DNA from: Chrysophaeum taylorii
Taxonomy: Eukaryota > Sar > Pelagophyceae > Pelagomonadales > Pelagomonadaceae
Assembly (NCBI GenBank): GCA_029834535.1
Contig: JAQMWT010000390.1
Coordinates: forward strand, 372,001 to 436,000
DNA length: 64,000 nt
Direction of reading: 5' to 3'
Position 1 is the first letter of the stretch. The number at the start of each line of letters is the position of its first letter. Below, one piece after another: positions 1 through 64,000 of this stretch. Both the position numbers and the translations under genes were made by a program. The notes under the pieces were generated by a model. The model did no database searches. It saw only the letters and a program-made list of their open reading frames with translations, and was not told where the DNA came from.

Positions 1-3000
1 AACCGACGAGTCGCCCGAAAGAGGGTTGAGGCCGTAGGCTTCGTCGATAACGAGCACGCAGCCCTGGCTTTTCTCGAGGATGGCGTTCGTCCGCTCCTCC
101 GACTGCCCGAGAGCCGAACCGATAAAGTCGCTCGGGTTTTTGAGAACCACCTCGCCCTTGGATAACAGGCCGAGATCCTTCAGAACGCGTCCGTATATTT
201 TCGCGCAGCTCGTTTTCCCCGTGCCTGCGTCGTATCATCTCGTGGTCCACTTTACCGACGACGACGACGACGACGCGATATAATAATATATGCACGGGCG
301 CGCGTTTGATTTATTATTTCGACGCTGGCGGGTGCCAGGATTCCCGAGGAAGATTCGGTTCAGCGTCACCTATATATAACATCAAAAATGGATCGTCCCG
401 CAATACGAAAGACGCGCGTGCGTTACCTCTTGCAGCTCCATCTCGTTTTCTTCGCGCTCCGCGTTGCTCGCGACCTGATGATGAGGTCGTCGGAATGTTT
501 TTCGGAAGAGCCACTCTTCAAGAAACAAACGTCTTCCCGAAAAAAAAAAAAAGACTCTGCTCGCAACCATCTCGAGGAGCTGCTTCACGCTTGCCTTGAC
601 CTTGTCGAGTCCAATCAAATCCCACAGCTCCTTGAGAGCCTCGGACTGTTCAAAGGTCACCGTCCTCGGGCCCAGAAAATCTGAGCGAATCAGTGCGAAC
701 TTGTCGGGGGCTCTTCCGTTCTCGTTCTCTCGTACGACTCGCTGGCTCTGGCGCTCGAAAACGAGTTCCAGGTAGTTGCGAACCGCGCGCGCGTTGCCAA
801 ACCCGGTCGTGGAACGCTGCCGGCCAAGTCGCCGCGCTGCGATGCGGACGTGCTTCGCATCTTCGACTCGGTACCGGGACTTCTCGTCGAGCTGCGCTCG
901 CATGATACTCGTCAACTCGTCGTCGGTGAAATCCGGAAAATCAAATCGCCTACGGAAACGCGACGGCAGGCCTTCGTTGTGCTCGAGCAACGCCTCGAGC
1001 GGCTTCGCATACCCAGCAAATACGACAACCAGCTTTCCTCGCTTGTCCTCCATCTCCGCGAGCAAGTAATCCAGCACTTGCCGGCCGATTTGATTTGTCT
1101 TGGGCTCGAGTTGATAGGCTTCGTCCACAAACAGCGTCCCCCCTTTATTGCGCGATCGCACGCGGTCGCGTGGTACCATTATTTTTTCGACGTTATTATT
1201 TTTCTTCTTCTCGAGTTTGATGTTGTAGGATCCATCACTGTTCGTAGAATCCACGACGCCGCAGCGGTCCCACTTGCCCTTAACTTTTGTGGCGATTTCG
1301 ACCTTCTCGCCGACGGGCAATGGCGACTGGCCGTCATCCACGAGATTCGCGAGGAGCTTTTTGAGATCCGTCACCCCCCCTTGAGCAAGCTTCGCGCCCG
1401 ACGTCTCCTCGAACGCTGCTGCTGCTGCACCTTTTGGTAGAACGCCCAACTCAGCGAGAACTTGCCCGTACAAGCGCGCCGTCGTCGTCTTGCCCGTTCC
1501 TGTCGCGTGGGGAGCTTACGCGCATAAGGTGTTTTGCCAACATCATCAGCAATAATACCTGGATTACCGGTGAATACGGCGTTGTACTGCTTCGTGCTCG
1601 AGTCCTCGCCGCGCTCCTTATCAAGGTTGACCTGTGGAAAGATCAGTTCAATTGTTGTATCGAACGAAATCGGGGTGGTGACAGTGCATCATCACGCCTA
1701 GCGCGAGGTGAGCATTTGATTTGATTAAGACGCTGAGCTCGACGGTATCCTTGAGCGCGAGCAAGTCTCGCTTTACTGGTTGGATGCCAGTCAATGCCAC
1801 CAACTCGCGGAGCGCGGCACTCTGCCCAGCTCGCCGCCGCATATCCTCCGCCTCCGCTTGAGCACGCGGCCGTGGGTCTGCTTTCTTCGACAAGGAATTG
1901 TCCGCCCATTCCAAGCATCTCCGCGCAATGTTGACAACGCCCGCGGCAGCGTCGGGGACTACTTCTGGACGTAACAGAGGGACGCACGACGCGAGCGCGT
2001 GGCCATAGGCCAACGCCGCATCTCCCTTTTGCTGAGCGGCCAAAGCCCAACAAAGGTCGCGAAGCGCAGCAGCGACATGGAGGGTCGCCGCCGTCTCCTC
2101 CATCTTCGATACGCCGGCGTCAACGGCGTCGTCGTCGACGGAGCACATCTCAACCTTTTTGAAACCAAGCTGATACTCGCAGACTTTTGAGAACAAACGA
2201 GCGGCAATTGACCAGTTGGTCATCTTCTTCCCCGTACGCAACTCCGTTAGCACGTCGTGCGCTTCGAGCCACTCCTCCCGTTTCATATGATCAAGGCACA
2301 GCCTCAAGTCACGGTGGAGATTCGCGGCGCTCCCGAGCGGCCGATTTTTTTTTGAGTCGACGGCCGCCAAGACTCGGTCGATGACTTGGACGTTTTTTTT
2401 TGTCAGTGACTTCAAAGCTATCGCAAGCTTGTCGCGTGGCAAGAATGCGCGCAGACTCCCCACAAGGTCTCCGGCGAGAAGATAAGGACGAAGGTGCTCT
2501 CGCCTGAGGGGTCGTCGAGCTTTTATTAATTACGCGAGATGCGCACAAAACGCGAAATGAAAAACACGACTCTCACAGATCGAGCTGTACTTCAACAGTA
2601 CTTCGCGCAGCATCCGTGCGACGCTTCGTTTCCAAGCGTTCTTGCTCTGCGGTGAAAGAAACCTGCGACGAAAATCCCCAAAACAACTTTTCTCGCGCGC
2701 GCTCACGCTCGTCATTTGGTTGGTCAACGTTTGCAGGTCCCGCTGCGTCTGCTGGTCGAGGACATTCAGCCGATCCTCCGAGAAACGTTCCTTCTCCTTG
2801 AGCTCATCGAGTGTTTCTTCGACTTTTCGGACTTTCTCTTGCTTTTGTGCCATCTGGATGGCTTCGCTCGCCGCGAGCTCGTCTTCGGCGCGTCGACGCT
2901 CTTCAACGCATTCCAGGATGCCGTCAATCTCGTTTCTCTCGCGACGTTGCTTCAACTCTCGCCGGAGTCGCTCATTCTTTATCTCGTCTTGAACTTGCTG

Positions 3001-6000
3001 CATTTTGAGCTCCCGCTCTTTCTCCAACGCGGCGATTTGTTGACGGATCTTCGCGCGTTCGGACTCGACTCGAACGCGTCTTTCGTCAGCCTCGCTCTGC
3101 TTTTTGCTCGCTTCCAACTCGAGCTCGACCAAGCGTTGCTGCTCGTCGCGTACAATCTTCGCGAGCGTCTCGCATGCCGCACACGCTCTCCTAACCTTAT
3201 CGGAGCACGATCTTCGTACGACATGCCCCTCTTTGCAGTAATCAATAACCTGCGACATGTAATCAATCGAGCGCGCCGTCAGAATAATAATAATAATAAT
3301 AAGGTTCAACTTTTTTTTTTCGACGCCGTAGGAAGAGTAATAACCGGTGCTGAGCAAATGGCGTGCTGCTTGTGATGTTTCCTGTCGAAGGGATGACACT
3401 TGAGAGGGCACGCGTGGCCACATTTCAGAACTGCTTCGCACGGACGGTGACAGCCACCATCCGCGGCGCGAGTCTCGAAGTCTTTGAGCGTATCCAGCAA
3501 CCGCGGTGGCAAGTCGGGGTGATTTTCGCATCGCGCCGGAAGGCCTCGGTGAATCAAGCCCTGGTCAGCCATGTCGTCGAGGATTTTCGTCCAGCACGAG
3601 TTGCCCGCCGCCGCCGCCTTGCGCAACGTCTTGCTGCTGCCGATGATGATTTCGCACAGTCTGGCGCGGGAGAGCAAGACGTTGACTCGCTCTGGTTCGT
3701 TCAAGAACCCAATTTTCCCGTCTGGATTGCTGCGTACCAGCGAGGCGATGACAATGTCGTTTTCCTCACCCTGGAAATTGTCAATAGTCGCGACGCGAAC
3801 AGAAGAATCCTTTTTTGGTAACGACGACGTAGGGGATTCGGCATCGTCGTCGTCCTCGAGGTCGTCCGCGTCGAGTTCTCCCACGAGCGAGCCGAGATTC
3901 GCACGGCGGAGCTCGTGTCGTATTTCTTGGAGCTGGCCCAAATACGGCGTCAGCACGACGACTTGGCTCGGGTCGTAGTCTTGCTGGAGTACGTACCGCA
4001 CGATCGCAGAAACCATCGCGACCTCGTGTCTGTTTACTTTGTTCGATGGGTCGTGATGATGAGACTCGTCGTCGAGGTCAGCCGCGTACGCATCTTCGGG
4101 CTCGTCGTGATCGACGAACAAAACATTGTGGGTCAGGCCGCGAACGCGGTCTCGAGAGAGGGTACCGGGACCATCTTGCAAAGTTGGGTACGTCGTCGAC
4201 CGTATGAACTGAGAAATTTCGGGTCGCATCCGGTGTTGCACGCTAAGCTCGCCATGCGGAAAGTCTTTGCTCCTAACCAGTCGCTCGAAGAGCGAGACAT
4301 TGAAATCGAAGCCCCTTTTCGCCGAGACAGTTAACGGATAATGTTCGAGCTTGGGCCGCAACTGCTTGTGGTCGCCGATCATGATGAGATGCTTTAGACC
4401 GCTCTGCAGACTTGTCAGGGTGTGAGCCTCCAGGACCTCTCCGGCCTCCTCGATGACGACAACGCTGATGTTGACGTCTTCCAGCACGTGCTTCAACCTG
4501 CGCGGGACCTCCTTCCTCCTCCTCGAGCAACTCGTTAACCACTAACAAACGCGCGAGCACGCACATTCACACAAAATGCAGACAGACAGACAGACAGACA
4601 GACAGACACATTGGACGGACGGACGGACGGACGGACGGACTCTGATTGTTTGACCTGGCGGCGCCCGTCGTGGTGCATCCGATCACCCTGCTTTGCTCCA
4701 AAATTGCACGCCAGTCGTCCTCCTTGAGGGCCGAGAGCTTATTTTGGACCTCCTCGTACTCGAGCAGCACCTCTGCTAGCTGCTCGCGCGCCTCGGACGA
4801 TATCTCGTCTTCCCACTTGGATTTCAGGTCAAGGCGAGCCTGTTTGTCGAGGCTCCAGACGCCTCGTGGGTTCTGACGCGAGTAGTCGTCCCCTCGATCA
4901 TAGCCGCTCAGCCAGCGTCGATACAGGTGATTTGGCTTGAAGCTTTGTCCATTCGGTCCGACGACGACAAACTCGCCCGTGTTTGGTTCGGAAGTGCGTC
5001 GTCTCCCGGGGACCGTGAGGCTCTCGTGCGCTGCAGGGTCGTACGCTTCCAAAAATTTCTGAATCGCGGCCCACGATCGCTGCTTGCTCAGGTCTTTGCG
5101 GAGATACGAAATCTGCTGGTCGCATTCCGACTTTCGTTGCTTGAGGGCGCCATAGCGTCGTCGATCGAACGACGAGCACGACGACGACGACCACGGGTTT
5201 GAGCGCTGCTGATTAAAAAGATCCTGTTGCTTCTTCTGCAGCGTGTACTTCTCGAGCTTCTGCGCTTGGCACCTCCCGCCCACGCGCACGACGTTGGTGA
5301 TCGAGCGTTCGATCAAGTTCCCGAGAAACTCATCGAGGGCGTGGTTGGTGAAGGTGAGTATGAGGATGCGCTCAGTAGTGGAACGGTAAATGAGCTCGGC
5401 GAGTCTGACCCCGAGGTGCGTCTTGCCTGTTCCCGGCGGCCCCACCGTGACCGACACGCGCGTAGCGAGAGCGAGCCGCAGAGCGTCGCGCTGCGAGGGG
5501 TCGTACTCAAAGCCGTCGCTCCTCTCGAGATTCTCGATCTCGGCGTCGACGTCGAGGCCCGCGAGGTAGGTGGCGACGCCCGGCTTTTTCCCGTAAACAA
5601 GCTCCTCTGCAAAGGGTATCGAATGCATTTTCTGCAAGCAACTCAGGACGGGCTCGTAGGTAAAATACCCCGCGCACACGCGTACCAGGCTCGTGCTCGT
5701 GACGCGCCCGAGGCCGCGCAGGATGTCGGCGAGCTCGTACGCGTCGAGATCCCGCGCAAAAGCGAGTCCCACACGCGGTCTCGCACGGTTGTTTCTGAAG
5801 GTATCGCGGGATGCGAGCTCGTCCGGTTCGGCGCGCACTATCGTGGCCACGTATTCGACTCTTCCCTCCCTTTTGTTGACGAGAGCAACGAGCGATCCAA
5901 GAGGAAAATTCTTCGCTCCACTCGGGGATCGCCAATACTCGAGAGCCTCGCCACCCTTGAGCCTGGCGCCGCGGTGCCGGGGCGGCAGCTCGCAGCTCGC

Positions 6001-6964
6001 GACGAGACACGGCCGAGGGTGGGTTTCAATCCCCTCAAAAGCGACGGCGTCGTACGCGAAACTCCCCCCGGGCGTCGTGTGTTTGGCTCGCACGAGGTTT
6101 TGGAGCCCCAGGCGCATAGGTCCGACCATGTCTTCGCGAAGCAGGCGAAACTGGCGGTCGAGGGTCGCGGCCACCTCGTCGTCGATAGGGCTCTCGGAGA
6201 CTGGAGGAGGAAGATATGGTGGCTTGACGCACTGGATCTCCTGGACAGTGGGCACGATCTGTGTCGACCGGTAGTCGAAGCGGTCGTTGTCGTGGCGTCC
6301 TCCCGGCATCGACTCGCTCACGTCGACCAGGCTCGCGCGCATCATCCGCTTCGCCTCTCGTTCCGACCCGCTGAACACTGCCTTGAGACTCTTCGCGCAC
6401 GGCGCTTCGCGCGCGATCAACAAGTCCGCCAAGGTCCGCCAGTCGGAGTCGGTGCGCGCGTCGGACCGCAGCCCCGCCGCCTTGAGGCAGAACCAGCTGA
6501 GCGCCGCTAGATGATCCGTCGACGCTTCCGCCGTCTGCCTCAGAGCTCGCCTAAACCCTGGCACGGCGAAGACGACGTCGACAACCGCGTTCAGGTCGTT
6601 CTTGCACGTGCCCAGGCACATGTCATCCTGCCCCAGGCGCGCCAGAAACGGAACCACAGACCGACGGTAATAATCGACCGAGTCCTCGCAGCATAAGGCG
6701 CGCTTAAGAATTTTTGCTCCGTTTCGCTGCGGATCCGTCAGTTGATAAAGCAACTCGGCGCCGTCTCGAAACTCGGCAGCCTCCCGGAGAAACCGCGCGC
6801 CGTCCTGGCCGCTCAACTCAAACCTCTCGTCTTTCAGCGCGCGCGCGAAAAAGGCAGACCTGATGAAGGATCAATCATATCGTTGTAGATTTTGACACTG
6901 AAAGATTTGTATGTAATAACCCGTCGCGCCGTCCACCGCCGCGCCCTCTGTCCCGCCCCCTCAT
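1..6964 (-). CDS. ZNFX1-like SF1 helicase fused to NFX1 zinc region, coiled coil and CbbX-type AAA+ domains (3' partial)
   Basis: Eleven exons stay in phase: 6964-6921, 6859-4655, 4497-3345, 3249-2707, 2662-2577, 2503-1696, 1631-1559, 1499-568, 474-427, 369-336 and 224 to the edge, about 2,050 codons. Exon 1 starts at an ATG and is Arg/Gly-rich. A superfamily 1 helicase spans about residues 480-1030: GPPGTGKTHLG, TFTNHALDEFL, VVVIEEAGE, GDHKQLRP, VQHRMRPEI, TIDNFQGEEND, NVLLSRAR. This is the motif set of ZNFX1/UPF1-type RNA helicases. A Cys/His cluster (CHRPC, CGHACPLKCHP) and a charged coiled coil (about 1150-1340) follow. Two AAA+ domains come last: GNPGTGKTTTARLY with LFVDEAYQLEP near 1635-1800, and GNPGTGKTSCAKIY with VLVIDEAYGLNP, cut by the edge. 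The first AAA+ domain holds a Tudor/SH3-like insert. A role in RNA surveillance or silencing is inferred from the helicase family only. Least certain are the donor at 1695 and the GC-AG intron 225-335. Confidence 0.85.
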
Positions 6965-7578
6965 GTCTTCTTGTTTGGTGCTTTCTTTTCGACTAGCCAA
7001 CCAGGGCAAGACGGGGCCTGACTGATCACGCAGACAGCCGCATCTTTTTTCCGGGCTTGTGAAACAATGTCAGATTTTTCCTTTTGAATTTAAAAGGGTC
7101 TTGTATCACCTTCGTGAGGTTGACGAACACGCCAACGGAATTGTTCGTGTTCGACACGACGAATCATGCTCGCAGACTAATATCCCAAATGTAGGTTTCT
7201 CGGACAATTATTAGGGATGCTTGCTCGTCGGGGGCAAAGAAAAGAGAGCCCCCTGACACATTCTGCACTACGGACGGCGGCAGGAGATACCCGCGACTGG
7301 CGGACTGACTCCATCCAGCCACGTGCCGCCGTCCCCACCTCTGTCGCAGCCGCGCTGCATCGGCGATCCCGCCGAAGAGCCGAGGCGCCAAAATACCGTG
7401 GGCCGCAAAACCTAATAAAGCCCCATGGGCTGCATGCAAAACCCCTCTTTTCACATTTTCCCGACACGACTTGCGTTTGAGGAAGAGCCGGCTTCACACT
7501 GCAGTGCGTCGCCCAGTTCGCTGCAGAGCGTCGCCCAGGGTGCCCGTGGAGGTAGCCCGACAGGGTCCCCACGTAATT
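6965..7578. other. Gene-poor 5' flank of the helicase gene
   Basis: No reading frame here has an ATG, family motif and sensible length together. Short overlapping frames on both strands (7164-7572) show no motif and lack splice support. The stretch probably contains the promoter of the minus-strand helicase gene starting at 6964. No convincing core-promoter signal was identified. Confidence 0.5.
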
Positions 7579-7835
7579 AGGGTCGGATAAGAAAGTTCGT
7601 ACGAGCCGTTAACTATGTTTCAGTTTGTACTAAGACATACTCAACGGATCGCTGAGCTATGTTCATTTGTACTCAAGCAGTATGTGCCGCCACGCCGCGA
7701 GATCGTCGCGATGGAACTAGTCCCCATAGTGAAGTCGGCATCCTTTCGTCCCCTCACGCAAAAAAAGGAAAAAGCCCACGCGTTGTAGGACCCGTCGTTG
7801 CGGCGCGGGCTAGTCTCGTTTTCTTATCCGACCCT
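7579..7835. mobile_element. 257-bp MITE-like element, copy 1
   Basis: The element begins AGGGTCGGATAAGAAA and ends with the near reverse complement TTTTCTTATCCGACCCT, giving terminal inverted repeats of about 16 bp. The same 257-bp sequence is present in inverse orientation at 24038-24294, differing visibly only around one A-rich run. It has no coding capacity, so it fits a non-autonomous DNA transposon. Flanks here are TTA and TAA, but copy 2 does not repeat this, so the target-site duplication and superfamily are unresolved. Confidence 0.85.
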
Positions 7836-8962
7836 AACGTCGTAATCAATTTTGCCTGCGACGAGCTTTCGTTGGAACGGATTATGAAAAAAAAAAAAAT
7901 GTTGTTCGAATTTGCGGCTGATTTGCCCAAAGACGTGCACCGCCGGGCAGCGCGTGTCTGTCCAAGGTTCTGCCACTGCGCTGTGAGCTGCGAGACCAAG
8001 CGGCATCTCGCGACCCGGAGTACTGCTTTACGCGCGAGTTCAAACCGAACAGCGCTAGGATGATTAATCACTTTGTCTACGCGCCAAATGGCGCCGGTTT
8101 CAAGCCGATCCTCCTCGACTGCTGAATTAATTAATTCTCGCCCGGCAACTTCGCGGTGGCCGTTGAGGCCGGCCGGCCGACCGATAAAAACCGGTCCGAA
8201 GTCTCAGATAACGCGGCGACTGTCGCGGCAAGGAGCGCCTGGTGGATCAATTCGAGGCTGCTCGCGTGCACCACGAGTGAGACTTTGAACAGCAGCAGCA
8301 GCAGCGCCGCGTATGCCGCGCTCGATGACTGGGACGAGGAATGGGGCGGGAAAGTATGGAAGAGCAAGCACAAGCTCCGGGACCGGCTGCTTCCAATGAG
8401 AGGGAATGGAGCACGCTCCGTAATCGAGACGACAACGAGGCTGCGCCAACGGCAGCCTGGGCGTCGATTGACGCGCGCCGTAGTCGCCCTCTTGAACGAC
8501 ACCGAGGTCGAATGCCTCGCCGAAAGAGCTGATTGTGGAGCGCTGCCAGGGACGATGTATGTCGATTAACCACCGTCGTTGGCTCTGTTGGGCGGCCCCG
8601 CGGCGTTCTTGATGGAGGTGGAGGCTATACCAACCCTTTTTTTCAAGGTCGACTGCTGCTAAGTAAGGGAGTAAGAAGAGTGTGAGCACCCATGGGTTGG
8701 ACGCGGATGTAACCCGAGGCGCTAGTTTTTGGTACCACAACAACTAGCAACTGGAATCGGTCCGTCGAGCGTCGGCAGCAGCACAGCGTCGTTCGTCCTC
8801 ATCGCAAGTCCTCGGCCGGGGTTCTCGCTCGCGGGGGCGTCGAGCCCTCGTCGCGGGCATGCTTCCTAGTTGCCGGGTTGTCCTGGCACGCCGAGCCGGC
8901 CTGGGAGACGGGGCGTCGTCGTCGTCGTCGCGGCCAGTCGTCGTCATTTTTTTGGTGAAGAT
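7836..8962. other. Gene-poor stretch
   Basis: Frames on both strands (for example plus 8156-8569, minus 8204-8743) open only at non-ATG codons and show no domain or splice context. CCGG/GGCC runs occur near 8166-8180. A SalI-type GTCGAC motif near 8648 resembles the dispersed repeat found near the antenna genes. No gene is supported. Confidence 0.5.
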
Positions 8963-9812
8963 CTATGGGTTCAGGCACCTTCTCAACAGGCCATCCTCCT
9001 TCGGGTGCCGGCCGGCCGGCCGGCCGTAGAGTCCGCTGGCGTTCTCCTCGATGAGCTCGTCGTCGATGGCCTGACGCTCCTCGGGCCCAAGGGCGGCCCA
9101 GCCTCGACGCAGAGCAGCCGTGGGGAGCGGCGAGGTGGAATCTGGTCGCCCGGACTGACTGACGGGCGGCGCCGACGAGCGAGTTGGGTCGACAATCAGC
9201 CATCTGGCCTTCCCGAGAGCGAACTGCAGGCGCTTGCGCTCCCGTTGCTCAGCTGCGGCGCCGACGATCTCCTGGCCCAGGAGATGTTGGTCGACCTTCT
9301 CCCCGCTCACAGCCCGCGCCAGCGTTGTGCTCGGGCGGCGGAAGAGCCCCGAGCCATCGGCGAATCGGACGAACAATTTGTCAAGCCAGTCGTGCTTCTC
9401 ACAGACGCGGTGTACGATGCCAAAGTCGACGCCGATGACAGCGGCCAATGTGAAGTGGGGGCCGTAGAAGTCGTCGTCGAGCGCCAAGCAGCGCCCCCTC
9501 GGGGCCAAGCGCCAGATGCGGTTCACGAGATCGTTGACATCCAAGTCGACGCCGACCGGCTCCGGCCCGGCCAGTGCGTCTTCCACCGCAGCGGCCTCTT
9601 CGGCGGCGTCGACATGCTGGTCGTGATATTTTTCGAAGAGATGGCGGTTTGGCTTTAAAATCGTTTTGAACTTCTAGGAGAGGGTGGGGTGTTGCTTGTT
9701 TTGTGTGGAGTCGTGAGCGATGTCCATCCAGAGGATTTTGAAAGTCGACTGCCAAGAGTTGAGGGTGCGAACCCACCTTGAGTTCTATTCCGCCTGCCCC
9801 GCGCCTCAGCAT
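8963..9812 (-). CDS. Unrecognised protein, two exons
   Basis: Exon 1 (9812-9777) opens at an ATG and ends AAG|GTGGGT. A 103-nt intron (9674-9776) ends in a pyrimidine run plus TAG. Exon 2 (9673-8963) continues in phase to a TAG stop, giving about 248 residues. After the join the protein begins MLRRGAGGIELK|KFKTILKPNRHLF. The first 150 residues have balanced, gene-like composition (VNDLVNRIWRL, ALDDDFYGPHF, VHRVCEKHDWLDKLF); the C-terminus is more low-complexity. I do not recognise a family. No transmembrane segment or signal peptide is evident. The intron contains a GTCGACT motif shared with dispersed repeats elsewhere in the window. Confidence 0.5.
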
Positions 9813-9957
9813 CGATGACCCGGACTAGGCTTTAGGGCACATCCGCCTTCTAGGCGCGCCTCACCTATCAACACACCCTGCCAAGCCACTGAGCGCCTTG
9901 CGCGCTTACGCCCACTCTTAGCAGTCGACCTTCAAATACCCAGAGATTATGAAGCCC

Positions 9958-9997
9958 ACAACAAACAAACAAACAAACAAACAAACAAACAAACAAC
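9958..9997. repeat. (CAAA)n microsatellite in the 9813-10093 spacer
   Basis: About nine CAAA units sit in the 280-bp spacer between the unrecognised gene and the 3' end of the membrane-protein gene. A GCCT tetranucleotide run follows near 10044-10058. Nothing else is recognisable in the spacer apart from a GCAGTCGACCTTCAAAT motif near 9920. Confidence 0.9.
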
Positions 9998-10093
9998 CCG
10001 AGGTTGCTGCGACTACGGTGGCGCGCTCGACTTAGCGCGGTTGCCTGCCTGCCTGCCTTATATGAACTATACTACGCCACGCCATCATACGGA

Positions 10094-11725
10094 TCATACG
10101 CCGTCATCGATATTATCGCCACTTTCGCTCGGACTGTGATCGTGGTCGTCGTCGTCGTCATCAAGCGGCTCGTCGATTTCGGCGTCGTCGTCGTCTCGAG
10201 CTTCCCGAGCGTGGGAGGTGGCGTCGTCGGGGGGCTTGGGGCCGCCGGGTCGGTGGTCGCCGAGGCCGCCGAAGTGGTGGCAGACGACGACAGCTCTTTC
10301 GTGGGGCGAAATGACCCGCTCGAGGGGGCCGAAGATGTTTTCTCGTCGTAGTTGTGGATCAACGAGATAGAGGGCACTCGCCGCGCGGTTCTTCTTGTAG
10401 GCGAGAGTTTTTTTTGAGTCGACGAGAGCGCCGTCGTCGACGGGGACGATCGACGTGCAGCCTGTTGGTCGTCGGAGGAGTTTTGCGGCAAGGTGGACGA
10501 GGCAGGCTGCGAGGAGTTTGGAGACGCGCAATGCGAATTGGCAGGCAAAGTGGCCTTTGAGGCAAAGGGCCGTCGCGAGGCGGCGGGCGCAGCGCCCGGC
10601 GCGAGACGACGCTCGGTCGGAGGGGCGTATGGAGTGGAGGGCGTGGGATGCGAAGCCGTGGCCACGGAGAGGCATCGATCTTGCTCTGAGGCGCGCGAGG
10701 AGGATGGGATCCGGCATTTCGACCTTGTAAAAGCGACACGCGGCGCACTGGTCCCTGCTCCAGACGAGCTTGGCGCCGCAGGTCGGGCACGGGTCGTCCC
10801 TGCAACAGCGGACGACCAGATAGATGAAAACGACGCCGACCAGCGAGCCGCCCACGATGTAGGGGACGCCGTCCTGGAACCATTTGTAGTCTGGAGGATG
10901 GGCGGGTCCAACCATCCGTATTCGCTGGTAAAACGCGTCGCCGACCGCGAGGATGGCCACTTCCTCCGTCTCGACATGGCAGTCGGTGACGGTGCGCCAG
11001 TACTGCGCTCCGTCGTTCGTAGCGCGCTCCTGGACCTCGAGGGTGAGCGTGTACCCCTTGAGGTACCACGCCCCGTTCTCGTTCGCGGCCGAACGAGCCC
11101 GAGTGCAGCTCGTGCCGTCCACGACGTCGTCGTACCGCCTCTGGCGGACGGCGTCGTTGTAGTCATCGGTCTGGCCCTCTCGTTGACTCCCGGGAATCTC
11201 GCAGGTGCAGGAGGTGTTGTCGCACGAGCCGTAGTCTCCGTCTGCTTCTTTGGACGTACACGTAAGATTTCGGCCGTCTTTCAGTACCGCGCCGTCGGTG
11301 TCTTCGTAGGCACATCCAATGCGGCCCATCGCGCATCTGACGACGCCTGTGTCGTCGGGGTCTTTGTTGCGCGCGAACCGAAATTCGTAGCCGTACCATT
11401 GAGCTCGGAGCGACGCGAGGACGTTCTCGTTGAGGACCTCGCATTCTAGATCCCAGACTTCGTCGACGGGCTCGCCCACACCGACGCGTACGTTGTTGCA
11501 GCACTGCAGGCAAATCTCCGACGATTCGCCATCGGGGCCATCGTTGTACGCGCTCGTGGCGTCGTACACGAACCCCTCGCCTTGCGCCTTAGTCCTCTGC
11601 ATTTTGCACGTCGTGTCGATGTCGGTGACGCGAATCCCCCTATAGCAAGACTGCCGCACGACCTGAGGAACGATCCTTGTCGACTCGGTTTCGAGCACCC
11701 CCAGCACGTCGAGCGACTGCGTCAT
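10094..11725 (-). CDS. Cys-rich single-pass membrane protein with cytoplasmic zinc-ribbon-like motif
   Basis: A continuous 543-codon frame. Roughly residues 1-280 form a Cys-rich, Asp/Asn-rich region (EICLQCCNN, NTSCTCEIPG, TVTDCHVE) that looks extracellular. A hydrophobic stretch around 285-305 (YIVGGSLVGVVFIYLVV) is a likely transmembrane helix, followed by CPTCGAKLVWSRDQCAAC, a four-Cys zinc-ribbon-like motif. The C-terminal third is basic and then ends in Asp/His-rich low complexity. No signal peptide follows the first ATG at 11725, so an upstream exon carrying one may exist; a CGCAG acceptor lies just before the ATG. Family not recognised. The low-complexity tail could include unrecognised introns. 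Confidence 0.6.
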   Translation of the reverse strand: MTQSLDVLGVLETESTRIVPQVVRQSCYRGIRVTDIDTTCKMQRTKAQGEGFVYDATSAYNDGPDGESSEICLQCCNNVRVGVGEPVDEVWDLECEVLNENVLASLRAQWYGYEFRFARNKDPDDTGVVRCAMGRIGCAYEDTDGAVLKDGRNLTCTSKEADGDYGSCDNTSCTCEIPGSQREGQTDDYNDAVRQRRYDDVVDGTSCTRARSAANENGAWYLKGYTLTLEVQERATNDGAQYWRTVTDCHVETEEVAILAVGDAFYQRIRMVGPAHPPDYKWFQDGVPYIVGGSLVGVVFIYLVVRCCRDDPCPTCGAKLVWSRDQCAACRFYKVEMPDPILLARLRARSMPLRGHGFASHALHSIRPSDRASSRAGRCARRLATALCLKGHFACQFALRVSKLLAACLVHLAAKLLRRPTGCTSIVPVDDGALVDSKKTLAYKKNRAASALYLVDPQLRRENIFGPLERVISPHERAVVVCHHFGGLGDHRPGGPKPPDDATSHAREARDDDDAEIDEPLDDDDDDHDHSPSESGDNIDDGV

Positions 11726-12427
11726 GCTGCGATATCCTATGGAGGAGGAGGTATCTTTTTTTTTTCATATCCTAGTAATGTGATTCCTACCTATGAAGGA
11801 GGGAGGTATCTTTTTTTTTTCCTGAGAAGTTGTAGAGAAGTGGTGGTATAAGTTGCCGGCGCTTCTTTATAATAATAAACCGACCCGACCGAGACCGAAC
11901 GTGGCGTTGCGTTGCGTTGCGTTGCAGCCGGACGGAGAGGGCGGCGCCTGGCGACGCGGTGCGAGTGAGGGGATGAACCTCGAGTAGTCTTGTTTGGCAT
12001 GATGGCGATCGAGCGCGAGCGACGGTAGACACGACGTGTGTGATGGAGCGCGATGTCCTCCCAGCTTGGACCCAACAACAACAACAACAACAACAACAAC
12101 AACCTTAGTACGACGACTCGCTCGCTCGGAGTTTATTTATTTATTTATTTATCAAGAGAGACAGTCGAGGCCGGCCGGCCGGCCGGGCTGCCTGAGAAGG
12201 AAATAAATACTGTCTGTCCACAACAAAACCGCGCCCGAGAAGGAAGGGCTGGGTTCTTTGGCAGCACCCTAGAGGTATATAATCTATATCGATGAGGTGG
12301 TACCGGTTAATTCCGGGAATCGGCCCTGTGTGCGCTGGCGGGGACGAGCGAGTCGCCGCGGAGCGCGCGGGCGTGGTGCGCCCCCTGCGCCGTGAGATGC
12401 GATAAGCCACGCAGTCGGGAACTGACG
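11726..12427. promoter_or_regulatory. Divergent intergenic region with microsatellites
   Basis: Separates the minus-strand membrane-protein gene from the plus-strand ankyrin-like gene, so it should hold both promoters. Visible content: two copies of a GGTATC-T10-type segment (11749-11770 and 11808-11824), a TATAA-like stretch near 11866, a GCGTT pentamer run, (AAC)n near 12067-12100, (TTTA)n near 12132-12152 and a GGCC run near 12171-12188. No coding region is supported. Confidence 0.4.
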
Positions 12428-13249
12428 ATGAGCTTTGTGGGGGACTTGTTCGAGATGCTGAGCGTGCAGATGTCGCCGTGCTGCGCGGCCAAGGTGGAGG
12501 CCAAGCCGACGAAGCGCAAGCGGAGCGGTGCGCTCGGGAAGAAGTACAACCGTAAGCAGCAGGTCGAGGTAGAAAGGGCGCGGATGAGGGCGAAGCAGCG
12601 CGCGATGGCGTCCCAGAATAGTCTCGAGGTAAAAGAGGAGGAACCTCTGGGGACGACGACGAGCGAGGACGCGCCGTCGAGCTCTTTCGCGCCCCAAAAT
12701 GTCCAGCGTCCCATGAGCGCGCCGCGGCCGCCGTTGAGCCAACCCCCCGATGAGGACGAGCACAAGCCGATCATCAGACCGACATTCATGGCAAAACTCC
12801 GTTCGATGAGGCGCAGACCCGAGTCGTCGGGGGCGATACTCCCCGAGCCTCGCGGCACGCCCTGGTACGATCTCGTTGCCTTGATGCCCCTGGTCGACGC
12901 CTACGACGAGAATTACTTCGAGGAACGCCTCAAGAGCTTCCGCCCCTCGGAGCTCAAGCAAAAGTGCGCCAAGGGTGGCAACAACATTCTTCACTACTCG
13001 ATAGAGAGGAACGACCCCGTTGCTATTCAAAAGATTCTGGCGCGTATTACCGACCCCCACGACCAGCTCGACCTCGTCAACCAGAAAAACGACGCGGGCT
13101 TCACGCCCAACCACTCGGCGATGGTCTCGCAGTCCAACACCCGATACGCTATCCTCAGGGCCTTCGACGACGTCCGTGCCGAGGCCACGCGCTCGCCCCT
13201 CGGCACCCCGACGACGAAAGCGGGTGCCGCCGCTGCCGCCTCCTCCTGA
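12428..13249 (+). CDS. Ankyrin-repeat-like protein with basic, disordered N-terminus
   Basis: A 273-residue frame from ATG 12428 (MSFVGDLFEML) to TGA. The first 130 residues are basic and disordered (KPTKRKRSGALGKKYNRKQQ), then Pro-rich. The C-terminal half has two helix-loop-helix units of ankyrin type: GGNNILHYSIERNDPVAIQK and a following unit containing NQKNDAGFTPNHSAM, where NHSA replaces the usual PLHLA. Too few repeats are visible to predict a partner. It is followed by a (CTC)n tract and lies on the same strand as COG4. Confidence 0.65.
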   Translation: MSFVGDLFEMLSVQMSPCCAAKVEAKPTKRKRSGALGKKYNRKQQVEVERARMRAKQRAMASQNSLEVKEEEPLGTTTSEDAPSSSFAPQNVQRPMSAPRPPLSQPPDEDEHKPIIRPTFMAKLRSMRRRPESSGAILPEPRGTPWYDLVALMPLVDAYDENYFEERLKSFRPSELKQKCAKGGNNILHYSIERNDPVAIQKILARITDPHDQLDLVNQKNDAGFTPNHSAMVSQSNTRYAILRAFDDVRAEATRSPLGTPTTKAGAAAAASS

Positions 13250-13392
13250 ACCAAGCAACACAAAAAAGGCCAAGGCTCCTTTCTTTTCTCATTTCTTTTG
13301 TTTGCGAACACCACCACTTCGATTGTATGTATGTTTGTTTGATTGTTCATTGGCTGGTTGTTGTAGTCGCGCGTCTCCGTACTTGTGCTGTG

Positions 13393-13440
13393 TCCTCCTC
13401 CTCCTCCTCCTCCTCCTCCTCCTCCTCCTCCTCCTCCTCG
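13393..13440 (+). repeat. (CTC)n microsatellite in the 13250-13731 spacer
   Basis: About sixteen CTC/TCC units in the spacer between the ankyrin-like gene and COG4. The remainder of the spacer holds a CCATT pentamer run near 13505 and an (AAAT)n run near 13650-13675. No other structure is visible. Confidence 0.9.
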
Positions 13441-13731
13441 TCTACGCGAAGGCGAAGGAGATGCGCCGCCGCGTTGTGACAGACCAACGAACAGCCGCGT
13501 GGCCATCCATTCCATTCCATTCCATTTGGGGGTTCGTCCACTCGCGACGCGTGATGATCCAACAATTACTAAGTCTCGTGAGCGCGCAGATCCGTCGTGT
13601 TGTTGTTTTTTTTGTCGGAGTCGGAGGGCGCGGCCGACACTCAGTCAGTGAAATAAATAAACAAATAAATAAATACCCTATATATGCTATGCTTGCCGAG
13701 ACCCCCCCCTAGTACTTGTTTTTAGTTGAGA

Positions 13732-15498
13732 ATGGACGAGGAGGTGGGAGAGCTCGTCGCGAGGTGCCACGAGGCCCGCGCCGAGGGAAGTGCTGTGGAG
13801 ATCGTGTCGAGCGTGCAGCAGTTGCGGGGCGCGGCGAGTCTGGTGTGTGACGCGGCCGTGGTGGAGGTGGTGGCGAGCTGCGTAAAAGGTGCAGAGGAGA
13901 AGGTGGCGGAGTTGATCGAGGCGTCGGTGATCGGCGGGGAGGGGGTCGAGGAGACGTGCATGTGCTTCGTCGCGCTGCGCGGGGACCTCGACCGCGGCGG
14001 AGCTGCGCTCGCGCGCGGGAGCCGGGTCGCGTGCCGTAGGAAGATGCGCGAGGCGGCGTCGAGGTCGGCGTCGGAAGCTTGTCCGCGCGCGACGGTCCTG
14101 GCGAACGTGTTGGGGGCGTGCTGCGGCGTGGCGACCGTGGCGCTCCGGGGGGAGGCGCTTGGTAAGGAACTAGCCCTCGCGGCAGCGCGGGATGCGGTGG
14201 ACCTGGGAAGCGAGGAGGCTCGCATTATTGCGAACGACTTGCTGCGAGAGGCGCGACCGACGGACGTTTTGAGCATGGACGCGCGGCTCGACGAGCTGTC
14301 GTTCGCGTGTCAGTTCGGGCGGCGGTTCGAGCGGTTCGCGGGGTCTCTCGAGATCGCGACGCCCGAGATCTCTACGCGTTTAGGCGAACTCGACGGCGCG
14401 TACGTCGAATTAGAGGGCGCCTACTGCGACGCTTGCGTGAGAGCGGCGCTCGAGGACGACGACAAGGAGGGGTTAGGGGACGTGTTTTTCGTTTTGCGCC
14501 GCGGCGTCGACCGCGCCCTCTCCACGCTTAGCGAACAGGCGGCGCTCGCGCGGCTCCACGGGACTCTGGCGACTCTGTCGCCGTCCGAGAACGTGTACCG
14601 GACGGTCGCGAGAGTTCGTAGAGAAAGGGCATCGTCGTCGTCGTCGTCGAATTTCGCGACTGCTTTGGTGGCGGCGATGGACGAGGACGAACACGGCGCG
14701 TCGCCGGCGGCGCTCGCGGCCGCGAGTCGCAGAGGCTTCGAGTGTTCTTCGGCCGTCGAGGCGCTCGCGTCGGACGTCGTCGCCCAACTCGCCACCTCGG
14801 TGCCCGCCGCGCTGCCGTTGGTGGACGACTTCAAGGACGCCGCGCGCGTCTACGAGGACCTCGCGACGGGCGCATTGGACGCTCTGTTCGAAGCGCCCGA
14901 GTTCCAGGAGGCGAGGGCTCGGTTCCGAAACGAGGCGCCGCTCGCCGACATCGCGGCGACGGACGTTCTCCTCGACTCAAAGCTGGCGCCGCTCTACGAG
15001 AATACGGTCCTCGCGCACCCGGTGTTCCGGACGGCCGCCGACTCTTTAACTCGCGGCAGACCTCGGACGGCGCTCTGTCGCCTCCTCGCGAGGGACGCGG
15101 CCGGAATTGTTTTGGACGGGCTCCTCGCCACCACCTTCACCGCCCTCGGCGCGCTGGCGCTTCGCCGCGAAGTCCGAGGTCTCCAGGCCCTCATCGCCTC
15201 CTACCTCCCCGGCGAAGGAGAAGAAGAAGAAGAAGAAGAAGGAGGCAACGGGGGCAATGATGATCGTGATACCGGGGCGGCGGCCTCGGTGCGGGGGGAC
15301 TTCGACCTGCTCTCGACGGCCCTCGACCTCTTGAACCTCGAGGCCCCCGGCGACGCCAGGCTGCTCTTGCAAACCACGACTATCGTTGTTGCAAACAACA
15401 ACAACACCACCACCACCCTCGACGTTGCGACTATTCTCCGCCGGCGCGTCGACTTTAGCCCCACGGCAATCGAGGCGGTCCTAACGGACCTAAAATAA
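13732..15498 (+). CDS. COG4: Conserved oligomeric Golgi complex subunit 4
   Basis: A 588-residue intronless frame from ATG 13732 to TAA 15496-15498. COG4 is a lobe A subunit of the COG tether, which captures vesicles in retrograde intra-Golgi traffic. Family resemblance is seen in the CQFGRRFERFAGSL segment, in LDGAYVELEGAYCDACVRAA followed by LGDVFFVLRRGVDRALSTLS (the conserved 'valve' region), and in the C-terminal ILRRRVDFSPTAIEAV. It is shorter than the roughly 785-residue human protein, with much of the N-terminal coiled coil reduced and a Glu-rich insert near residue 500. The stop overlaps the ATG of the next gene by one base, so the two may share a transcript. Identification rests on remembered family pattern. 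Confidence 0.75.
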   Translation: MDEEVGELVARCHEARAEGSAVEIVSSVQQLRGAASLVCDAAVVEVVASCVKGAEEKVAELIEASVIGGEGVEETCMCFVALRGDLDRGGAALARGSRVACRRKMREAASRSASEACPRATVLANVLGACCGVATVALRGEALGKELALAAARDAVDLGSEEARIIANDLLREARPTDVLSMDARLDELSFACQFGRRFERFAGSLEIATPEISTRLGELDGAYVELEGAYCDACVRAALEDDDKEGLGDVFFVLRRGVDRALSTLSEQAALARLHGTLATLSPSENVYRTVARVRRERASSSSSSNFATALVAAMDEDEHGASPAALAAASRRGFECSSAVEALASDVVAQLATSVPAALPLVDDFKDAARVYEDLATGALDALFEAPEFQEARARFRNEAPLADIAATDVLLDSKLAPLYENTVLAHPVFRTAADSLTRGRPRTALCRLLARDAAGIVLDGLLATTFTALGALALRREVRGLQALIASYLPGEGEEEEEEEGGNGGNDDRDTGAAASVRGDFDLLSTALDLLNLEAPGDARLLLQTTTIVVANNNNTTTTLDVATILRRRVDFSPTAIEAVLTDLK

Positions 15499-16955
15499 TG
15501 TTCCTCGTCGCCATCGTCGGCAGGCCAAACGTCGGCAAGTCGACGCTCTTCAACGCACTCCGCGATACCTCGGTCAACCGGGCCCCGCAGCTGACGGGTC
15601 CCTTACCCCGCACGACGCGGGACGCGCGGGTCGCGGCGGCGCGCTTGGGCGGGCTACGGTTCCACATCGCCGACACGGCGGGCTACGAAGTTTCCGATGA
15701 TGATGATCATGTTGTTGTTAATATCGACGGCGATGGACACAACAAGTACGGATCGAACTGGAGCGGGATGAGCGCCTCGATGCTCGCGCGGTCGCGGAGC
15801 ATCGTGCAGAAAGCTAGCGTTGTTCTGCTGCTTCTCGGGCGCGAAGTAGCGGGTTCGGATTTTGAAGCTTCCGATTGGCTCAGGCCTCTCGGAAAGCCGC
15901 GGATCGTCGCCTTCAACAAGTGCGAGCACGCGCGGCCTTCTTTGGATGATATCGACACCGTGGCGACGCGGTTTCTCGGGAAAAATGACTTCGAGGAACC
16001 GCTTTTTATGTCGGCGACTCACGGCGACGGTTTGCCAGACCTTCTCGCAGCCCTCCGCGCCCTCGGAGCCCCCGAAGAAGAAGAAGAAGACCCGCCCCCG
16101 GACCTCCGGATCGCCCTCGTCGGCCGACCGAACGTCGGCAAGTCGAGTCTCCTCAACGCTCTCTCCAAAGAGCTCGCGGCTCTGACGTCGCCCGTGCCCG
16201 GCGTCACGCGCGATCCCGTTGAGGCGAGAGTAACCTTCAAAGGGAAGACGGCCCTGGTGGTCGACACCGCCGGTCTCCGACGGCGCCACCAGGAGACCCT
16301 CGACGCGCTCCGCGCAACGGACCGAGAACTCCGATACAACGCGAACGCGACCGCCCTCGTCGTAGACGCTTCGGAACCTACGAGAACGGACGACGCGAGA
16401 CTCGCGCGCCGCTGCCTCGACACGGCGCGCGGCGCTTTTTTTGTGGTTGCAAACAAGGCCGACGTGGTCCGCAGCACACACATCGAGGCTGGCATCGCCA
16501 AAGCCCTCGGACTCCCGCCCGCAGTTCCGGTCGTCGCCTGCTCGGCCACCGCCCCCGTCCCCAACACGCACCCCCACCGTCTCCTCGCGGCGGCCTTTAG
16601 GGCTGACGCGGCGCACCGACGCAAGTGGGTCAAAACCCCCGTTCTTAACGCCTGGCTCCGGGACTGGCTCAAATCTCCCCTCGGCAAGCCCGCCGTGCTC
16701 ACCAAGGTCCGCTTCATCGCCCAGACTTCCGTCGACCCCCCCACCTTTGCCCTCCACGGCCGCCGCCTCTCCGCCCGACTCACCCCCGCGGCCTTCCAGG
16801 CCCTCCGCGCCCGCGTCGCCCAGGACCTCGACTTTTTCGGGGCGAGGCTCCGCTTCGTCTGCAAAAATACGGCCACGCCATGGCTGGGGTTGTCGAATCG
16901 CAGGCGACGACGACGACGACGACGACGAAGCGACAAGACCCCCCCAACTGGATGA
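15498..16955 (+). CDS. Double GTPase of the Der/EngA family
   Basis: A 485-residue frame with two tandem GTPase domains and a C-terminal KH-like domain, the hallmark of Der/EngA, which acts in large-subunit assembly of bacterial-type (organelle) ribosomes. Domain 1: VGRPNVGKSTLFNAL, ADTAGYE, FNKCE (usual NKxD with Asp replaced by Glu), MSATHGDG. Domain 2: VGRPNVGKSSLLNAL, VDTAGLRR, ANKAD. Residues ~370-465 resemble the KH-like domain. The protein starts directly at the first G1 strand (MFLVAIVGRPNVGKS), leaving no room for an organelle targeting peptide, which is odd if it serves plastid or mitochondrial ribosomes. The ATG shares its A with the COG4 stop. The extreme C-terminus is poly-Arg from a CGA/GAC repeat. 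Confidence 0.9.
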   Translation: MFLVAIVGRPNVGKSTLFNALRDTSVNRAPQLTGPLPRTTRDARVAAARLGGLRFHIADTAGYEVSDDDDHVVVNIDGDGHNKYGSNWSGMSASMLARSRSIVQKASVVLLLLGREVAGSDFEASDWLRPLGKPRIVAFNKCEHARPSLDDIDTVATRFLGKNDFEEPLFMSATHGDGLPDLLAALRALGAPEEEEEDPPPDLRIALVGRPNVGKSSLLNALSKELAALTSPVPGVTRDPVEARVTFKGKTALVVDTAGLRRRHQETLDALRATDRELRYNANATALVVDASEPTRTDDARLARRCLDTARGAFFVVANKADVVRSTHIEAGIAKALGLPPAVPVVACSATAPVPNTHPHRLLAAAFRADAAHRRKWVKTPVLNAWLRDWLKSPLGKPAVLTKVRFIAQTSVDPPTFALHGRRLSARLTPAAFQALRARVAQDLDFFGARLRFVCKNTATPWLGLSNRRRRRRRRRRSDKTPPTG

Positions 16956-16994
16956 TGAGATGAATCAAGCGCCGCGGAGTGTTTGTTTGTTTGT

Positions 16995-17029
<35 letters not shown>

Positions 17030-17356
17030 CCAGAGCATCCATCCCCGCACCACTATAGTACGTCGCCAGTCTTCTTCTTCTTATTCTTCTTCTTCTTCTT
17101 CTTCTTCCTCTTCCTCTTGAAGAAGAAGAAGCCTTATTCTTGCGTGGGGAGCAGCAGCAAGAAAACGCTGTTGTGGTGGGCCCAGTCTGATTGATGTTGA
17201 CGACGATGCTATAGTCGGGGCCGAAGATTCGTCCAAATTGTAAACTAACTAACTAACCCCTTGATTCGTTTTTTGGGGTTACGTGGTCCGACGTGGCAAA
17301 TAGGAGCCGCCCCGAAACTGTGACGCAGCGTAGTTGCGTCATCGAGGCGCGGCGCG
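16956..17356. repeat. Microsatellite-rich spacer
   Basis: Holds (GTTT)n/(ATTT)n at about 16979-17030, (TTC)n at about 17071-17118 and a following GAAGAA run. These could fold as a CTT/AAG hairpin around 17100-17130. The end of the spacer should contain the promoter of the Lys/Glu-rich gene at 17357. No coding region is supported. Confidence 0.6.
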
Positions 17357-20300
17357 ATGATGTTGATGCTCCTCCCTGCCGCCCAGGCCCTCGTCTGGTT
17401 CCAGGCGACAGCACCGCCTCCCCGCGGCACCTTATCGCTGTACGCCGAGCCCCCGGAAGAAAAGTGCTTGGCGACAGCTGGCTACGAGCCAGTCGCCACA
17501 CTCATCGGGGACCACAAGTGGCACCACGGCTTCATCGCCGCCGGCGACGCCGAGGCCTGGGCCTCGCTGCGCGACAGCTTCCGCGACACCTACGACCCGA
17601 CTTCCTTCGTCCCCCTCGAAGCCCACGTCCTCCTCGGCCACTTCGCCGAACACCTCGGAGACCTCGACGAAGAGCGGCTCGCGCCCCTCGTCCAGGCCCG
17701 CGAGAAGCTCAAGGCCATGGCCCCCGTCGTGGCGGGCTTGATTGTGCTGGGCGAGGAGGACTTCGACATCCAAGGTCTCCAGCCCTTTCTCGACCAGAAC
17801 GGCCTCTTCGTCTATCACCTGCACTGGGCTCTCCGCCTCGCTGAGATCGAGAAAGACAACAAAAAGAAGCAGATCGAGCTCGCGGCCAAGGACGCCGAGC
17901 TCGCGGCAAAGAAGGCCGAGGTCCAGGCCCTCATGGACCAGCTCCGCTCGCTCCAGGGCTCCCCGGGCGTCGCCGACCTCGGCACCTTGCGGGACCAGCT
18001 CGCCGAGCTCAGGGCCATCGACGTTCCTCTTTCGTTAGGCGATAATGCCCTCGATCCTTCCGTCGACGAGAGAAAAGACCCCGCCGTCGTCGAAGAAGTT
18101 GCCAAGGTCGCCGCCGCCGCCGAGAACAAGAAGGGCGACGAGCCGGTTCTCGTACCCGGAGACCTCGAGAACTCCGCTGCCGACCTCGAGGAGGAGAAGC
18201 ACGAGCAGAAAGTGTTGGAGGAGGGCAAGGCCGCCAACGAGGAGAAGACGATCAAGGCCGAGGAGGAGGAGGAGGAAAAGAAGGAGAGCGTCGAGGCCGA
18301 AAAAGCGGAGGAGGAGGTCGAGGTCGAGAAAAAAGAAAAAGTTGAGAAGACGGATGATGCCAAGCCCGAAAAAGATCAAGAGGTTCTAGCAGAGAAGGAC
18401 GACGAGGAGGCGGTCAAGGCCGAGAAGGACGAGGAGAAGGCCAAGGAGGTCAAGGAAGAGAAGAAGGACGAAGAGGTCAAGGCTGAGAAGGAGAAGAAAG
18501 ACGAGGAGGTCAAGGCCGAGAAGGAAGAGAAGAAGGACGAGGAGGTCAAGGCTGAGAAGGAAGAGAAGAAGGACGAGGAGGTCAAGGCTGAAAAGGAGAA
18601 GAAGGACGAAGAGGTCAAGGCTGAGAAGGAAGAGAAGAAAGACGAGGAGGTCAAGGCTGAGAAGGAAGAGAAGAAGGACGAGGAGGTCAAGGCTGAGAAG
18701 GAAGAGAAGAAGGACGAAGAGGTCAAGGCTGAGAAGGAAGAGAAGAAAGACGAGGAGGTCAAGGCTGAGAAGGAAGAGAAGAAGGACGAGGAGGTCAAGG
18801 CTGAGAAGGAAGAGAAGAAGGACGAGGAGGTCAAGGCCGAGAAGGAAGAGAAGAAAGACGAGGAGGTCAAGGCCGAGAAGGAAGAGAAGAAGGACGAGGA
18901 GGTGAAGGCTGAGAAGGAAGAGAAGAAGGACGAAGAGGTCAAGGCTGAGAAGGAAGAGAAGAAGGACGAAGAGGTCAAGGCCGAGAAGGAGAAGAAGGAC
19001 GAAGAGGCCAAGGCTGAGCAGGAAGAGAAGGAAGAGAAAAAGGACGAGGTCAAGGCCGAGAAGGAAGAGAAGAAGGACGAGGTCAAGGAGAAGAAAAAGG
19101 AGGAGGTTAAGGCCGAGAAGGAGGAGAAGAAGGATGAGGTCAAGGTTGAGAATAAGGAGGAGAAGGAGAACAAGAAGGAGGAGATCAAAGCCGAGGAGGA
19201 GGACAAAGCGGAAGAGATAAAGGCGGATAAGGAGGAGAAGAAGGACGAGGCCAAGGTCGAGGAGAAGAAGAAGGAGGAAGAAGTCAAGGCCGAGAAGGAA
19301 GAAACGAAAGAGGAGGTCAAGGCCGAGAAAGACGAGAAGAAGGAGGAGGTCAAGGCCGAGAAGGACGAGAAGAAGGAAGAAGTCAAGGCCGAGGAGGTGG
19401 AGAAGAAGGAAGAAGTCAAGGCCGAGAAGGAGGATAAGACTGCAGTCAAGGCCGAGAAGGAAGAAACGAAAGAGGAGGTCAAGGCCGAGAAAGACGAGAA
19501 GAAGGAGGAGGTCAAGGCCGAGAAGGACGAGAAGAAGGAAGAAGTCAAGAAGGACGAGAAGAAGGAAGAAGTCAAGAAGGACGAGAAGAAGGAGGAAGTC
19601 GAGGCCGAGAAGGACGAGAAGAAGGAGGAAGTCAAGGCCGAGGAGGTGGAGAAGAAGGAAGAAGTCAAGGCCGAGAAGGAGGATAAGAAAGAGGAAAAGG
19701 AGGAGGTCAAGGCCGAGAAGGAGGAGAAGAAGGAAGAGAAGAAGGAAGAGAAAAACGAAGAGGTCAAGGCTGAGAAAGAGGAGAAGAAGGAAGAAGTCAA
19801 GGCCGAGAAGGAAGAGAAGAAAGAGGAAAAGGAAGAGGTCAAGGCGGAGAAGGAGGAGAAGAAGGAAGAAGTCAAGGCCGAGAAGGAGGAGAAGAAGGAG
19901 GAGGTTAAGGCCGAGAAAGACGAGAAGAAGGAGGAAGAGGTCAAGGCGGAGAAGGAGGAGAAGAAGGAAGAAGTCAAGGCCGAGAAGGAGGAGAAGAAAG
20001 AGGAAAAGGAGGAGGTCAAGGCCGAGGAGGAGGAGAAGAAGGAAGAGAAGAAGAAAGAGGTCAAGGCGGAGAAGGAGGAGAAGAAGGAAGAAGTCAAGGC
20101 CGAGAAGGAGGAGAAGAAGGAGGAGGAGGTCAAGGCGGGAGGAGGAGAAGAAGGAAGAAGTCAAGGCCGAGAAGGAGGAGAAGAAAGAGGAAAAGGAGGA
20201 GGTCAAGGCCGAGGAGGAGGAGAAGAAGGAAGAAGAAAGAGGTCAAGGCGGAGAAGGAGAAGAAGAAGAAGTCAAGGCCGAGAAGGAGGAGAAGAAAGAG

Positions 20301-22182
20301 GAAAAGGAGGAGGTCAAGGCCGAGGAGGAGGAGAAGAAGGAAGAGAAGAAGAAAGAGGTCAAGGCCGAGAAGGAGGAGAAGAAGGAAGAAGTCAAGGCCG
20401 AGAAGGAGGAGAAGAAGGAGGAGGAGGTCAAGGCGGAGAAGGAGGAGAAGAAGGAAGAAGTCAAGGCCGAGAAGGAGGAGAAGAAAGAGGAAAAGGAGGA
20501 GGTCAAGGCCGAGGAGGAGGAGAAGAAGGAAGAGAAGAAGAAAGAGGTCAAGGCGGAGAAGGAGGAGAAGAAGGAAGAAGTCAAGGCCGAGAAGGAGGAG
20601 AAGAAGGAGGAGGAGGTCAAGGCGGAGAAGGAGGAGAAGAAGGAAGAAGTCAAGGCCGAGAAGGAGGAGAAGAAAGAGGAAAAGGAGGAGGTCAAGGCCG
20701 AGGAGGAGGAGAAGAAGGAAGAGAAGAAGAAAGAGGTCAAGGCGGAGAAGGAGGAGAAGAAGGAAGAAGTCAAGGCCGAGAAGGAGGAGAAGAAGGAGGA
20801 GGAGGAGGTCAAGGCGGAGAAAGAGGAGAAGAAGGAAGAAGTCAAGGCCGAGAAGGTGGAGAAGAAGGAAGAAGTCAAGGCCGAGAAAGACGAGAAGAAG
20901 GAGGAGGTCAAGGCCGAGAAAGACGAGAAGAAGGAAGAGGTCAAAGCTGAGAAGGAGGAGAAGAAGGGAGAAGTCAAGGCCGAGAAGGAGGAGAAGAAGG
21001 AGGAAGTCAAGGCCGAGAAGGAAGAGAAGCAAGATGAAAAGGAAGAGGTCAAGGCCGAGAAGGAGGACAAGAAAGATGAAAAGGAGGAGGTCAAGGCCGA
21101 GAAGGAGGAAGTCAAGGCGGAGAAAGAGGAGAAGAAGGAAGAAGTCAAGGCCGAGAAGGAGGAGAAGAAGGAGGAAATCAAGGCCGAGAAGGAAAAGGCC
21201 GAGAAGAAGGAAGAAGCCAAGGTCGAGAAGGAAGAGAAGGAAGAGGTCAAGGCCGAGAAGGAGGAGAAGAAGGATGAGGTCAAGGCCGAGAAAGAGGAGA
21301 AGAAAGATGAAAAGGAAGAGGTCAAGGAGAAGGAGGAGAAGAAGGAAGAGGTCAAGGCCGAGAAGGAAGAGGTCAAGGCTGAGAAAGAGGAGCAGAAGGA
21401 AGAAGTCAAGGCCGAGAAGGAAGAGAAGAAAGAGGAAAAGGAAGAGGTCAAGGCCGAGAAGGAAGAGGGAAAGGAAGAAGTCAAGGCCGAGAAGGAAGAA
21501 GAGGCGGAGAAGAAGGAAGAGGTTAAGGCTGAGAAAGACGAGAAGAAGGAAGATGTCAAGGCTGAGAAAGACGAGAAGAAGGAAGATGTCAAGGCTGAGA
21601 AAGAGGAGAAGAAGGAGGAGGTCAAGGCCGAGAAAGAGGAGAAGGAAGAAGTCAAGGCCGAGAAGGAGGAGAAGAAGGAGAAGAAGGAGGAGGTCAAGGC
21701 GGAGAAAGGCGAGAAGAAGGAAGAGGTCAAGGCCGAGAAGGAAGAGAAGGAAGAAGGCAAGGCCGAGAAGGAAGAGAAGAAGAAGGTCAAGGCGGAGAAA
21801 AAGGACAAGGCGGAGATCAACGGGCAATTGAATGGCAAGGCGAACGGCAAAGCGAAGTCGCCTGTATTCGAGGAGGCTGACGAGCCATTTGATGTGTCGG
21901 TGGAGCGAGTGGCAGTGTTTGAAAGAGTTTTTTTTTTTGTTCCCCGATGATAAAGGGAGCGCGCAGGTCGTCGTCGTGGAGGAGCCGGCTCGTGCAGTCG
22001 TCGAGGAGGAGGGGGAGTTCGCTTTTGAGGCTGCTAAGGCTCCGGTAAAGGACACTGCCGCCATATCCCTGCGCAGTAGCGGCGGCGTGCATGCGGCCGT
22101 GCCTACTTTGGGCGATGTTTGCCATCACAACAAACCAAATTATGGACGTCGTCGTCGCTTGCACTTTGTGTGTTTTGTGTGA
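17357..22182 (+). CDS. Giant Lys/Glu-repeat protein with N-terminal signal-like segment (frame broken in the repeat)
   Basis: Opens at ATG 17357 with a hydrophobic leader (MMLMLLPAAQALVWFQ) that could be a signal or plastid-targeting peptide. Residues ~35-200 form a folded, unrecognised domain ending in a coiled coil (KKQIELAAKDAELAAKKAEV). From about 18400 the protein becomes tandem 11-13-residue units such as VKAEKEEKKDEE, predicted highly charged and helical or disordered. Near 20137, 20232 and 20255 three units are 2, 5 and 4 nt short relative to neighbours. The repeat therefore leaves the starting frame and resumes in another from about 20260. These could be assembly errors or real lesions. 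The tail (NGQLNGKANGKAKSP) is followed by a probable 73-nt intron (21894-21966) and a last exon to TGA 22182. Function unknown. Confidence 0.65.
18400..21800 (+). repeat. Coding minisatellite, 33-45-bp GA-rich units
   Basis: About 3.4 kb of degenerate tandem units of the type GAGGTCAAGGCCGAGAAG followed by a GAGGAGAAG variant, nearly pure purine on the plus strand except for TCAA/GCC steps. Higher-order periodicity is visible: 20150-20800 repeats a ~180-bp block about four times. The composition opens very long antisense frames that are not genes. Confidence 0.95.
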
Positions 22183-22192
22183 GTGCGCGTGG

Positions 22193-22425
22193 GTGCGTTA
22201 TTATATAACTTAAAAGGCCCAGAGCGCCTTGAACGAACTGCGACGAAGAAGGCGTAAGCGGGCGTTGAGGTAAGTCATGCTGCAGGGGTCTTCGTGCGCG
22301 CGAGTGCGTTATTATATAACTCAAAAGGCCCAGGGCGCCTTGAATTAAAATTAATTGCGACGAAGAAGGCGTAAGCGGGCTTTCAGGTAAGCACACGCGC
22401 ATCATCATTCTGCAGGGGTGTTCGT
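22193..22425. repeat. Tandem duplication, ~111-bp unit, with hairpin
   Basis: Two units start with GTGCGTTATTATATAACT at 22193 and 22304. Each holds AAAAGGCCCAG(A/G)GCGCCTT, which can fold into a stem, then GCGACGAAGAAGGCGTAAGC and a GGTAAG step. It lies between the 3' ends of the Lys/Glu-repeat gene (plus) and the glucoamylase gene (minus), so it may contain their 3' processing signals. The role is unknown. Confidence 0.85.
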
Positions 22426-22519
22426 CTTCTTCTTTGCCGCCCGCCCGGCCGGCCGGCCGGCGTGGACTTGGTCGTCGTCGTAGAAGAAATGAAATGAGGT
22501 CGGCATCGCAGCGCGTGAA

Positions 22520-23950
22520 TCAGATAGTGGCGGACGCCGTCTCCTCCTCCATTATTTTGGCGCGGGTGGTGGCGTAGAATTCGTCGCGCTTCGCGAGGGC
22601 GAGGAGGACCTCCGCGTAGGACCAGGTGAGAGATTGGGCGGATGTCTGGTCCCCAGTGTTCTTGTCGATTTGCTCGTCGAGACGGCCCGCGTCGGTGGCG
22701 ACGTGCGCGTTGATGCGACGGAGGACCGAGTCTCCCGCGTAAGCGAGGTCGGCGGCGAGGGCTTTTTTGGAGGAGGTAACGCGGAGGGCGTTCTCCCACG
22801 CTTGGAGCTGCTGGTCGGTCGGGACGGCGGCATTGATATCTAAGGCCGCGCGGTAGAGCAATTGCGCCAAGGCCGCCGTCGTCAGGATCCAAGGGTTGCC
22901 GCCGGCGTAGGTATCCCCCGGGTACCGTCCGATCATCGCGCCCGGGACGCCGTTCGTCGTGTCTTGGACGTTGATGGGGTATTCGGCGCAGAAGACCTTA
23001 AGATAGGCTCCCACAGTTTGGGCGACTTGGATTCCCGACGGTTTGGTGAAATCGTCCGTATCGTCGTTCATGTTGAGAGCCACGACGACGGCGCCGTCTA
23101 TTCGCCTGTTGTCGCTCTCGAAAAAGTAGGTGGAGAAATGGTCGACGAGAGTTGCGTTGATCGCGTCGGCCACCGCGGCGTAGGACGCGTCGTAAGCCGA
23201 GGCGCGCCGCAGCGCGGTTCGCATCGTGACGCGGTTCCAGAAGAAGTCGTCGGATTCAACTTCCTCCCACAGGTCGCAGGTCGCGTCTTCGTACCCCGAA
23301 ACGACGTAGTCTAAGTCGTCCCTGATGGTGTCCCAGACGTCTAACCCCGACATCATCAAGGCGATGGCGCGGAGACCCGGCCCATCGTTCTGCGGTCTGC
23401 ACCAAGCCCCCGTATAGACGTCGCCGCTCGGAATTTCGAACTTTGGTTCGACGCGAACGTCGATGCCGTTCGGGTCGGATTCCGCGTGCCGTGCGGCCAC
23501 CCACGACGCGTAGTCCTCGAGCCGCGACTCGTTAAAGGGCAGTACTAGCTGCACGGCGCGCATCGCGAGAGCCCCATCGCGAGCCCAGTGGAAGTAGTAC
23601 GAGCCGCCCGGCGTCGACGCGTCCGGAGCTGCCGCGACGGCGCCCGCGCCCGCGATGTCGATGTTGGCGACCATGTTGGCCTTGAATTGCGCTACCAGAG
23701 TCTCCGAGAACGGCGCCGACGAGTTACGCTCCAGCAAGAAACACGTCTCGCCGTAAAAGCACCACGGAACGCCGTCGTCGGCGTCGTCTTCTTCGTGCCA
23801 GCAGCACCCCTTGGCCTCGCACTCGGACTCGGTGATCCCAACGTACCCGCAGTCTATTTTGCTGCTGCTCGCGCTGCACTCTGCCCCCGACGAGACGCCC
23901 AGTAGCGACGACGACCCTAGTAAAACAAGAACGCTTTGCCTCCTCATCAT
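22520..23950 (-). CDS. Secreted glucoamylase (GH15) with N-terminal P-type trefoil domain
   Basis: A 476-residue intronless frame from ATG 23950. Residues 1-23 are a signal peptide (MMRRQSVLVLLGSSSLLGVS). Residues ~30-70 match a trefoil domain (CGYVGITESECEAKGCCW, then PWCF). The rest is a GH15 (alpha/alpha)6 glucoamylase releasing glucose from alpha-1,4/1,6 glucan ends: YYFHWARDGALAMRAVQ, DVYTGAWCRPQNDGPGLRA, DLWEEV with the general acid Glu, GRYPGDTYAGGNPWIL, and LDEQIDKNTGDQT with the probable general base Glu followed by SLTWSYAEVLLAL. It is complete but lacks a starch-binding domain. Action on secreted or endomembrane glucans is inferred from the signal peptide. A MITE lies 87 bp upstream of the start. 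Confidence 0.92.
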   Translation of the reverse strand: MMRRQSVLVLLGSSSLLGVSSGAECSASSSKIDCGYVGITESECEAKGCCWHEEDDADDGVPWCFYGETCFLLERNSSAPFSETLVAQFKANMVANIDIAGAGAVAAAPDASTPGGSYYFHWARDGALAMRAVQLVLPFNESRLEDYASWVAARHAESDPNGIDVRVEPKFEIPSGDVYTGAWCRPQNDGPGLRAIALMMSGLDVWDTIRDDLDYVVSGYEDATCDLWEEVESDDFFWNRVTMRTALRRASAYDASYAAVADAINATLVDHFSTYFFESDNRRIDGAVVVALNMNDDTDDFTKPSGIQVAQTVGAYLKVFCAEYPINVQDTTNGVPGAMIGRYPGDTYAGGNPWILTTAALAQLLYRAALDINAAVPTDQQLQAWENALRVTSSKKALAADLAYAGDSVLRRINAHVATDAGRLDEQIDKNTGDQTSAQSLTWSYAEVLLALAKRDEFYATTRAKIMEEETASATI

Positions 23951-24037
23951 ATTATGATTGTTGTGTCAACAATCTTTTGCTTTCCAAAACACGAGTAATA
24001 AGGGTTTGACATTCAATCATTCATTCATTCTGTGGGT

Positions 24038-24294
24038 AGGGTCGGATAAGAAAACGAGACTAGCCCGCGCCGCAACGACGGGTCCTACAACGCGTGGGCT
24101 TTTCCCTTATTTTGCGTGAGGGGACGAAAGGATGCCGACTTCACTATGGGGACTAGTTCCATCGCGACGATCTCGCGGCGTGGCGGCACATACTGCTTGA
24201 GTACAAATGAACATAGCTCAGCGATCCGTTGAGTATGTCTTAGTACAAACTGAAACATAGTTAACGGCTCGTACGAACTTTCTTATCCGACCCT
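24038..24294. mobile_element. 257-bp MITE-like element, copy 2 (inverted)
   Basis: Begins AGGGTCGGATAAGAAA and ends TTTCTTATCCGACCCT, the reverse complement of copy 1 at 7579-7835 with the same length and near identity. It sits immediately upstream of the minus-strand glucoamylase ATG (23950), in the probable promoter or 5' UTR. Both sides carry a CTGTGGG motif (left 24030-24036, right 24296-24302), offset by a base or two from the element ends, which may be the target-site duplication. Confidence 0.85.
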
Positions 24295-24657
24295 GCTGTG
24301 GGGGCCCTAGATTTTTTGAGCTGGGGCACAGTGATTTAGCCTCTACCTATAGCCCAACAAACGGGCAATAATAGCGCTGGCAGAAGCCGACAGCTTCCTT
24401 CACCGACGAGCGGACGGCGCGGGTCTTGCTTGCTGTCTTGGCGTGGCTTCGCGCCTGCTGAGATCGTACTGGGGTTTCTCAATCTTCTTTCTCGTCTTCG
24501 TTCCAACGTAATAAACTTTCCGAGAGTCGTCATCATCAGTGGGTGACGCGCGGTGATAAGTGTGCAATGGGGTGGGGTGTGATGAGGAGGTCCTTCGTCA
24601 AGAGTACCAAGGGATATATAGAAGAGAGCTCGCTCAAGACTATTTATTCTCGGTGTT
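24295..24657. other. Spacer between NRPS 3' end and MITE
   Basis: About 360 bp without a supported gene. It must contain the 3' end of the minus-strand NRPS transcript (stop at 24658-24660) and possibly upstream control sequence of the glucoamylase gene. Nothing specific is recognisable. Confidence 0.5.
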
Positions 24658-27600
24658 CTACGCGGTCGTCGCGAGAGGACGAAAGTGCGATTGTCGCGGT
24701 GAGTTAAGCGAAATGAATCCGTTTGGATGATGCATCTTCTTCGAGCTTGTTAGATAAGAGTCTTGTTGTTTATCCTCGTGTTGTTCCGCGGGACGAATAT
24801 TTGCGTGCCCTTTGAACGACGACGACGATGACGACGATACTCCTAGCGTGTTGGACGATAGCCGTGATCCAGCACTGAGCTCGCAACCAGCAGTCGTCAG
24901 ACTCCCGGGCTCCAGAAGAGCACCGGCTCCAATCGTGACGTTGGCAACCTCGACGCGGTCGCTCGCGTACTTATGACAGAAAAGCATAGCCCCTTCCTCG
25001 ACGACGGCGTTCTGTTTGATGGTCGCGTTACCCACATCCCAGAAGACTGGCGAGGCAATGAGCGCGCCTCTTTCAACGCGGGCGCCGAGTGCGCGAACGA
25101 ACACTCGATACGCCGCGGTCGAGCTGAAAAAATAGAATGCAGTAGCGGTGAAACCAGCGCGGCCCGCGTCTCCGAATTGCTGCATCCACAAACCAGCCCC
25201 GAACGGCATCCACCGCTTTGTCGTCCGCCCCTTCGCATCCAAGGCTGTCCAGAACCACTTGTTGATGACGGCCAGGCAGGCCGAACAAAGAATGAAGGAC
25301 GAGAGAAACACGAGCGCTGCGAAGGCGCGGTCAACGAGGAATGGTTTCGCGTTGCTAAAACGTCGACCTTCCCGCGCGCTATCCTCGTCGTCGTTCTGGA
25401 CGTCGCGGACGAGCCACTCGAAGGCCGCGTTCGCCGTCACGGCGGAAACGTAGAGAGAGATTCCCAGGAGCAGACGAGTCCAGAGTAAGAGGGCGAATGG
25501 CGCAACAATATGCAAGAGTTTGTGATAGGATGATAAGCTGCGGTCGTAGTCGAGCAACTCGCGGCTCCGGTGGCCATCCCACGGGAAGCTCGCCGGACTC
25601 TGACGAGAAATGACCGCCGCTGATTTTTCGGTCACCACGACCTCCTGAGGAGGAGCTCCTGTAACTATCGCTTCTGCGTTCATTGTCACGCTGGACTTTC
25701 TCAACTCTGAATGGCCGCCCAGGATCAACGTGTTGCCGCCAACGATCGTCGTTGCAGGTATTTTCACCGAGCCGTCGTTTGTTCCGAGAAGAACGGCTCC
25801 AAAACCAACGATACTATTGTCGCCAATCGTTATTGTCGTCGACCGTGCTGGCAAAACACTGCAGAAGGATCCGAGGTGAGCATTCTTCCCTATATTCAGC
25901 AGTCGCGGGTTGGTGATGCGCTCTAGAAGATAATCGATATGTGTCCACGCGCCTGGCAATGATGATGATGATGATGCTTTAAAAGCACGCGATATGAGAG
26001 GAGGATCCACGCACCAATTTTCGCGCCGAGACAATTATAGTATCGTCGCAAAACCCACGTGGCGCCGAACTGGAAGACCGCCCGTCGATAGATGCTGTCG
26101 GCTAGTCTCTCGTAGACGAACATGATGAAGTTTTCGAGGAGACTGCCAGATTGACCATCGCTCCACGTGGGAAGCGCGTATCTGCTGCGTCCTAGTAGTC
26201 CGAGCCGCTGCTTTCCCCGGGTCACGCTAGTCCTGATCCCTCGAGCGATCCAGAACGACGCGACGCCCACGACGAGCATGGTAAGCTCGTGCTGCACCAG
26301 CACACCGGCGACAAGCGGGATGAGCCGTGCGATCTTCCCGTACCGTTGAAGGAAGAACTTGCGTTGCAATTTCGGGTCCGTGTTGCTAAAAATCATGCTC
26401 ATTGCCGGGAGAATTGGAGAGACGAGGTAGCTGCGCACCGGCAGACGGCGTGTCAGATCAAGTTTTTTTTTTTTTATTTATTTATTTTGGACACTGCCTG
26501 CGAGGGAGCACGTCGAAGTGAATGTCGCGAAGGCCTCGGGGTTCGAATGCAGAGCATCGACGTCAATCTCGCCGCGGCCCGACGGCGGCGGATAGAGTCC
26601 CTCTTTCTTCAGGACGAGCGACAAGCTGAGAAAGGCCGGATACGTGGAAGCGGTGATGATGACAATTGTTGTATAGAGGGCCACGAGCGAAATGAATAAG
26701 GACCAACAGACGGTCGGCCAGATGGAAGTCGGTTCGAGCAACCCCACGTCACCTTCGTTTATCCCGCCGATCGCCTCTCCCGCCGCAACGGTCGCCAATG
26801 CTCCGACGGTCGTGCGCGTCCCGAGCTTGGTCCCTGCCGCCAGGACAGCTCGAGCTTCGATTCGACACGAGGCTCCCAACTTTACGGGCTGAAGGACGAC
26901 CCGACGTTTTACCGCGTCGAACTTGCGAGGGTGAACGATCACTTGCTGGCCAAGAAAGCAACCGTTGCCGATAGAAACAAATCGAGGATCGCGAATGTTG
27001 ACGGTATCGAGGACGACGTCTACCCCGATCCGCGCTCCAAGCAAGCGGTAGTAGATCGGCAGGAACGGCGTCCGCCGAAGCTCTTCGAGAAACAGAAATC
27101 GATTCATTTGGTCGATTCTTTCGATCGTCCACCAGGCAACAAATTTATACGACTCGAGCGAGACGACCGCTCCCGGAGCAAGAAGCAGAGCCGTCGCAGC
27201 AGCCGCGAGGCAGAGCATGACACACACGGATGCCCACGCTAGGGGCGCGTAGACCAAAATGGCGAGTCGCCACGACTCGACTTGTGATTGGTTCAGCCGC
27301 CACGCGACGAGCCACGCGGGCACGACGAAGACGGTAGCGACGTACGCGTAAGCGACGACCCAGCACACAAAGCACAACGCCGAGTGCACGACAGTCTGTT
27401 GTTGTTCCTTCTGATGGGCCTCTGCTGTTTCGACGACGGTGATGTCCACCATGTTTGCGTCGTAGAGCGGATTTGTTGGAGCGTCGTCGCGCGTCGCGCT
27501 CTTCGTCTCGAGCACCGTAGCTAGCTTGCGTATAGTCTCGTAGTCAAAGAGAAGCGTCGATTCGAGTTCCACGCCGGAGAATTCTTTTTGAAGCATGAAT

Positions 27601-30600
27601 CTGATTCGCACCGCAGACAGCGAGCTCGCTCCCAGTTCGAACAACGACGTCTCGGCGTCGAGATCGTCTAACGAACACCCGATCGAGTCCGCGACGACTC
27701 TCGCCACCCTCATCTCCGTGGGCGTGCTCGGCGGTCGACGTCTCCCCCTCGCACGGCGCGGCGGCGGCGGCGGCGGCGGCACCGGAAGCCGCTTTCGATC
27801 GATCTTGCTCGTTCCAGTGCGCGGCCATTCCTCGATTCCAACGATCATCGAAGGCACCATGTACGCGGGGAGCATTTGCCGCAAATTCGAAAGCATCGAA
27901 GCTTCGACATCCGCGATAGCCGCCGGGTTTACGTAAGCAACCAACTGCGGCTCGGTGGTGGTGGTGCCGCCGACGTCATCCCGAAGCAAACACACGGCTT
28001 CGTTCACGAAATCGTGAGCGCGCAGCGCGTGCTCTATCTCTCCGAGCTCGATTCGAAGCCCTCGGAGCTTGACTTGGTTATCGATACGGCCGCCAAACTC
28101 GAGCTCGCCATTCGAGCGCCACCGAACGCGGTCGCCCGTGCGATAGACGACGCCGCGTCCCGACGGGTCGGTTTCTGGCCAAGGGTTTTTCACAAACTTG
28201 GCATTTGTCAGATCGGGTCGGTTCAAGTATCCGCGCGCAACCTGGACTCCTCCTATCAGAAGCTCCCCGAAGACGCCGATCGGTTGGAGCTCCGTCGTAT
28301 CTGGAGCGACGACGTAGCACGTGACGTTCGCTAGCGGTCGGCCGATCGAAGCAAGATTTGCGTCGTCCGAATCAGTCACGACGTTGGACGAGGACGCTAT
28401 GGAGGCTTCCGTGGGCCCATACCTTCAGAGTGAAGAAGCAAATGCACTTAATGCGCAACGCAAGCTTGAAAATAATAACAAAAAAACTCATAAATTGTGG
28501 TGGGCAAAACACGGAGAAAAGAAGCAACTAGGACTCTGTAAGCAGTCGCCGACATGTTCAAAAGATCGCGAGGGAGGCAGTTCAAAACGACGCGGTGCGT
28601 AAGCTTTTCGCCGCCAGTAAGAATTACGCGAACCGTCCTCGGAAGCGATTGCGTCAACGACAACACGCTCGCGACGTCGCCGATGCAGTCGATATTGTCG
28701 GAATCTTCAAGCTCCAGGAGAGAGAGCCCGCTGGAAAGAAACACGCTCGTGCCTCCAAGGATGGTGAGGCAATTGAATAGGTTCAAAGAGAAGAAGTCGA
28801 AAACGTAGTTCGACGTGGCACAGTACCGCACGACGAGACGTTCGGTCGGGTCTTCAAAAAATGCTTCAGGAAAAGAGGCTTTGAAGAAAGGTCGGAATGA
28901 GTGCATCAAATTCACGACGCCGCGATGTTCAACCAACACGCCTTTCGGCCGGCCGGTGGAACCCGAGGTATAAATAACATAGCAGAGGTCTCTGGACCTC
29001 GAAAGAGAGGGCGTCGACGATGAAGAGAGAGCGTCTGAAGAAGTGGCGATGCGACCATCGATGCCGAGTCGCACCACAGTCAGATCGATACCCGACACTA
29101 ACTTTCCCAAGTCGTCGTCGTCGTCGTCGTCGTCGTCGCTCGTGATCAGATGCGAACAGCGCGCGTCCTCGAGCATCAGGCGTCGGCGCTCGACCGGGGC
29201 GTTCGGATCTAGTGGCAAGTAGGCGCCGCCGGCCGAGAGGACGGCCAAGATTGCGGTGGCCATTGCGAGCGACTTTTCAGCAAACAGCAACGCGACGACG
29301 ACGTCAGACGTCACGCCGCGAGCTCGCAGCGTTGCACCAGTAGTCGACGCCGCACTCTCAAACTCAGAATACGTCATCTGCGAGTCTTGCCACTCGACGG
29401 CAGCGATTTCGGGATATCGACGAGCTTGATCCCAGACGAGCTCGTGGAGAAGCCCGTCTCGAACTTGAAAGTCGACGCGAGTATTGTTGAACTCGGTCAG
29501 AATAAGCTCTCGTTCCATGCTTGGGATCATCTCGAGCTGCCAGACGTCGGCGATCTCTCGATTCTCGACGATAGCGGCGGCCAGCACGAGGAAATGCTTC
29601 GCGAGTCGTTCGATGCTGGCGCGCTCAAAGAGCACCGAGTTGAATTCAATCGTCGCTTCGATGTGCCCAGCAGCCGTTGGACATGCCGTCAACGTGACAT
29701 CGCACGTCGTCGCCGCTGGTGGTGACGGAAGATTGACATTTTCGAGGCTCAGGGTTGGGGTCCACCGCAGCAAACCAGAGCTCCACCCATCTTGTGGCAG
29801 CCAGTTGATAAGCGTCTGAAACACGGTGCTTCGCGACGGATCGCGGGTCAGCCTCGGAAGCAATTCGTTGACCATGTACTGGAATGGCACCTGAGAACTC
29901 GACAACGAGTCGATCACGACTCTCCTACAGGCATCCAACAGTCGTGGCACCGACTGACCTCTGGAGATGTTGACATTAAGAGGCAGGATGTTAACGAAAT
30001 ATCCGCAGACGTGATCGAAGTGATGAAAGCCCGGGAGTGTTCGACCTTGCGACGGTGTTCCGACCACAACTTCCTCTGCTCCGCTATGTCTTCCCAGAAG
30101 AAGAGCCCAAGTCGCGAGAAGTACGTGGAAGAGCGTGCAGCGGCACTCCGCTGCGAGGGCTGAGAGCGCGGACGCGAGGTCGGTCGGCACGCATAACTCC
30201 ACGCGATCGCTGCGGTACGCGAGCTTCGCCTGCCGGGGATGATCAACCGGTAGATTCAAAACCTCCAAGGAGCCCTCCCGTAAATGCTGTCTCCAGTAAC
30301 GCTTGTGCTTATCGAGACATTTGTTGTCGAGAAGCAGTGCGCGCTGCGCTAGTGCAAAGTCGCCGTATTGCTTCGGTGGCTCCGGTAAGCGCTTGCTGTA
30401 AACGCCAGCGGTGTTGGTCCCGCACGTCGCAGCGAGATAGAGCTCGCGCAGTTCGCGCAGCATGATGCGCGTCGACATTCCGTCGCACGCGACGTGGTGC
30501 ACAAATACAACCAGTAACATGTCCTCTCGTGGAATTCCACCCGATGGCGCGAGGCGCACGAGCAAAGAGCGAATCACAGGATCACCTCGCAAGAGATCGA

Positions 30601-33600
30601 ATGGTGCGGATTGTTCCTTGCGCGCGCGCTCGAGCGCCTCCGCCTCGGACCCCGCGGTCTCGTCAACAAAGGTCACTTCCAGCACTTCGTGCACGGTTTG
30701 AGTGAAGCGACCATCATCATCGAGCCCGTATGTTGTGCGAAGAATGGCGTGCCGTTGCACGAGCTCGTTCAACGCCTTCCGCAGCGCGGCGGCCGAAGCG
30801 GCACCCCTCATCCAGCTGGCAAGAGGCAAAATACCAACTCCCTGACTACTACCTCTTTCGATGGATGCGCACTCTGTCAGCCATTGCAGTTGGTTGAACG
30901 AGAGCAGCAGACCACCGCGCGACTGCAGATCAAAGACATCAACCAGACCTTGAAGAAGAAGAAGAAGAACCATTTTGTTTTTCTTTTGGGTAGCGAGCGT
31001 CGACGACCCGTCGAGCGACGACGGCGGCCTCGTCGTTAGCGACGACGCGAATTCTGCGACGGTCATCTCTCCGGTCATGATGTCGACCACGGATATGGAC
31101 TCGGGTTCCAGATCGAGCTTTGATGCGATGGCTTCAACAAGTTCCATGACCCATATCGACGCGATGGCAAGCGACTGCAACGTGTCGTTGGCGCCCACGC
31201 GACGATTTAAACGTGTTGAGATGACGTCGACGACGATATCGACAACTGACGGGGAGAGAGCAACCACACCTTCGCTTGTTGTTGTTGTTGTTGTTCTGGT
31301 GGAAACTCGGGGATTTTTTTCTTCATCGTCCGCATCCAGCACCTCCGATTTGTGTAGTAGTTGCAATCTGAAGAATCGATCGACGAGAGATTTCGAGTAG
31401 GCGCACGTGTCTTCTGCCAACTCGTAGGACATGAGAGAGCCGGCCCAGAACGTGCGATTTAGTCCTTGGATACCCTCGAGACGGTCGTAAAAGTTTTCGC
31501 GGAGCGCGTCGCCGCTCACGCGCGGAAAGTACTGCCATCGCTTCGTGCCGTGGACGGCACTCACGCGACCGCCGAGCAGTTCGATGTCGTTGCGAAGTAT
31601 AAGCTCGAGGTCGCTATCATCGAGTCGTCGCGACGACGACGGTGTTGCATACTCCTCAGAACCATATTGAAAACAGGAATATAGAGTTGGGACGGACGGA
31701 TCGTGCTCCTCGTCGTCGTCGCGCGTCGAACGAGCCCGGCACACGCGAAACACGCGTCCCGTCGACTCTGGCAGCCAATGACGCGGAATGTAGGCGACCT
31801 CGGGTAGTCCGGAGGCCGTGACGATTGTGCAGCAGTAGTCAACGAGGCGAACCTCGGATGCGAGCGACGCCACCTCCCCGGATGATGATTTCTCGACGTC
31901 GCGCGGATGTGCGGTGACGACGAGGGCTTCGAACTCCTCCGTTCTTGTCGACAAACGGACGCGCACACGATCTGCCTCGTACTCGATAGCGACGACGTTG
32001 GCACCCGTTTCCACGCGCGTTGCTCCTCGTTCTTCAACTCGCTGAGCCAGCCGCTCGCAGAGTAGACGATACGCGTCCGGCGCGGCCGCGTTCCACGCGC
32101 TGCCGTTGTGGCGAAGCATCTTCAACCTGTAGAGGTCGGGAACCGCGTCTCGCGCGGAGAGGTAGCCTTGCGGTCCATAGAGGACGTCGAGTCTCTCGCA
32201 GACTCGCTCAACATCCTCTATAACGAACCCCTGCGACGCGAGGAACGTATGAAAGGAATCGTGCGAGTCGCGAGTCGAACCAAAACCGACCGCGGGGAGT
32301 CGAGCGGTCGTTTCGGCAATGGCGTGCAACACTGGACCGAGCCTCTCCGCAGTTGATTCGTAAGACGTTCCCAGCAGCAGCGATCGTTCGTCGTCGACGA
32401 AGATCCCAGAGACTGGATCGAAGAACTTGACATCCTTGAGAAGCGAGGTCTTGACGACGCCTCGTAAATCGACCCCTAGTTCTGTTCCCAACGCGAGCAG
32501 ATTCTCGAAGTCGTCGTTGATAGCGTACTGACCGCCGCTAACCCAGCGCTGGAGTGATTCGCACCACACGCCGGCAGCCTTGCCGCCGACGTGATCGTTC
32601 CGTTCGAAAACAGTAATAGACTCGAAGCCCTGCTGCTGCAGATAATGGGCGAGGCTGAGCCCGCCGAGGCCAGCACCCACGATTGCGATCTTCGAATCCG
32701 AGTGGAGACCGAGTGGGTTCTCGGGGTCGACGCTGGCGTCTTCGACGACGGGAACATCGCACTTCAAACGAGCTGCTGCTGGTGGTGGTGGTGCTATGGG
32801 AATTATCTCGGCGGCAGTGCGGTCATCATCATCATCACGCGGAACGACGACCACGCAATCCTCGTTACTCATCCCGTCGAGGCAAGAACTACGGTGCTCC
32901 CCGTCGCCGCCGTCGGTCTTCGCGGGCGCGCGAATCGACGACGACGGGTAGTAGTGGTAGTCGTGAACGATGTCGAGCGCACCGTCTTCGAGAGCCTGTC
33001 GCGTGGCTTGGCGGCGAATCTTGCCCGAAGTCGTGCGCGGAATAGTTGCCTGTTTGATGGCGACGACGCGTCGCGGACGTAGGCCAACGTCGCGAAGAAC
33101 TGCGGCGACGATCGCGCGCGACGCGTCCTCGGCCGTACGCGGGTTTCTAATCTCGCAAACAACAACGAGCTGCTCCTCGTCCTCAATTTCGACGCCAAAA
33201 GCCGCTATAGCACCGTGTCGTATAACGTCGGCCGAGACGCGCTCGACGATGGCGGTCTCGACGTCCTCGGCATAGATATTTATACCTGCGTGCCCGGCGG
33301 TCACAAAACGTGGAGAAGTACACCTTAGCAAAAAAAGCTCGTACACCTTAACAAAAAAAGCTCGTACACTTTAACAAAAAAATCCTCCACAGCGCGCGTC
33401 GACGACACGGGTCGATACCCTGTACGATGATAAGGTCCTTCCGACGGCCGCAAACGTACAAGCGGCCTTCTTCGAGGAATCCCTCGTCCTGGGTACGGAG
33501 GTAGCACCTTCCGTCGTCCGGTTCGAGGCGAGCCTGGAAAATCTCGGCCGAGAGTTCTGGCATGCCCCAGTAGCCACGCGCAACGCTCCCCGAGGAGAGC

Positions 33601-35083
33601 CATATTTCGCCGATCTCTTTGCTCGGGACCTCGCGCCTGCGAGCTGATCGAATCGGGAGCTGAAACGAAGACAGACGACGCGAACTCTGGATCGAGCCGC
33701 GCGTCGGGATCGACGATCCTCACAACAACGCTGAAGTCGTTGCCGCAACAGCACAAGTTCGGTTTCGACGTCGAGCGTCGGGGCGTTATTCCAACAGCTG
33801 CGTCGTCGAGGGAAAACGTGGCACCGACGACCGTCTCGGCGAGTCCGTAGGCGGGTACGACGACGGCGCGAAATCCGAACGGCTCGAGGACGGCGTTGAG
33901 GTGCGAGTACGTGCTTGGCCTCACGCGCTCGGCGGCCGTCATGCAGTAGAAGAGCTTGGTCAAGTCGAGCCGGCCCGCGAAGCGTGCCGGGTCCTTCGCC
34001 TCGACTCGCCGCGCGACGAGCTTGTACCCGAAATCGGGCGAGGCCGTGTAATGAGCCCCGTACCGCGACGCGGCCTCGAGCCAAAGCTCGGGCGTCGACA
34101 AGAAGGTCAGCGGCGACATGTAGTAGACGTCGTCGCCGTGGCAAAAAGGGGCGACGTGTGCGTAGATGAGACCCATGTCGTGATAGGTGGGGAGCCACGA
34201 AATCATCGCGAATCTCTGCGGCAAGACGACGCCTCTTTGCCGCAGACGCTCGAATCCGCGCCGATTCATAGGCAGGATGACCTTGGAGACGTTGTGCCAC
34301 AGGTTATCGTGGCCGATCATGACCTACGAAACAAGGAGCTCCGCTCGTCGTCGTCGTGGTCGGTAGAACACGCCGGGAGAAAACGTACTCCTTTCGGGCT
34401 AGACGTCGAGCCGCTCGTATACTGAAGAAACGCGAGATCGGCCTCGGTTGCGTCGTCGTCGTCGTCGGCGGGCGGTACTGTCAGTGTCTCGAGGTCAGGA
34501 CCTCGCCGCCTCGACAAAAACAACTTCGATTCGTCCACCCCCAAGCCCTCGGTGCTCCTCCAGGTCAAGTTTTTGGGCCACGTCGAGTACGCGAGGCCAA
34601 CGGTCTGGCGGAGAACGTTGATAGCGTTGTCGGTGAGGCAAAGGGCCGCTTGCACCTGCGAGTGTTAAGAAGAAATGATGTTGTTGACGGTGAGGCAGCG
34701 AACTTGCACCGACCTACCTGGTCGCTGACCCGAGTCAGTCTCGCGATCGACGTTTCCATCGTCGACGGTGCCAGCGGGTAGACGGGGACGGCGACGACCG
34801 CGGCCCTGAGACATCCCCAGAAGGCGACAAAAAATTCGAGTCCCGGGGCGAAGCAGAGCAAGACGCGATCGCCGCGGTCGCACGCGCCGGCCCCGCGCAA
34901 GAAGTGACCGATCCGTCCCGCGCGCCGCCAGGCCGCTGCATAAGTCCAGGTCCGCTCTTCACGTCCGCGCCCGTCGAGCCACACCATGCTCGCTTCGTCC
35001 TCGTCGACTTTCTCCGCGACGTGCGCGACTGCGGTGCGCGCGCGACCCCCGTAGGGCTTCCACCACGTTGGTGATGGCATCAT
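24658..35083 (-). CDS. NRPS-like megasynthase: FAAL - FAD oxidoreductase - ACP - C - A - PCP - membrane/beta-helix terminal domain
   Basis: Eight exons join in phase: 35083-34718, 34655-34389, 34323-33673, 33629-33419, 33285-28554, 28422-26512, 26430-26015, 25952-24658 (about 3,282 residues). FAAL (~1-605): LQYTSGSTSSPKG, MISWLPTYHDMGLI, PAYGLAET, TSGKIRRQ. FAD-dependent amine-oxidase-like domain (~695-1130): KIAIVGAGLGGLSLAHYL. ACP (~1175-1245): SLAIASIWVMEL. Condensation (~1268-1760): RHAILRTTY, HHVACDGMS, CGYFVNILPL. Adenylation (~1767-2285): VIYTSGSTGRPKG, YGPTEASIAS, YRTGDRVRW, GTSKIDRKRLP. PCP (~2305-2370): LFELGASSLSAV. The last ~850 residues have several membrane helices and hexapeptide beta-helix runs (ISIGNGCFLG-like, TIGDNSIVGFGAVLLG), matching the NRPS C-terminal region typified by TIGR02353 and poly-lysine synthetase. 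There is no thioesterase. Predicted product: a fatty-acylated amino acid or small lipopeptide, possibly released at a membrane (inference). Confidence 0.9.
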
Positions 35084-35208
35084 ATCCCCACTCCGCCGTA
35101 ACAGTCAGTAGTATCCTTTGTTCTGCTTGAAGAAGTCGGGGAAAATAGTTAGGGTAAAGCGGCAGAATCATCATCATCATCATCACGGCGGGCACACGGC
35201 TCATTGTG
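35084..35208. promoter_or_regulatory. Compact divergent promoter of the NRPS and the 35209 gene
   Basis: Only about 125 bp separates the NRPS start codon (minus, 35083) from the first solid coding base of the plus-strand gene at 35209. It contains an ATC/CAT trinucleotide run (35169-35186) and an acceptor-like TTGTGCAG ending at 35208. Opposing transcripts must start here or overlap. No TATA box is evident. Confidence 0.4.
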
Positions 35209-36087
35209 CAGACCTACTTGGTTGGAGCGGTTGCGGTGTTGATCGCGTGGGGCGCGTGGCACGAGTATGTCCCGCGCGCCTCGTTTCCGCGGAGAAAGTT
35301 CGCCGAAACGGCAAAAAAAGTAAGGGAGCGCGTCGCGACCGTTGCCGCCGCCGAAAGCAGGTGTCACGCCGCCTTTGAGCACGAAGAGATCGCCGCCGGG
35401 TACGAGATCGAGTTCATGGCCGAGGAGGGAATTTTGCGGAGGCTCGAGTTGGGGGCCTTCGAGGCGGCGATGGCCGAAGTCTCGAACGCGACGGGCCTGC
35501 CTATCCGCGCGCGTCCGAACGAGAATCCGCCGCGGGGCACCGAACGAGCCGAGCTATTCCTGGACAAAATCACCCCAAAACGGCGCATCCGGTTCGTTTT
35601 TTTCAATGCGACCCCCGCGCGCGCGACGGCCGTCGATTCGGCCGTTGACGGTGCTCTTTTCGCCGTATCTTCGAGCGACGACGTTCGACGATCGCGCGCC
35701 GCGGCCATCGATATTTTCCACGCCATCGTTGGTCCGCTCTCGGCCCCCCTTGCCGCCAAGGCCAACCTCCTCAAAGCGCTCGACGAGCTGCGGGTCTTGG
35801 AGGACGTCAGCCCCTTCACGAGACCCTCGCCCGCGGCAGAGACCGCGCTCGCCGCCCTCGACCGCGCCGCTACGTCGGACCACTGGCCCGACGTCACGCG
35901 ACTGGCCGTGGAGGCGCGGCTCCTCGTTGCCCGGGCCCTCAAGGACCCCGCCCTCGCCCTCCCCCAGCACGTCCCCCGCGAACACCTCGTCGCCATCTAC
36001 GCGCCCCTCGTCGCCCCCCTCGTCCTCCCCCTCCTCTCATCTCTGCGCTCGGAATACCGCCGATACATCCAACGGATTAGGAAGTAG
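35209..36087 (+). CDS. Unrecognised protein with N-terminal membrane anchor
   Basis: The frame runs to TAG 36087, about 292 residues from ACC 35209. It begins with a hydrophobic segment (TYLVGAVAVLIAWGAW), likely a single transmembrane anchor, followed by a soluble helical domain (CHAAFEHEEIAAGYEIEFMA, FHAIVGPLSAPLAAKANLLK) with no motif I recognise. There is no ATG at the expected start. The sequence before it reads as a splice acceptor, and an in-phase candidate first exon ATG...GCC|GTAACA at 35074-35097 would overlap the NRPS first exon on the other strand. A non-AUG start is the alternative. The next gene starts 23 bp downstream. Confidence 0.6.
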   Translation, partial: QTYLVGAVAVLIAWGAWHEYVPRASFPRRKFAETAKKVRERVATVAAAESRCHAAFEHEEIAAGYEIEFMAEEGILRRLELGAFEAAMAEVSNATGLPIRARPNENPPRGTERAELFLDKITPKRRIRFVFFNATPARATAVDSAVDGALFAVSSSDDVRRSRAAAIDIFHAIVGPLSAPLAAKANLLKALDELRVLEDVSPFTRPSPAAETALAALDRAATSDHWPDVTRLAVEARLLVARALKDPALALPQHVPREHLVAIYAPLVAPLVLPLLSSLRSEYRRYIQRIRK

Positions 36088-36110
36088 CACGATACTCCTA
36101 CTACCTAAAA

Positions 36111-36938
36111 ATGTCAAAGTACACCGTGATCGAGAGGGAGAGCTGGCGGGACGACTTCTTCGAAGGCGACGATGAGGTGATCGCCGTGTTCGACTTCGAC
36201 TACGAGAGGATCAAGTCGTTCACGACGGAGCTTGCGGTCGTACACCTTCTCTTTCCGCCCGCGCTGATTGCCTCCTCGCTCTGCTGCTACCCCTGCTTCC
36301 TCACCTCGAACATCAAGTGGTCCTCGGAAGCCCAGCACCTGGCGTTGACCCAAGACGGGATCAGGTATGTCGTCGACCGCCATCCGACGCTCTGCGGCTG
36401 CGCGTGCAGCGACAAGGGCAAAGTATCGAAGACGGTTCCGTACGACAAGATCACGGACTGCGACGTCGAAGAACCCGCCGGAAACGCCTGCGTCTGCTGC
36501 GTCAAGCGGGTCTTGTCGACGGTCAACGTCGACACGGCCTCCTCGGGTTTCGTGACGAGTGCGGAGAGCGGAGCGATCAAGCACGAGCTCACCCTCGCGG
36601 GCTTGGCCAAGCCCGACGAGTTCAAAAAGGCCGTCTGGGCAATGAAGCGCGGCGAGCCCATCGCGGGCTATCCCGTTCCGGAGACCATGTACCGCGGCAA
36701 AGACCTCACGGACGCGGGCCTCGGCAAGCGAGCCCTCGCTTACGACGAACTCAAGGCGGCCCGCGTCGACCTCGACGACCTCACCAAGACCGACTTTCTG
36801 ATCGCGGGAGAAGACTACGCCTCGACCCTCCTCGAAGCCACCAACCTCGCCCGAGCCAACATCTTATCCCAGCCCGAATTCGACCACTTCCTCCACCGCC
36901 TCAAGCATAAACTCAAATCCGAGCTCGCCGCCAAGTAG
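36111..36938 (+). CDS. Unrecognised membrane-associated protein with PH-like core
   Basis: A 275-residue intronless frame from ATG 36111 to TAG. One hydrophobic segment at residues ~47-65 (LLFPPALIASSLCCYPCFL) precedes a beta-rich region (HLALTQDGIRYVVDRHP, TVPYDKITDCDVEEP, GAIKHELTLAGLAKPDEFKK) whose pattern recalls membrane-flanked bacterial-type PH domains. It has paired Cys residues (CGCAC, ACVCCVK). The C-terminus is helical. It follows the preceding gene by only 23 bp on the same strand, suggesting coupled expression. Family assignment is tentative. Confidence 0.7.
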   Translation: MSKYTVIERESWRDDFFEGDDEVIAVFDFDYERIKSFTTELAVVHLLFPPALIASSLCCYPCFLTSNIKWSSEAQHLALTQDGIRYVVDRHPTLCGCACSDKGKVSKTVPYDKITDCDVEEPAGNACVCCVKRVLSTVNVDTASSGFVTSAESGAIKHELTLAGLAKPDEFKKAVWAMKRGEPIAGYPVPETMYRGKDLTDAGLGKRALAYDELKAARVDLDDLTKTDFLIAGEDYASTLLEATNLARANILSQPEFDHFLHRLKHKLKSELAAK

Positions 36939-36986
36939 GATCTCTACTTTTAGAGGAGGCCCTCTCTCAAGGCCCCTCGCGCGCTC

Positions 36987-36987
<1 letters not shown>

Positions 36988-37023
<36 letters not shown>

Positions 37024-37094
37024 TGCTGACTGACCTCGGGTAGAGAGCTAGCTTGTGACGACGACGACAAAGACGACGACGACGACGACGACTT
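36988..37094 (+). repeat. (GCT)n and (GAC)n microsatellites
   Basis: About ten CTG/GCT units at 36988-37022 and (ACG)n runs at 37057-37094 in the 292-bp spacer before the TPR gene. The rest of the spacer contains an ATTAATTA run near 37133-37152 and nothing else recognisable. Confidence 0.9.
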
Positions 37095-37230
37095 TTCTTC
37101 TTGAATCAATCAATAACCGTCGTGACTGGGTAAGTAATTAATTATTAATTAACCTCAGCCTGCGAAAAAAAAAAAGTTTTTAAAGATAATATCACATTCC
37201 GAGAGAAAGAAAGATACTTGCTTCGGCTCC

Positions 37231-38565
37231 ATGCCGCCAGTCTCGCGTGGCGCTTTGGACGACGGGACGCTTCTCGAGCAAAGCGAGCTGACGACGCCGC
37301 CTGCACGCGTCGCACAGAGGACCTACACCTGGAAACATACGCACAGAGTCCTGCCGCGACTGACGCCGAGCCTGGTTCTCCGCGGCAACAAGCCCTCGCC
37401 ACCACAACGTAGCAGCAAGCCCCTAAACCTGCCCGCCCTGTCGGCGGAGGCGCCGAGGCCCGAGCGCGCGCGACAATGCGATTCGCTCTACCTCGAGGAC
37501 CGGCCCTCACCACCACAATGGCTCCTCCTCCTCCGCGCGAGGAATAACAGACCCGAGGTCGAGGACGAGCCGTCGTGCTCTGAACCAAAAAAGCCATCAT
37601 GCTCTGAACCAAGCAACAACGCGAATCAAGAAGAACGGCGAGAGGATCAAACACGCAAAAAATACGAATGGCTCCGCAACGACAAGGAGAAGGGGCCCGA
37701 GCTCTCGGTCGTAGTATCGCGTCGAGAGCCCTCGAGGGAGACGGACGGCCGACCGCTGGCTACCCCCGAGCGACCGCCGCCACGGCGAGGCGTAATGCTT
37801 GACGACCCGGCTCCTGCTGCTCTCGGGTCGCCGCCTCAGCTGTTCGTATCGAGCTCGAGATTCGAGCATTGTCCGCGGGTCGTCGCGGGGAACCAGCCTC
37901 CCGTCGAGTCGACGCTGCGCGCGCCGACAAGCAGTGCAGGCCCGCGGTCGCCGCGAATCCAGGACGTCCACAAGCTTGCCAAGGCTTTGACGGCGACGGT
38001 GCCCGATCCTCTCCAGCAACTCTCGGCGAACGACGTAGCCGCGCTCGCGTTCGGCGGAGCCGGCAATCTAGACACCGTCTTCGTGCTTCTGTCCGCGCTC
38101 CGGCAAGCTGCCCAGGCCAGCGGTCTCGAGGCGAGTAGCCACGGCTTTCGGCACGCCGAAACCGGGCTCGTGATGGCTACGAAATCGCAATTGTGCGAAC
38201 GTCCGAAAACCGGGCTCGTGATGGCTACGAAATCGCAATTGTGCGAACGTCCGAAAAGACCCGCGAACCCGCAGCAGTCGACTCTTCGTTCGCGCGAGAA
38301 GCACGTGGCAGAACTCAGAGAGTCGACGACGAGCGAAGAACAGTTCACCACGTCGACGGACTCAATAATCGAGGAAAAACCGATTCGAGCAGACGTTGAG
38401 ACTATGCCGGTGCCGGCATCGCCACCGCCGAACGACGTAGGCAGCGGCGACGACGTTAGTATTAGTATCGCGCGCGAAGAGACACCGCGGCTCGCGACAC
38501 CAACCCCCTCCTTCGATGCATCTCGACCCGAGCCACCGCCAGAGCAGCCAATCGAGCAGCCCCGA

Positions 38566-38605
<40 letters not shown>

Positions 38606-41600
38606 CTTATCGCGACAGACCAGAGCCGCCGCGCGACGTCGACGCGGCGGAGCACGGCCTTCCCGCATCCGATTCGGTCCAACAGGCACCGGCGGCTGTG
38701 GACGCGGGGCAAATTTTGGAGGAGCACTGTGTTGTCGCGCGCTCCGAGCACGTCTCGGCAAATGAAGAAGACGAACAACTTTGCTCGCTCGCCGTCGACG
38801 CGGCAGAGGGCGGCGTCGATCTCGTCGGTCCCGAGGACGCACTCGAGGAGGAAGAGGCCCCGGCCGAGGAGCCCGCGCCAGCGGCGGAGGTCGTGCGCGA
38901 AGCTACTCATCCCGCACCAGTTGAAGAAGAAGAAGCCGAACGATCGAGGGAGTCGCGCGCAACTCCCAAAGACTTGGCCGACGACGACGCCTCCTCCTCC
39001 TCCTCCAAATCCTCCCCGAAAGAAGAAGAAGAAGTCGTTGATATGCCCGCTGTCGACGCGGTTCGAGAGGAGGAGGAGGCTGAGGCATTCACCCAACCGC
39101 AGGAGGGGCCCGTAGTGTTGGTTGAGTGCGAAGAGACCAGCGAGCCTCCGATCATCGACGAAGAGGTCCGAGGCGAAGAGCCTTCTGCGGACGAGGATAC
39201 GGCCTCGTCACGTTCGGCACGGTCGGACAAATCGAGCGAGTCTGAGGACACACCGTGCTGGGACGAGGAATTCGCACTGCTGTTCGCAGAAGAAGAAGAT
39301 CACTCGGAGCAGAAGTCACCCCTCCTCCTCCTCGAAGAAGAAGAAGAAGAAGTTGTCGGCGAGACGACCAACGAGGCAAAGACGCGGGACATTCGCCAGG
39401 CCAAGAGGCGCGCGCGCGCCCAGCTGTGCGCGACGGTTCGCGCCGCCGCTTCTTCTTCGGAGGTTGAGAGCCCCGACATCGAGATGCTGGCGCTGTTGAA
39501 GTCGGCGCGCGAGGCGGCGGCGGGGCCAGACGTTGCGTCGAAGACGCGCGTAAAGCCCGCGCTCGTCCGGTCGCCGGTGCTCGAACTCGAGCACTTTGCG
39601 CCGGATCTGGCGATCAATAAGGACGCCAACAAGAAGCACCAGAAGAAGCAGGAGCGCAAGCTGGCGCAGGCGGTCTTTGCAAGGGCCGAGGACGCGTACG
39701 CGCGCGGGAGGTGGCGCGAATGCGTCCTCGCGACGACGGCGATCGTGGCAAATCCGTTTCGCGAGACTTCGACGTGCGTCGTGGCGGCATTCGAGCTGCG
39801 CGCCGCCGTGTGGATACGGCTCGCGCACTGGGAACAAGTGGTGAGCGACGCAACGACGGTGCTTAGGAACAAGAGTTGTTCGACGGACGCGACCGCGCGC
39901 GCGTACGCGCGACGATCGCTCGCGCGGTACGAGATGAGTCGCGCGACGCCCGACGAAGCCGTTGCACTCCATCTCACGCATTGCGCGCTCGTGGACGCCA
40001 AAATGAGCCGGAAAGCCGAACAACGAGCCGGCGACAGAAGCGAAGAAGAGTCACCGGCGGCGGCGGCGGCGGCGGAGTCGAAATCAGACGGCGCGACGGC
40101 GACGTCCCGGGAGGGCGATCCGCGGGTGGCGAGGGCCAAGGTACTGCGAGGTATCGGCATGCTGCGGGCCGCGCGGCGCGAGCTCGAGGCGGCACACAGC
40201 GCCAAGCCGCGCGACTGGCGAATACTGTGGCTCCTCGGCGATTGCCTCGCGGCGGAAGCAGGCGTCGCTTGGACGACGGACGGCGACGCTCCGTCGCACC
40301 ACGAGAACATCCGGCGGATGCGTTCGCTCGCGGCACGAGCTTACGGCCGGCACGTCGACGAGGCGCACCTCTGGGCCGCGGCAACCTACCTGAGCAAGGC
40401 ACTGATTATCGCGGCTGAAAAAAAAAAATGCTCGACGGAGCTCGTCATGACGTACGGCTCGGTTCAGGTCGCGCGTTATCGGCGCGCGAGGCTCGCTCGC
40501 GACGCGCCCGAGGACCGCAAGCTCGCTGCCAAGTTCGCCTCCAACGTCTACGCCGGAGCAGCGGCGACGCCGGGGTCATCATCAGCCAATTTTCAACGCG
40601 AGCTCGTAACTCAGGTGGTCGCCTTGGCCGACCGATTATCACCCCGCGAACCCAACAACGACGACAACGTCCTACTGCGAGGCGGCATGGCTCTGCAGGT
40701 GGCTCGGGTTCGTTTTGAGGCCGGCAACTTCGCTTCGGCCAGGACCAACGCCCAAGAAGCGCTGCAGGTGCTCCAAGGCGAGGAAGGCCTCGACAAGCGG
40801 GTCGAGGCGTTGTGCAGGCTCATCGCGGGCTCGACGCGGGCCCTGCTGGAGGGCGAGTACGGGTTGGCCGAACGGGAGCTCGACCTCGCGGCGAAGCTCG
40901 TACCCGAGGACGCGGGCGTGTTGTGCGCGCGCGCCGACGTGCGGCGATCGCGACGCGACGCGGTTGGCGCTTTGGCCGACCTCGATCTCGCGTCAGAGCT
41001 GGCACCCGGCCTCGTGGAAGTTCACGTCGCGCGCGCGAGTTGTCGGTTGGAGCTTAGGGAGTTCGAAAAAGCGCGGAGCGCCGCGCTGGCCGCCAAGGCG
41101 ATCGCGGCTGCCTCGGACGCGCGTCCGAGGCTGCTCCTCGCCGCGATTGCCGCGAGTCGCGGCGGGGACGGCGGCGCGCGGCACCTCGCGCACCTGGCTC
41201 ACGCATTCCCCGCCGACAGCGAGGTGCGGCGTCTGTGCGCGCTCGCGACGCCGTCCTTGCGGGCGGTCGAGAGCTTCGCGCGGCTGGTACCCGCGAAGGG
41301 GCTCTTCGAGATCTGCGGACGGATCGAGGTCGCCCGACGGCGGCCCGAAGCGGCGGTCGCGGCGTTCGAGCGCGCGTTGGCGACGCCACCCGCGAGCGCC
41401 GCCGCCGCCGCCGAGAAGCGAAGCGTCCGACGAGCCGCGTTCGGCCTCGTCGAAGCGTCGCTCGCGACGTCCAACTTTGGACGCGCGCTGGAGGTGCTCG
41501 AAGGCCTCCAAGGCGGCGAGGAGGCTGCCAAGCTCGAACACCTGCGGGCGCGTGCCCTCTTGGGGCTCGACAGGGACGCCAGCCCCGCCTTTGGCCGCGC

Positions 41601-43710
41601 CGTCTACGGCCCTCCGAAGGGACGCGAGAACATCCCGACCAAGTACGAGGGGGTCGACGAGATATCCTCCGAGCCTCGTCGCGCCGCCGCGCTCTACCAT
41701 CGCGCCCTCTACGGCGCGCTCCAGACCCTTCGGACGCGCCCGTCGTTGCTCGGAGTCCGCCAGCGGCCGCGCCGCAAGCCCGTATTGCCTCCCGAGCCGC
41801 CGCCGCCGCCGACGGAGGAGGTCGGCGGGCTACGGCGGGGATCGCCGCGACCGCGCAGCGACGAGGACGCCGAGCTCTGGGAGCTGGTGAGCGGCTGGCT
41901 CAAGCCCGCGGCGAGAAAGGAGGAGACCCCCCCGTCGCTTCGTCGGAGTGCGCGACGGAAGGCGGGCCGCCGTAGCGACGTCCCGCGGCTCGGCGCCGCG
42001 GCGCTCGCGGCGCTGGGGCTAGAGGACCTCAACTCTGCGCTCCAGCACGATCCGACGTTCGACGAGGCGCGGGTTGTGCGCGCGGAACTGCACGCGGCAG
42101 GCGGCAACTTTGCCGCTGCCGCGAGCGACCTCGACGCGGTCGTCGGCAGTGCCAAATATCCGGTAAGCGGCGGCGTCGCGCTCGTGAGCCGCGGGGTGAT
42201 GCGGCTCGAAGCGGACTTGGCCGCCGGCCGCGCGAGCGCGGATAGTTCCTTTGAAGACGCGGTCGCGGCGCTCGAGGGCAACCCCCTACAAGCGTTCGCA
42301 TTCTACAACCGCGGCATCGCCCGCGCGTCCGCGAGCCGGCTCGAGGGTGCGATCTCCGACTTCTCGGCCGCGATCGAGGCGGCGCGCGGACGGTACGGCG
42401 AACTCCTCGCGAACGCGCAGATCAACCGCGCCGTCGCGGGGGCGTGGATGGGCGAGGCGCGGGTGGAGGACCTCGACGCCGCCGCCAAATGGACCAAGCA
42501 GCGCAACCGGAGCGTGCTGACGCTGCTCTTGCAGCGCGGCCTTCTGCTCCTCAAAGATCGTCCGCTTGACGCGCTCGGCTCGTGCCTGGCTGCTTTGGCG
42601 GCTCACAAGCATCACAAGGGCTCGGCGGCCTCGTTGGCGCTCGTGCTCAACGGAATCGCCGTGGCCTTGCTTCGGCTGCCGTCGCGCGACGACGACGATG
42701 GTTCGGCCGGCAACTCGTCGTCGTCGTCGTGGATCAAAACCGCGCGCGCGATAGCGAGGCGAGAGCGATCGCCGCTCGGCGCGACCAAAGGCCTCGCGCG
42801 GCGCGCGCTGCTCGCGGGCATCCACGCGTGTCCCGACGACGCGCGGCTCCGCTACAACTTGGGGCGACTCTCGGACGACGACCAGCGCCAGCTGAGAGCC
42901 GCCGCGTCGCTCGGCGACCACGCGACGTCGCGCCTCGCGTTGGCCGCTAGTCTCGTCGACGCCGGCCGCCGAGACCTCGCCGAGCGCGAACTCAACGAGG
43001 CCTTGCGCTCGACCTTATACTCGCGCGTCTCGGACGCGTACCCCCGAGAGCTCACGAGAGACCGCGTCGCAACCTGCAGGGCGGCGGCACGAGCGGTCGT
43101 CGCCACCAACCTCGGCGTCGCGCACCAGACGCGCGGTAACTCGCGAGCGGCCGACCGCGCGTACGCCAAGGTTACCGCGCTCGGCCTCTCGGAGGATCAC
43201 CCAAAACTACTGGCGACAGCGCGTTGGGCGAGAGCCACGATCCATCTCGCGCAGCACAGCATCAAAACCGCCAGGACCCACGCGCTCGCGGCGCTCGACG
43301 ACTGGCCCAAAGACGACCAAGACCCGATGGGCGCCGTGCTCGAGGCGACAGCCGGCGTCGCGTGCGCACTCGACCGCGATTACGTCAGAGCCAACGACCT
43401 GCTCAAAAGAGCGAGCGCTGCCGTCGACAGGGTCGATCCGCCGCCCTGGCTCTCGGCGCAGGCCATGGCCGCCATTGTCTGGGCCAATCGCGCCGCCGCG
43501 ATGGCGGCGACAAACGACCGCGACACCATAACTTTCCTCAACAAAAGCCTCGAGCACCTTCCCAAGTATTCCTTGCTCCACAAGCAGCTCGCCTCCTGCC
43601 TCCACCTCGCGAACAACTTCTTCCGCGCCATGACCGCTCTCAACTGCGCTTTCTCTGTAGACGACGACGACTTGTGCAAAAGCGCGGGTTTGATTTCGGA
43701 TTTGCGCTAA
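37231..43710 (+). CDS. Giant TPR-type repeat protein with acidic disordered N-terminal half
   Basis: One uninterrupted 2,159-codon frame from ATG 37231. Residues ~1-780 are disordered and acidic, rich in Pro, Glu and Asp, with an Asp run encoded by GAT repeats near 38565-38600. From about residue 790 the sequence becomes arrays of ~34-residue helix pairs with TPR-like spacing (KLAQAVFARAEDAYARGRW, VLRGIGMLRAARRELEAAH, AFYNRGIARASASRLEGAIS, NLGVAHQTRGNSRAADRAYA), interrupted by a Pro/Arg linker near 1510-1580. TPR arrays are protein-binding scaffolds; no catalytic domain is seen. It shares no recognisable identity with a named long TPR protein. Absence of introns over 6.5 kb is notable. Confidence 0.8.
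38161..38256 (+). repeat. Perfect 48-bp in-frame tandem duplication
   Basis: Units 38161-38208 and 38209-38256 are identical in all 48 bases and add exactly 16 residues (GLVMATKSQLCERPK plus one) to the TPR protein. The identity implies very recent slippage, unequal exchange or an assembly artefact. Confidence 0.95.
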
Positions 43711-44616
43711 ACCTTTAACACCCCAGGGCAACGTTTCCTCCTCACCCAATAGGGGGCCAAGGGAGGGGCTGAACCGACCAAAAAGAAAGAAAACAGAGTG
43801 GTGGGAGAAGGAGAGAGCGAAGCAATAGTACGACGAACATTAAGGTATATTGTACTATGGTCAAAAACTTCCAGGGTTTCGAAAGGGTCAAACAAACAAC
43901 AGCCAGGGTGGATGGATGATCATCGCAGAGAAAAAGAAAGGAACAACATCTGCCAGGCCCAAAGAGCCAGAAAGAGGGATGCGGAAGGGGGAAAGTCGAA
44001 GGAGAGAGAGGGCCGCAGAGGCTGGGATGTGACAAGGACATGAAGCGCAAGTGAAGTGCGTATTGCTTTCTTTCGTGGTTAGCAACAAATCCTAGGCCCA
44101 AAGAGCCAAAATGGGTGAAAAAGAGGAAGAGAGAGGGGGGGGGGTGCCGCGTCGGACGGCGAAGAAAGCAGCAAGAAAGGGTAAGTCGGGTTGCCGAGAT
44201 GCGCCCCCACACCGTATAGTCCAAAGCAGCGGGTATAATGAGGTCACCGCCAATCACGCTTCTCTTTGCCCCACGACGCAATATGCTGGAATATTGATTT
44301 CTCTTTCTATCGTGCGCCAAGATTTAAGCTTTTATTACCATGTGCATCGTGCTTGTCTTTAAATGTCGACTGCTCAGAGGGGGGTGCGTGTGGGGAGCAT
44401 GAAGGATGTGGGTGGGTTCGTGCTTGTCTTGGTCACACCCACATTTACCAAACAAAAAAAAAGGTCGCACACCCCTTGACGAACGGCGCCCGGAGATATG
44501 ATCCACATCGTTATGTATTTACCTCGGTTCACATTATCCGGTTCACATTATCTTGTTGAAACCCTGCGCAAGAAATAGGTGCGGCCATCAAGGCCACAGT
44601 GACCCTGGGATCGCAC

Positions 44617-45228
44617 TTAGATGCCGCCCGGCCAGAGGGAGACACCGAGCTCCTCGTGAACCATGAGCGCGAGGATGCCCATCATGGCGGCCCGGCCGTT
44701 GTTGAGTTCGATCGCACGTTTGCTCAGCTTCTCCTCAGCCGAGAATGAGTCCCAGCCAAAGTCCAGAGCGCCGTTGCGGAAGTCGCCCGGGAACTCGCCG
44801 GGAGCGGCGCCGTTTGCCGAGTCCTTCATTACGAAGAGCTCGAGGAAGCCGACGAAGGCGACGATCTGCGCGATGCCTGCCGGTTGGATCGCGGAGAAGG
44901 CGCCGAAGCCCGTGGGGACGTCGGAGAACTTGGTGCCCGAGTAGTCGATGGTGCCCGGAAGGAAGATCCCCGCCTTGGTCACGATCTGGCCGAGGACGGC
45001 AAGCATCGAGATGCGGCCATGCTTGATCTCGACGTAGCGGAGGCGCTCGAATTTCTCCTGGTCGGCGTCCGCCAAAAGGCCGAGAGGGTCAAAGAAGCCG
45101 AGCGGGGGCTGGACACCGAGCTCGGTTTCGAAGGCCTTGACGACGGTCTTGGGTGCTGCGTGCGAGGCCACGGGCGCGAAGGCAGCAGCCGAGGTGAGGC
45201 AGAGCGCAACGACGACCTTGGAGAACAT
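44617..45228 (-). CDS. Fucoxanthin-chlorophyll a/c-binding antenna protein, copy 1
   Basis: 203 residues from ATG 45228 to TAA. Residues 1-17 are a signal peptide ending in the AAFAP motif that directs proteins through the four membranes of heterokont plastids, followed by a transit peptide. The mature protein has three helices of the light-harvesting family: helix 1 with VEIKHGRISMLAVLG (chlorophyll ligands in the E-x2-H-x-R pattern), helix 2 PAGIAQIVAFVGFLELFV, helix 3 ELNNGRAAMMGILALMVHEE. Length and motifs fit an Lhcf-type thylakoid antenna. It is identical in protein to copy 2 and differs from copy 3 by one residue. The upstream block is conserved among the copies, suggesting co-regulation. 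Confidence 0.95.
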   Translation of the reverse strand: MFSKVVVALCLTSAAAFAPVASHAAPKTVVKAFETELGVQPPLGFFDPLGLLADADQEKFERLRYVEIKHGRISMLAVLGQIVTKAGIFLPGTIDYSGTKFSDVPTGFGAFSAIQPAGIAQIVAFVGFLELFVMKDSANGAAPGEFPGDFRNGALDFGWDSFSAEEKLSKRAIELNNGRAAMMGILALMVHEELGVSLWPGGI

Positions 45229-45335
45229 GCTTCTGTTTATGTTTTGAATGCTTCGACGCGATCTTTGGGACGAGGGTTTAAATTTCGACCGATCTTACTT
45301 TTTTGTACCTCAACCGAATCTTGGTTACCCAGACA
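45229..45335 (-). promoter_or_regulatory. Conserved antenna-gene promoter/5' UTR, copy 1
   Basis: Immediately upstream of the ATG, reading on the minus strand, are GTACAAAAAAGTAAGAT, CAAAGATCGCGTCGAAGC and CATTCAAAACATAAACAGAAGC, preceded by AAGATTCGGTTGAGG. The same order recurs before copies 2 and 3, more strongly than the sequence further out. This suggests functional promoter and 5' UTR elements, though recent duplication alone could explain it. Confidence 0.55.
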
Positions 45336-46465
45336 TAGGGTCCCCACACACACCCCCCCCTCTTAGCAGTCGACATTTAAAGACAGACATAGGGTCAACA
45401 GCTACCCTCATACACTTCCGATGTGCGAATGTGCTCGCTCGTGTATGTTTGCTTCCTCCCTTCTTCCCCATCTCCCCTCCACCGCTCTACCCCTTACATT
45501 CTTGCTTCTTATTATGGTAAGCACCTGCATGCAGGCTCGACGGAAAGTATGAGCGCAGAGGAAGAGAAATTAAGAAGAATAGACTAGAGCAAAGAAGAAG
45601 CAAGAAGGCACAAAGGGGGTAGACAATAGTAGGGGGCCATGGGAGGGCAAGAAGGGGAGTCGAGTGAAGAAGTAGGGGTTGCACAGAAGGATGCAGCCAA
45701 AGGACAAGGGTGCAGGCAAAGGGCAAGTGGACTAGAGAGCAAACGGAGAGGCGGGAGAATGAGAGCGAAGCAATAGTACGACGAACATTAAGGTATATTG
45801 TACTATAGTCAAAAACTTCCAGGGTCAAACAGCCAGGGTGGATGATCTAAGAGAAAAAGAAAGGAGCATCTGCCAGGCTGAAAGAGACAAAAAGAGGGAT
45901 GCGGAAGGGAAGTTAAAGGAGCGAGAGGGGCGCAGAGGCTGGCATGTGATAAGGACATGAAGTGCAAAGGAAGTGCATATTGTTTTCTTGTTGTGGTTAG
46001 CACCTCCTAGAGTCAAAGAGCCAAAATGGGTGAAAAAGAGGAAGAGAAAGAAAATAAAACAAAAGACCGCAGAGGACGGCGAAGAAAGCAGCAAGAAAGG
46101 GTAAGTCGGGTTGCCGAGATGCGCCCCCACACCGTATAGTCCAAAGCAGCGGGTATAATGCGGTCACCGCCAATCACGCTTCTCTTTGCCCCACGACGCA
46201 ATATGCTGGAATATTGTTTTCTATTTCTATCGTGCGCCAAGATTTAAGCTTTTAGTACCATGTGCATCGTGCTTGTCTTGGTCACATCCACATTTACCAA
46301 ACAAAAAAAAAGGTCACACATCCCCTCACAAACGGCGCCCAGAGATACGATCCACATCGTTATGTATTTACCTCGGTTCACATTATCCGGTTCATATTAT
46401 CTTGTTGAAACCCTGCGCAAGAAATAGGTGCGGCCATCAAGGCCACAGTGACCCTGTGATCGCAC

Positions 46466-47077
46466 TTAGATGCCGCCCGGCCAGAGGGAGACACCGAGCT
46501 CCTCGTGAACCATGAGCGCGAGGATGCCCATCATGGCAGCCCGGCCGTTGTTGAGCTCGATCGCACGTTTGCTCAGCTTCTCCTCAGCCGAGAATGAGTC
46601 CCAGCCAAAGTCCAGCGCGCCGTTGCGGAAGTCGCCCGGGAACTCGCCGGGAGCGGCGCCGTTTGCCGAGTCCTTCATTACGAAGAGCTCAAGGAAGCCG
46701 ACGAAGGCGACGATCTGCGCGATGCCTGCCGGTTGGATCGCGGAGAAGGCGCCGAAGCCCGTGGGGACGTCGGAGAACTTGGTGCCCGAGTAGTCGATGG
46801 TGCCCGGGAGGAAGATCCCCGCCTTGGTCACGATCTGGCCGAGGACGGCAAGCATCGAGATGCGGCCGTGCTTGATCTCGACGTAGCGGAGGCGCTCGAA
46901 TTTCTCCTGGTCGGCGTCCGCCAAAAGGCCGAGAGGGTCAAAGAAGCCGAGCGGGGGCTGGACACCGAGCTCGGTTTCGAAGGCCTTGACGACGGTCTTG
47001 GGTGCTGCGTGGGAGGCCACGGGCGCGAAGGCAGCAGCCGAGGTGAGGCAGAGCGCAACGACGACCTTGGAGAACAT
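46466..47077 (-). CDS. Fucoxanthin-chlorophyll a/c-binding antenna protein, copy 2
   Basis: 203 residues from ATG 47077 to TAA 46466. The translation is identical to copy 1, including signal peptide, AAFAP motif, the three membrane helices and the C-terminal SLWPGGI. The frame stays open for some 70 bp upstream of the ATG, but that part lies in the conserved 5' UTR and contains no ATG, so the internal Met (MFSKVVVAL) is the start. Silent differences from copy 1 (for example at 46552 and 46807) show it is not an assembly duplicate of the same locus. Confidence 0.95.
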   Translation of the reverse strand: MFSKVVVALCLTSAAAFAPVASHAAPKTVVKAFETELGVQPPLGFFDPLGLLADADQEKFERLRYVEIKHGRISMLAVLGQIVTKAGIFLPGTIDYSGTKFSDVPTGFGAFSAIQPAGIAQIVAFVGFLELFVMKDSANGAAPGEFPGDFRNGALDFGWDSFSAEEKLSKRAIELNNGRAAMMGILALMVHEELGVSLWPGGI

Positions 47078-47170
47078 GCTTCTGTTTATGTTTTGAATGC
47101 TTCGGCGCGATCTTTGGGATGAGGGCAATCTTACTTTTTTGTACCTCAACCGAATCTTGGCTACCCAGCA
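47078..47170 (-). promoter_or_regulatory. Conserved antenna-gene promoter/5' UTR, copy 2
   Basis: Same ordered blocks as copy 1 (AAGATTCGGTTGAGG, GTACAAAAAAGTAAGAT, CAAAGATCGCG, ACATAAACAGAAGC) with an internal deletion of about 15 bp relative to copy 1. The retained blocks are the better candidates for control elements. Confidence 0.55.
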
Positions 47171-47295
47171 ATAGGGTCACAGCTACCCGCGTATAGGGTC
47201 CACTTCCGATGTGCTTGCTCGTGTATGTTTTCTTCCCCCCTTCTTCCCCACCTCCCCTCCACCCCTTCCATTCTCTTCTTATTATTATGGTAAGA

Positions 47296-48825
47296 CGAAG
47301 TGGTCGTCGACATTTAAAGACGAAGTGGTTCACATCTCACGAGTGCATTAGAAGCCTCGGGTCCAAAAACCACGGAGATCAGCGGCTGTCGCGGTAAGAA
47401 GGGGGTGGCCCTCCGCAACACCCTTTTGTCCCAATTTATTTCCGCATTGTAATGGATTCTGCTACTCCGGCATATCGAGGAAAGGAGTCGCATACGAGGG
47501 TACAGGCGGGCACAGGCGGCTGGTGACACCAGAAATTGCTTTTTTCCGTAAGGGACGTGACGGACGGCCCTCGACACCAGCGTCGCCGCCGAAGCGACTA
47601 AACATGGCCCCAACAGGTCCCCCGCGCTTCCCGAGGCAGCTAGTGCCCTAATGTCTGTAAGAGTTTCGACGGACTGTGGCTTGAGGGCCCGGGGTCTTAA
47701 ACACCAAAAATAACGCAGCATGAGAATGCCCATGTACATGCGGAAAACGTAAGAAACGGCAGACGCGCCACTTGTTGAGAGGGGTCTGGTGGGAGCAAGA
47801 CGTCGACAGGAGCAGCGCGAAAGTCGAGGTGCTCGACCTAGTCAGCAACCGAGGGCCCGTCGCTATTGTCGCCATCATCCACAGCAGCACCATCGTCAGC
47901 GGTCGCCTCGCGCTCGTTCACGCACTTCTTCCTCTTGCAGGGTCGCTTCTTCACGTCTCGCCGCAAGTGTTGCACTAGATGAGGCGGCTGGCATCGCAAG
48001 CCTCTACGCCGATCGGTGGTCCTCGCAGACATAGCCATACCAGTCAGCGACGAGTTGGTCCCTCGCAGCTCGCTTTTGGGAGCGCTCCTGTGCGCTCTGG
48101 CTCCTCGCCGCGCGTAGAGTTGGTCACTCGCAGCTCGCTTTTGGGAGCGCTCCTGTGCGCTCTGGCGCTTGGGCAGCCTCCTGGGATTTGCGCTTCCCCA
48201 GAATGTTCGACAGCTTAGCCGAACCGTGACCGTCGGTGACCTTTATCCTGGACACGTCAGTCTTGCGACTCGGCTTCTTCACCGGCAGGATGCCGGCCTC
48301 CTTGGGGTCGACTTCGAGCGAGGACTGGTACGCGATGATGACCAGGGCCTTCTCGAACTTGGCCTTCCAAGTAGTCCGGAGTTTTTCGCAACGCCCGCGG
48401 GTGATATCGTGGTCAGGTCGAACTCGGGCTTCTTGTCGACCGGTGGCGGCGAGTGCATCACGAACTTGACTTCTCCTCGATCTCCGTCAACGGCGACTGG
48501 TCCCAACACGCGCGCAGCTCGACATCCTCGTCGAATGACACTTTCCATCTGAGCCGATCATCGAGCTTCCGCCACGAGATCCATTCATTCCGCTCGCGGT
48601 CTCCTTCGACAAGCACTTCTTCGCTCCGACGATTTCCTCCCAGAAGTATTTCAAGGCCTTCGAAAAAGTCTGTTGAAGGACCGACGCTTTTAGGGTGCGT
48701 CCTTCGACGCCCGGCGCTTCCCCCTCGCCGACTTGGGGTTTGGGGCCCGTTTTTTTGCCATCGCGCCTCGAGCCGCGACACGGGTCGCCCCACTGATATT
48801 GAAGTGCGGATGTATCTTTTGGTGC
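47296..48825. other. Spacer between divergent antenna genes 2 and 3
   Basis: About 1.5 kb without an intact gene. It holds a copy of the GTCGACATTTAAAGAC dispersed motif (47306-47321), a tandem duplication at 48054-48166 and remnants of a decayed minus-strand reading frame at about 48100-48830. Confidence 0.5.
48054..48166. repeat. Tandem duplication, 65-bp period
   Basis: A 48-bp segment (GTTGGTC, C or A, CTCGCAGCTCGC and onward to CTGTGCGCTCTGGC) at 48054-48101 recurs at 48119-48166 with one substitution, separated by 17 bp. It lies at the 3' end of the decayed minus-strand frame and duplicates its stop region. Confidence 0.85.
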
Positions 48826-48830
48826 CCAAT
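48100..48830 (-). pseudogene. Possible decayed gene with frameshifts
   Basis: On the minus strand, gene-like peptides appear in successive frames: FSKALKYFWEEIVGAKK, then ELRACWDQSPLTEIEEK, then LRTTWKAKFEKALVIIAYQS, VDPKEAGILPVKKPSRKTDV and KLSNILGKRKSQEAAQA up to a TGA near 48110. No single frame spans the region, so it looks like a remnant of a protein-coding gene or element. The family is not recognised. The call rests only on composition. Confidence 0.3.
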
Positions 48831-48943
48831 TTTTTTGGTAACCAGCCGCCTCAAGATTCGGTTGAGGATCTTTGGATCGGGCTAAAGTTTACATACCCTC
48901 GTCCCAAAGATCGCGTCGAAGCGTTCAAAACATAAGCAGAAGC
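48830..48943 (+). promoter_or_regulatory. Conserved antenna-gene promoter/5' UTR, copy 3
   Basis: Contains AAGATTCGGTTGAGG (48853-48867), then CGTCCCAAAGATCGCGTCGAAGC and the CAAAACATAAGCAGAAGC leader before the ATG. The GTACAAAAAAGTAAGAT block of copies 1 and 2 is replaced by a diverged stretch. Confidence 0.55.
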
Positions 48944-49555
48944 ATGTTCTCCAAGGTCGTCGTTGCGCTCTGCCTCACCTCGACTGCTGCCTTCGCGCCC
49001 GTGGCCTCCCACGCAGCACCCAAGACCGTCGTCAAGGCCTTCGAAACCGAGCTCGGTGTCCAGCCCCCGCTCGGCTTCTTTGACCCTCTCGGCCTTTTGG
49101 CGGACGCCGACCAGGAGAAATTCGAGCGCCTCCGCTACGTCGAGATCAAGCATGGCCGCATCTCGATGCTTGCCGTCCTCGGCCAGATCGTGACCAAGGC
49201 GGGGATCTTCCTTCCGGGCACCATCGACTACTCGGGCACCAAGTTCTCCGACGTCCCCACGGGCTTCGGCGCCTTCTCCGCGATCCAACCGGCAGGCATC
49301 GCGCAGATCGTCGCCTTCGTCGGCTTCCTCGAGCTCTTCGTAATGAAGGACTCGGCAAACGGCGCCGCTCCCGGCGAGTTCCCGGGCGACTTCCGCAACG
49401 GCGCGCTGGACTTTGGCTGGGACTCATTCTCGGCTGAGGAGAAGCTGAGCAAACGTGCGATCGAGCTCAACAACGGCCGGGCTGCCATGATGGGCATCCT
49501 CGCGCTCATGGTTCACGAGGAGCTCGGTGTCTCCCTCTGGCCGGGCGGCATCTAA
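48944..49555 (+). CDS. Fucoxanthin-chlorophyll a/c-binding antenna protein, copy 3
   Basis: 203 residues from ATG 48944 to TAA. It differs from copies 1 and 2 by a single residue in the signal peptide (LTSTAAFAP against LTSAAAFAP) and keeps all chlorophyll-ligand residues of helices 1 and 3. It lies head-to-head with copy 2 across about 1.9 kb. The near identity against diverged flanks suggests gene conversion or strong purifying selection after an inverted duplication. Confidence 0.95.
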   Translation: MFSKVVVALCLTSTAAFAPVASHAAPKTVVKAFETELGVQPPLGFFDPLGLLADADQEKFERLRYVEIKHGRISMLAVLGQIVTKAGIFLPGTIDYSGTKFSDVPTGFGAFSAIQPAGIAQIVAFVGFLELFVMKDSANGAAPGEFPGDFRNGALDFGWDSFSAEEKLSKRAIELNNGRAAMMGILALMVHEELGVSLWPGGI

Positions 49556-50340
49556 GTGCGATCACAGGGTCACTGTGGATGCGACGGCCGCACCTAGGGT
49601 TTCAGCAGGGTAATGTGAACCGGATAATGTGAACCGAGGTATATACATAACGATGTGGATCGTATCTCTGGTCGTCGTTCGTGAGGAGATGTGTGACCTT
49701 TATTTGTTTGGTGAAGGAGGATGTGACCAAAACAAGCACGATGTACATGGTGTACTAAAAGCTTAAATGTAGGCGCACGATAGAAAGAGAAAATATATTT
49801 CAGCATATTGCGTGGTGGGGCAAAGAGAAGCGTGATCGGCGGCCGCATTATACCTGCTGCTTTGAACTACGGTGAGGGGCGCGTCGCGGCAATCCGATTT
49901 GCCCTTTCTTGCTTCTTTCTTCGCCGTCCTCTCCGGTCTTTTGTTTTTTTTTCTTTCTCTTCCTCTTTTTCACCCATTTTGGCTCTTTGAGCCTAGGGGT
50001 CGCTAACCTCAACACTTCCATTGCACTTCATGCCCTTATCACATGCCAGCCTCTGCACTCCTCTCGCCCCTTCGACTTCCCTTCCGCATCCCTCTTTCTG
50101 GCTCTTTCAGCCTGGCAGATGCTCCTTTCTTTTTCTCTGCGATCATCCACCTTGGCTGTTTGACCCTGGGTGTTGCTTACCATAGTACAATATACCCTTG
50201 ATGTTCGTGCCTTGCTTCGCTCTCCTTCTCCCGCCTCTCCGTTCGCTCTCTTGTTCACTTGCCCTTTGCCTGCATCCTTCTTTGCAACCCCTGCTTCTTC
50301 ACTCGGCTCTCCTTCTTGCCCTCCCATGGCCACCTACTAT

Positions 50341-50869
50341 TGCCGCCCCCCCCCGTGCTTTCCTGGCACGGCGACGGTCTCGTGTTGATTCGGTTAGATT
50401 TGTGCTGACATCTTAGGCCGAGGATTTGGAACCAAGTTAGTGAGCTACCATAAGTCAAGGATAGGCTTGACGCAGTAGCGCGACTAAGGTTCGGGTGCCA
50501 CGGGCACTACAGGCAAGCATAGCCCGCGCGACAAACAGCGACTGAGCACTCACAGCGTCCTGGCTCGTCGAACCGAAGCTCGAGTTTCCCAGCTGGAATA
50601 GCTCCTGAATTTTAGATGTCGGTGGTTTGTGCCTAGCAAACAAGACCAGATGAGGCTACTTACCAGCTGGGAGCAGGAGCTTGCGGCGCCCTAAGACGAG
50701 CGTTGATGGCGTGGCAAAAAGAAGCTTATGCTCTTAATAAGTTCATCCTGCTTCGTTCTTTGCGGCCCTCGCTTCTTATCTCTGTCCCTACCTTCACTAC
50801 CTTTGCCCACTCACCCCCCTTGCGCTTTCTTGCTTTTTCTTCGCCCTCCTCTCCGATCTTTTTTCTTTC
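50341..50869. other. Gene-poor stretch before LINE remnant
   Basis: No supported gene. Short frames on both strands carry no motif. The segment ends in pyrimidine-rich sequence (50750-50870) resembling the CTT-rich ends of the antenna units. Confidence 0.5.
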
Positions 50870-51110
50870 CTGCCGCGTTACACGACGGTGCCAGACCTGG
50901 AAAAAGCCATGCCAAACCTCCAATTCTCATCAGCGCCTTGGCTTGGAAACTAGCGATACCTACACCTCTCGCCGACAACTCCGCTGGGCAGGCCACGTCG
51001 CCCGTATGCCGTGGAAGCGTCTCCATCGGAAGATATTTTCCTCCTCGTGGGCTCCAAACACTCCCGCGGGTACCTAGGGGTCTCAGCAAGGCACCCCGCA
51101 CATTTCATGT
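50870..51110 (+). mobile_element. LINE-type retrotransposon remnant (3' coding end)
   Basis: The plus strand encodes RRQLRWAGHVARMPWKRLHR at 50969-51028, a hallmark of the region just after the reverse transcriptase in many non-LTR retrotransposons, preceded in frame by TSDTYTS. After KIFSSSW the continuation (SKHSRGYLGVSARHPAHFMY) is in another frame, so the copy is frameshifted and truncated. No RT catalytic motif remains. Confidence 0.6.
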
Positions 51111-51389
51111 ACCAACCAAGATCCGGTACTTCCTCGCTTAAGACTGCAGAGCAGTTTGCAGGCAGTGGTAAGTCACCTCGGAAACCATCCCGTCTCATCA
51201 TGAACGTCTGGAGGTATTTGATTCGGGGAATGAAAAGGTGTGTTCCCTATATCCTCAGAACACGACAGGCGGCATCTAGAACTACACGAGAAAGGTAAAG
51301 TGTATAGTGCTACATACCTCGGGGCGCGCTAGACCATGATGATGAGCTTAAGCACAAATCCTTACTACTAATCGACAGATGTTTGTCTC
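51111..51389. other. Spacer, no feature seen
   Basis: Between the LINE remnant and the 95-bp minisatellite. It may include diverged 3' sequence of the LINE; nothing else is recognisable. Confidence 0.4.
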
Positions 51390-51850
51390 TCTGTTTGTCT
51401 TTAAACGTCGACTGCTAAGAGGTGGGGGTGGGGGGGGGGGGGGGGGCATGAAGGATGTGGGTGGGTTTGTGGGATAGGAGGGATGTGCCTGACGGGCGGA
51501 GATAAGTACGCGGGACCTAGTGTTGTCCTTACTACTAATCGACAGATCTTTGTCAGTTTCTTTGTCTTTAAATGTCGACTGTTGTAAGAAGGGGGTGTGT
51601 GTGGGGAGCATGAAGGATGTGGGTGGGTTTGTGGGGGATGAGGGATGTCTGTTTGTTTGTCTTTAAATGTCGACTGTTGTAAGAAGGGGGTGTGTGTGGG
51701 GAGCATGAAGGATGTGGGTGGGTTTCTGGGGTATGAGGGATGTCTGTTTGTTTGTCTTTAAATGTCGACTGTTGTAAGAAGGGGGTGTGTGTGGGGAGCA
51801 TTAAGGATGTGGGTGGGTTTCTGGGGTATAAGGGATGTGCCTGACGGGCG
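51390..51850. repeat. Minisatellite: four copies of a unit with TTTGTCTTTAAATGTCGACTG
   Basis: Unit starts (TTTGTCTTTAAA, C or T, GTCGACTG) are at 51394, 51561, 51656 and 51751; the last three have an exact 95-bp period. Each unit continues with GTGTGTGGGGAGCATGAAGG and ATGTGGGTGGGTTT. The first unit also has a poly-G run (51429-51446). Its GCGGAGATAAGTACGCGGGA end recurs after the last unit. Confidence 0.9.
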
Positions 51851-51868
51851 GAGATAAGTACGCGGGAC

Positions 51869-53233
51869 CTAGTCGGGGTCATCGCCGAGGCGTGGGGCAG
51901 GCGAAGAGAGGACGGGCCCCGCCCGTAGGTCGTACGCATGCTGCCGCCGGACGTATGTGCGACGAAGGGTGACGTCCTGCTGGGATCGGGCGGCCTGGGC
52001 GGGGTTCCCCGAGGCGGCGACATGGGCGAGGGCGGTGAGGGCACAGCGAGCCCGGCCTAATGCGTTGGCGATCCCCCACTCACGGTAGATGCGGCGAGTT
52101 TGGGCCGCCTTTGCCTCTGTGAAGTTGGCGCAGCCGCTTGCCACCCAGGTTCGCGCAGCGATGCGCTCTGCGCATGTTTGGCCGAGAGCGTGGCACGCCG
52201 CGCTGGCCTCACCGAAGGCACCAAAGACGAGGCCGGCGACGGTGCCGTAGCTACGTAGCCGCTGTTCGACAGGGCCCAAGAAGCCAGGCGGTGGTGCTGT
52301 ACCCGGCTGGGGGATGATGGCGTCGATGCCGCGGGCGTGAGCGAGGTATTCGGAGTGGACTTGCGCTGCGCGCCGATCGACAGGCGACGGGTGGGAGGGA
52401 TGGAGGGCGTGGGCGGTGTACAACGAACCCCAAGCGAGGGTTTTGATGTCGTAGAGTTGCTCCTTGTTGTCGAGCGTGGTGAGGATGTCTGGGACGACTT
52501 GGCGTCGGGCGAGATTGCCTCGGTGCCGGCCGTAGAGGCGCGTGCGAATGGTAGGGGCGACGACGTCAGCAAAGATGCCGAAAACCTCGGTTTTACAGGG
52601 CTGGGATGCCGGCCTCTTTGGTGGTGGAGTGGTGGAGAGGGCGCAATTGAGCAAGCTGTCGTGCCAGGTGGTCCGCGCTCCTCCGCGGTTGACAAGGTTG
52701 GCCTGCGTGAGAAGCACCTTACCGTGAGCGTCGAGAACGACGTCAGTGCCCAGAATGCGAGTGCCCACGAGGCCCGAACAAGCTGGAGCGGGGTAGCCAA
52801 AGTACTGGGCACACATCTCAGCCCAGCAGCGGTTGGGGATTTGAAGGGCAGGGCTGGGCCACGAGCTGATGAACGTGGTCGAGAAGCGATTCCATGAGGA
52901 CGCCGCTACTCGAAGTGCATCGGTGATGGGAAGGGTGGCTGGAAGGCGCTGGAGTGCAGTGGCCCGAGCTGTCTCGCGCTGGGAGGTTAGAGCACGCTGG
53001 AGTTGGGGTATGAGCACGGGTGTCGAGATGGTGGGGTCGACGAGGACGCCCATGGAGACGAATTCGTGGGAGAGAGGACCGTCGACGAGATGAACGTTGG
53101 CGGGGTCGCCGGAACCAGCGCCGCCGTGGGAAGCCAGCGTGGTACGGAGATCAGCCCGAAGTCCGTCCCACGCAGTCTCGAGTGCTCGCCCCAGGCGGCA
53201 ACCGGATGCGAGGAGGTGGTGCCAACGGTGCAA
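51869..53233 (-). CDS. Probable mobile-element protein fragment with PD-(D/E)xK-like motif
   Basis: A long open frame (about 454 codons, no ATG at its 5' end) ending at TAG 51869. It reads GNELHRWHHLLASGCRLGRA near the start, then WAEMCAQYFGYPA and RRQVVPDILTTLDNKEQLYD followed by IKTLAWGS. The spacing P-D ... D-x-K is that of restriction-like endonucleases, which occur at the C-terminus of some non-LTR retrotransposons. There is no methionine start, no flanking promoter, and repeats lie on both sides, so it is probably the 3' part of an element rather than a host gene. The assignment is inferential. Confidence 0.45.
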   Translation of the reverse strand: MHRWHHLLASGCRLGRALETAWDGLRADLRTTLASHGGAGSGDPANVHLVDGPLSHEFVSMGVLVDPTISTPVLIPQLQRALTSQRETARATALQRLPATLPITDALRVAASSWNRFSTTFISSWPSPALQIPNRCWAEMCAQYFGYPAPACSGLVGTRILGTDVVLDAHGKVLLTQANLVNRGGARTTWHDSLLNCALSTTPPPKRPASQPCKTEVFGIFADVVAPTIRTRLYGRHRGNLARRQVVPDILTTLDNKEQLYDIKTLAWGSLYTAHALHPSHPSPVDRRAAQVHSEYLAHARGIDAIIPQPGTAPPPGFLGPVEQRLRSYGTVAGLVFGAFGEASAACHALGQTCAERIAARTWVASGCANFTEAKAAQTRRIYREWGIANALGRARCALTALAHVAASGNPAQAARSQQDVTLRRTYVRRQHAYDLRAGPVLSSPAPRLGDDPD

Positions 53234-53299
53234 CTCGTTACCTGTGCGAAAAGAAGTCCCTCGATTTAGGGTAAGGATAAGGTAGGCGCGCGAGCCAGA

Positions 53300-53860
53300 C
53301 AGTGATCCTCCAAGGCGTCTATGGCGACCTCGCAGACTATTTCCACGACCCGCGGCGGCTCTTTCGGCGCGCCATTCTCACGCCCCGTCGAAACGATGTT
53401 GTCGATGCTGACAACGCGCGCATGACCGCGGCCTTTTTTTCCGGGAGACGAGGCGTCGGAGTTCTTTTCGGCCGACTAGGTTGGGTCGGAAGACGACGCC
53501 TCGCTCTTTACAGTCGAGTTTTCGACTCCCTGACAACCAACGGCATGCTGACTTTGATCGCGAGCTTAAAGTCTTCGCAACCTCGACCCGTCGTACGGCC
53601 ACTGCAATGGTACCAGATACATGATCGTGTCGTGTCACCGAGGCTCCTCCAACCTGTATCCCTTAAGGCCCGCCGACGCCAAACGATCAACAAGAACCAG
53701 GGCCAGACGCCGCGCGAGGTCGGCGTCCTCTTGCCCAAGCCCGTCTTCTGCCACGTCCAGCTCTACGTGCCTCTCTGTCGATCGGCAACCCCGAGGTTAT
53801 CCTCTTCCGCGTCGACGACTCCACCCTACCCCACACGTGCTGCGCAATACCGATAAGCCC
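53300..53860 (+). pseudogene. Helitron-type (PIF1-family) helicase remnant
   Basis: C-terminal PIF1/Helitron helicase motifs appear in order but in three frames: GDLADYFHDPRRLF then RAILTPRRNDVVDADNARM, FDSLTTNGM, NLDPSYGHCNGTRYMIV, TINKNQGQTPREVGVLLPKP, PVFCHVQLYVPL and GNPEVILFRVDDSTLPHT. At least two frame changes separate them, so the copy is dead. The Rep domain and N-terminal helicase motifs are absent. Confidence 0.8.
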
Positions 53861-53879
53861 CCTCCTGGCGTCTACTCGC

Positions 53880-54290
53880 GCACTGTAGGTGAACTTACTG
53901 GGACCAGATGAACTTACGGGGTTTAGAGATTGGGCCTAGGTAAACTGAGTGACCAGGTGAACTGACTGGGACCAGGTGAGCTTACTGGGTTTAGAGATTG
54001 GGACTAGGTGAACTGAATGACCAGGTGAGCTTACTGAGACCAGGTGAACTTACTGGGGTTCTTAGAGTAAACGCAAAGGCTGGCGGCGCGTGCGGATCAA
54101 AGCAGCTTGGCTTGGCGGGGGTGAGAGCGGCGCGCTCGAAGGAGAGTGGGGTGAGTGGGTGTGAGCACGAGTGAGTTTGCGCCAGGTTAGAGATTGGGAC
54201 TAAGTGAACTAACCGACCAGGTGAACTTAATGAGACCAGGTGAACTTACTAGGGTTAGAGATTGGGACTAGGTGAACTTACTGGCCTGTA
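53880..54290 (+). repeat. Tandem array of GACCAGGTGAACTTACTGGG-type units
   Basis: A ~20-bp unit (ACCAGGTGAACTTACTGGG with variants) alternates with TTTAGAGATTGGGACTAGG over about 170 bp, is interrupted by unique sequence near 54070-54180, and resumes to 54285. No coding potential. Confidence 0.85.
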
Positions 54291-54549
54291 CTTGTCAGAA
54301 GACTATTTGATTCCGTAGAAAGAAAGAAGATGGGTAAGGAAGAGATCATGTTCTCAACGGACGGATAAGAGTAAGAGGCAACAGATTTCTCTACACCCCC
54401 TTCGAGATGTCTCAAGCGCAAGGTGCGACAATAGAGCATCTCTTGAGAAGATGATGATGAAGGAAAAAGAAGATAAAATAGAAAAAAAGGAGTACAGTCT
54501 TGATGGTCACAGATGTCACATACGAAGCATCAAGAGTGTAAGACATGTC

Positions 54550-54828
54550 TTAGGACTTGGATTTGGTGGAGCTGAGAGTCGACTTGACGCTTTTGAACAG
54601 AGCATTACGAAACACTGGTACAACAGACAGTGTGTTAGGATTATCTGAGGTGGTAGACATCGTCACTGGTTCGAGAGTATCGGTATCGTCGTCGTCAGCT
54701 TCTGTTGTAAGGTGGTTAACACCAATTGCAGGATGGTGTGGTACCATGCGAAATGTAAGTGCAAGTAAAGCACTCAGAATGGATGGCACCAATGAGTCAA
54801 GTTTTAGAGTATCCAGTTGTGTTTCCAA
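54550..54828 (-). pseudogene. Terminal coding fragment downstream of the Copia RNase H region
   Basis: A short open frame of about 92 codons following the coiled-coil frame at 54870-55877 in a different phase, so it may be the frameshifted continuation of that protein. It ends in a Ser/Lys-rich tail. No family is recognised. Confidence 0.3.
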
Positions 54829-54869
54829 GGAGTGGACTCAGCGAACGGATCTGAGAAGATAGAAGGGTC

Positions 54870-56545
54870 TTACGATTCATATGCTAAGGGAATACTTTGA
54901 CGACACGAGAGCAGATTGTCACGCAGATGATGGAGGTGATCGTCCGGGGAGGCGTGATTGGCAGCATATTGGTCATAAGCTGTAAGAGTTAAGCGAGACA
55001 GCAGCTCTGTGATCTTGTACAGTGTTATGAGTAACACGTGTGCATTGGCAGTAGGAGGAAAGAGCCGGTTCTCCAGGGACGTGTTTGAGGCAATGGCAGC
55101 CTGTAGATCAGTGCGCAGAGATAGATTTTCAGCGCTGAGGGTGTTGACTTTGCGGATATATAGGCGAAGAGTTGCCTGGAGTTGCTCGACTTGCTGATGT
55201 AAGGCATCGACATGAGCCGAGGCAGAAGAAGCAGGGTGTGTCGATGGCGAGGTCCTTTCCAGGGTAGGTTCTGATGTGGAGAGTGAGGAGTTTAACGACG
55301 TCTCGGTCAACACATGCTGTGCAAGTAGGGGGTATTTCGCGTTTAGAAAGCGTAGAAAGTCTTGATGTTCTGCCGGAGTATAAGTGGGGCCGAACATTAC
55401 ATCCAGGAGTGTTGGCGGTATTGTATCATCTGAGGATGATACGTAGTCGTCAAGATGTTGTACCCACGATTGGGCAACAGTATTAATCACATGGTGGGAT
55501 TTGGAGGGCTTGAACATAGCCTGAGCTTTGCGACTCTGTGTTCGAACAAGAGTTACAAGAAAGTTAAGATGCTCAAGGTGCATCTGTGTAATAAGCCGAA
55601 GATCCAGTGCGAATGGCAGTTGATTGGTGGAATCTGTGGCTGCATCGGATACAGATAGGATTAAATGAGCAAGTGACGGGTATTGCGCTAGATTGCTAGT
55701 CAAAAGAGTATATAGCTCCTTTGGCAAATGATAGGTGCGTATGATGGTCGCGCGTATATGACCAGCTGAGCACGCATCACAGGGGGATTGGAAGGAAGTA
55801 GTATTGCGGGCACATACAGTAGGTTGTATGGGCACATGATCGGTGCTGTGACAAGCATGTTGTGACGAGCACAGCAAATGTTCATGGTAATAGTCGAAAT
55901 GGGGATGTGATCATTCTTCTTATGGTCGTCCGTGTTGAGGTGACTCAGCACTTCAGTGGGGAGTTCACGAGGTGTTTGTGCCTTGGAACTGTATGTGGTA
56001 GAGACAAGGAAGGTTGGTTGTCCCAAATTGTTGAGGCATTGCGTACAGAAGGATGACAAAATGAAACGTTCGCGTTTGGGGCCTCTGTAGCAGCCAATAG
56101 AAGCAATAGCAGGAGCAGCTTCCCAAGGTATAGTAATGGGTAGGCGCATGGATATGAATGTTGTTAGTTCCACAAACAGTGAAAGGTCAGTAGACTCATA
56201 GATCGAGTTGAGTGCCGTAGCGATTTCCGCTCGCATAAAAGAAGAGAGAAATGGGGTGGCAGGGACACGGAAGTTCTCAAAGAGAGAGATTCCCCGTTCA
56301 AACAGGGGAAAATCCATGTTGAGGCCATCCTGGAGTGTTGGCGATTGAGGTAAAGTATGTTCGGCTGGTGTCGGTGCGACAGCAGCAGCCTGGGAGGTAG
56401 CAGTAGTAACAGCGATCATGGGCTGTCGCTTTTGCGACAACCTGGGAGAAGGTTCGGCCGTGGAGAGCGAGCGTGGAATTGTCCTACGAACGACTGGAGA
56501 GATGCCACGGCCACGGGAGTGCCAAGAAAAAGACATGAGCGACAC
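54870..56545 (-). pseudogene. Extra coding region after RNase H: Cys/His-rich segment plus coiled coil
   Basis: Two overlapping minus frames, 56545-55700 and 55877-54870, together look like one broken protein. The first carries FPLFERGISLFENFRVPATP and FILSSFCTQCLNNLGQ. The second carries a Cys/His-rich stretch (HEHLLCSSQHACHSTDH, then CDACSAGH), the boundary-type peptide LTETSLNS at 55287-55310 and a coiled coil (VDALHQQVEQLQATLRLYIR). The switch of frame occurs near 55880. It could be a 3' extra ORF of the Copia element or the Gag of an adjacent copy. No membrane segment suggesting an envelope protein is seen. Confidence 0.45.
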
Positions 56546-56637
56546 TCACAAGCGCACAAAAAATTGTGGCAAAAGAAGGTAGGGCCAGGGCTAGTTTGCT
56601 AGTTTAACGACGTTGCGGTCACTAGGGTTAGGCATCT

Positions 56638-57630
56638 TCAATCCTGTAAAGGATTGTCGTCAGAGGCATGATGCATACCGAGTAGAGAGCGAAAGGTGGA
56701 GAACTCAGCAGCAAGTGGCTTTGTAAAACCATCCGCCACGTTCAGCTTGCCGGGAACATGATGGACCCGTATTTTCTGAGGCGATATGTACTCACGAATC
56801 TTAAACCATCTGGTCGACAGTGCCTTGGATCGAGAGGGCCCATCTGGGTTATTAGAGGTGTGAACAGCGGCAGCATTGTCAGACAAAAGAGGTACGCTTC
56901 TGATGAAGCGCATATCTTCAGCAATTGGGTTGTCATTGTCATCGAAGTCGACAGGGTCAGCGGTGTTCTCACCATTAGCATTGTTGACGTAGAAGGTGGG
57001 GTTGACGACAAAGGAGAGCTTGCGTAGCCAAACAGCTTCATCAGCACAAATACTGAGGGCAATCAACTCAGCTTCGTGAGTTGAGCAGGAGACAATCGGT
57101 TGAAGTTTGCTTTTCCAACCAATAAGGCAGTTGAAAAGATAGAAGACAAACCCGGTGGTAGATTTCCTATCTTCCTGTGCTAAGGAAGGGGCATTGTCAG
57201 CGTCAACCATGGCAACTAAGGGGTCAAACTGTCCAGTAGATACATCCTGCGGTTAGTAGTCGACCACAGTGGATAGATCAACTCGATTAGCGGAGACAGT
57301 GCGAAGGTGAGCTTCAATGGCATTACCTTTAGGATGGAACCAGAGGCGAAGTGAGCGGTTTTCCGGCTTCTTGAGGTAGCGAAGCAAATGCTCTAGCATT
57401 TGGACGTGAACATACGTGGGTGCATGCATACCACGCGAACATCTGCCCAAGGCTTGCGAGAAGTCAGGTCTGCAGGCCACTTGCATGAACACCAGCTTGC
57501 CAAGAGGTGGCAAAGTGCGAATTGATGTACAACTCTGTTTCAGAGCTGGGAGTGCCATCTTTATACTTGAAGGACGATGACATAGGATATTTAAGCGGGG
57601 TCAGTTGCTGCAAGACAGGGTGATCAGCGA
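56638..57630 (-). pseudogene. Copia RNase H and RT-RNase H connection (frameshifted)
   Basis: After the RT frame ends near 57636, homologous peptides continue in two other frames: DGTPSSETELYINSHFA, then KLVFMQVACRPDFSQALG and MLEHLLRYLKKPENRSLRLW (the Copia 'tether' region). Next comes RNase H: MVDADNAPSLAQEDRKSTTG, CSTHEAELIALSICADEAVW, VPLLSDNAAAVHTSN, IRVHHVPGKLNVADGFTKPL. The catalytic Asp/Glu positions are present. The frame stops at a TGA near 56636, but in-frame sequence continues for 13 codons to the fourth boundary peptide. Confidence 0.85.
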
Positions 57631-57635
57631 AGAGT

Positions 57636-60600
57636 TCATCCAGGTTGCACATCCAGAGAGATGGAACCGTCAGATGTGCGACACACACGCATGCCTAGGA
57701 GGGTATGGACAGGTTCAAACTGCTCTACAGCATACCGTTTGTGGAGGGCATCCTGTAACTCAGTACGAAGAGTGTCGTCATTGGACACAATAACAATGTC
57801 GTCTACAGACAGACTGCATACGACGAACTTAGCACGTGCGGATACTCGAGCATATAGGCAAGAGTCCGAATGCAGGCGTTTGTAGCCAAGGCTACGGAAG
57901 AAGCCGCCTATCTCTTTGTTCCAAAGAGATGGTGATTGCCGAAGTCCGTAAAGTGACTTCAGCAGTTTCGGTAGACGTCGGTCCTTGTACTTAGCGTCAT
58001 CGGGGTCGATAAGCTTGATGCCGTCTGGTAACTGAACATAGACGTTGGCATCAATGTCAGACTGAACGAAGGCGTTCGGGACGTCTGCATGGTAGACAGG
58101 CAATTGCTTGTATGCTGCAATAGCCAGTAGTACCCGGATTGCGGTCATTGTGGCCATGGGGCTGAAGGTGCCAAAGAAATCGGCACCAAGAGATGCTAGG
58201 AAACCGCGTAGCACGAGGCGAGCCTTGTGCTTAACGTATTTGCCTGCAGAGTCTGTTTTAATCTTCAGCACCATCCTGCTGTCAATCGGACGAGAGACAC
58301 CGTCGGGTAAGGAAAGTTTGAAGCAGCCAAAGCGGATAATGTCGTGGAGTTCCTTGGCGATGGCCTTGAGGTAGGCGTGCCTGTTTTCAGGCGACAAACC
58401 GTGGAGACACTTGAGTTTATATTCGTCAATGGAAACGTCAGCTTCTTGGACCTTATATTCGTCAGGACCAACAATGGCTGGTGAATTATAGTTTAGCGAC
58501 GTTGCGGTCGAGGCAGTGTGCGCAACTTCAGGATAAGCGGAAACAGCGTCAGTAGGAGTAGGAGAAGCAGATTCCAGTTGAATATGGATAGTAGGGTCGG
58601 TGTGTAAGACCTGGGTGATAAACTCTGTAGAGACCAGAAGGTATTCCTCCAAGTCAGCCAGAGATGCAGAAGTAGCGCCAAACTCGGAGGAGTTGTGATC
58701 AATAAAGCTGGTCGGCGCCAGGTACGTAAGTGCATATTGTAAGGAAGAAGTGCCAAAGGCAGCAGCGTGTTCAGTGAACGCAGATAAAAGGGGCTGAGGA
58801 ATGGGGCACGTAGGTGAACCATCAGCAGTTAAAAAGGTTGCAGCTGGGATGCTGGATGCGCACTTGGCGTGGGCGAAGTAACCATCGACGTGCGGGTAGC
58901 GGGCAAGGAAGTCAGTGCGCAACGGGAGAAGAAGACGAGCTAACAACGCATGTTCCCCCTCTGAGCAGAGAGCAGACCAGAGGATACCACCATTGAGATG
59001 AAGGGCGGAGAGGGCGGGAGACTTGAACGTAAGAAAGTGGTGGCGAAGATCCCAGCGGAAATCGGCGAGTTTGCCACCAGCGGCTTTGTAAGCACCAATA
59101 GTAGACGCTTGCAGCCGGGCTTGGATATTTTTCATAGAAGTTGCCTTGCGGGTGTTAGGTTGTTTGGAACCTGGGACAAGAATGAGGTCATCTTGTGCAA
59201 AAAGGTCTTTGTAAGAAGGAAGCAAGGGCGGCGGTGACATAGAGCCAGAATCGTCGGCGAGAGCGTCAGAAGAGGGAGAAGAAGCAGGAGCAGGGGACGA
59301 AGAAGGAGCTGAAGGAGGTGGGGAGTGCCCCCTCTGAGGATGAGGAGTCCGTGTCCCCCTCTGAATGACATGGTCTTGGATAGCGGCGTGGGGTGTGAGC
59401 GAGAAAGGCGCGGGAGGAGCGTGAGGCGGAGGAGCAAGTTCAGGATCAGGAGTAGGATGCTGAAGCATGTAGAGGAATTGCAGCTTGGACGAAACACGAA
59501 TTTGTCCGTTTTCAGGGTTGAGGACGACGTCAGCGAGATGGTCGACGCGTGGGGAGACGAGCGGGTTTTGCGCGTTGGCGCAACAGAGATATAAGTATTT
59601 GCGGCGGCACGGTTCCCACTTGTGGTGTTCGTGGGGCTCCAATAGAAGGTAACATTCAGCGCCAAAAATCTTGAGCATGTCATGTTGGGGAGTGTTGAGT
59701 TGGTTGTAGAGTAGCTGTTGCGGACTCAGGATAGCATGATGAATGCGCTCGAGCGTGGCGTTCGGGAGAAGGTTGTAGCTTTGGACGGTGTGTATCACCG
59801 CCCACGGAAACATGATGGCTGGTTCCACGATCTTGGCGCCACGATAGTGAGCATTAAGGAGAGAACGAAGGCGAGTTGAGGAGGCGGAGGCGATGAAACC
59901 GATGGCGGACTCAACTTCAAAGTTAAAGTGGTGCATGTATGGCGGGAAAGCGATGAGTTGAATGCCCTTATCGACGCGGTACGGGGAGGTAATGTGCTGG
60001 CTAAAGTAGGGCTTGAAGGCATCGGAGTAGAGGGTGCGCATGTGCACGTTGAGTTGTGTACGACAGAAGTCATACACAAAATCCAGAGCTTGAGTGAACT
60101 CCGTGGCGTTGGTGGTGCGTGTAAAGTACACCAAGAGAAATTTCGAAATGAGTTCCTTGAAGACGATGATATGTGTGAAGCCTCCCCATTCGGATGGGAT
60201 GGTCACATAGCCGCCGTCGCACGCCCAGACTTCGCCGGCTTTGTGAGTTTGCTCAAAAGAAGGCTTGGTCGCATTGAAATGCTTGTGCGGGTGGCGCTTG
60301 TTGTGTGCGATGCAGTCGGTGCATAAGTCGCGATATGGTATGTCAGAAGCAGAGAATCCAGGGCGAGCAAGTACGTTGGGGGCCTTGGCAGCGACGTTGT
60401 CGGGGCAGTGGTGCACCCGGTGGAAGCGATTGGCACGTTCTTTGGCATTGAGATATTCGGTAGATCCGTGTGCGAAGGACTTACGAGGAATGGGATGAGC
60501 GGGAATATGACGTTTGCGCCGAACATCGAACTTGAGTTCGGTATCTAAGGCAGGGGGCGGTGCGTCGTCATCCTGGTGCGCAGCAGGGTCACTTGGAGGT

Positions 60601-60749
60601 GCATCCTCATCATCACGAGTAGCGAGAGTATCTTCGTAGGACGAAGATATATAGTTTAACGACATTTCGGTCAAGCAGTTGCTGGAAATCGACATCATAA
60701 AGTGCCAAAGACAAGGTATCTGTGCTGCACGTGGTGGAAGCTTGATCAA
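57636..60749 (-). CDS. Copia Pol: integrase and reverse transcriptase (open 1,037-codon frame)
   Basis: Integrase: HHCC-like zinc motif (HRVHHC ... CTDCIAH) and a D,D,E core (EVWACDGGYVTIP, RTLYSDAFKPYF, FNFEVESAIGF), followed by a long Pro/Ser-rich linker with a boundary peptide (STATSLNY at 58488-58511). RT of the RVT_2 type: RMVLKIKTDSAGKYVKHKAR, HADVPNAFVQSDID, LKSLYGLRQSPSLWNKEI, and CSLSVDDIVIVSND, where the usual YVDD is SVDD. Catalytic Asp residues are kept. The frame begins with another boundary peptide (LTEMSLNY at 60651-60674) just after the methyltransferase, as expected for a polyprotein rather than a free start codon. Confidence 0.92.
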   Translation of the reverse strand: MIKLPPRAAQIPCLWHFMMSISSNCLTEMSLNYISSSYEDTLATRDDEDAPPSDPAAHQDDDAPPPALDTELKFDVRRKRHIPAHPIPRKSFAHGSTEYLNAKERANRFHRVHHCPDNVAAKAPNVLARPGFSASDIPYRDLCTDCIAHNKRHPHKHFNATKPSFEQTHKAGEVWACDGGYVTIPSEWGGFTHIIVFKELISKFLLVYFTRTTNATEFTQALDFVYDFCRTQLNVHMRTLYSDAFKPYFSQHITSPYRVDKGIQLIAFPPYMHHFNFEVESAIGFIASASSTRLRSLLNAHYRGAKIVEPAIMFPWAVIHTVQSYNLLPNATLERIHHAILSPQQLLYNQLNTPQHDMLKIFGAECYLLLEPHEHHKWEPCRRKYLYLCCANAQNPLVSPRVDHLADVVLNPENGQIRVSSKLQFLYMLQHPTPDPELAPPPHAPPAPFSLTPHAAIQDHVIQRGTRTPHPQRGHSPPPSAPSSSPAPASSPSSDALADDSGSMSPPPLLPSYKDLFAQDDLILVPGSKQPNTRKATSMKNIQARLQASTIGAYKAAGGKLADFRWDLRHHFLTFKSPALSALHLNGGILWSALCSEGEHALLARLLLPLRTDFLARYPHVDGYFAHAKCASSIPAATFLTADGSPTCPIPQPLLSAFTEHAAAFGTSSLQYALTYLAPTSFIDHNSSEFGATSASLADLEEYLLVSTEFITQVLHTDPTIHIQLESASPTPTDAVSAYPEVAHTASTATSLNYNSPAIVGPDEYKVQEADVSIDEYKLKCLHGLSPENRHAYLKAIAKELHDIIRFGCFKLSLPDGVSRPIDSRMVLKIKTDSAGKYVKHKARLVLRGFLASLGADFFGTFSPMATMTAIRVLLAIAAYKQLPVYHADVPNAFVQSDIDANVYVQLPDGIKLIDPDDAKYKDRRLPKLLKSLYGLRQSPSLWNKEIGGFFRSLGYKRLHSDSCLYARVSARAKFVVCSLSVDDIVIVSNDDTLRTELQDALHKRYAVEQFEPVHTLLGMRVCRTSDGSISLDVQPG

Positions 60750-60859
60750 CGGTCATGAAATTGGATACATAGGATTTCTTCGTCACGGCAGCAGTATGTT
60801 GGAAGGTAGGGTCCAACATAAGGGATTTAATATCGGCAACGAGGAGCGAAAGGTGCTTG

Positions 60860-62590
60860 TACAGAGTGCTGTACGTACCGGCAGGCAGAGCATTGCTGAG
60901 CATGTCACAGCAAAGGTCATGGCGTAGAGACAAGAGGAAAGATTCCTGTTGTTTGGTGTGGTTGTTAGCACGAATCAACTCCGGTCGAGTGGGGTAGCGT
61001 AATTTCCCGTTGCGAGGGTCAAGTAAAATAATATTGGCGTACCCTCGGACGGTGGGCAATGGAGCAAGCATAGAGTGGATTTTAGAGCCGAGTTTGCGGT
61101 CACTTCCACGAAGGTACCCTATATAGCGACTATGAGATAAGTGGTGATCTTCCAGAGCAAAATGAGAATCCTTGTAGTCGAAAGAGTTGTCGGTGGCCTT
61201 GTAGGTAAGGCAGCCAGGCATCACAAGAGAGCATCTGGACAAGAGCTTTTGTATGGCGGTGCCATAGGTGGCAGCGGAGCCAACTTGGGAGGGCTTGGAC
61301 TATCCACAAGTAACCCATAAACGGCTCCAGATATATGGACCTGTCCCGATCGCGGGGGATGTAGGAAGCAGTGAACGTATACGTGCTTCCAATGCGTCAA
61401 TGGAAGCATGATATTTGGTGGTGGCGTTCTCTATGGTGAGGTTGCCGTCAGAGTGGTGGCCACCAGTTAAGAAGTGGGAGTTGTGTGATGTTGATGAGGT
61501 TGTAAGTAGTAACCTGTGTGACGGTTGGTTAGTTTCGAAAACGGTTATGTAATAGGACACAGGAGTGGGTGAGTTAGTGTGTAATCTGGCAAACAAGTTA
61601 TAGAGGATTGTAAAAACCTTGACGTGTATAGTAGGTTGCATTAGGTAGCGGCTCCATAGAGGAGCGTTTAAAGCACAGCTGATGATAAGTACACTCGGAT
61701 TGAACAGAGTGAGTACGTTGCTCGTGAGCCTGTTGTGAGTGAAGGCGAAGCAGTAACATATTGAGGGATTCAAGGTCAGCCATAGTAAGCTGAACAGAAC
61801 CTGTGCGAGAGTAAGGTGCAAACGTTTTAGGAACGGGGATATATGGAGGATCGGGGAACACCCGGATCCAGTCTTTGGATACGTGTTTAGGTAGCCAAAG
61901 GCGCTTGGGAATAGCTTGTAGATCATCCACGATCTTTAGGAAGGGGCGTGGATGGAGGATAGGCCACGACAATAATTTAATTGGTCCAGTAGAATACCTG
62001 CGTGCGATGCATATCCATCTTTCTCTAGATTGGTAGTCGCCACAGAGGTAGGTCGGGAACCTATCAACAACATCGACACAGTAATCGAGTGTAGTATGGA
62101 TGAGATTGGCCACAGTGATGTGGTCTTGATGACAGTACTTATGCGGAGGCGTCATCTCAGCCAGTAGTACCAAGGGCTGGAGTAACTTGATGACAGACAG
62201 CATGCTGTCGAAAAGAGAATCGTCCAGCAGGCTGTGTAAGTCTTCTGTCTTATGCTGCTTTAGTAGATTCCTGTTCGTGCAGGGAGGAGTAATCTCAATT
62301 ATATCACAATAGAATTTGCGCCTTTCCTCTGGTGAAATTAGGTGAAGATGGTTAATAAAGGCGGGGAGAGATTCAAATAATAATACAGTAGGGAAACGGT
62401 GGCGTAACATACGAACAAGCGTATCATCAGACTCAACAACAACTTTTACATTGATATTTAAGCCTAAGTCATTAGTGGCTTGAGACAGGAACGCCGGAGT
62501 TGACAAACCAGAACAAAGTAACATGACAGAGGGTTTGCGGAGATTGGACTCTTGTGAGAGAAACACTGGGCGCGAGAGTATTCAGGTTAA
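60860..62590 (-). pseudogene. C5 cytosine DNA methyltransferase domain captured by the retrotransposon
   Basis: Motifs in order on the minus strand: I, SVMLLCSGLSTPAFLSQATN (~62460-62535); IV, IIEITPPCTN with the catalytic PPC Cys (~62275-62305); VI, LVLLAEMTPPH (~62141-62170; usual ENV is AEM); VIII, GDYQSRERWICIAR (~62000-62041); IX-like, GKLRYPTRPELIRANN (~60965-61005); X, DMLSNALPAGTYSTL (~60865-60910; usual GNAVP). A ~330-residue target-recognition region separates VIII from IX. The copy is broken by a frame change near 61600 and a TAG near 61302. It lies between protease and integrase and ends about 200 bp before a boundary peptide, so it was part of the polyprotein. Cytosine methylation is inferred from motifs only. 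Confidence 0.75.
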
Positions 62591-62965
62591 TGGCGGTGTG
62601 TTTTGCTGAACAAACTTGTTCTGTTTCCGAAGATTGAGAACCAAAGGGCGAATCCACGGGCGATCTGGTAAAACTCTTTGGAGTAGGTAGTTGTAGTATG
62701 CCAGTAGATCCCTGTTTTCATGGTATCGTTTGAGCGGAAATGCGGGGAAACGAAGTTCGAGTTGCTTGTCGCGAGCGATGTTGTAGGTGAGACAAGGGAG
62801 AGCAGGTAAATTAGCTGCTATGTAGTGTATGGGAATACGTACATCTTTGTCTATGCGGCTCGTGACAGCGCTGAGCTTTGGCTCAGCTCGATCATTGAAC
62901 ACAGTGGTCAGGTTCGTCTGGTTCCACTCGAGCATGCTCAGGATAGCGAGATGTCGGTCGTGCAC
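62582..62965 (-). pseudogene. Copia segment between protease and methyltransferase
   Basis: Open frame of about 127 codons in the same phase as the first part of the methyltransferase, separated from it by a single TGA near 62583. It reads RIPIHYIAANLPALPCLTYN and YYNYLLQRVLPDRPWIRPLV, with no recognised domain. It may be the N-terminal extension of the methyltransferase or the end of the protease region. Confidence 0.5.
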
Positions 62966-63038
62966 TGGCTGAAGACATAAAGCGAAGTCGATCTTAACAT
63001 AGCCAACTTGTGGATGATCTGGTAGGGGAACAACGATG

Positions 63039-64000
63039 TTACGTTAACATCATGTGTGAGGCACGTTGTTGTCCAGTGGCAGTTTGAATAACAATCGGCG
63101 CGTATTTGGAGTCCAGTGGAATAATATGATTTGGTATTGCAAAATCGTAAGTGGACATCAATGAGATGGTAGCACAAGAGTCAAAATATAGAAAGGAACA
63201 ATGTGGAGGGACACTGTTTACCTTCATGTAGTTGGTAAGGAAGGCGTTTTCCGGGCAAGTAGTGGAGAGGCTGGCTGTGAATAAGTTCGCCAGCAATAAC
63301 AGATGAGTTGGAATGATAATCGGTTGAACAGGTGGTGATGGTTCGTCAGCCTCATCAGCCATGCCGTGCTTTTCATCAAATGACGATAGCGAAGTATGAT
63401 CGGCATCCCTTTTGGTTTCGGCTTGTGGTGGTTGGTTGAGGGCAGATTGGACCTGTGAAGATAGCGAGGACAGTAACGCTGGTGGTAAAGCCGAGATGGC
63501 GGAAGCAGTAAAGAAGTTAGGCACAATATTGGAGGGATTACCCTGTGTGTTGGGGGCATTCTTCGTGTCTGTAGTAGGAGGAGTTGCCTTTGGGGTGGGA
63601 GCAGTAGCAACAGTATGATGTTGTGGCTCCACGTAGTTTAACGACTTTTCGGTCGAGGATAGATGAACGTCTACATCATAAATGATGTCTTCTGCAAACA
63701 TGAGTTGTTCGTTTAGACGAAGTAAGTTACTGTTGTCCTCAGTAGATGTCGTTGACAGAATGTCAGCTGATTGCAATAGAGTCTCAAATAACTTGTTGAT
63801 ATTCTGTTGTAGCTGAGCCGTGGTATCATTATCTGTCACATGCTTCGTAAGTTCGCTACACTGCTCTCGCAGGGTGTTTAAGGTGTGATTTGTTCGATCT
63901 AATAATTTCATGTTAGACCGAGAGGACCTGTCAAAAGTGCGGGGGTAAATTGGGCGATCATGGGACTGTCCTGTAGTTTTCTTGGTGACATAAGAATCAC
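63039..64000 (-). pseudogene. Copia Gag C-terminus and aspartic protease (5' end outside window)
   Basis: The frame is open from the right window edge through 63911 to a TGA at 63039. The first part is helical (ELTKHVTDNDTTAQLQQNIN) and ends at the boundary peptide STEKSLNY (63633-63656). After a Pro/Thr-rich linker comes a retropepsin-like core, FLYFDSCATISLMSTYDFAI, where DSCAT replaces the usual DSGAT/DTGAT, followed by PIVIQTATGQQRASHM. The continuation (VNVTSLFPYQIIHKLAMLR) is in another frame, so the protease is frameshifted. Confidence 0.75.

Follow-up and report, generated by a model that had tools for sequence, protein, structure and literature searches.

An eight-exon megasynthase gene in a pelagophyte

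The window analysed here, a 64,000-nucleotide stretch from the pelagophyte Chrysophaeum taylorii, contains at 24658-35083 on the minus strand one eight-exon gene, here called the synthase gene (exons at 34718-35083, 34389-34655, 33686-34323, 33419-33636, 28554-33285, 26512-28422, 26015-26430 and 24658-25952). All features described below lie on this strand. The seven introns are GT-AG and 49-133 nt long, and the coordinates, strand and in-phase exon structure match the original prediction, except that our translation is 3280 rather than 3282 residues long. The domain order is fatty acyl-AMP ligase (FAAL), FAD domain, divergent carrier, condensation (C) domain, adenylation (A) domain, peptidyl carrier (PCP) and a Pls/PosA-like tail.

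The deposited model of this gene, CTAYLR_001666 (P0001), is partial (2220 aa); compared with our model, it splices out carrier 1 and the start of the C domain and ends ahead of the tail. The two translations are identical at residues 1-1123 and 1321-2417, a span that covers introns 1-5, and these introns are the same in P0001. Introns 6 and 7 are placed solely from the reading frame and from similarity to paralogues, and no deposited model backs either; in the deposited paralogue P0002, splicing at the position of intron 6 differs and the segment preceding intron 7 is absent. Exon 5 encodes the C-terminal end of the FAAL, the FAD domain, carrier 1, the C domain and half of the A domain, and exon 6 the second half of the A domain, the PCP and the first of the beta-helix segments in the tail. 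Because each of these exons holds several consecutive domains in one open frame, we treat the locus as a single gene.

The synthase gene resides in the algal nuclear genome, as originally predicted, because it has introns, one of which is shared with at least one paralogue, and four paralogous loci on other contigs. The shared intron is intron 5 (28423-28553), whose place and phase recur in the paralogue C52 and apparently, judged by eye, in C315. Intron 4 (33286-33418) overlaps a 23-bp tandem repeat (33318-33382, 2.8 copies). The gene has a GC3 of 0.68; three open frames nearby have 0.71, 0.80 and 0.84.

Acyl activation, condensation and carrier domains

The N-terminal FAAL (residues 1-600; 32975-35083) is split by introns 1-4 and matches Pfam AMP-binding (PF00501) at 1e-16 in the exon 3 open frame. 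Its best PDB matches are 7r7f (1.9e-75) and 3kxw (2.4e-75), and FadD23 follows at 6.5e-58. The top rows, 7r7f/7r7e/7r7g (titled 'Polyketide synthase') and 3kxw ('Saframycin Mx1 synthetase B'), are entries that we take to be FAALs; the AMP ligases FadD23, FadD32 and FadD28 come next in a list of 23 rows with mixed labels, acyl-CoA synthase among them. By sequence, the nearest relatives of this ligase are thus FAALs and not CoA ligases, which agrees with the predicted FAAL loading. According to the part of the source available to us, a FAAL-specific insertion or helix and a proline-lined pocket reject CoA (PMC8460268). In the PDB alignment, read by eye, this insertion appears short in the synthase gene.

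Domain searches recovered the C, A, PCP and terminal domains that had been predicted. The C domain (residues 1286-1770; 29465-30919; PF00668, 5.1e-62) contains HHVACDG. The A domain (residues 1776-2290; 27774-29449) is split by intron 5 between N-M and YGPTE, and its two parts match AMP-binding at 1.8e-41 (exon 5) and 5.1e-14 (exon 6); YTSGSTG and YGPTE are both found in the translation. Carrier 2, the PCP (residues 2305-2385; 27489-27731; ELGASSLSAV), is a normal carrier with its GASSLSAV serine (PF00550, 2e-13). The claim that both carrier motifs are intact holds less well for carrier 1 (residues 1165-1262; 30989-31282), which retains its serine, S1206 in LAIASIWVMEL, but scores below the Pfam cut-off (15.3 versus 20.8 bits; E 0.025). 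As predicted, no thioesterase or reductase domain was found in Pfam at E ≤ 0.001 or among the NCBIfam matches listed.

Read by hand, the A-domain pocket appears to be D-F-L-S-I-T-M-I-A-K, in which the Asp235 equivalent would be the only acidic residue. On this reading, an isopeptide polymer of the Lys/Orn type would be unlikely, and of the two fates originally proposed for the product, oligomerisation looks less likely than single release. The architecture resembles that of FAAL-initiated lipopeptide synthetases, which have a FAAL in cis with a carrier followed by C-A-PCP. Compared with those, the synthase gene has an isomerase-like domain between FAAL and carrier, and a membrane tail replaces the thioesterase.

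The FAD domain is related to a fatty acid isomerase

The FAD domain (residues 693-1141; 31352-32698) matches Pfam Amino_oxidase (1.4e-11) and NAD_binding_8 (2.7e-10) and, weakly, the NCBIfam models of two squalene/carotenoid flavoenzymes, HpnE (5e-11) and phytoene desaturase (1.3e-08). Its nearest solved structure is 2b9w (3.8e-25, 92.0 bits), titled 'putative aminooxidase', which we take to be PAI, the polyunsaturated fatty acid (PUFA) isomerase of Propionibacterium (Cutibacterium) acnes. The next solved protein reached 3.8e-06 (29.3 bits), and the solved flavoenzymes other than PAI matched at this level or worse, mostly across the N-terminal Rossmann part. The whole domain can be aligned to PAI; of 400 residues in that alignment 101 are identical (25%), and the GxGxxG, TFxAG and Y-S C-terminal motifs are shared. 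On its own, phmmer covered residues 2-42 and 232-444 as two separate stretches. In a profile search, PAI scored 560 bits and the second-best protein 62.6, a lead to be read in light of a profile composed mainly of PAI-like rows.

PAI is a free-standing enzyme whose substrate is a free fatty acid, and its reaction is redox-neutral overall. R88 and F193 of PAI, presumably its carboxylate clamp, are retained in 48 and 49, respectively, of 54 aligned bacterial rows. By contrast, in both megasynthase FAD domains (that of the synthase gene and that of the metagenome protein P0121), R88 is replaced by glycine and F193 falls in a gap, so the clamp of PAI is absent from both. Loss of the clamp would be expected with a thioester substrate; six of the 54 free-standing relatives lack R88 too (serine in four, alanine in one, asparagine in one), and its loss is therefore not specific to carrier-bound substrates. 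Because the clamp is absent, we describe the domain as working like PAI and do not file it as PAI. The original prediction had the fatty acid oxidised while carrier-bound. Since PAI is the only strong solved relative of the FAD domain, we infer instead that it would isomerise the carrier-bound chain. An algal parallel in described activity is the polyenoic fatty acid isomerase of Ptilota filicina, which turns EPA and arachidonate into conjugated trienes, according to the part of the source available (PMC7700177).

Relatives of the FAD domain

In the C. taylorii genome, the FAD domain has one full-length match, at its own locus, and one Rossmann-only match, which rules out a repeated domain in this alga. 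A protein-database search returned only P0001 and P0121 among 7999 scored candidates. P0121 (source code 'lgn', taken as Logan) is N-terminally partial. Like the synthase gene, it joins an AMP-ligase part, a PAI-like FAD domain (35% identity) and a Pls-like tail, but in place of C-A-PCP it has a P450 part and, at the C-terminus, a region containing HALGDG. No Pfam match was obtained for its carriers, which were made out by eye only.

Bacterial genomes yielded 93 relatives, of which 80 were kept; a plasmid search found one full-length relative (Photobacterium) and one partial, and no match to the P0004 tail. Among the 80 kept loci and plasmid locus L009, 70 relatives match along at least about 380 residues, and most titles of the long-match bacterial relatives name Erysipelotrichaceae, Lachnospiraceae and Solobacterium from gut or rumen. 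The neighbours scanned at L013 and L018 point to fatty-acid genes: both loci have an AMP-binding ligase and another flavoprotein, and L013 has an acyl-ACP thioesterase as well; those scanned at L050 (a flavoprotein and an MFS transporter) and L031 (an iron-sulfur oxidoreductase) include no ligase. At the 80 loci, tblastn (1e-5) detected neither the C domain nor the tail of the synthase gene, a query that could miss more distant tails, and an AMP ligase (FAAL query) was present at 12. On these counts, a bacterial FAAL-PAI or PAI-tail linkage was rejected for the loci searched.

The tail is a remote homologue of the Pls/PosA domain

The tail (residues 2405-3235; 24796-27431, including introns 6 and 7) lies downstream of the PCP. 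Hydropathy places six hydrophobic helices in three pairs (2417-2448, 2459-2497, 2643-2678, 2747-2768, 2994-3022 and 3053-3083), with hexapeptide/beta-helix segments between pairs (Pfam Hexapep, 8.5e-07). The joined tail matches TIGR02353 in three stretches (2.5e-28), and this was the top family, again in three stretches, in each of three tails tested. The predicted resemblance to Pls is therefore real but remote, the score being 98.8 bits against a curated cut-off of 423.1. Chance as the origin of the domain and tail similarities is ruled out by the E-values. Hexapeptide acyltransferase families match parts of the tail as well, among them the WcaF family PRK10502 at 2.2e-10 and, at 2.1e-09, a model of a heptaprenylglyceryl phosphate O-acetyltransferase.

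In the available portions of the published accounts, PosA is modelled with six transmembrane helices and three left-handed beta-helices, and poly-lysine is not made by A and carrier without the tail domain (PMC10522769). There, Pls, PosA and fungal Epls have A-T followed by six transmembrane and three tandem beta-helix segments, as in the synthase gene (PMC10522769, PMC7179176); the synthase gene differs from them in its preceding FAAL-FAD-carrier-C, its low score and, by hand reading, the apparent lack of a cationic pocket. By analogy, the tail may be a membrane release module that passes carrier-bound acyl groups to a free amine.

Tails recur behind other assembly lines

Four sister genes on other contigs have the layout FAAL-X-C-A-PCP-tail, in which domain X occupies the position held by the isomerase-like domain. 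The portion of X within the four open frames scanned gave no Pfam match at E ≤ 1 except FAAL parts. Genome-wide, there are 46 candidate tail loci, some of which may not be tails: 13 of 14 control genomes also gave weak matches, because ordinary hexapeptide proteins are picked up at low scores. At 21 of the 46, a carrier is encoded on the same strand 136-853 bp upstream, and none was detected at the other 25; no locus has one downstream within 1.5 kb or on the opposite strand within 3 kb. Tails lie downstream of C domains at five loci (2.0-2.3 kb), of KS domains at five (4.2-4.9 kb) and of acyl-CoA-dehydrogenase matches at three. C330 has a FAAL C-terminal end and a tail stretch in one open frame. 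An initial scan of the genome, using an alignment of only two rows, confirmed 0 of 153 stretches, and the protein-database search for tails was insensitive, returning only P0002 among 2501 scored candidates and missing P0004.

Proposed mechanism and alternatives

Taken together, the domain content suggests a single-chain, membrane-anchored lipo-aminoacyl synthase with PAI-like isomerisation and tail release, a reading to which we give an even chance. The substrate of the FAAL would be a fatty acid, probably a polyunsaturated one, which it would convert to acyl-AMP and load onto carrier 1. The FAD domain, given its homology to PAI, may then move the double bonds of the chain, still bound to the carrier, into conjugated positions with no net oxidation. 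The C domain, with its HHxxxDG motif, would couple the chain to one alpha-amino acid loaded on the PCP by the A domain. Finally, the Pls-like tail, replacing a thioesterase, may collect the acyl-aminoacyl group at the PCP and deliver it, at the membrane or on its far side, to a free amine; this chemistry and acceptor are suggested by Pls and by the recurrence of the tail behind other assembly lines. The product would be a conjugated-polyene N-acyl amino-acid amide or lipopeptide.

The FAD domain might instead oxidise or desaturate the carrier-bound fatty acid, with the other steps as proposed. Its Pfam Amino_oxidase/DAO and weak HpnE and phytoene desaturase matches, the lost clamp and the presence of an oxidant, an acyl-CoA-dehydrogenase-like part, between the FAALs and the tail of P0004 would fit this; we nevertheless consider it rather unlikely given the distance of all non-PAI flavoenzymes in the structure search and, with the stated bias of the profile, in the profile search. 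It is also conceivable, albeit improbable, that the tail acts as in Pls and polymerises the loaded amino acid, giving an N-acylated oligo-amino acid that the FAAL arm only caps. The dependence of poly-lysine synthesis on the homologous domain (PMC10522769, in the part available) and locus C27, with A, carrier and tail on a contig without a Condensation match, speak for polymerisation; the score far under the TIGR02353 cut-off, the apparent lack in the hand-read pocket of the second acidic residue seen in Lys/Orn pockets, and the same tail type at the end of P0004, which has FAAL-like AMP-binding parts and no C domain or carrier above the Pfam cut-off, speak against it.

Equally improbable in our estimate is a tail that serves purely to hold the protein in the membrane, or that acts as an O-acyltransferase and attaches the product to a hydroxyl group of a lipid or polysaccharide: the hexapeptide acyltransferase matches are as this would predict, but TIGR02353 was the best family throughout. 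That the gene is an ordinary relic, unexpressed or mis-assembled, seems very improbable; the deposited model is indeed partial and different, but 3280 codons are open across seven introns, HHxxxDG, YGPTE and both carrier serines are retained, and four paralogous loci of similar layout lie on other contigs.

Relation to published work

The available text of a published study reports nine NRPS genes in C. taylorii and, in its PKS genes, domains of the A, C, FAD and LbH types (PMC10366177); 'FAAL' does not occur in its main text, and its sections 6 and 8, as available, describe neither NRPS architectures nor a link between LbH and Pls. In the literature searched, which covers few subscription papers, no paper was found that combines a fatty acid isomerase with a nonribosomal peptide synthetase and an acyl carrier protein, or that links poly-L-lysine synthetases and nonribosomal peptides to a microalga. 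If the proposed reading of the synthase gene is correct, an isomerase and not an oxidase is placed within a lipopeptide assembly line. The gene also shows a poorly understood domain, familiar from poly-lysine synthesis, re-used in a eukaryotic genome. More tentatively, and with some doubt, this alga may have turned the bacterial poly-lysine polymerisation domain into a general membrane off-loading module for many assembly lines (NRPS, PKS and FAAL-only), here paired with an in-cis carrier-chain isomerase that would lead to conjugated-polyene lipo-amides. The NRPS, PKS and acyl-only versions of this tail type in one alga would allow a direct test of the function of the domain without amino-acid polymerisation.

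Gene structure and splicing

The gene lies on the minus strand, with its start at 35083 and its stop codon ending at 24658, and its eight exons, reconstructed from the window DNA, encode 3280 residues in the order FAAL, FAD domain, carrier 1, C, A, PCP and tail. Pfam and NCBIfam searches of its open frames returned FAAL/AMP-binding, flavin amine-oxidase superfamily, Condensation, AMP-binding, PP-binding and hexapeptide-repeat matches. PDB matches of residues 1–600 include FadD23, FadD32 and FadD28; carrier 1 is a weak match (15.3 bits against a Pfam cut-off of 20.8). The top protein match of the window was a deposited partial protein of C. taylorii, a pelagophyte with a genome of 70.8 Mb in 697 contigs; the contig with the window is 451374 bp long.

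All seven introns are GT–AG and span 49 to 133 nt. The deposited partial model of the gene, CTAYLR_001666 (2220 aa), is identical to ours across residues 1–1123 and 1321–2417, lacks residues 1124–1320 and stops where the first membrane helix begins. The skipped DNA is an open frame that encodes the C-terminal motif common to the isomerase family, CAYSKSLVDRFF, along with a carrier-like region and a motif of the C domain, LSFNQLQWL, that the deposited paralogue P0002 retains as LSYNQLQWL. For these reasons, we prefer a continuous reading of this stretch. Intron 5 has the same position and phase in a paralogue on another contig (C52), and apparently also in that on C315. Introns 6 and 7 have no support from the deposited models, as P0002 splices the intron-6 site differently and is without the stretch preceding intron 7.

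The FAD domain resembles a fatty acid isomerase

Among solved structures, the FAD domain alone best matched 2b9w (3.8e-25, 92 bits), titled 'putative aminooxidase' in the PDB, which is PAI, the polyunsaturated fatty acid isomerase of P. acnes. A carotene desaturase came second (3.8e-06, 29.3 bits), followed by a monooxygenase and amine oxidases. Residues R88 and F193 of PAI clamp the substrate. A second scan of bacterial genomes found 93 relatives of the domain, of which 80 were retained, chiefly from gut or rumen Erysipelotrichaceae, Lachnospiraceae and Solobacterium, but also from Vibrio, Photobacterium, Colwellia and others. We aligned 54 of the 70 long bacterial matches with the FAD domains of the gene and of P0121, a metagenome protein. 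R88 was conserved in 48 of the 54 bacterial rows; at the F193 position, 49 rows carry Phe and 4 carry Tyr. In the two megasynthase domains, R88 is replaced by Gly and F193 falls in a gap. This pattern is compatible with a carrier-bound substrate but does not prove one, because 6 of the 54 free-standing relatives also lack R88.

The sequences establish the gene, its domain order, the homologies of its parts and the repetition of such parts in the genome. We infer that the FAAL end would use a fatty acid, that the FAD domain would isomerise the chain while it is on the carrier, and that the tail may mediate release at the membrane, with an amine as the likely acceptor. Reviews describe both PAI and an algal conjugated-triene isomerase. 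Every part of the gene has relatives, and only the gene's own protein and P0121 passed the FAD-domain search of 7999 scored candidates. P0121 is laid out otherwise: it combines an AMP-ligase part, a PAI-like domain and a tail with a P450 part (residues 988–1180, 1.9e-13) and a C-terminal region bearing a HALGDG motif.

At two bacterial loci (L013 and L018), the PAI-like gene adjoins an AMP-binding ligase and a second flavoprotein, and L013 additionally has an acyl-ACP thioesterase and a ferredoxin-reductase-like gene. This neighbourhood is a possible biohydrogenation cluster. Open frames of similar size occur in many sister loci.

Candidate Pls/PosA-like tails recur across the genome

TIGR02353, the Pls/PosA family model, aligned with the joined tail over three stretches (98.8 bits, E 2.5e-28). 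Scores were 91.7 for the tail of P0004, another deposited C. taylorii protein, and 125.3 for that of P0121; all three fall below the cut-off of 423.1. Aligned with the gene's tail, P0002 was identical at 534 of 758 residues, P0004 at 239 of 723 and P0121 at 152 of 653. Hydropathy revealed six hydrophobic regions in three pairs, as described for PosA, the published model of which comprises six TM helices together with three left-handed beta-helices (PMC10522769).

At least 73 stretches of the genome matched TIGR02353 (64 of 94 candidates scored), none above the cut-off; the model likewise found matches in 13 of 14 control genomes, in one of them above it. Merging the scored stretches within 4 kb gave 46 loci. 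At 21 of these, a PP-binding match on the same strand lay no more than 1.5 kb upstream; the share was 18 of 38 among loci whose best stretch reached at least 40 bits and 12 of 22 at 60 bits. None of the 46 had such a match within 1.5 kb downstream. A ketosynthase lies 4.2–4.9 kb upstream of five tail loci, among which C10 and C297 may represent a single locus present twice; a condensation domain precedes five loci and an acyl-CoA-dehydrogenase match three. Among the loci read further upstream, C330 joins a FAAL C-terminal end and a tail stretch in one open frame, and C27 has an A domain, then a carrier, then the tail. The C27 order (G000 C27:133001-138482) resembles classical Pls, and a long ankyrin-repeat-like open frame lies directly upstream. 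P0004 (CTAYLR_006909) combines such a tail with five AMP-binding stretches and a part resembling acyl-CoA dehydrogenases. The C. taylorii genome paper reports that PKS genes contain LbH and FAD domains, and its sections 6 and 8 draw no link between LbH and Pls (PMC10366177).

Sister genes carry a different domain after FAAL

Guided by Condensation matches, we took 20 kb from each of six contigs. Four (C315, C52, C370 and C529) have the order FAAL, gap, C, A, PCP and tail, with two C-A-PCP modules in C529; this order was not found in the stretches examined of C466 and C671. A carrier ahead of the first C domain had a Pfam match in three of the four sisters (C52, C315 and C529) and was recognized by eye in C370 (GVTSLEAAEL). 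The remainder of the FAAL–C gap is domain X (G000 C315:246800-249700, C52:65200-68000, C370:174200-176500 and C529:258200-260700). Scanning its four open frames returned no Pfam family apart from FAAL parts. The other three frames are 87, 70 and 39% identical to that of C315, the C370 frame covering part only. Domain X may be another acyl-chain-editing enzyme.

Other features of the window

Lys/Glu-rich open frames of degenerate tandem repeats (KAEKEEKKEEV; periods of 9 to 189 bp) occupy 17324-21950 on the plus strand, where GC skew and AT skew are extreme. By eye, a 481-aa open frame (22520-23965, minus strand) resembles a secreted enzyme of the glucoamylase type that begins with a trefoil-like region, and a 1038-aa frame (57636-60752, minus strand) resembles a copia-type retrotransposon polyprotein.
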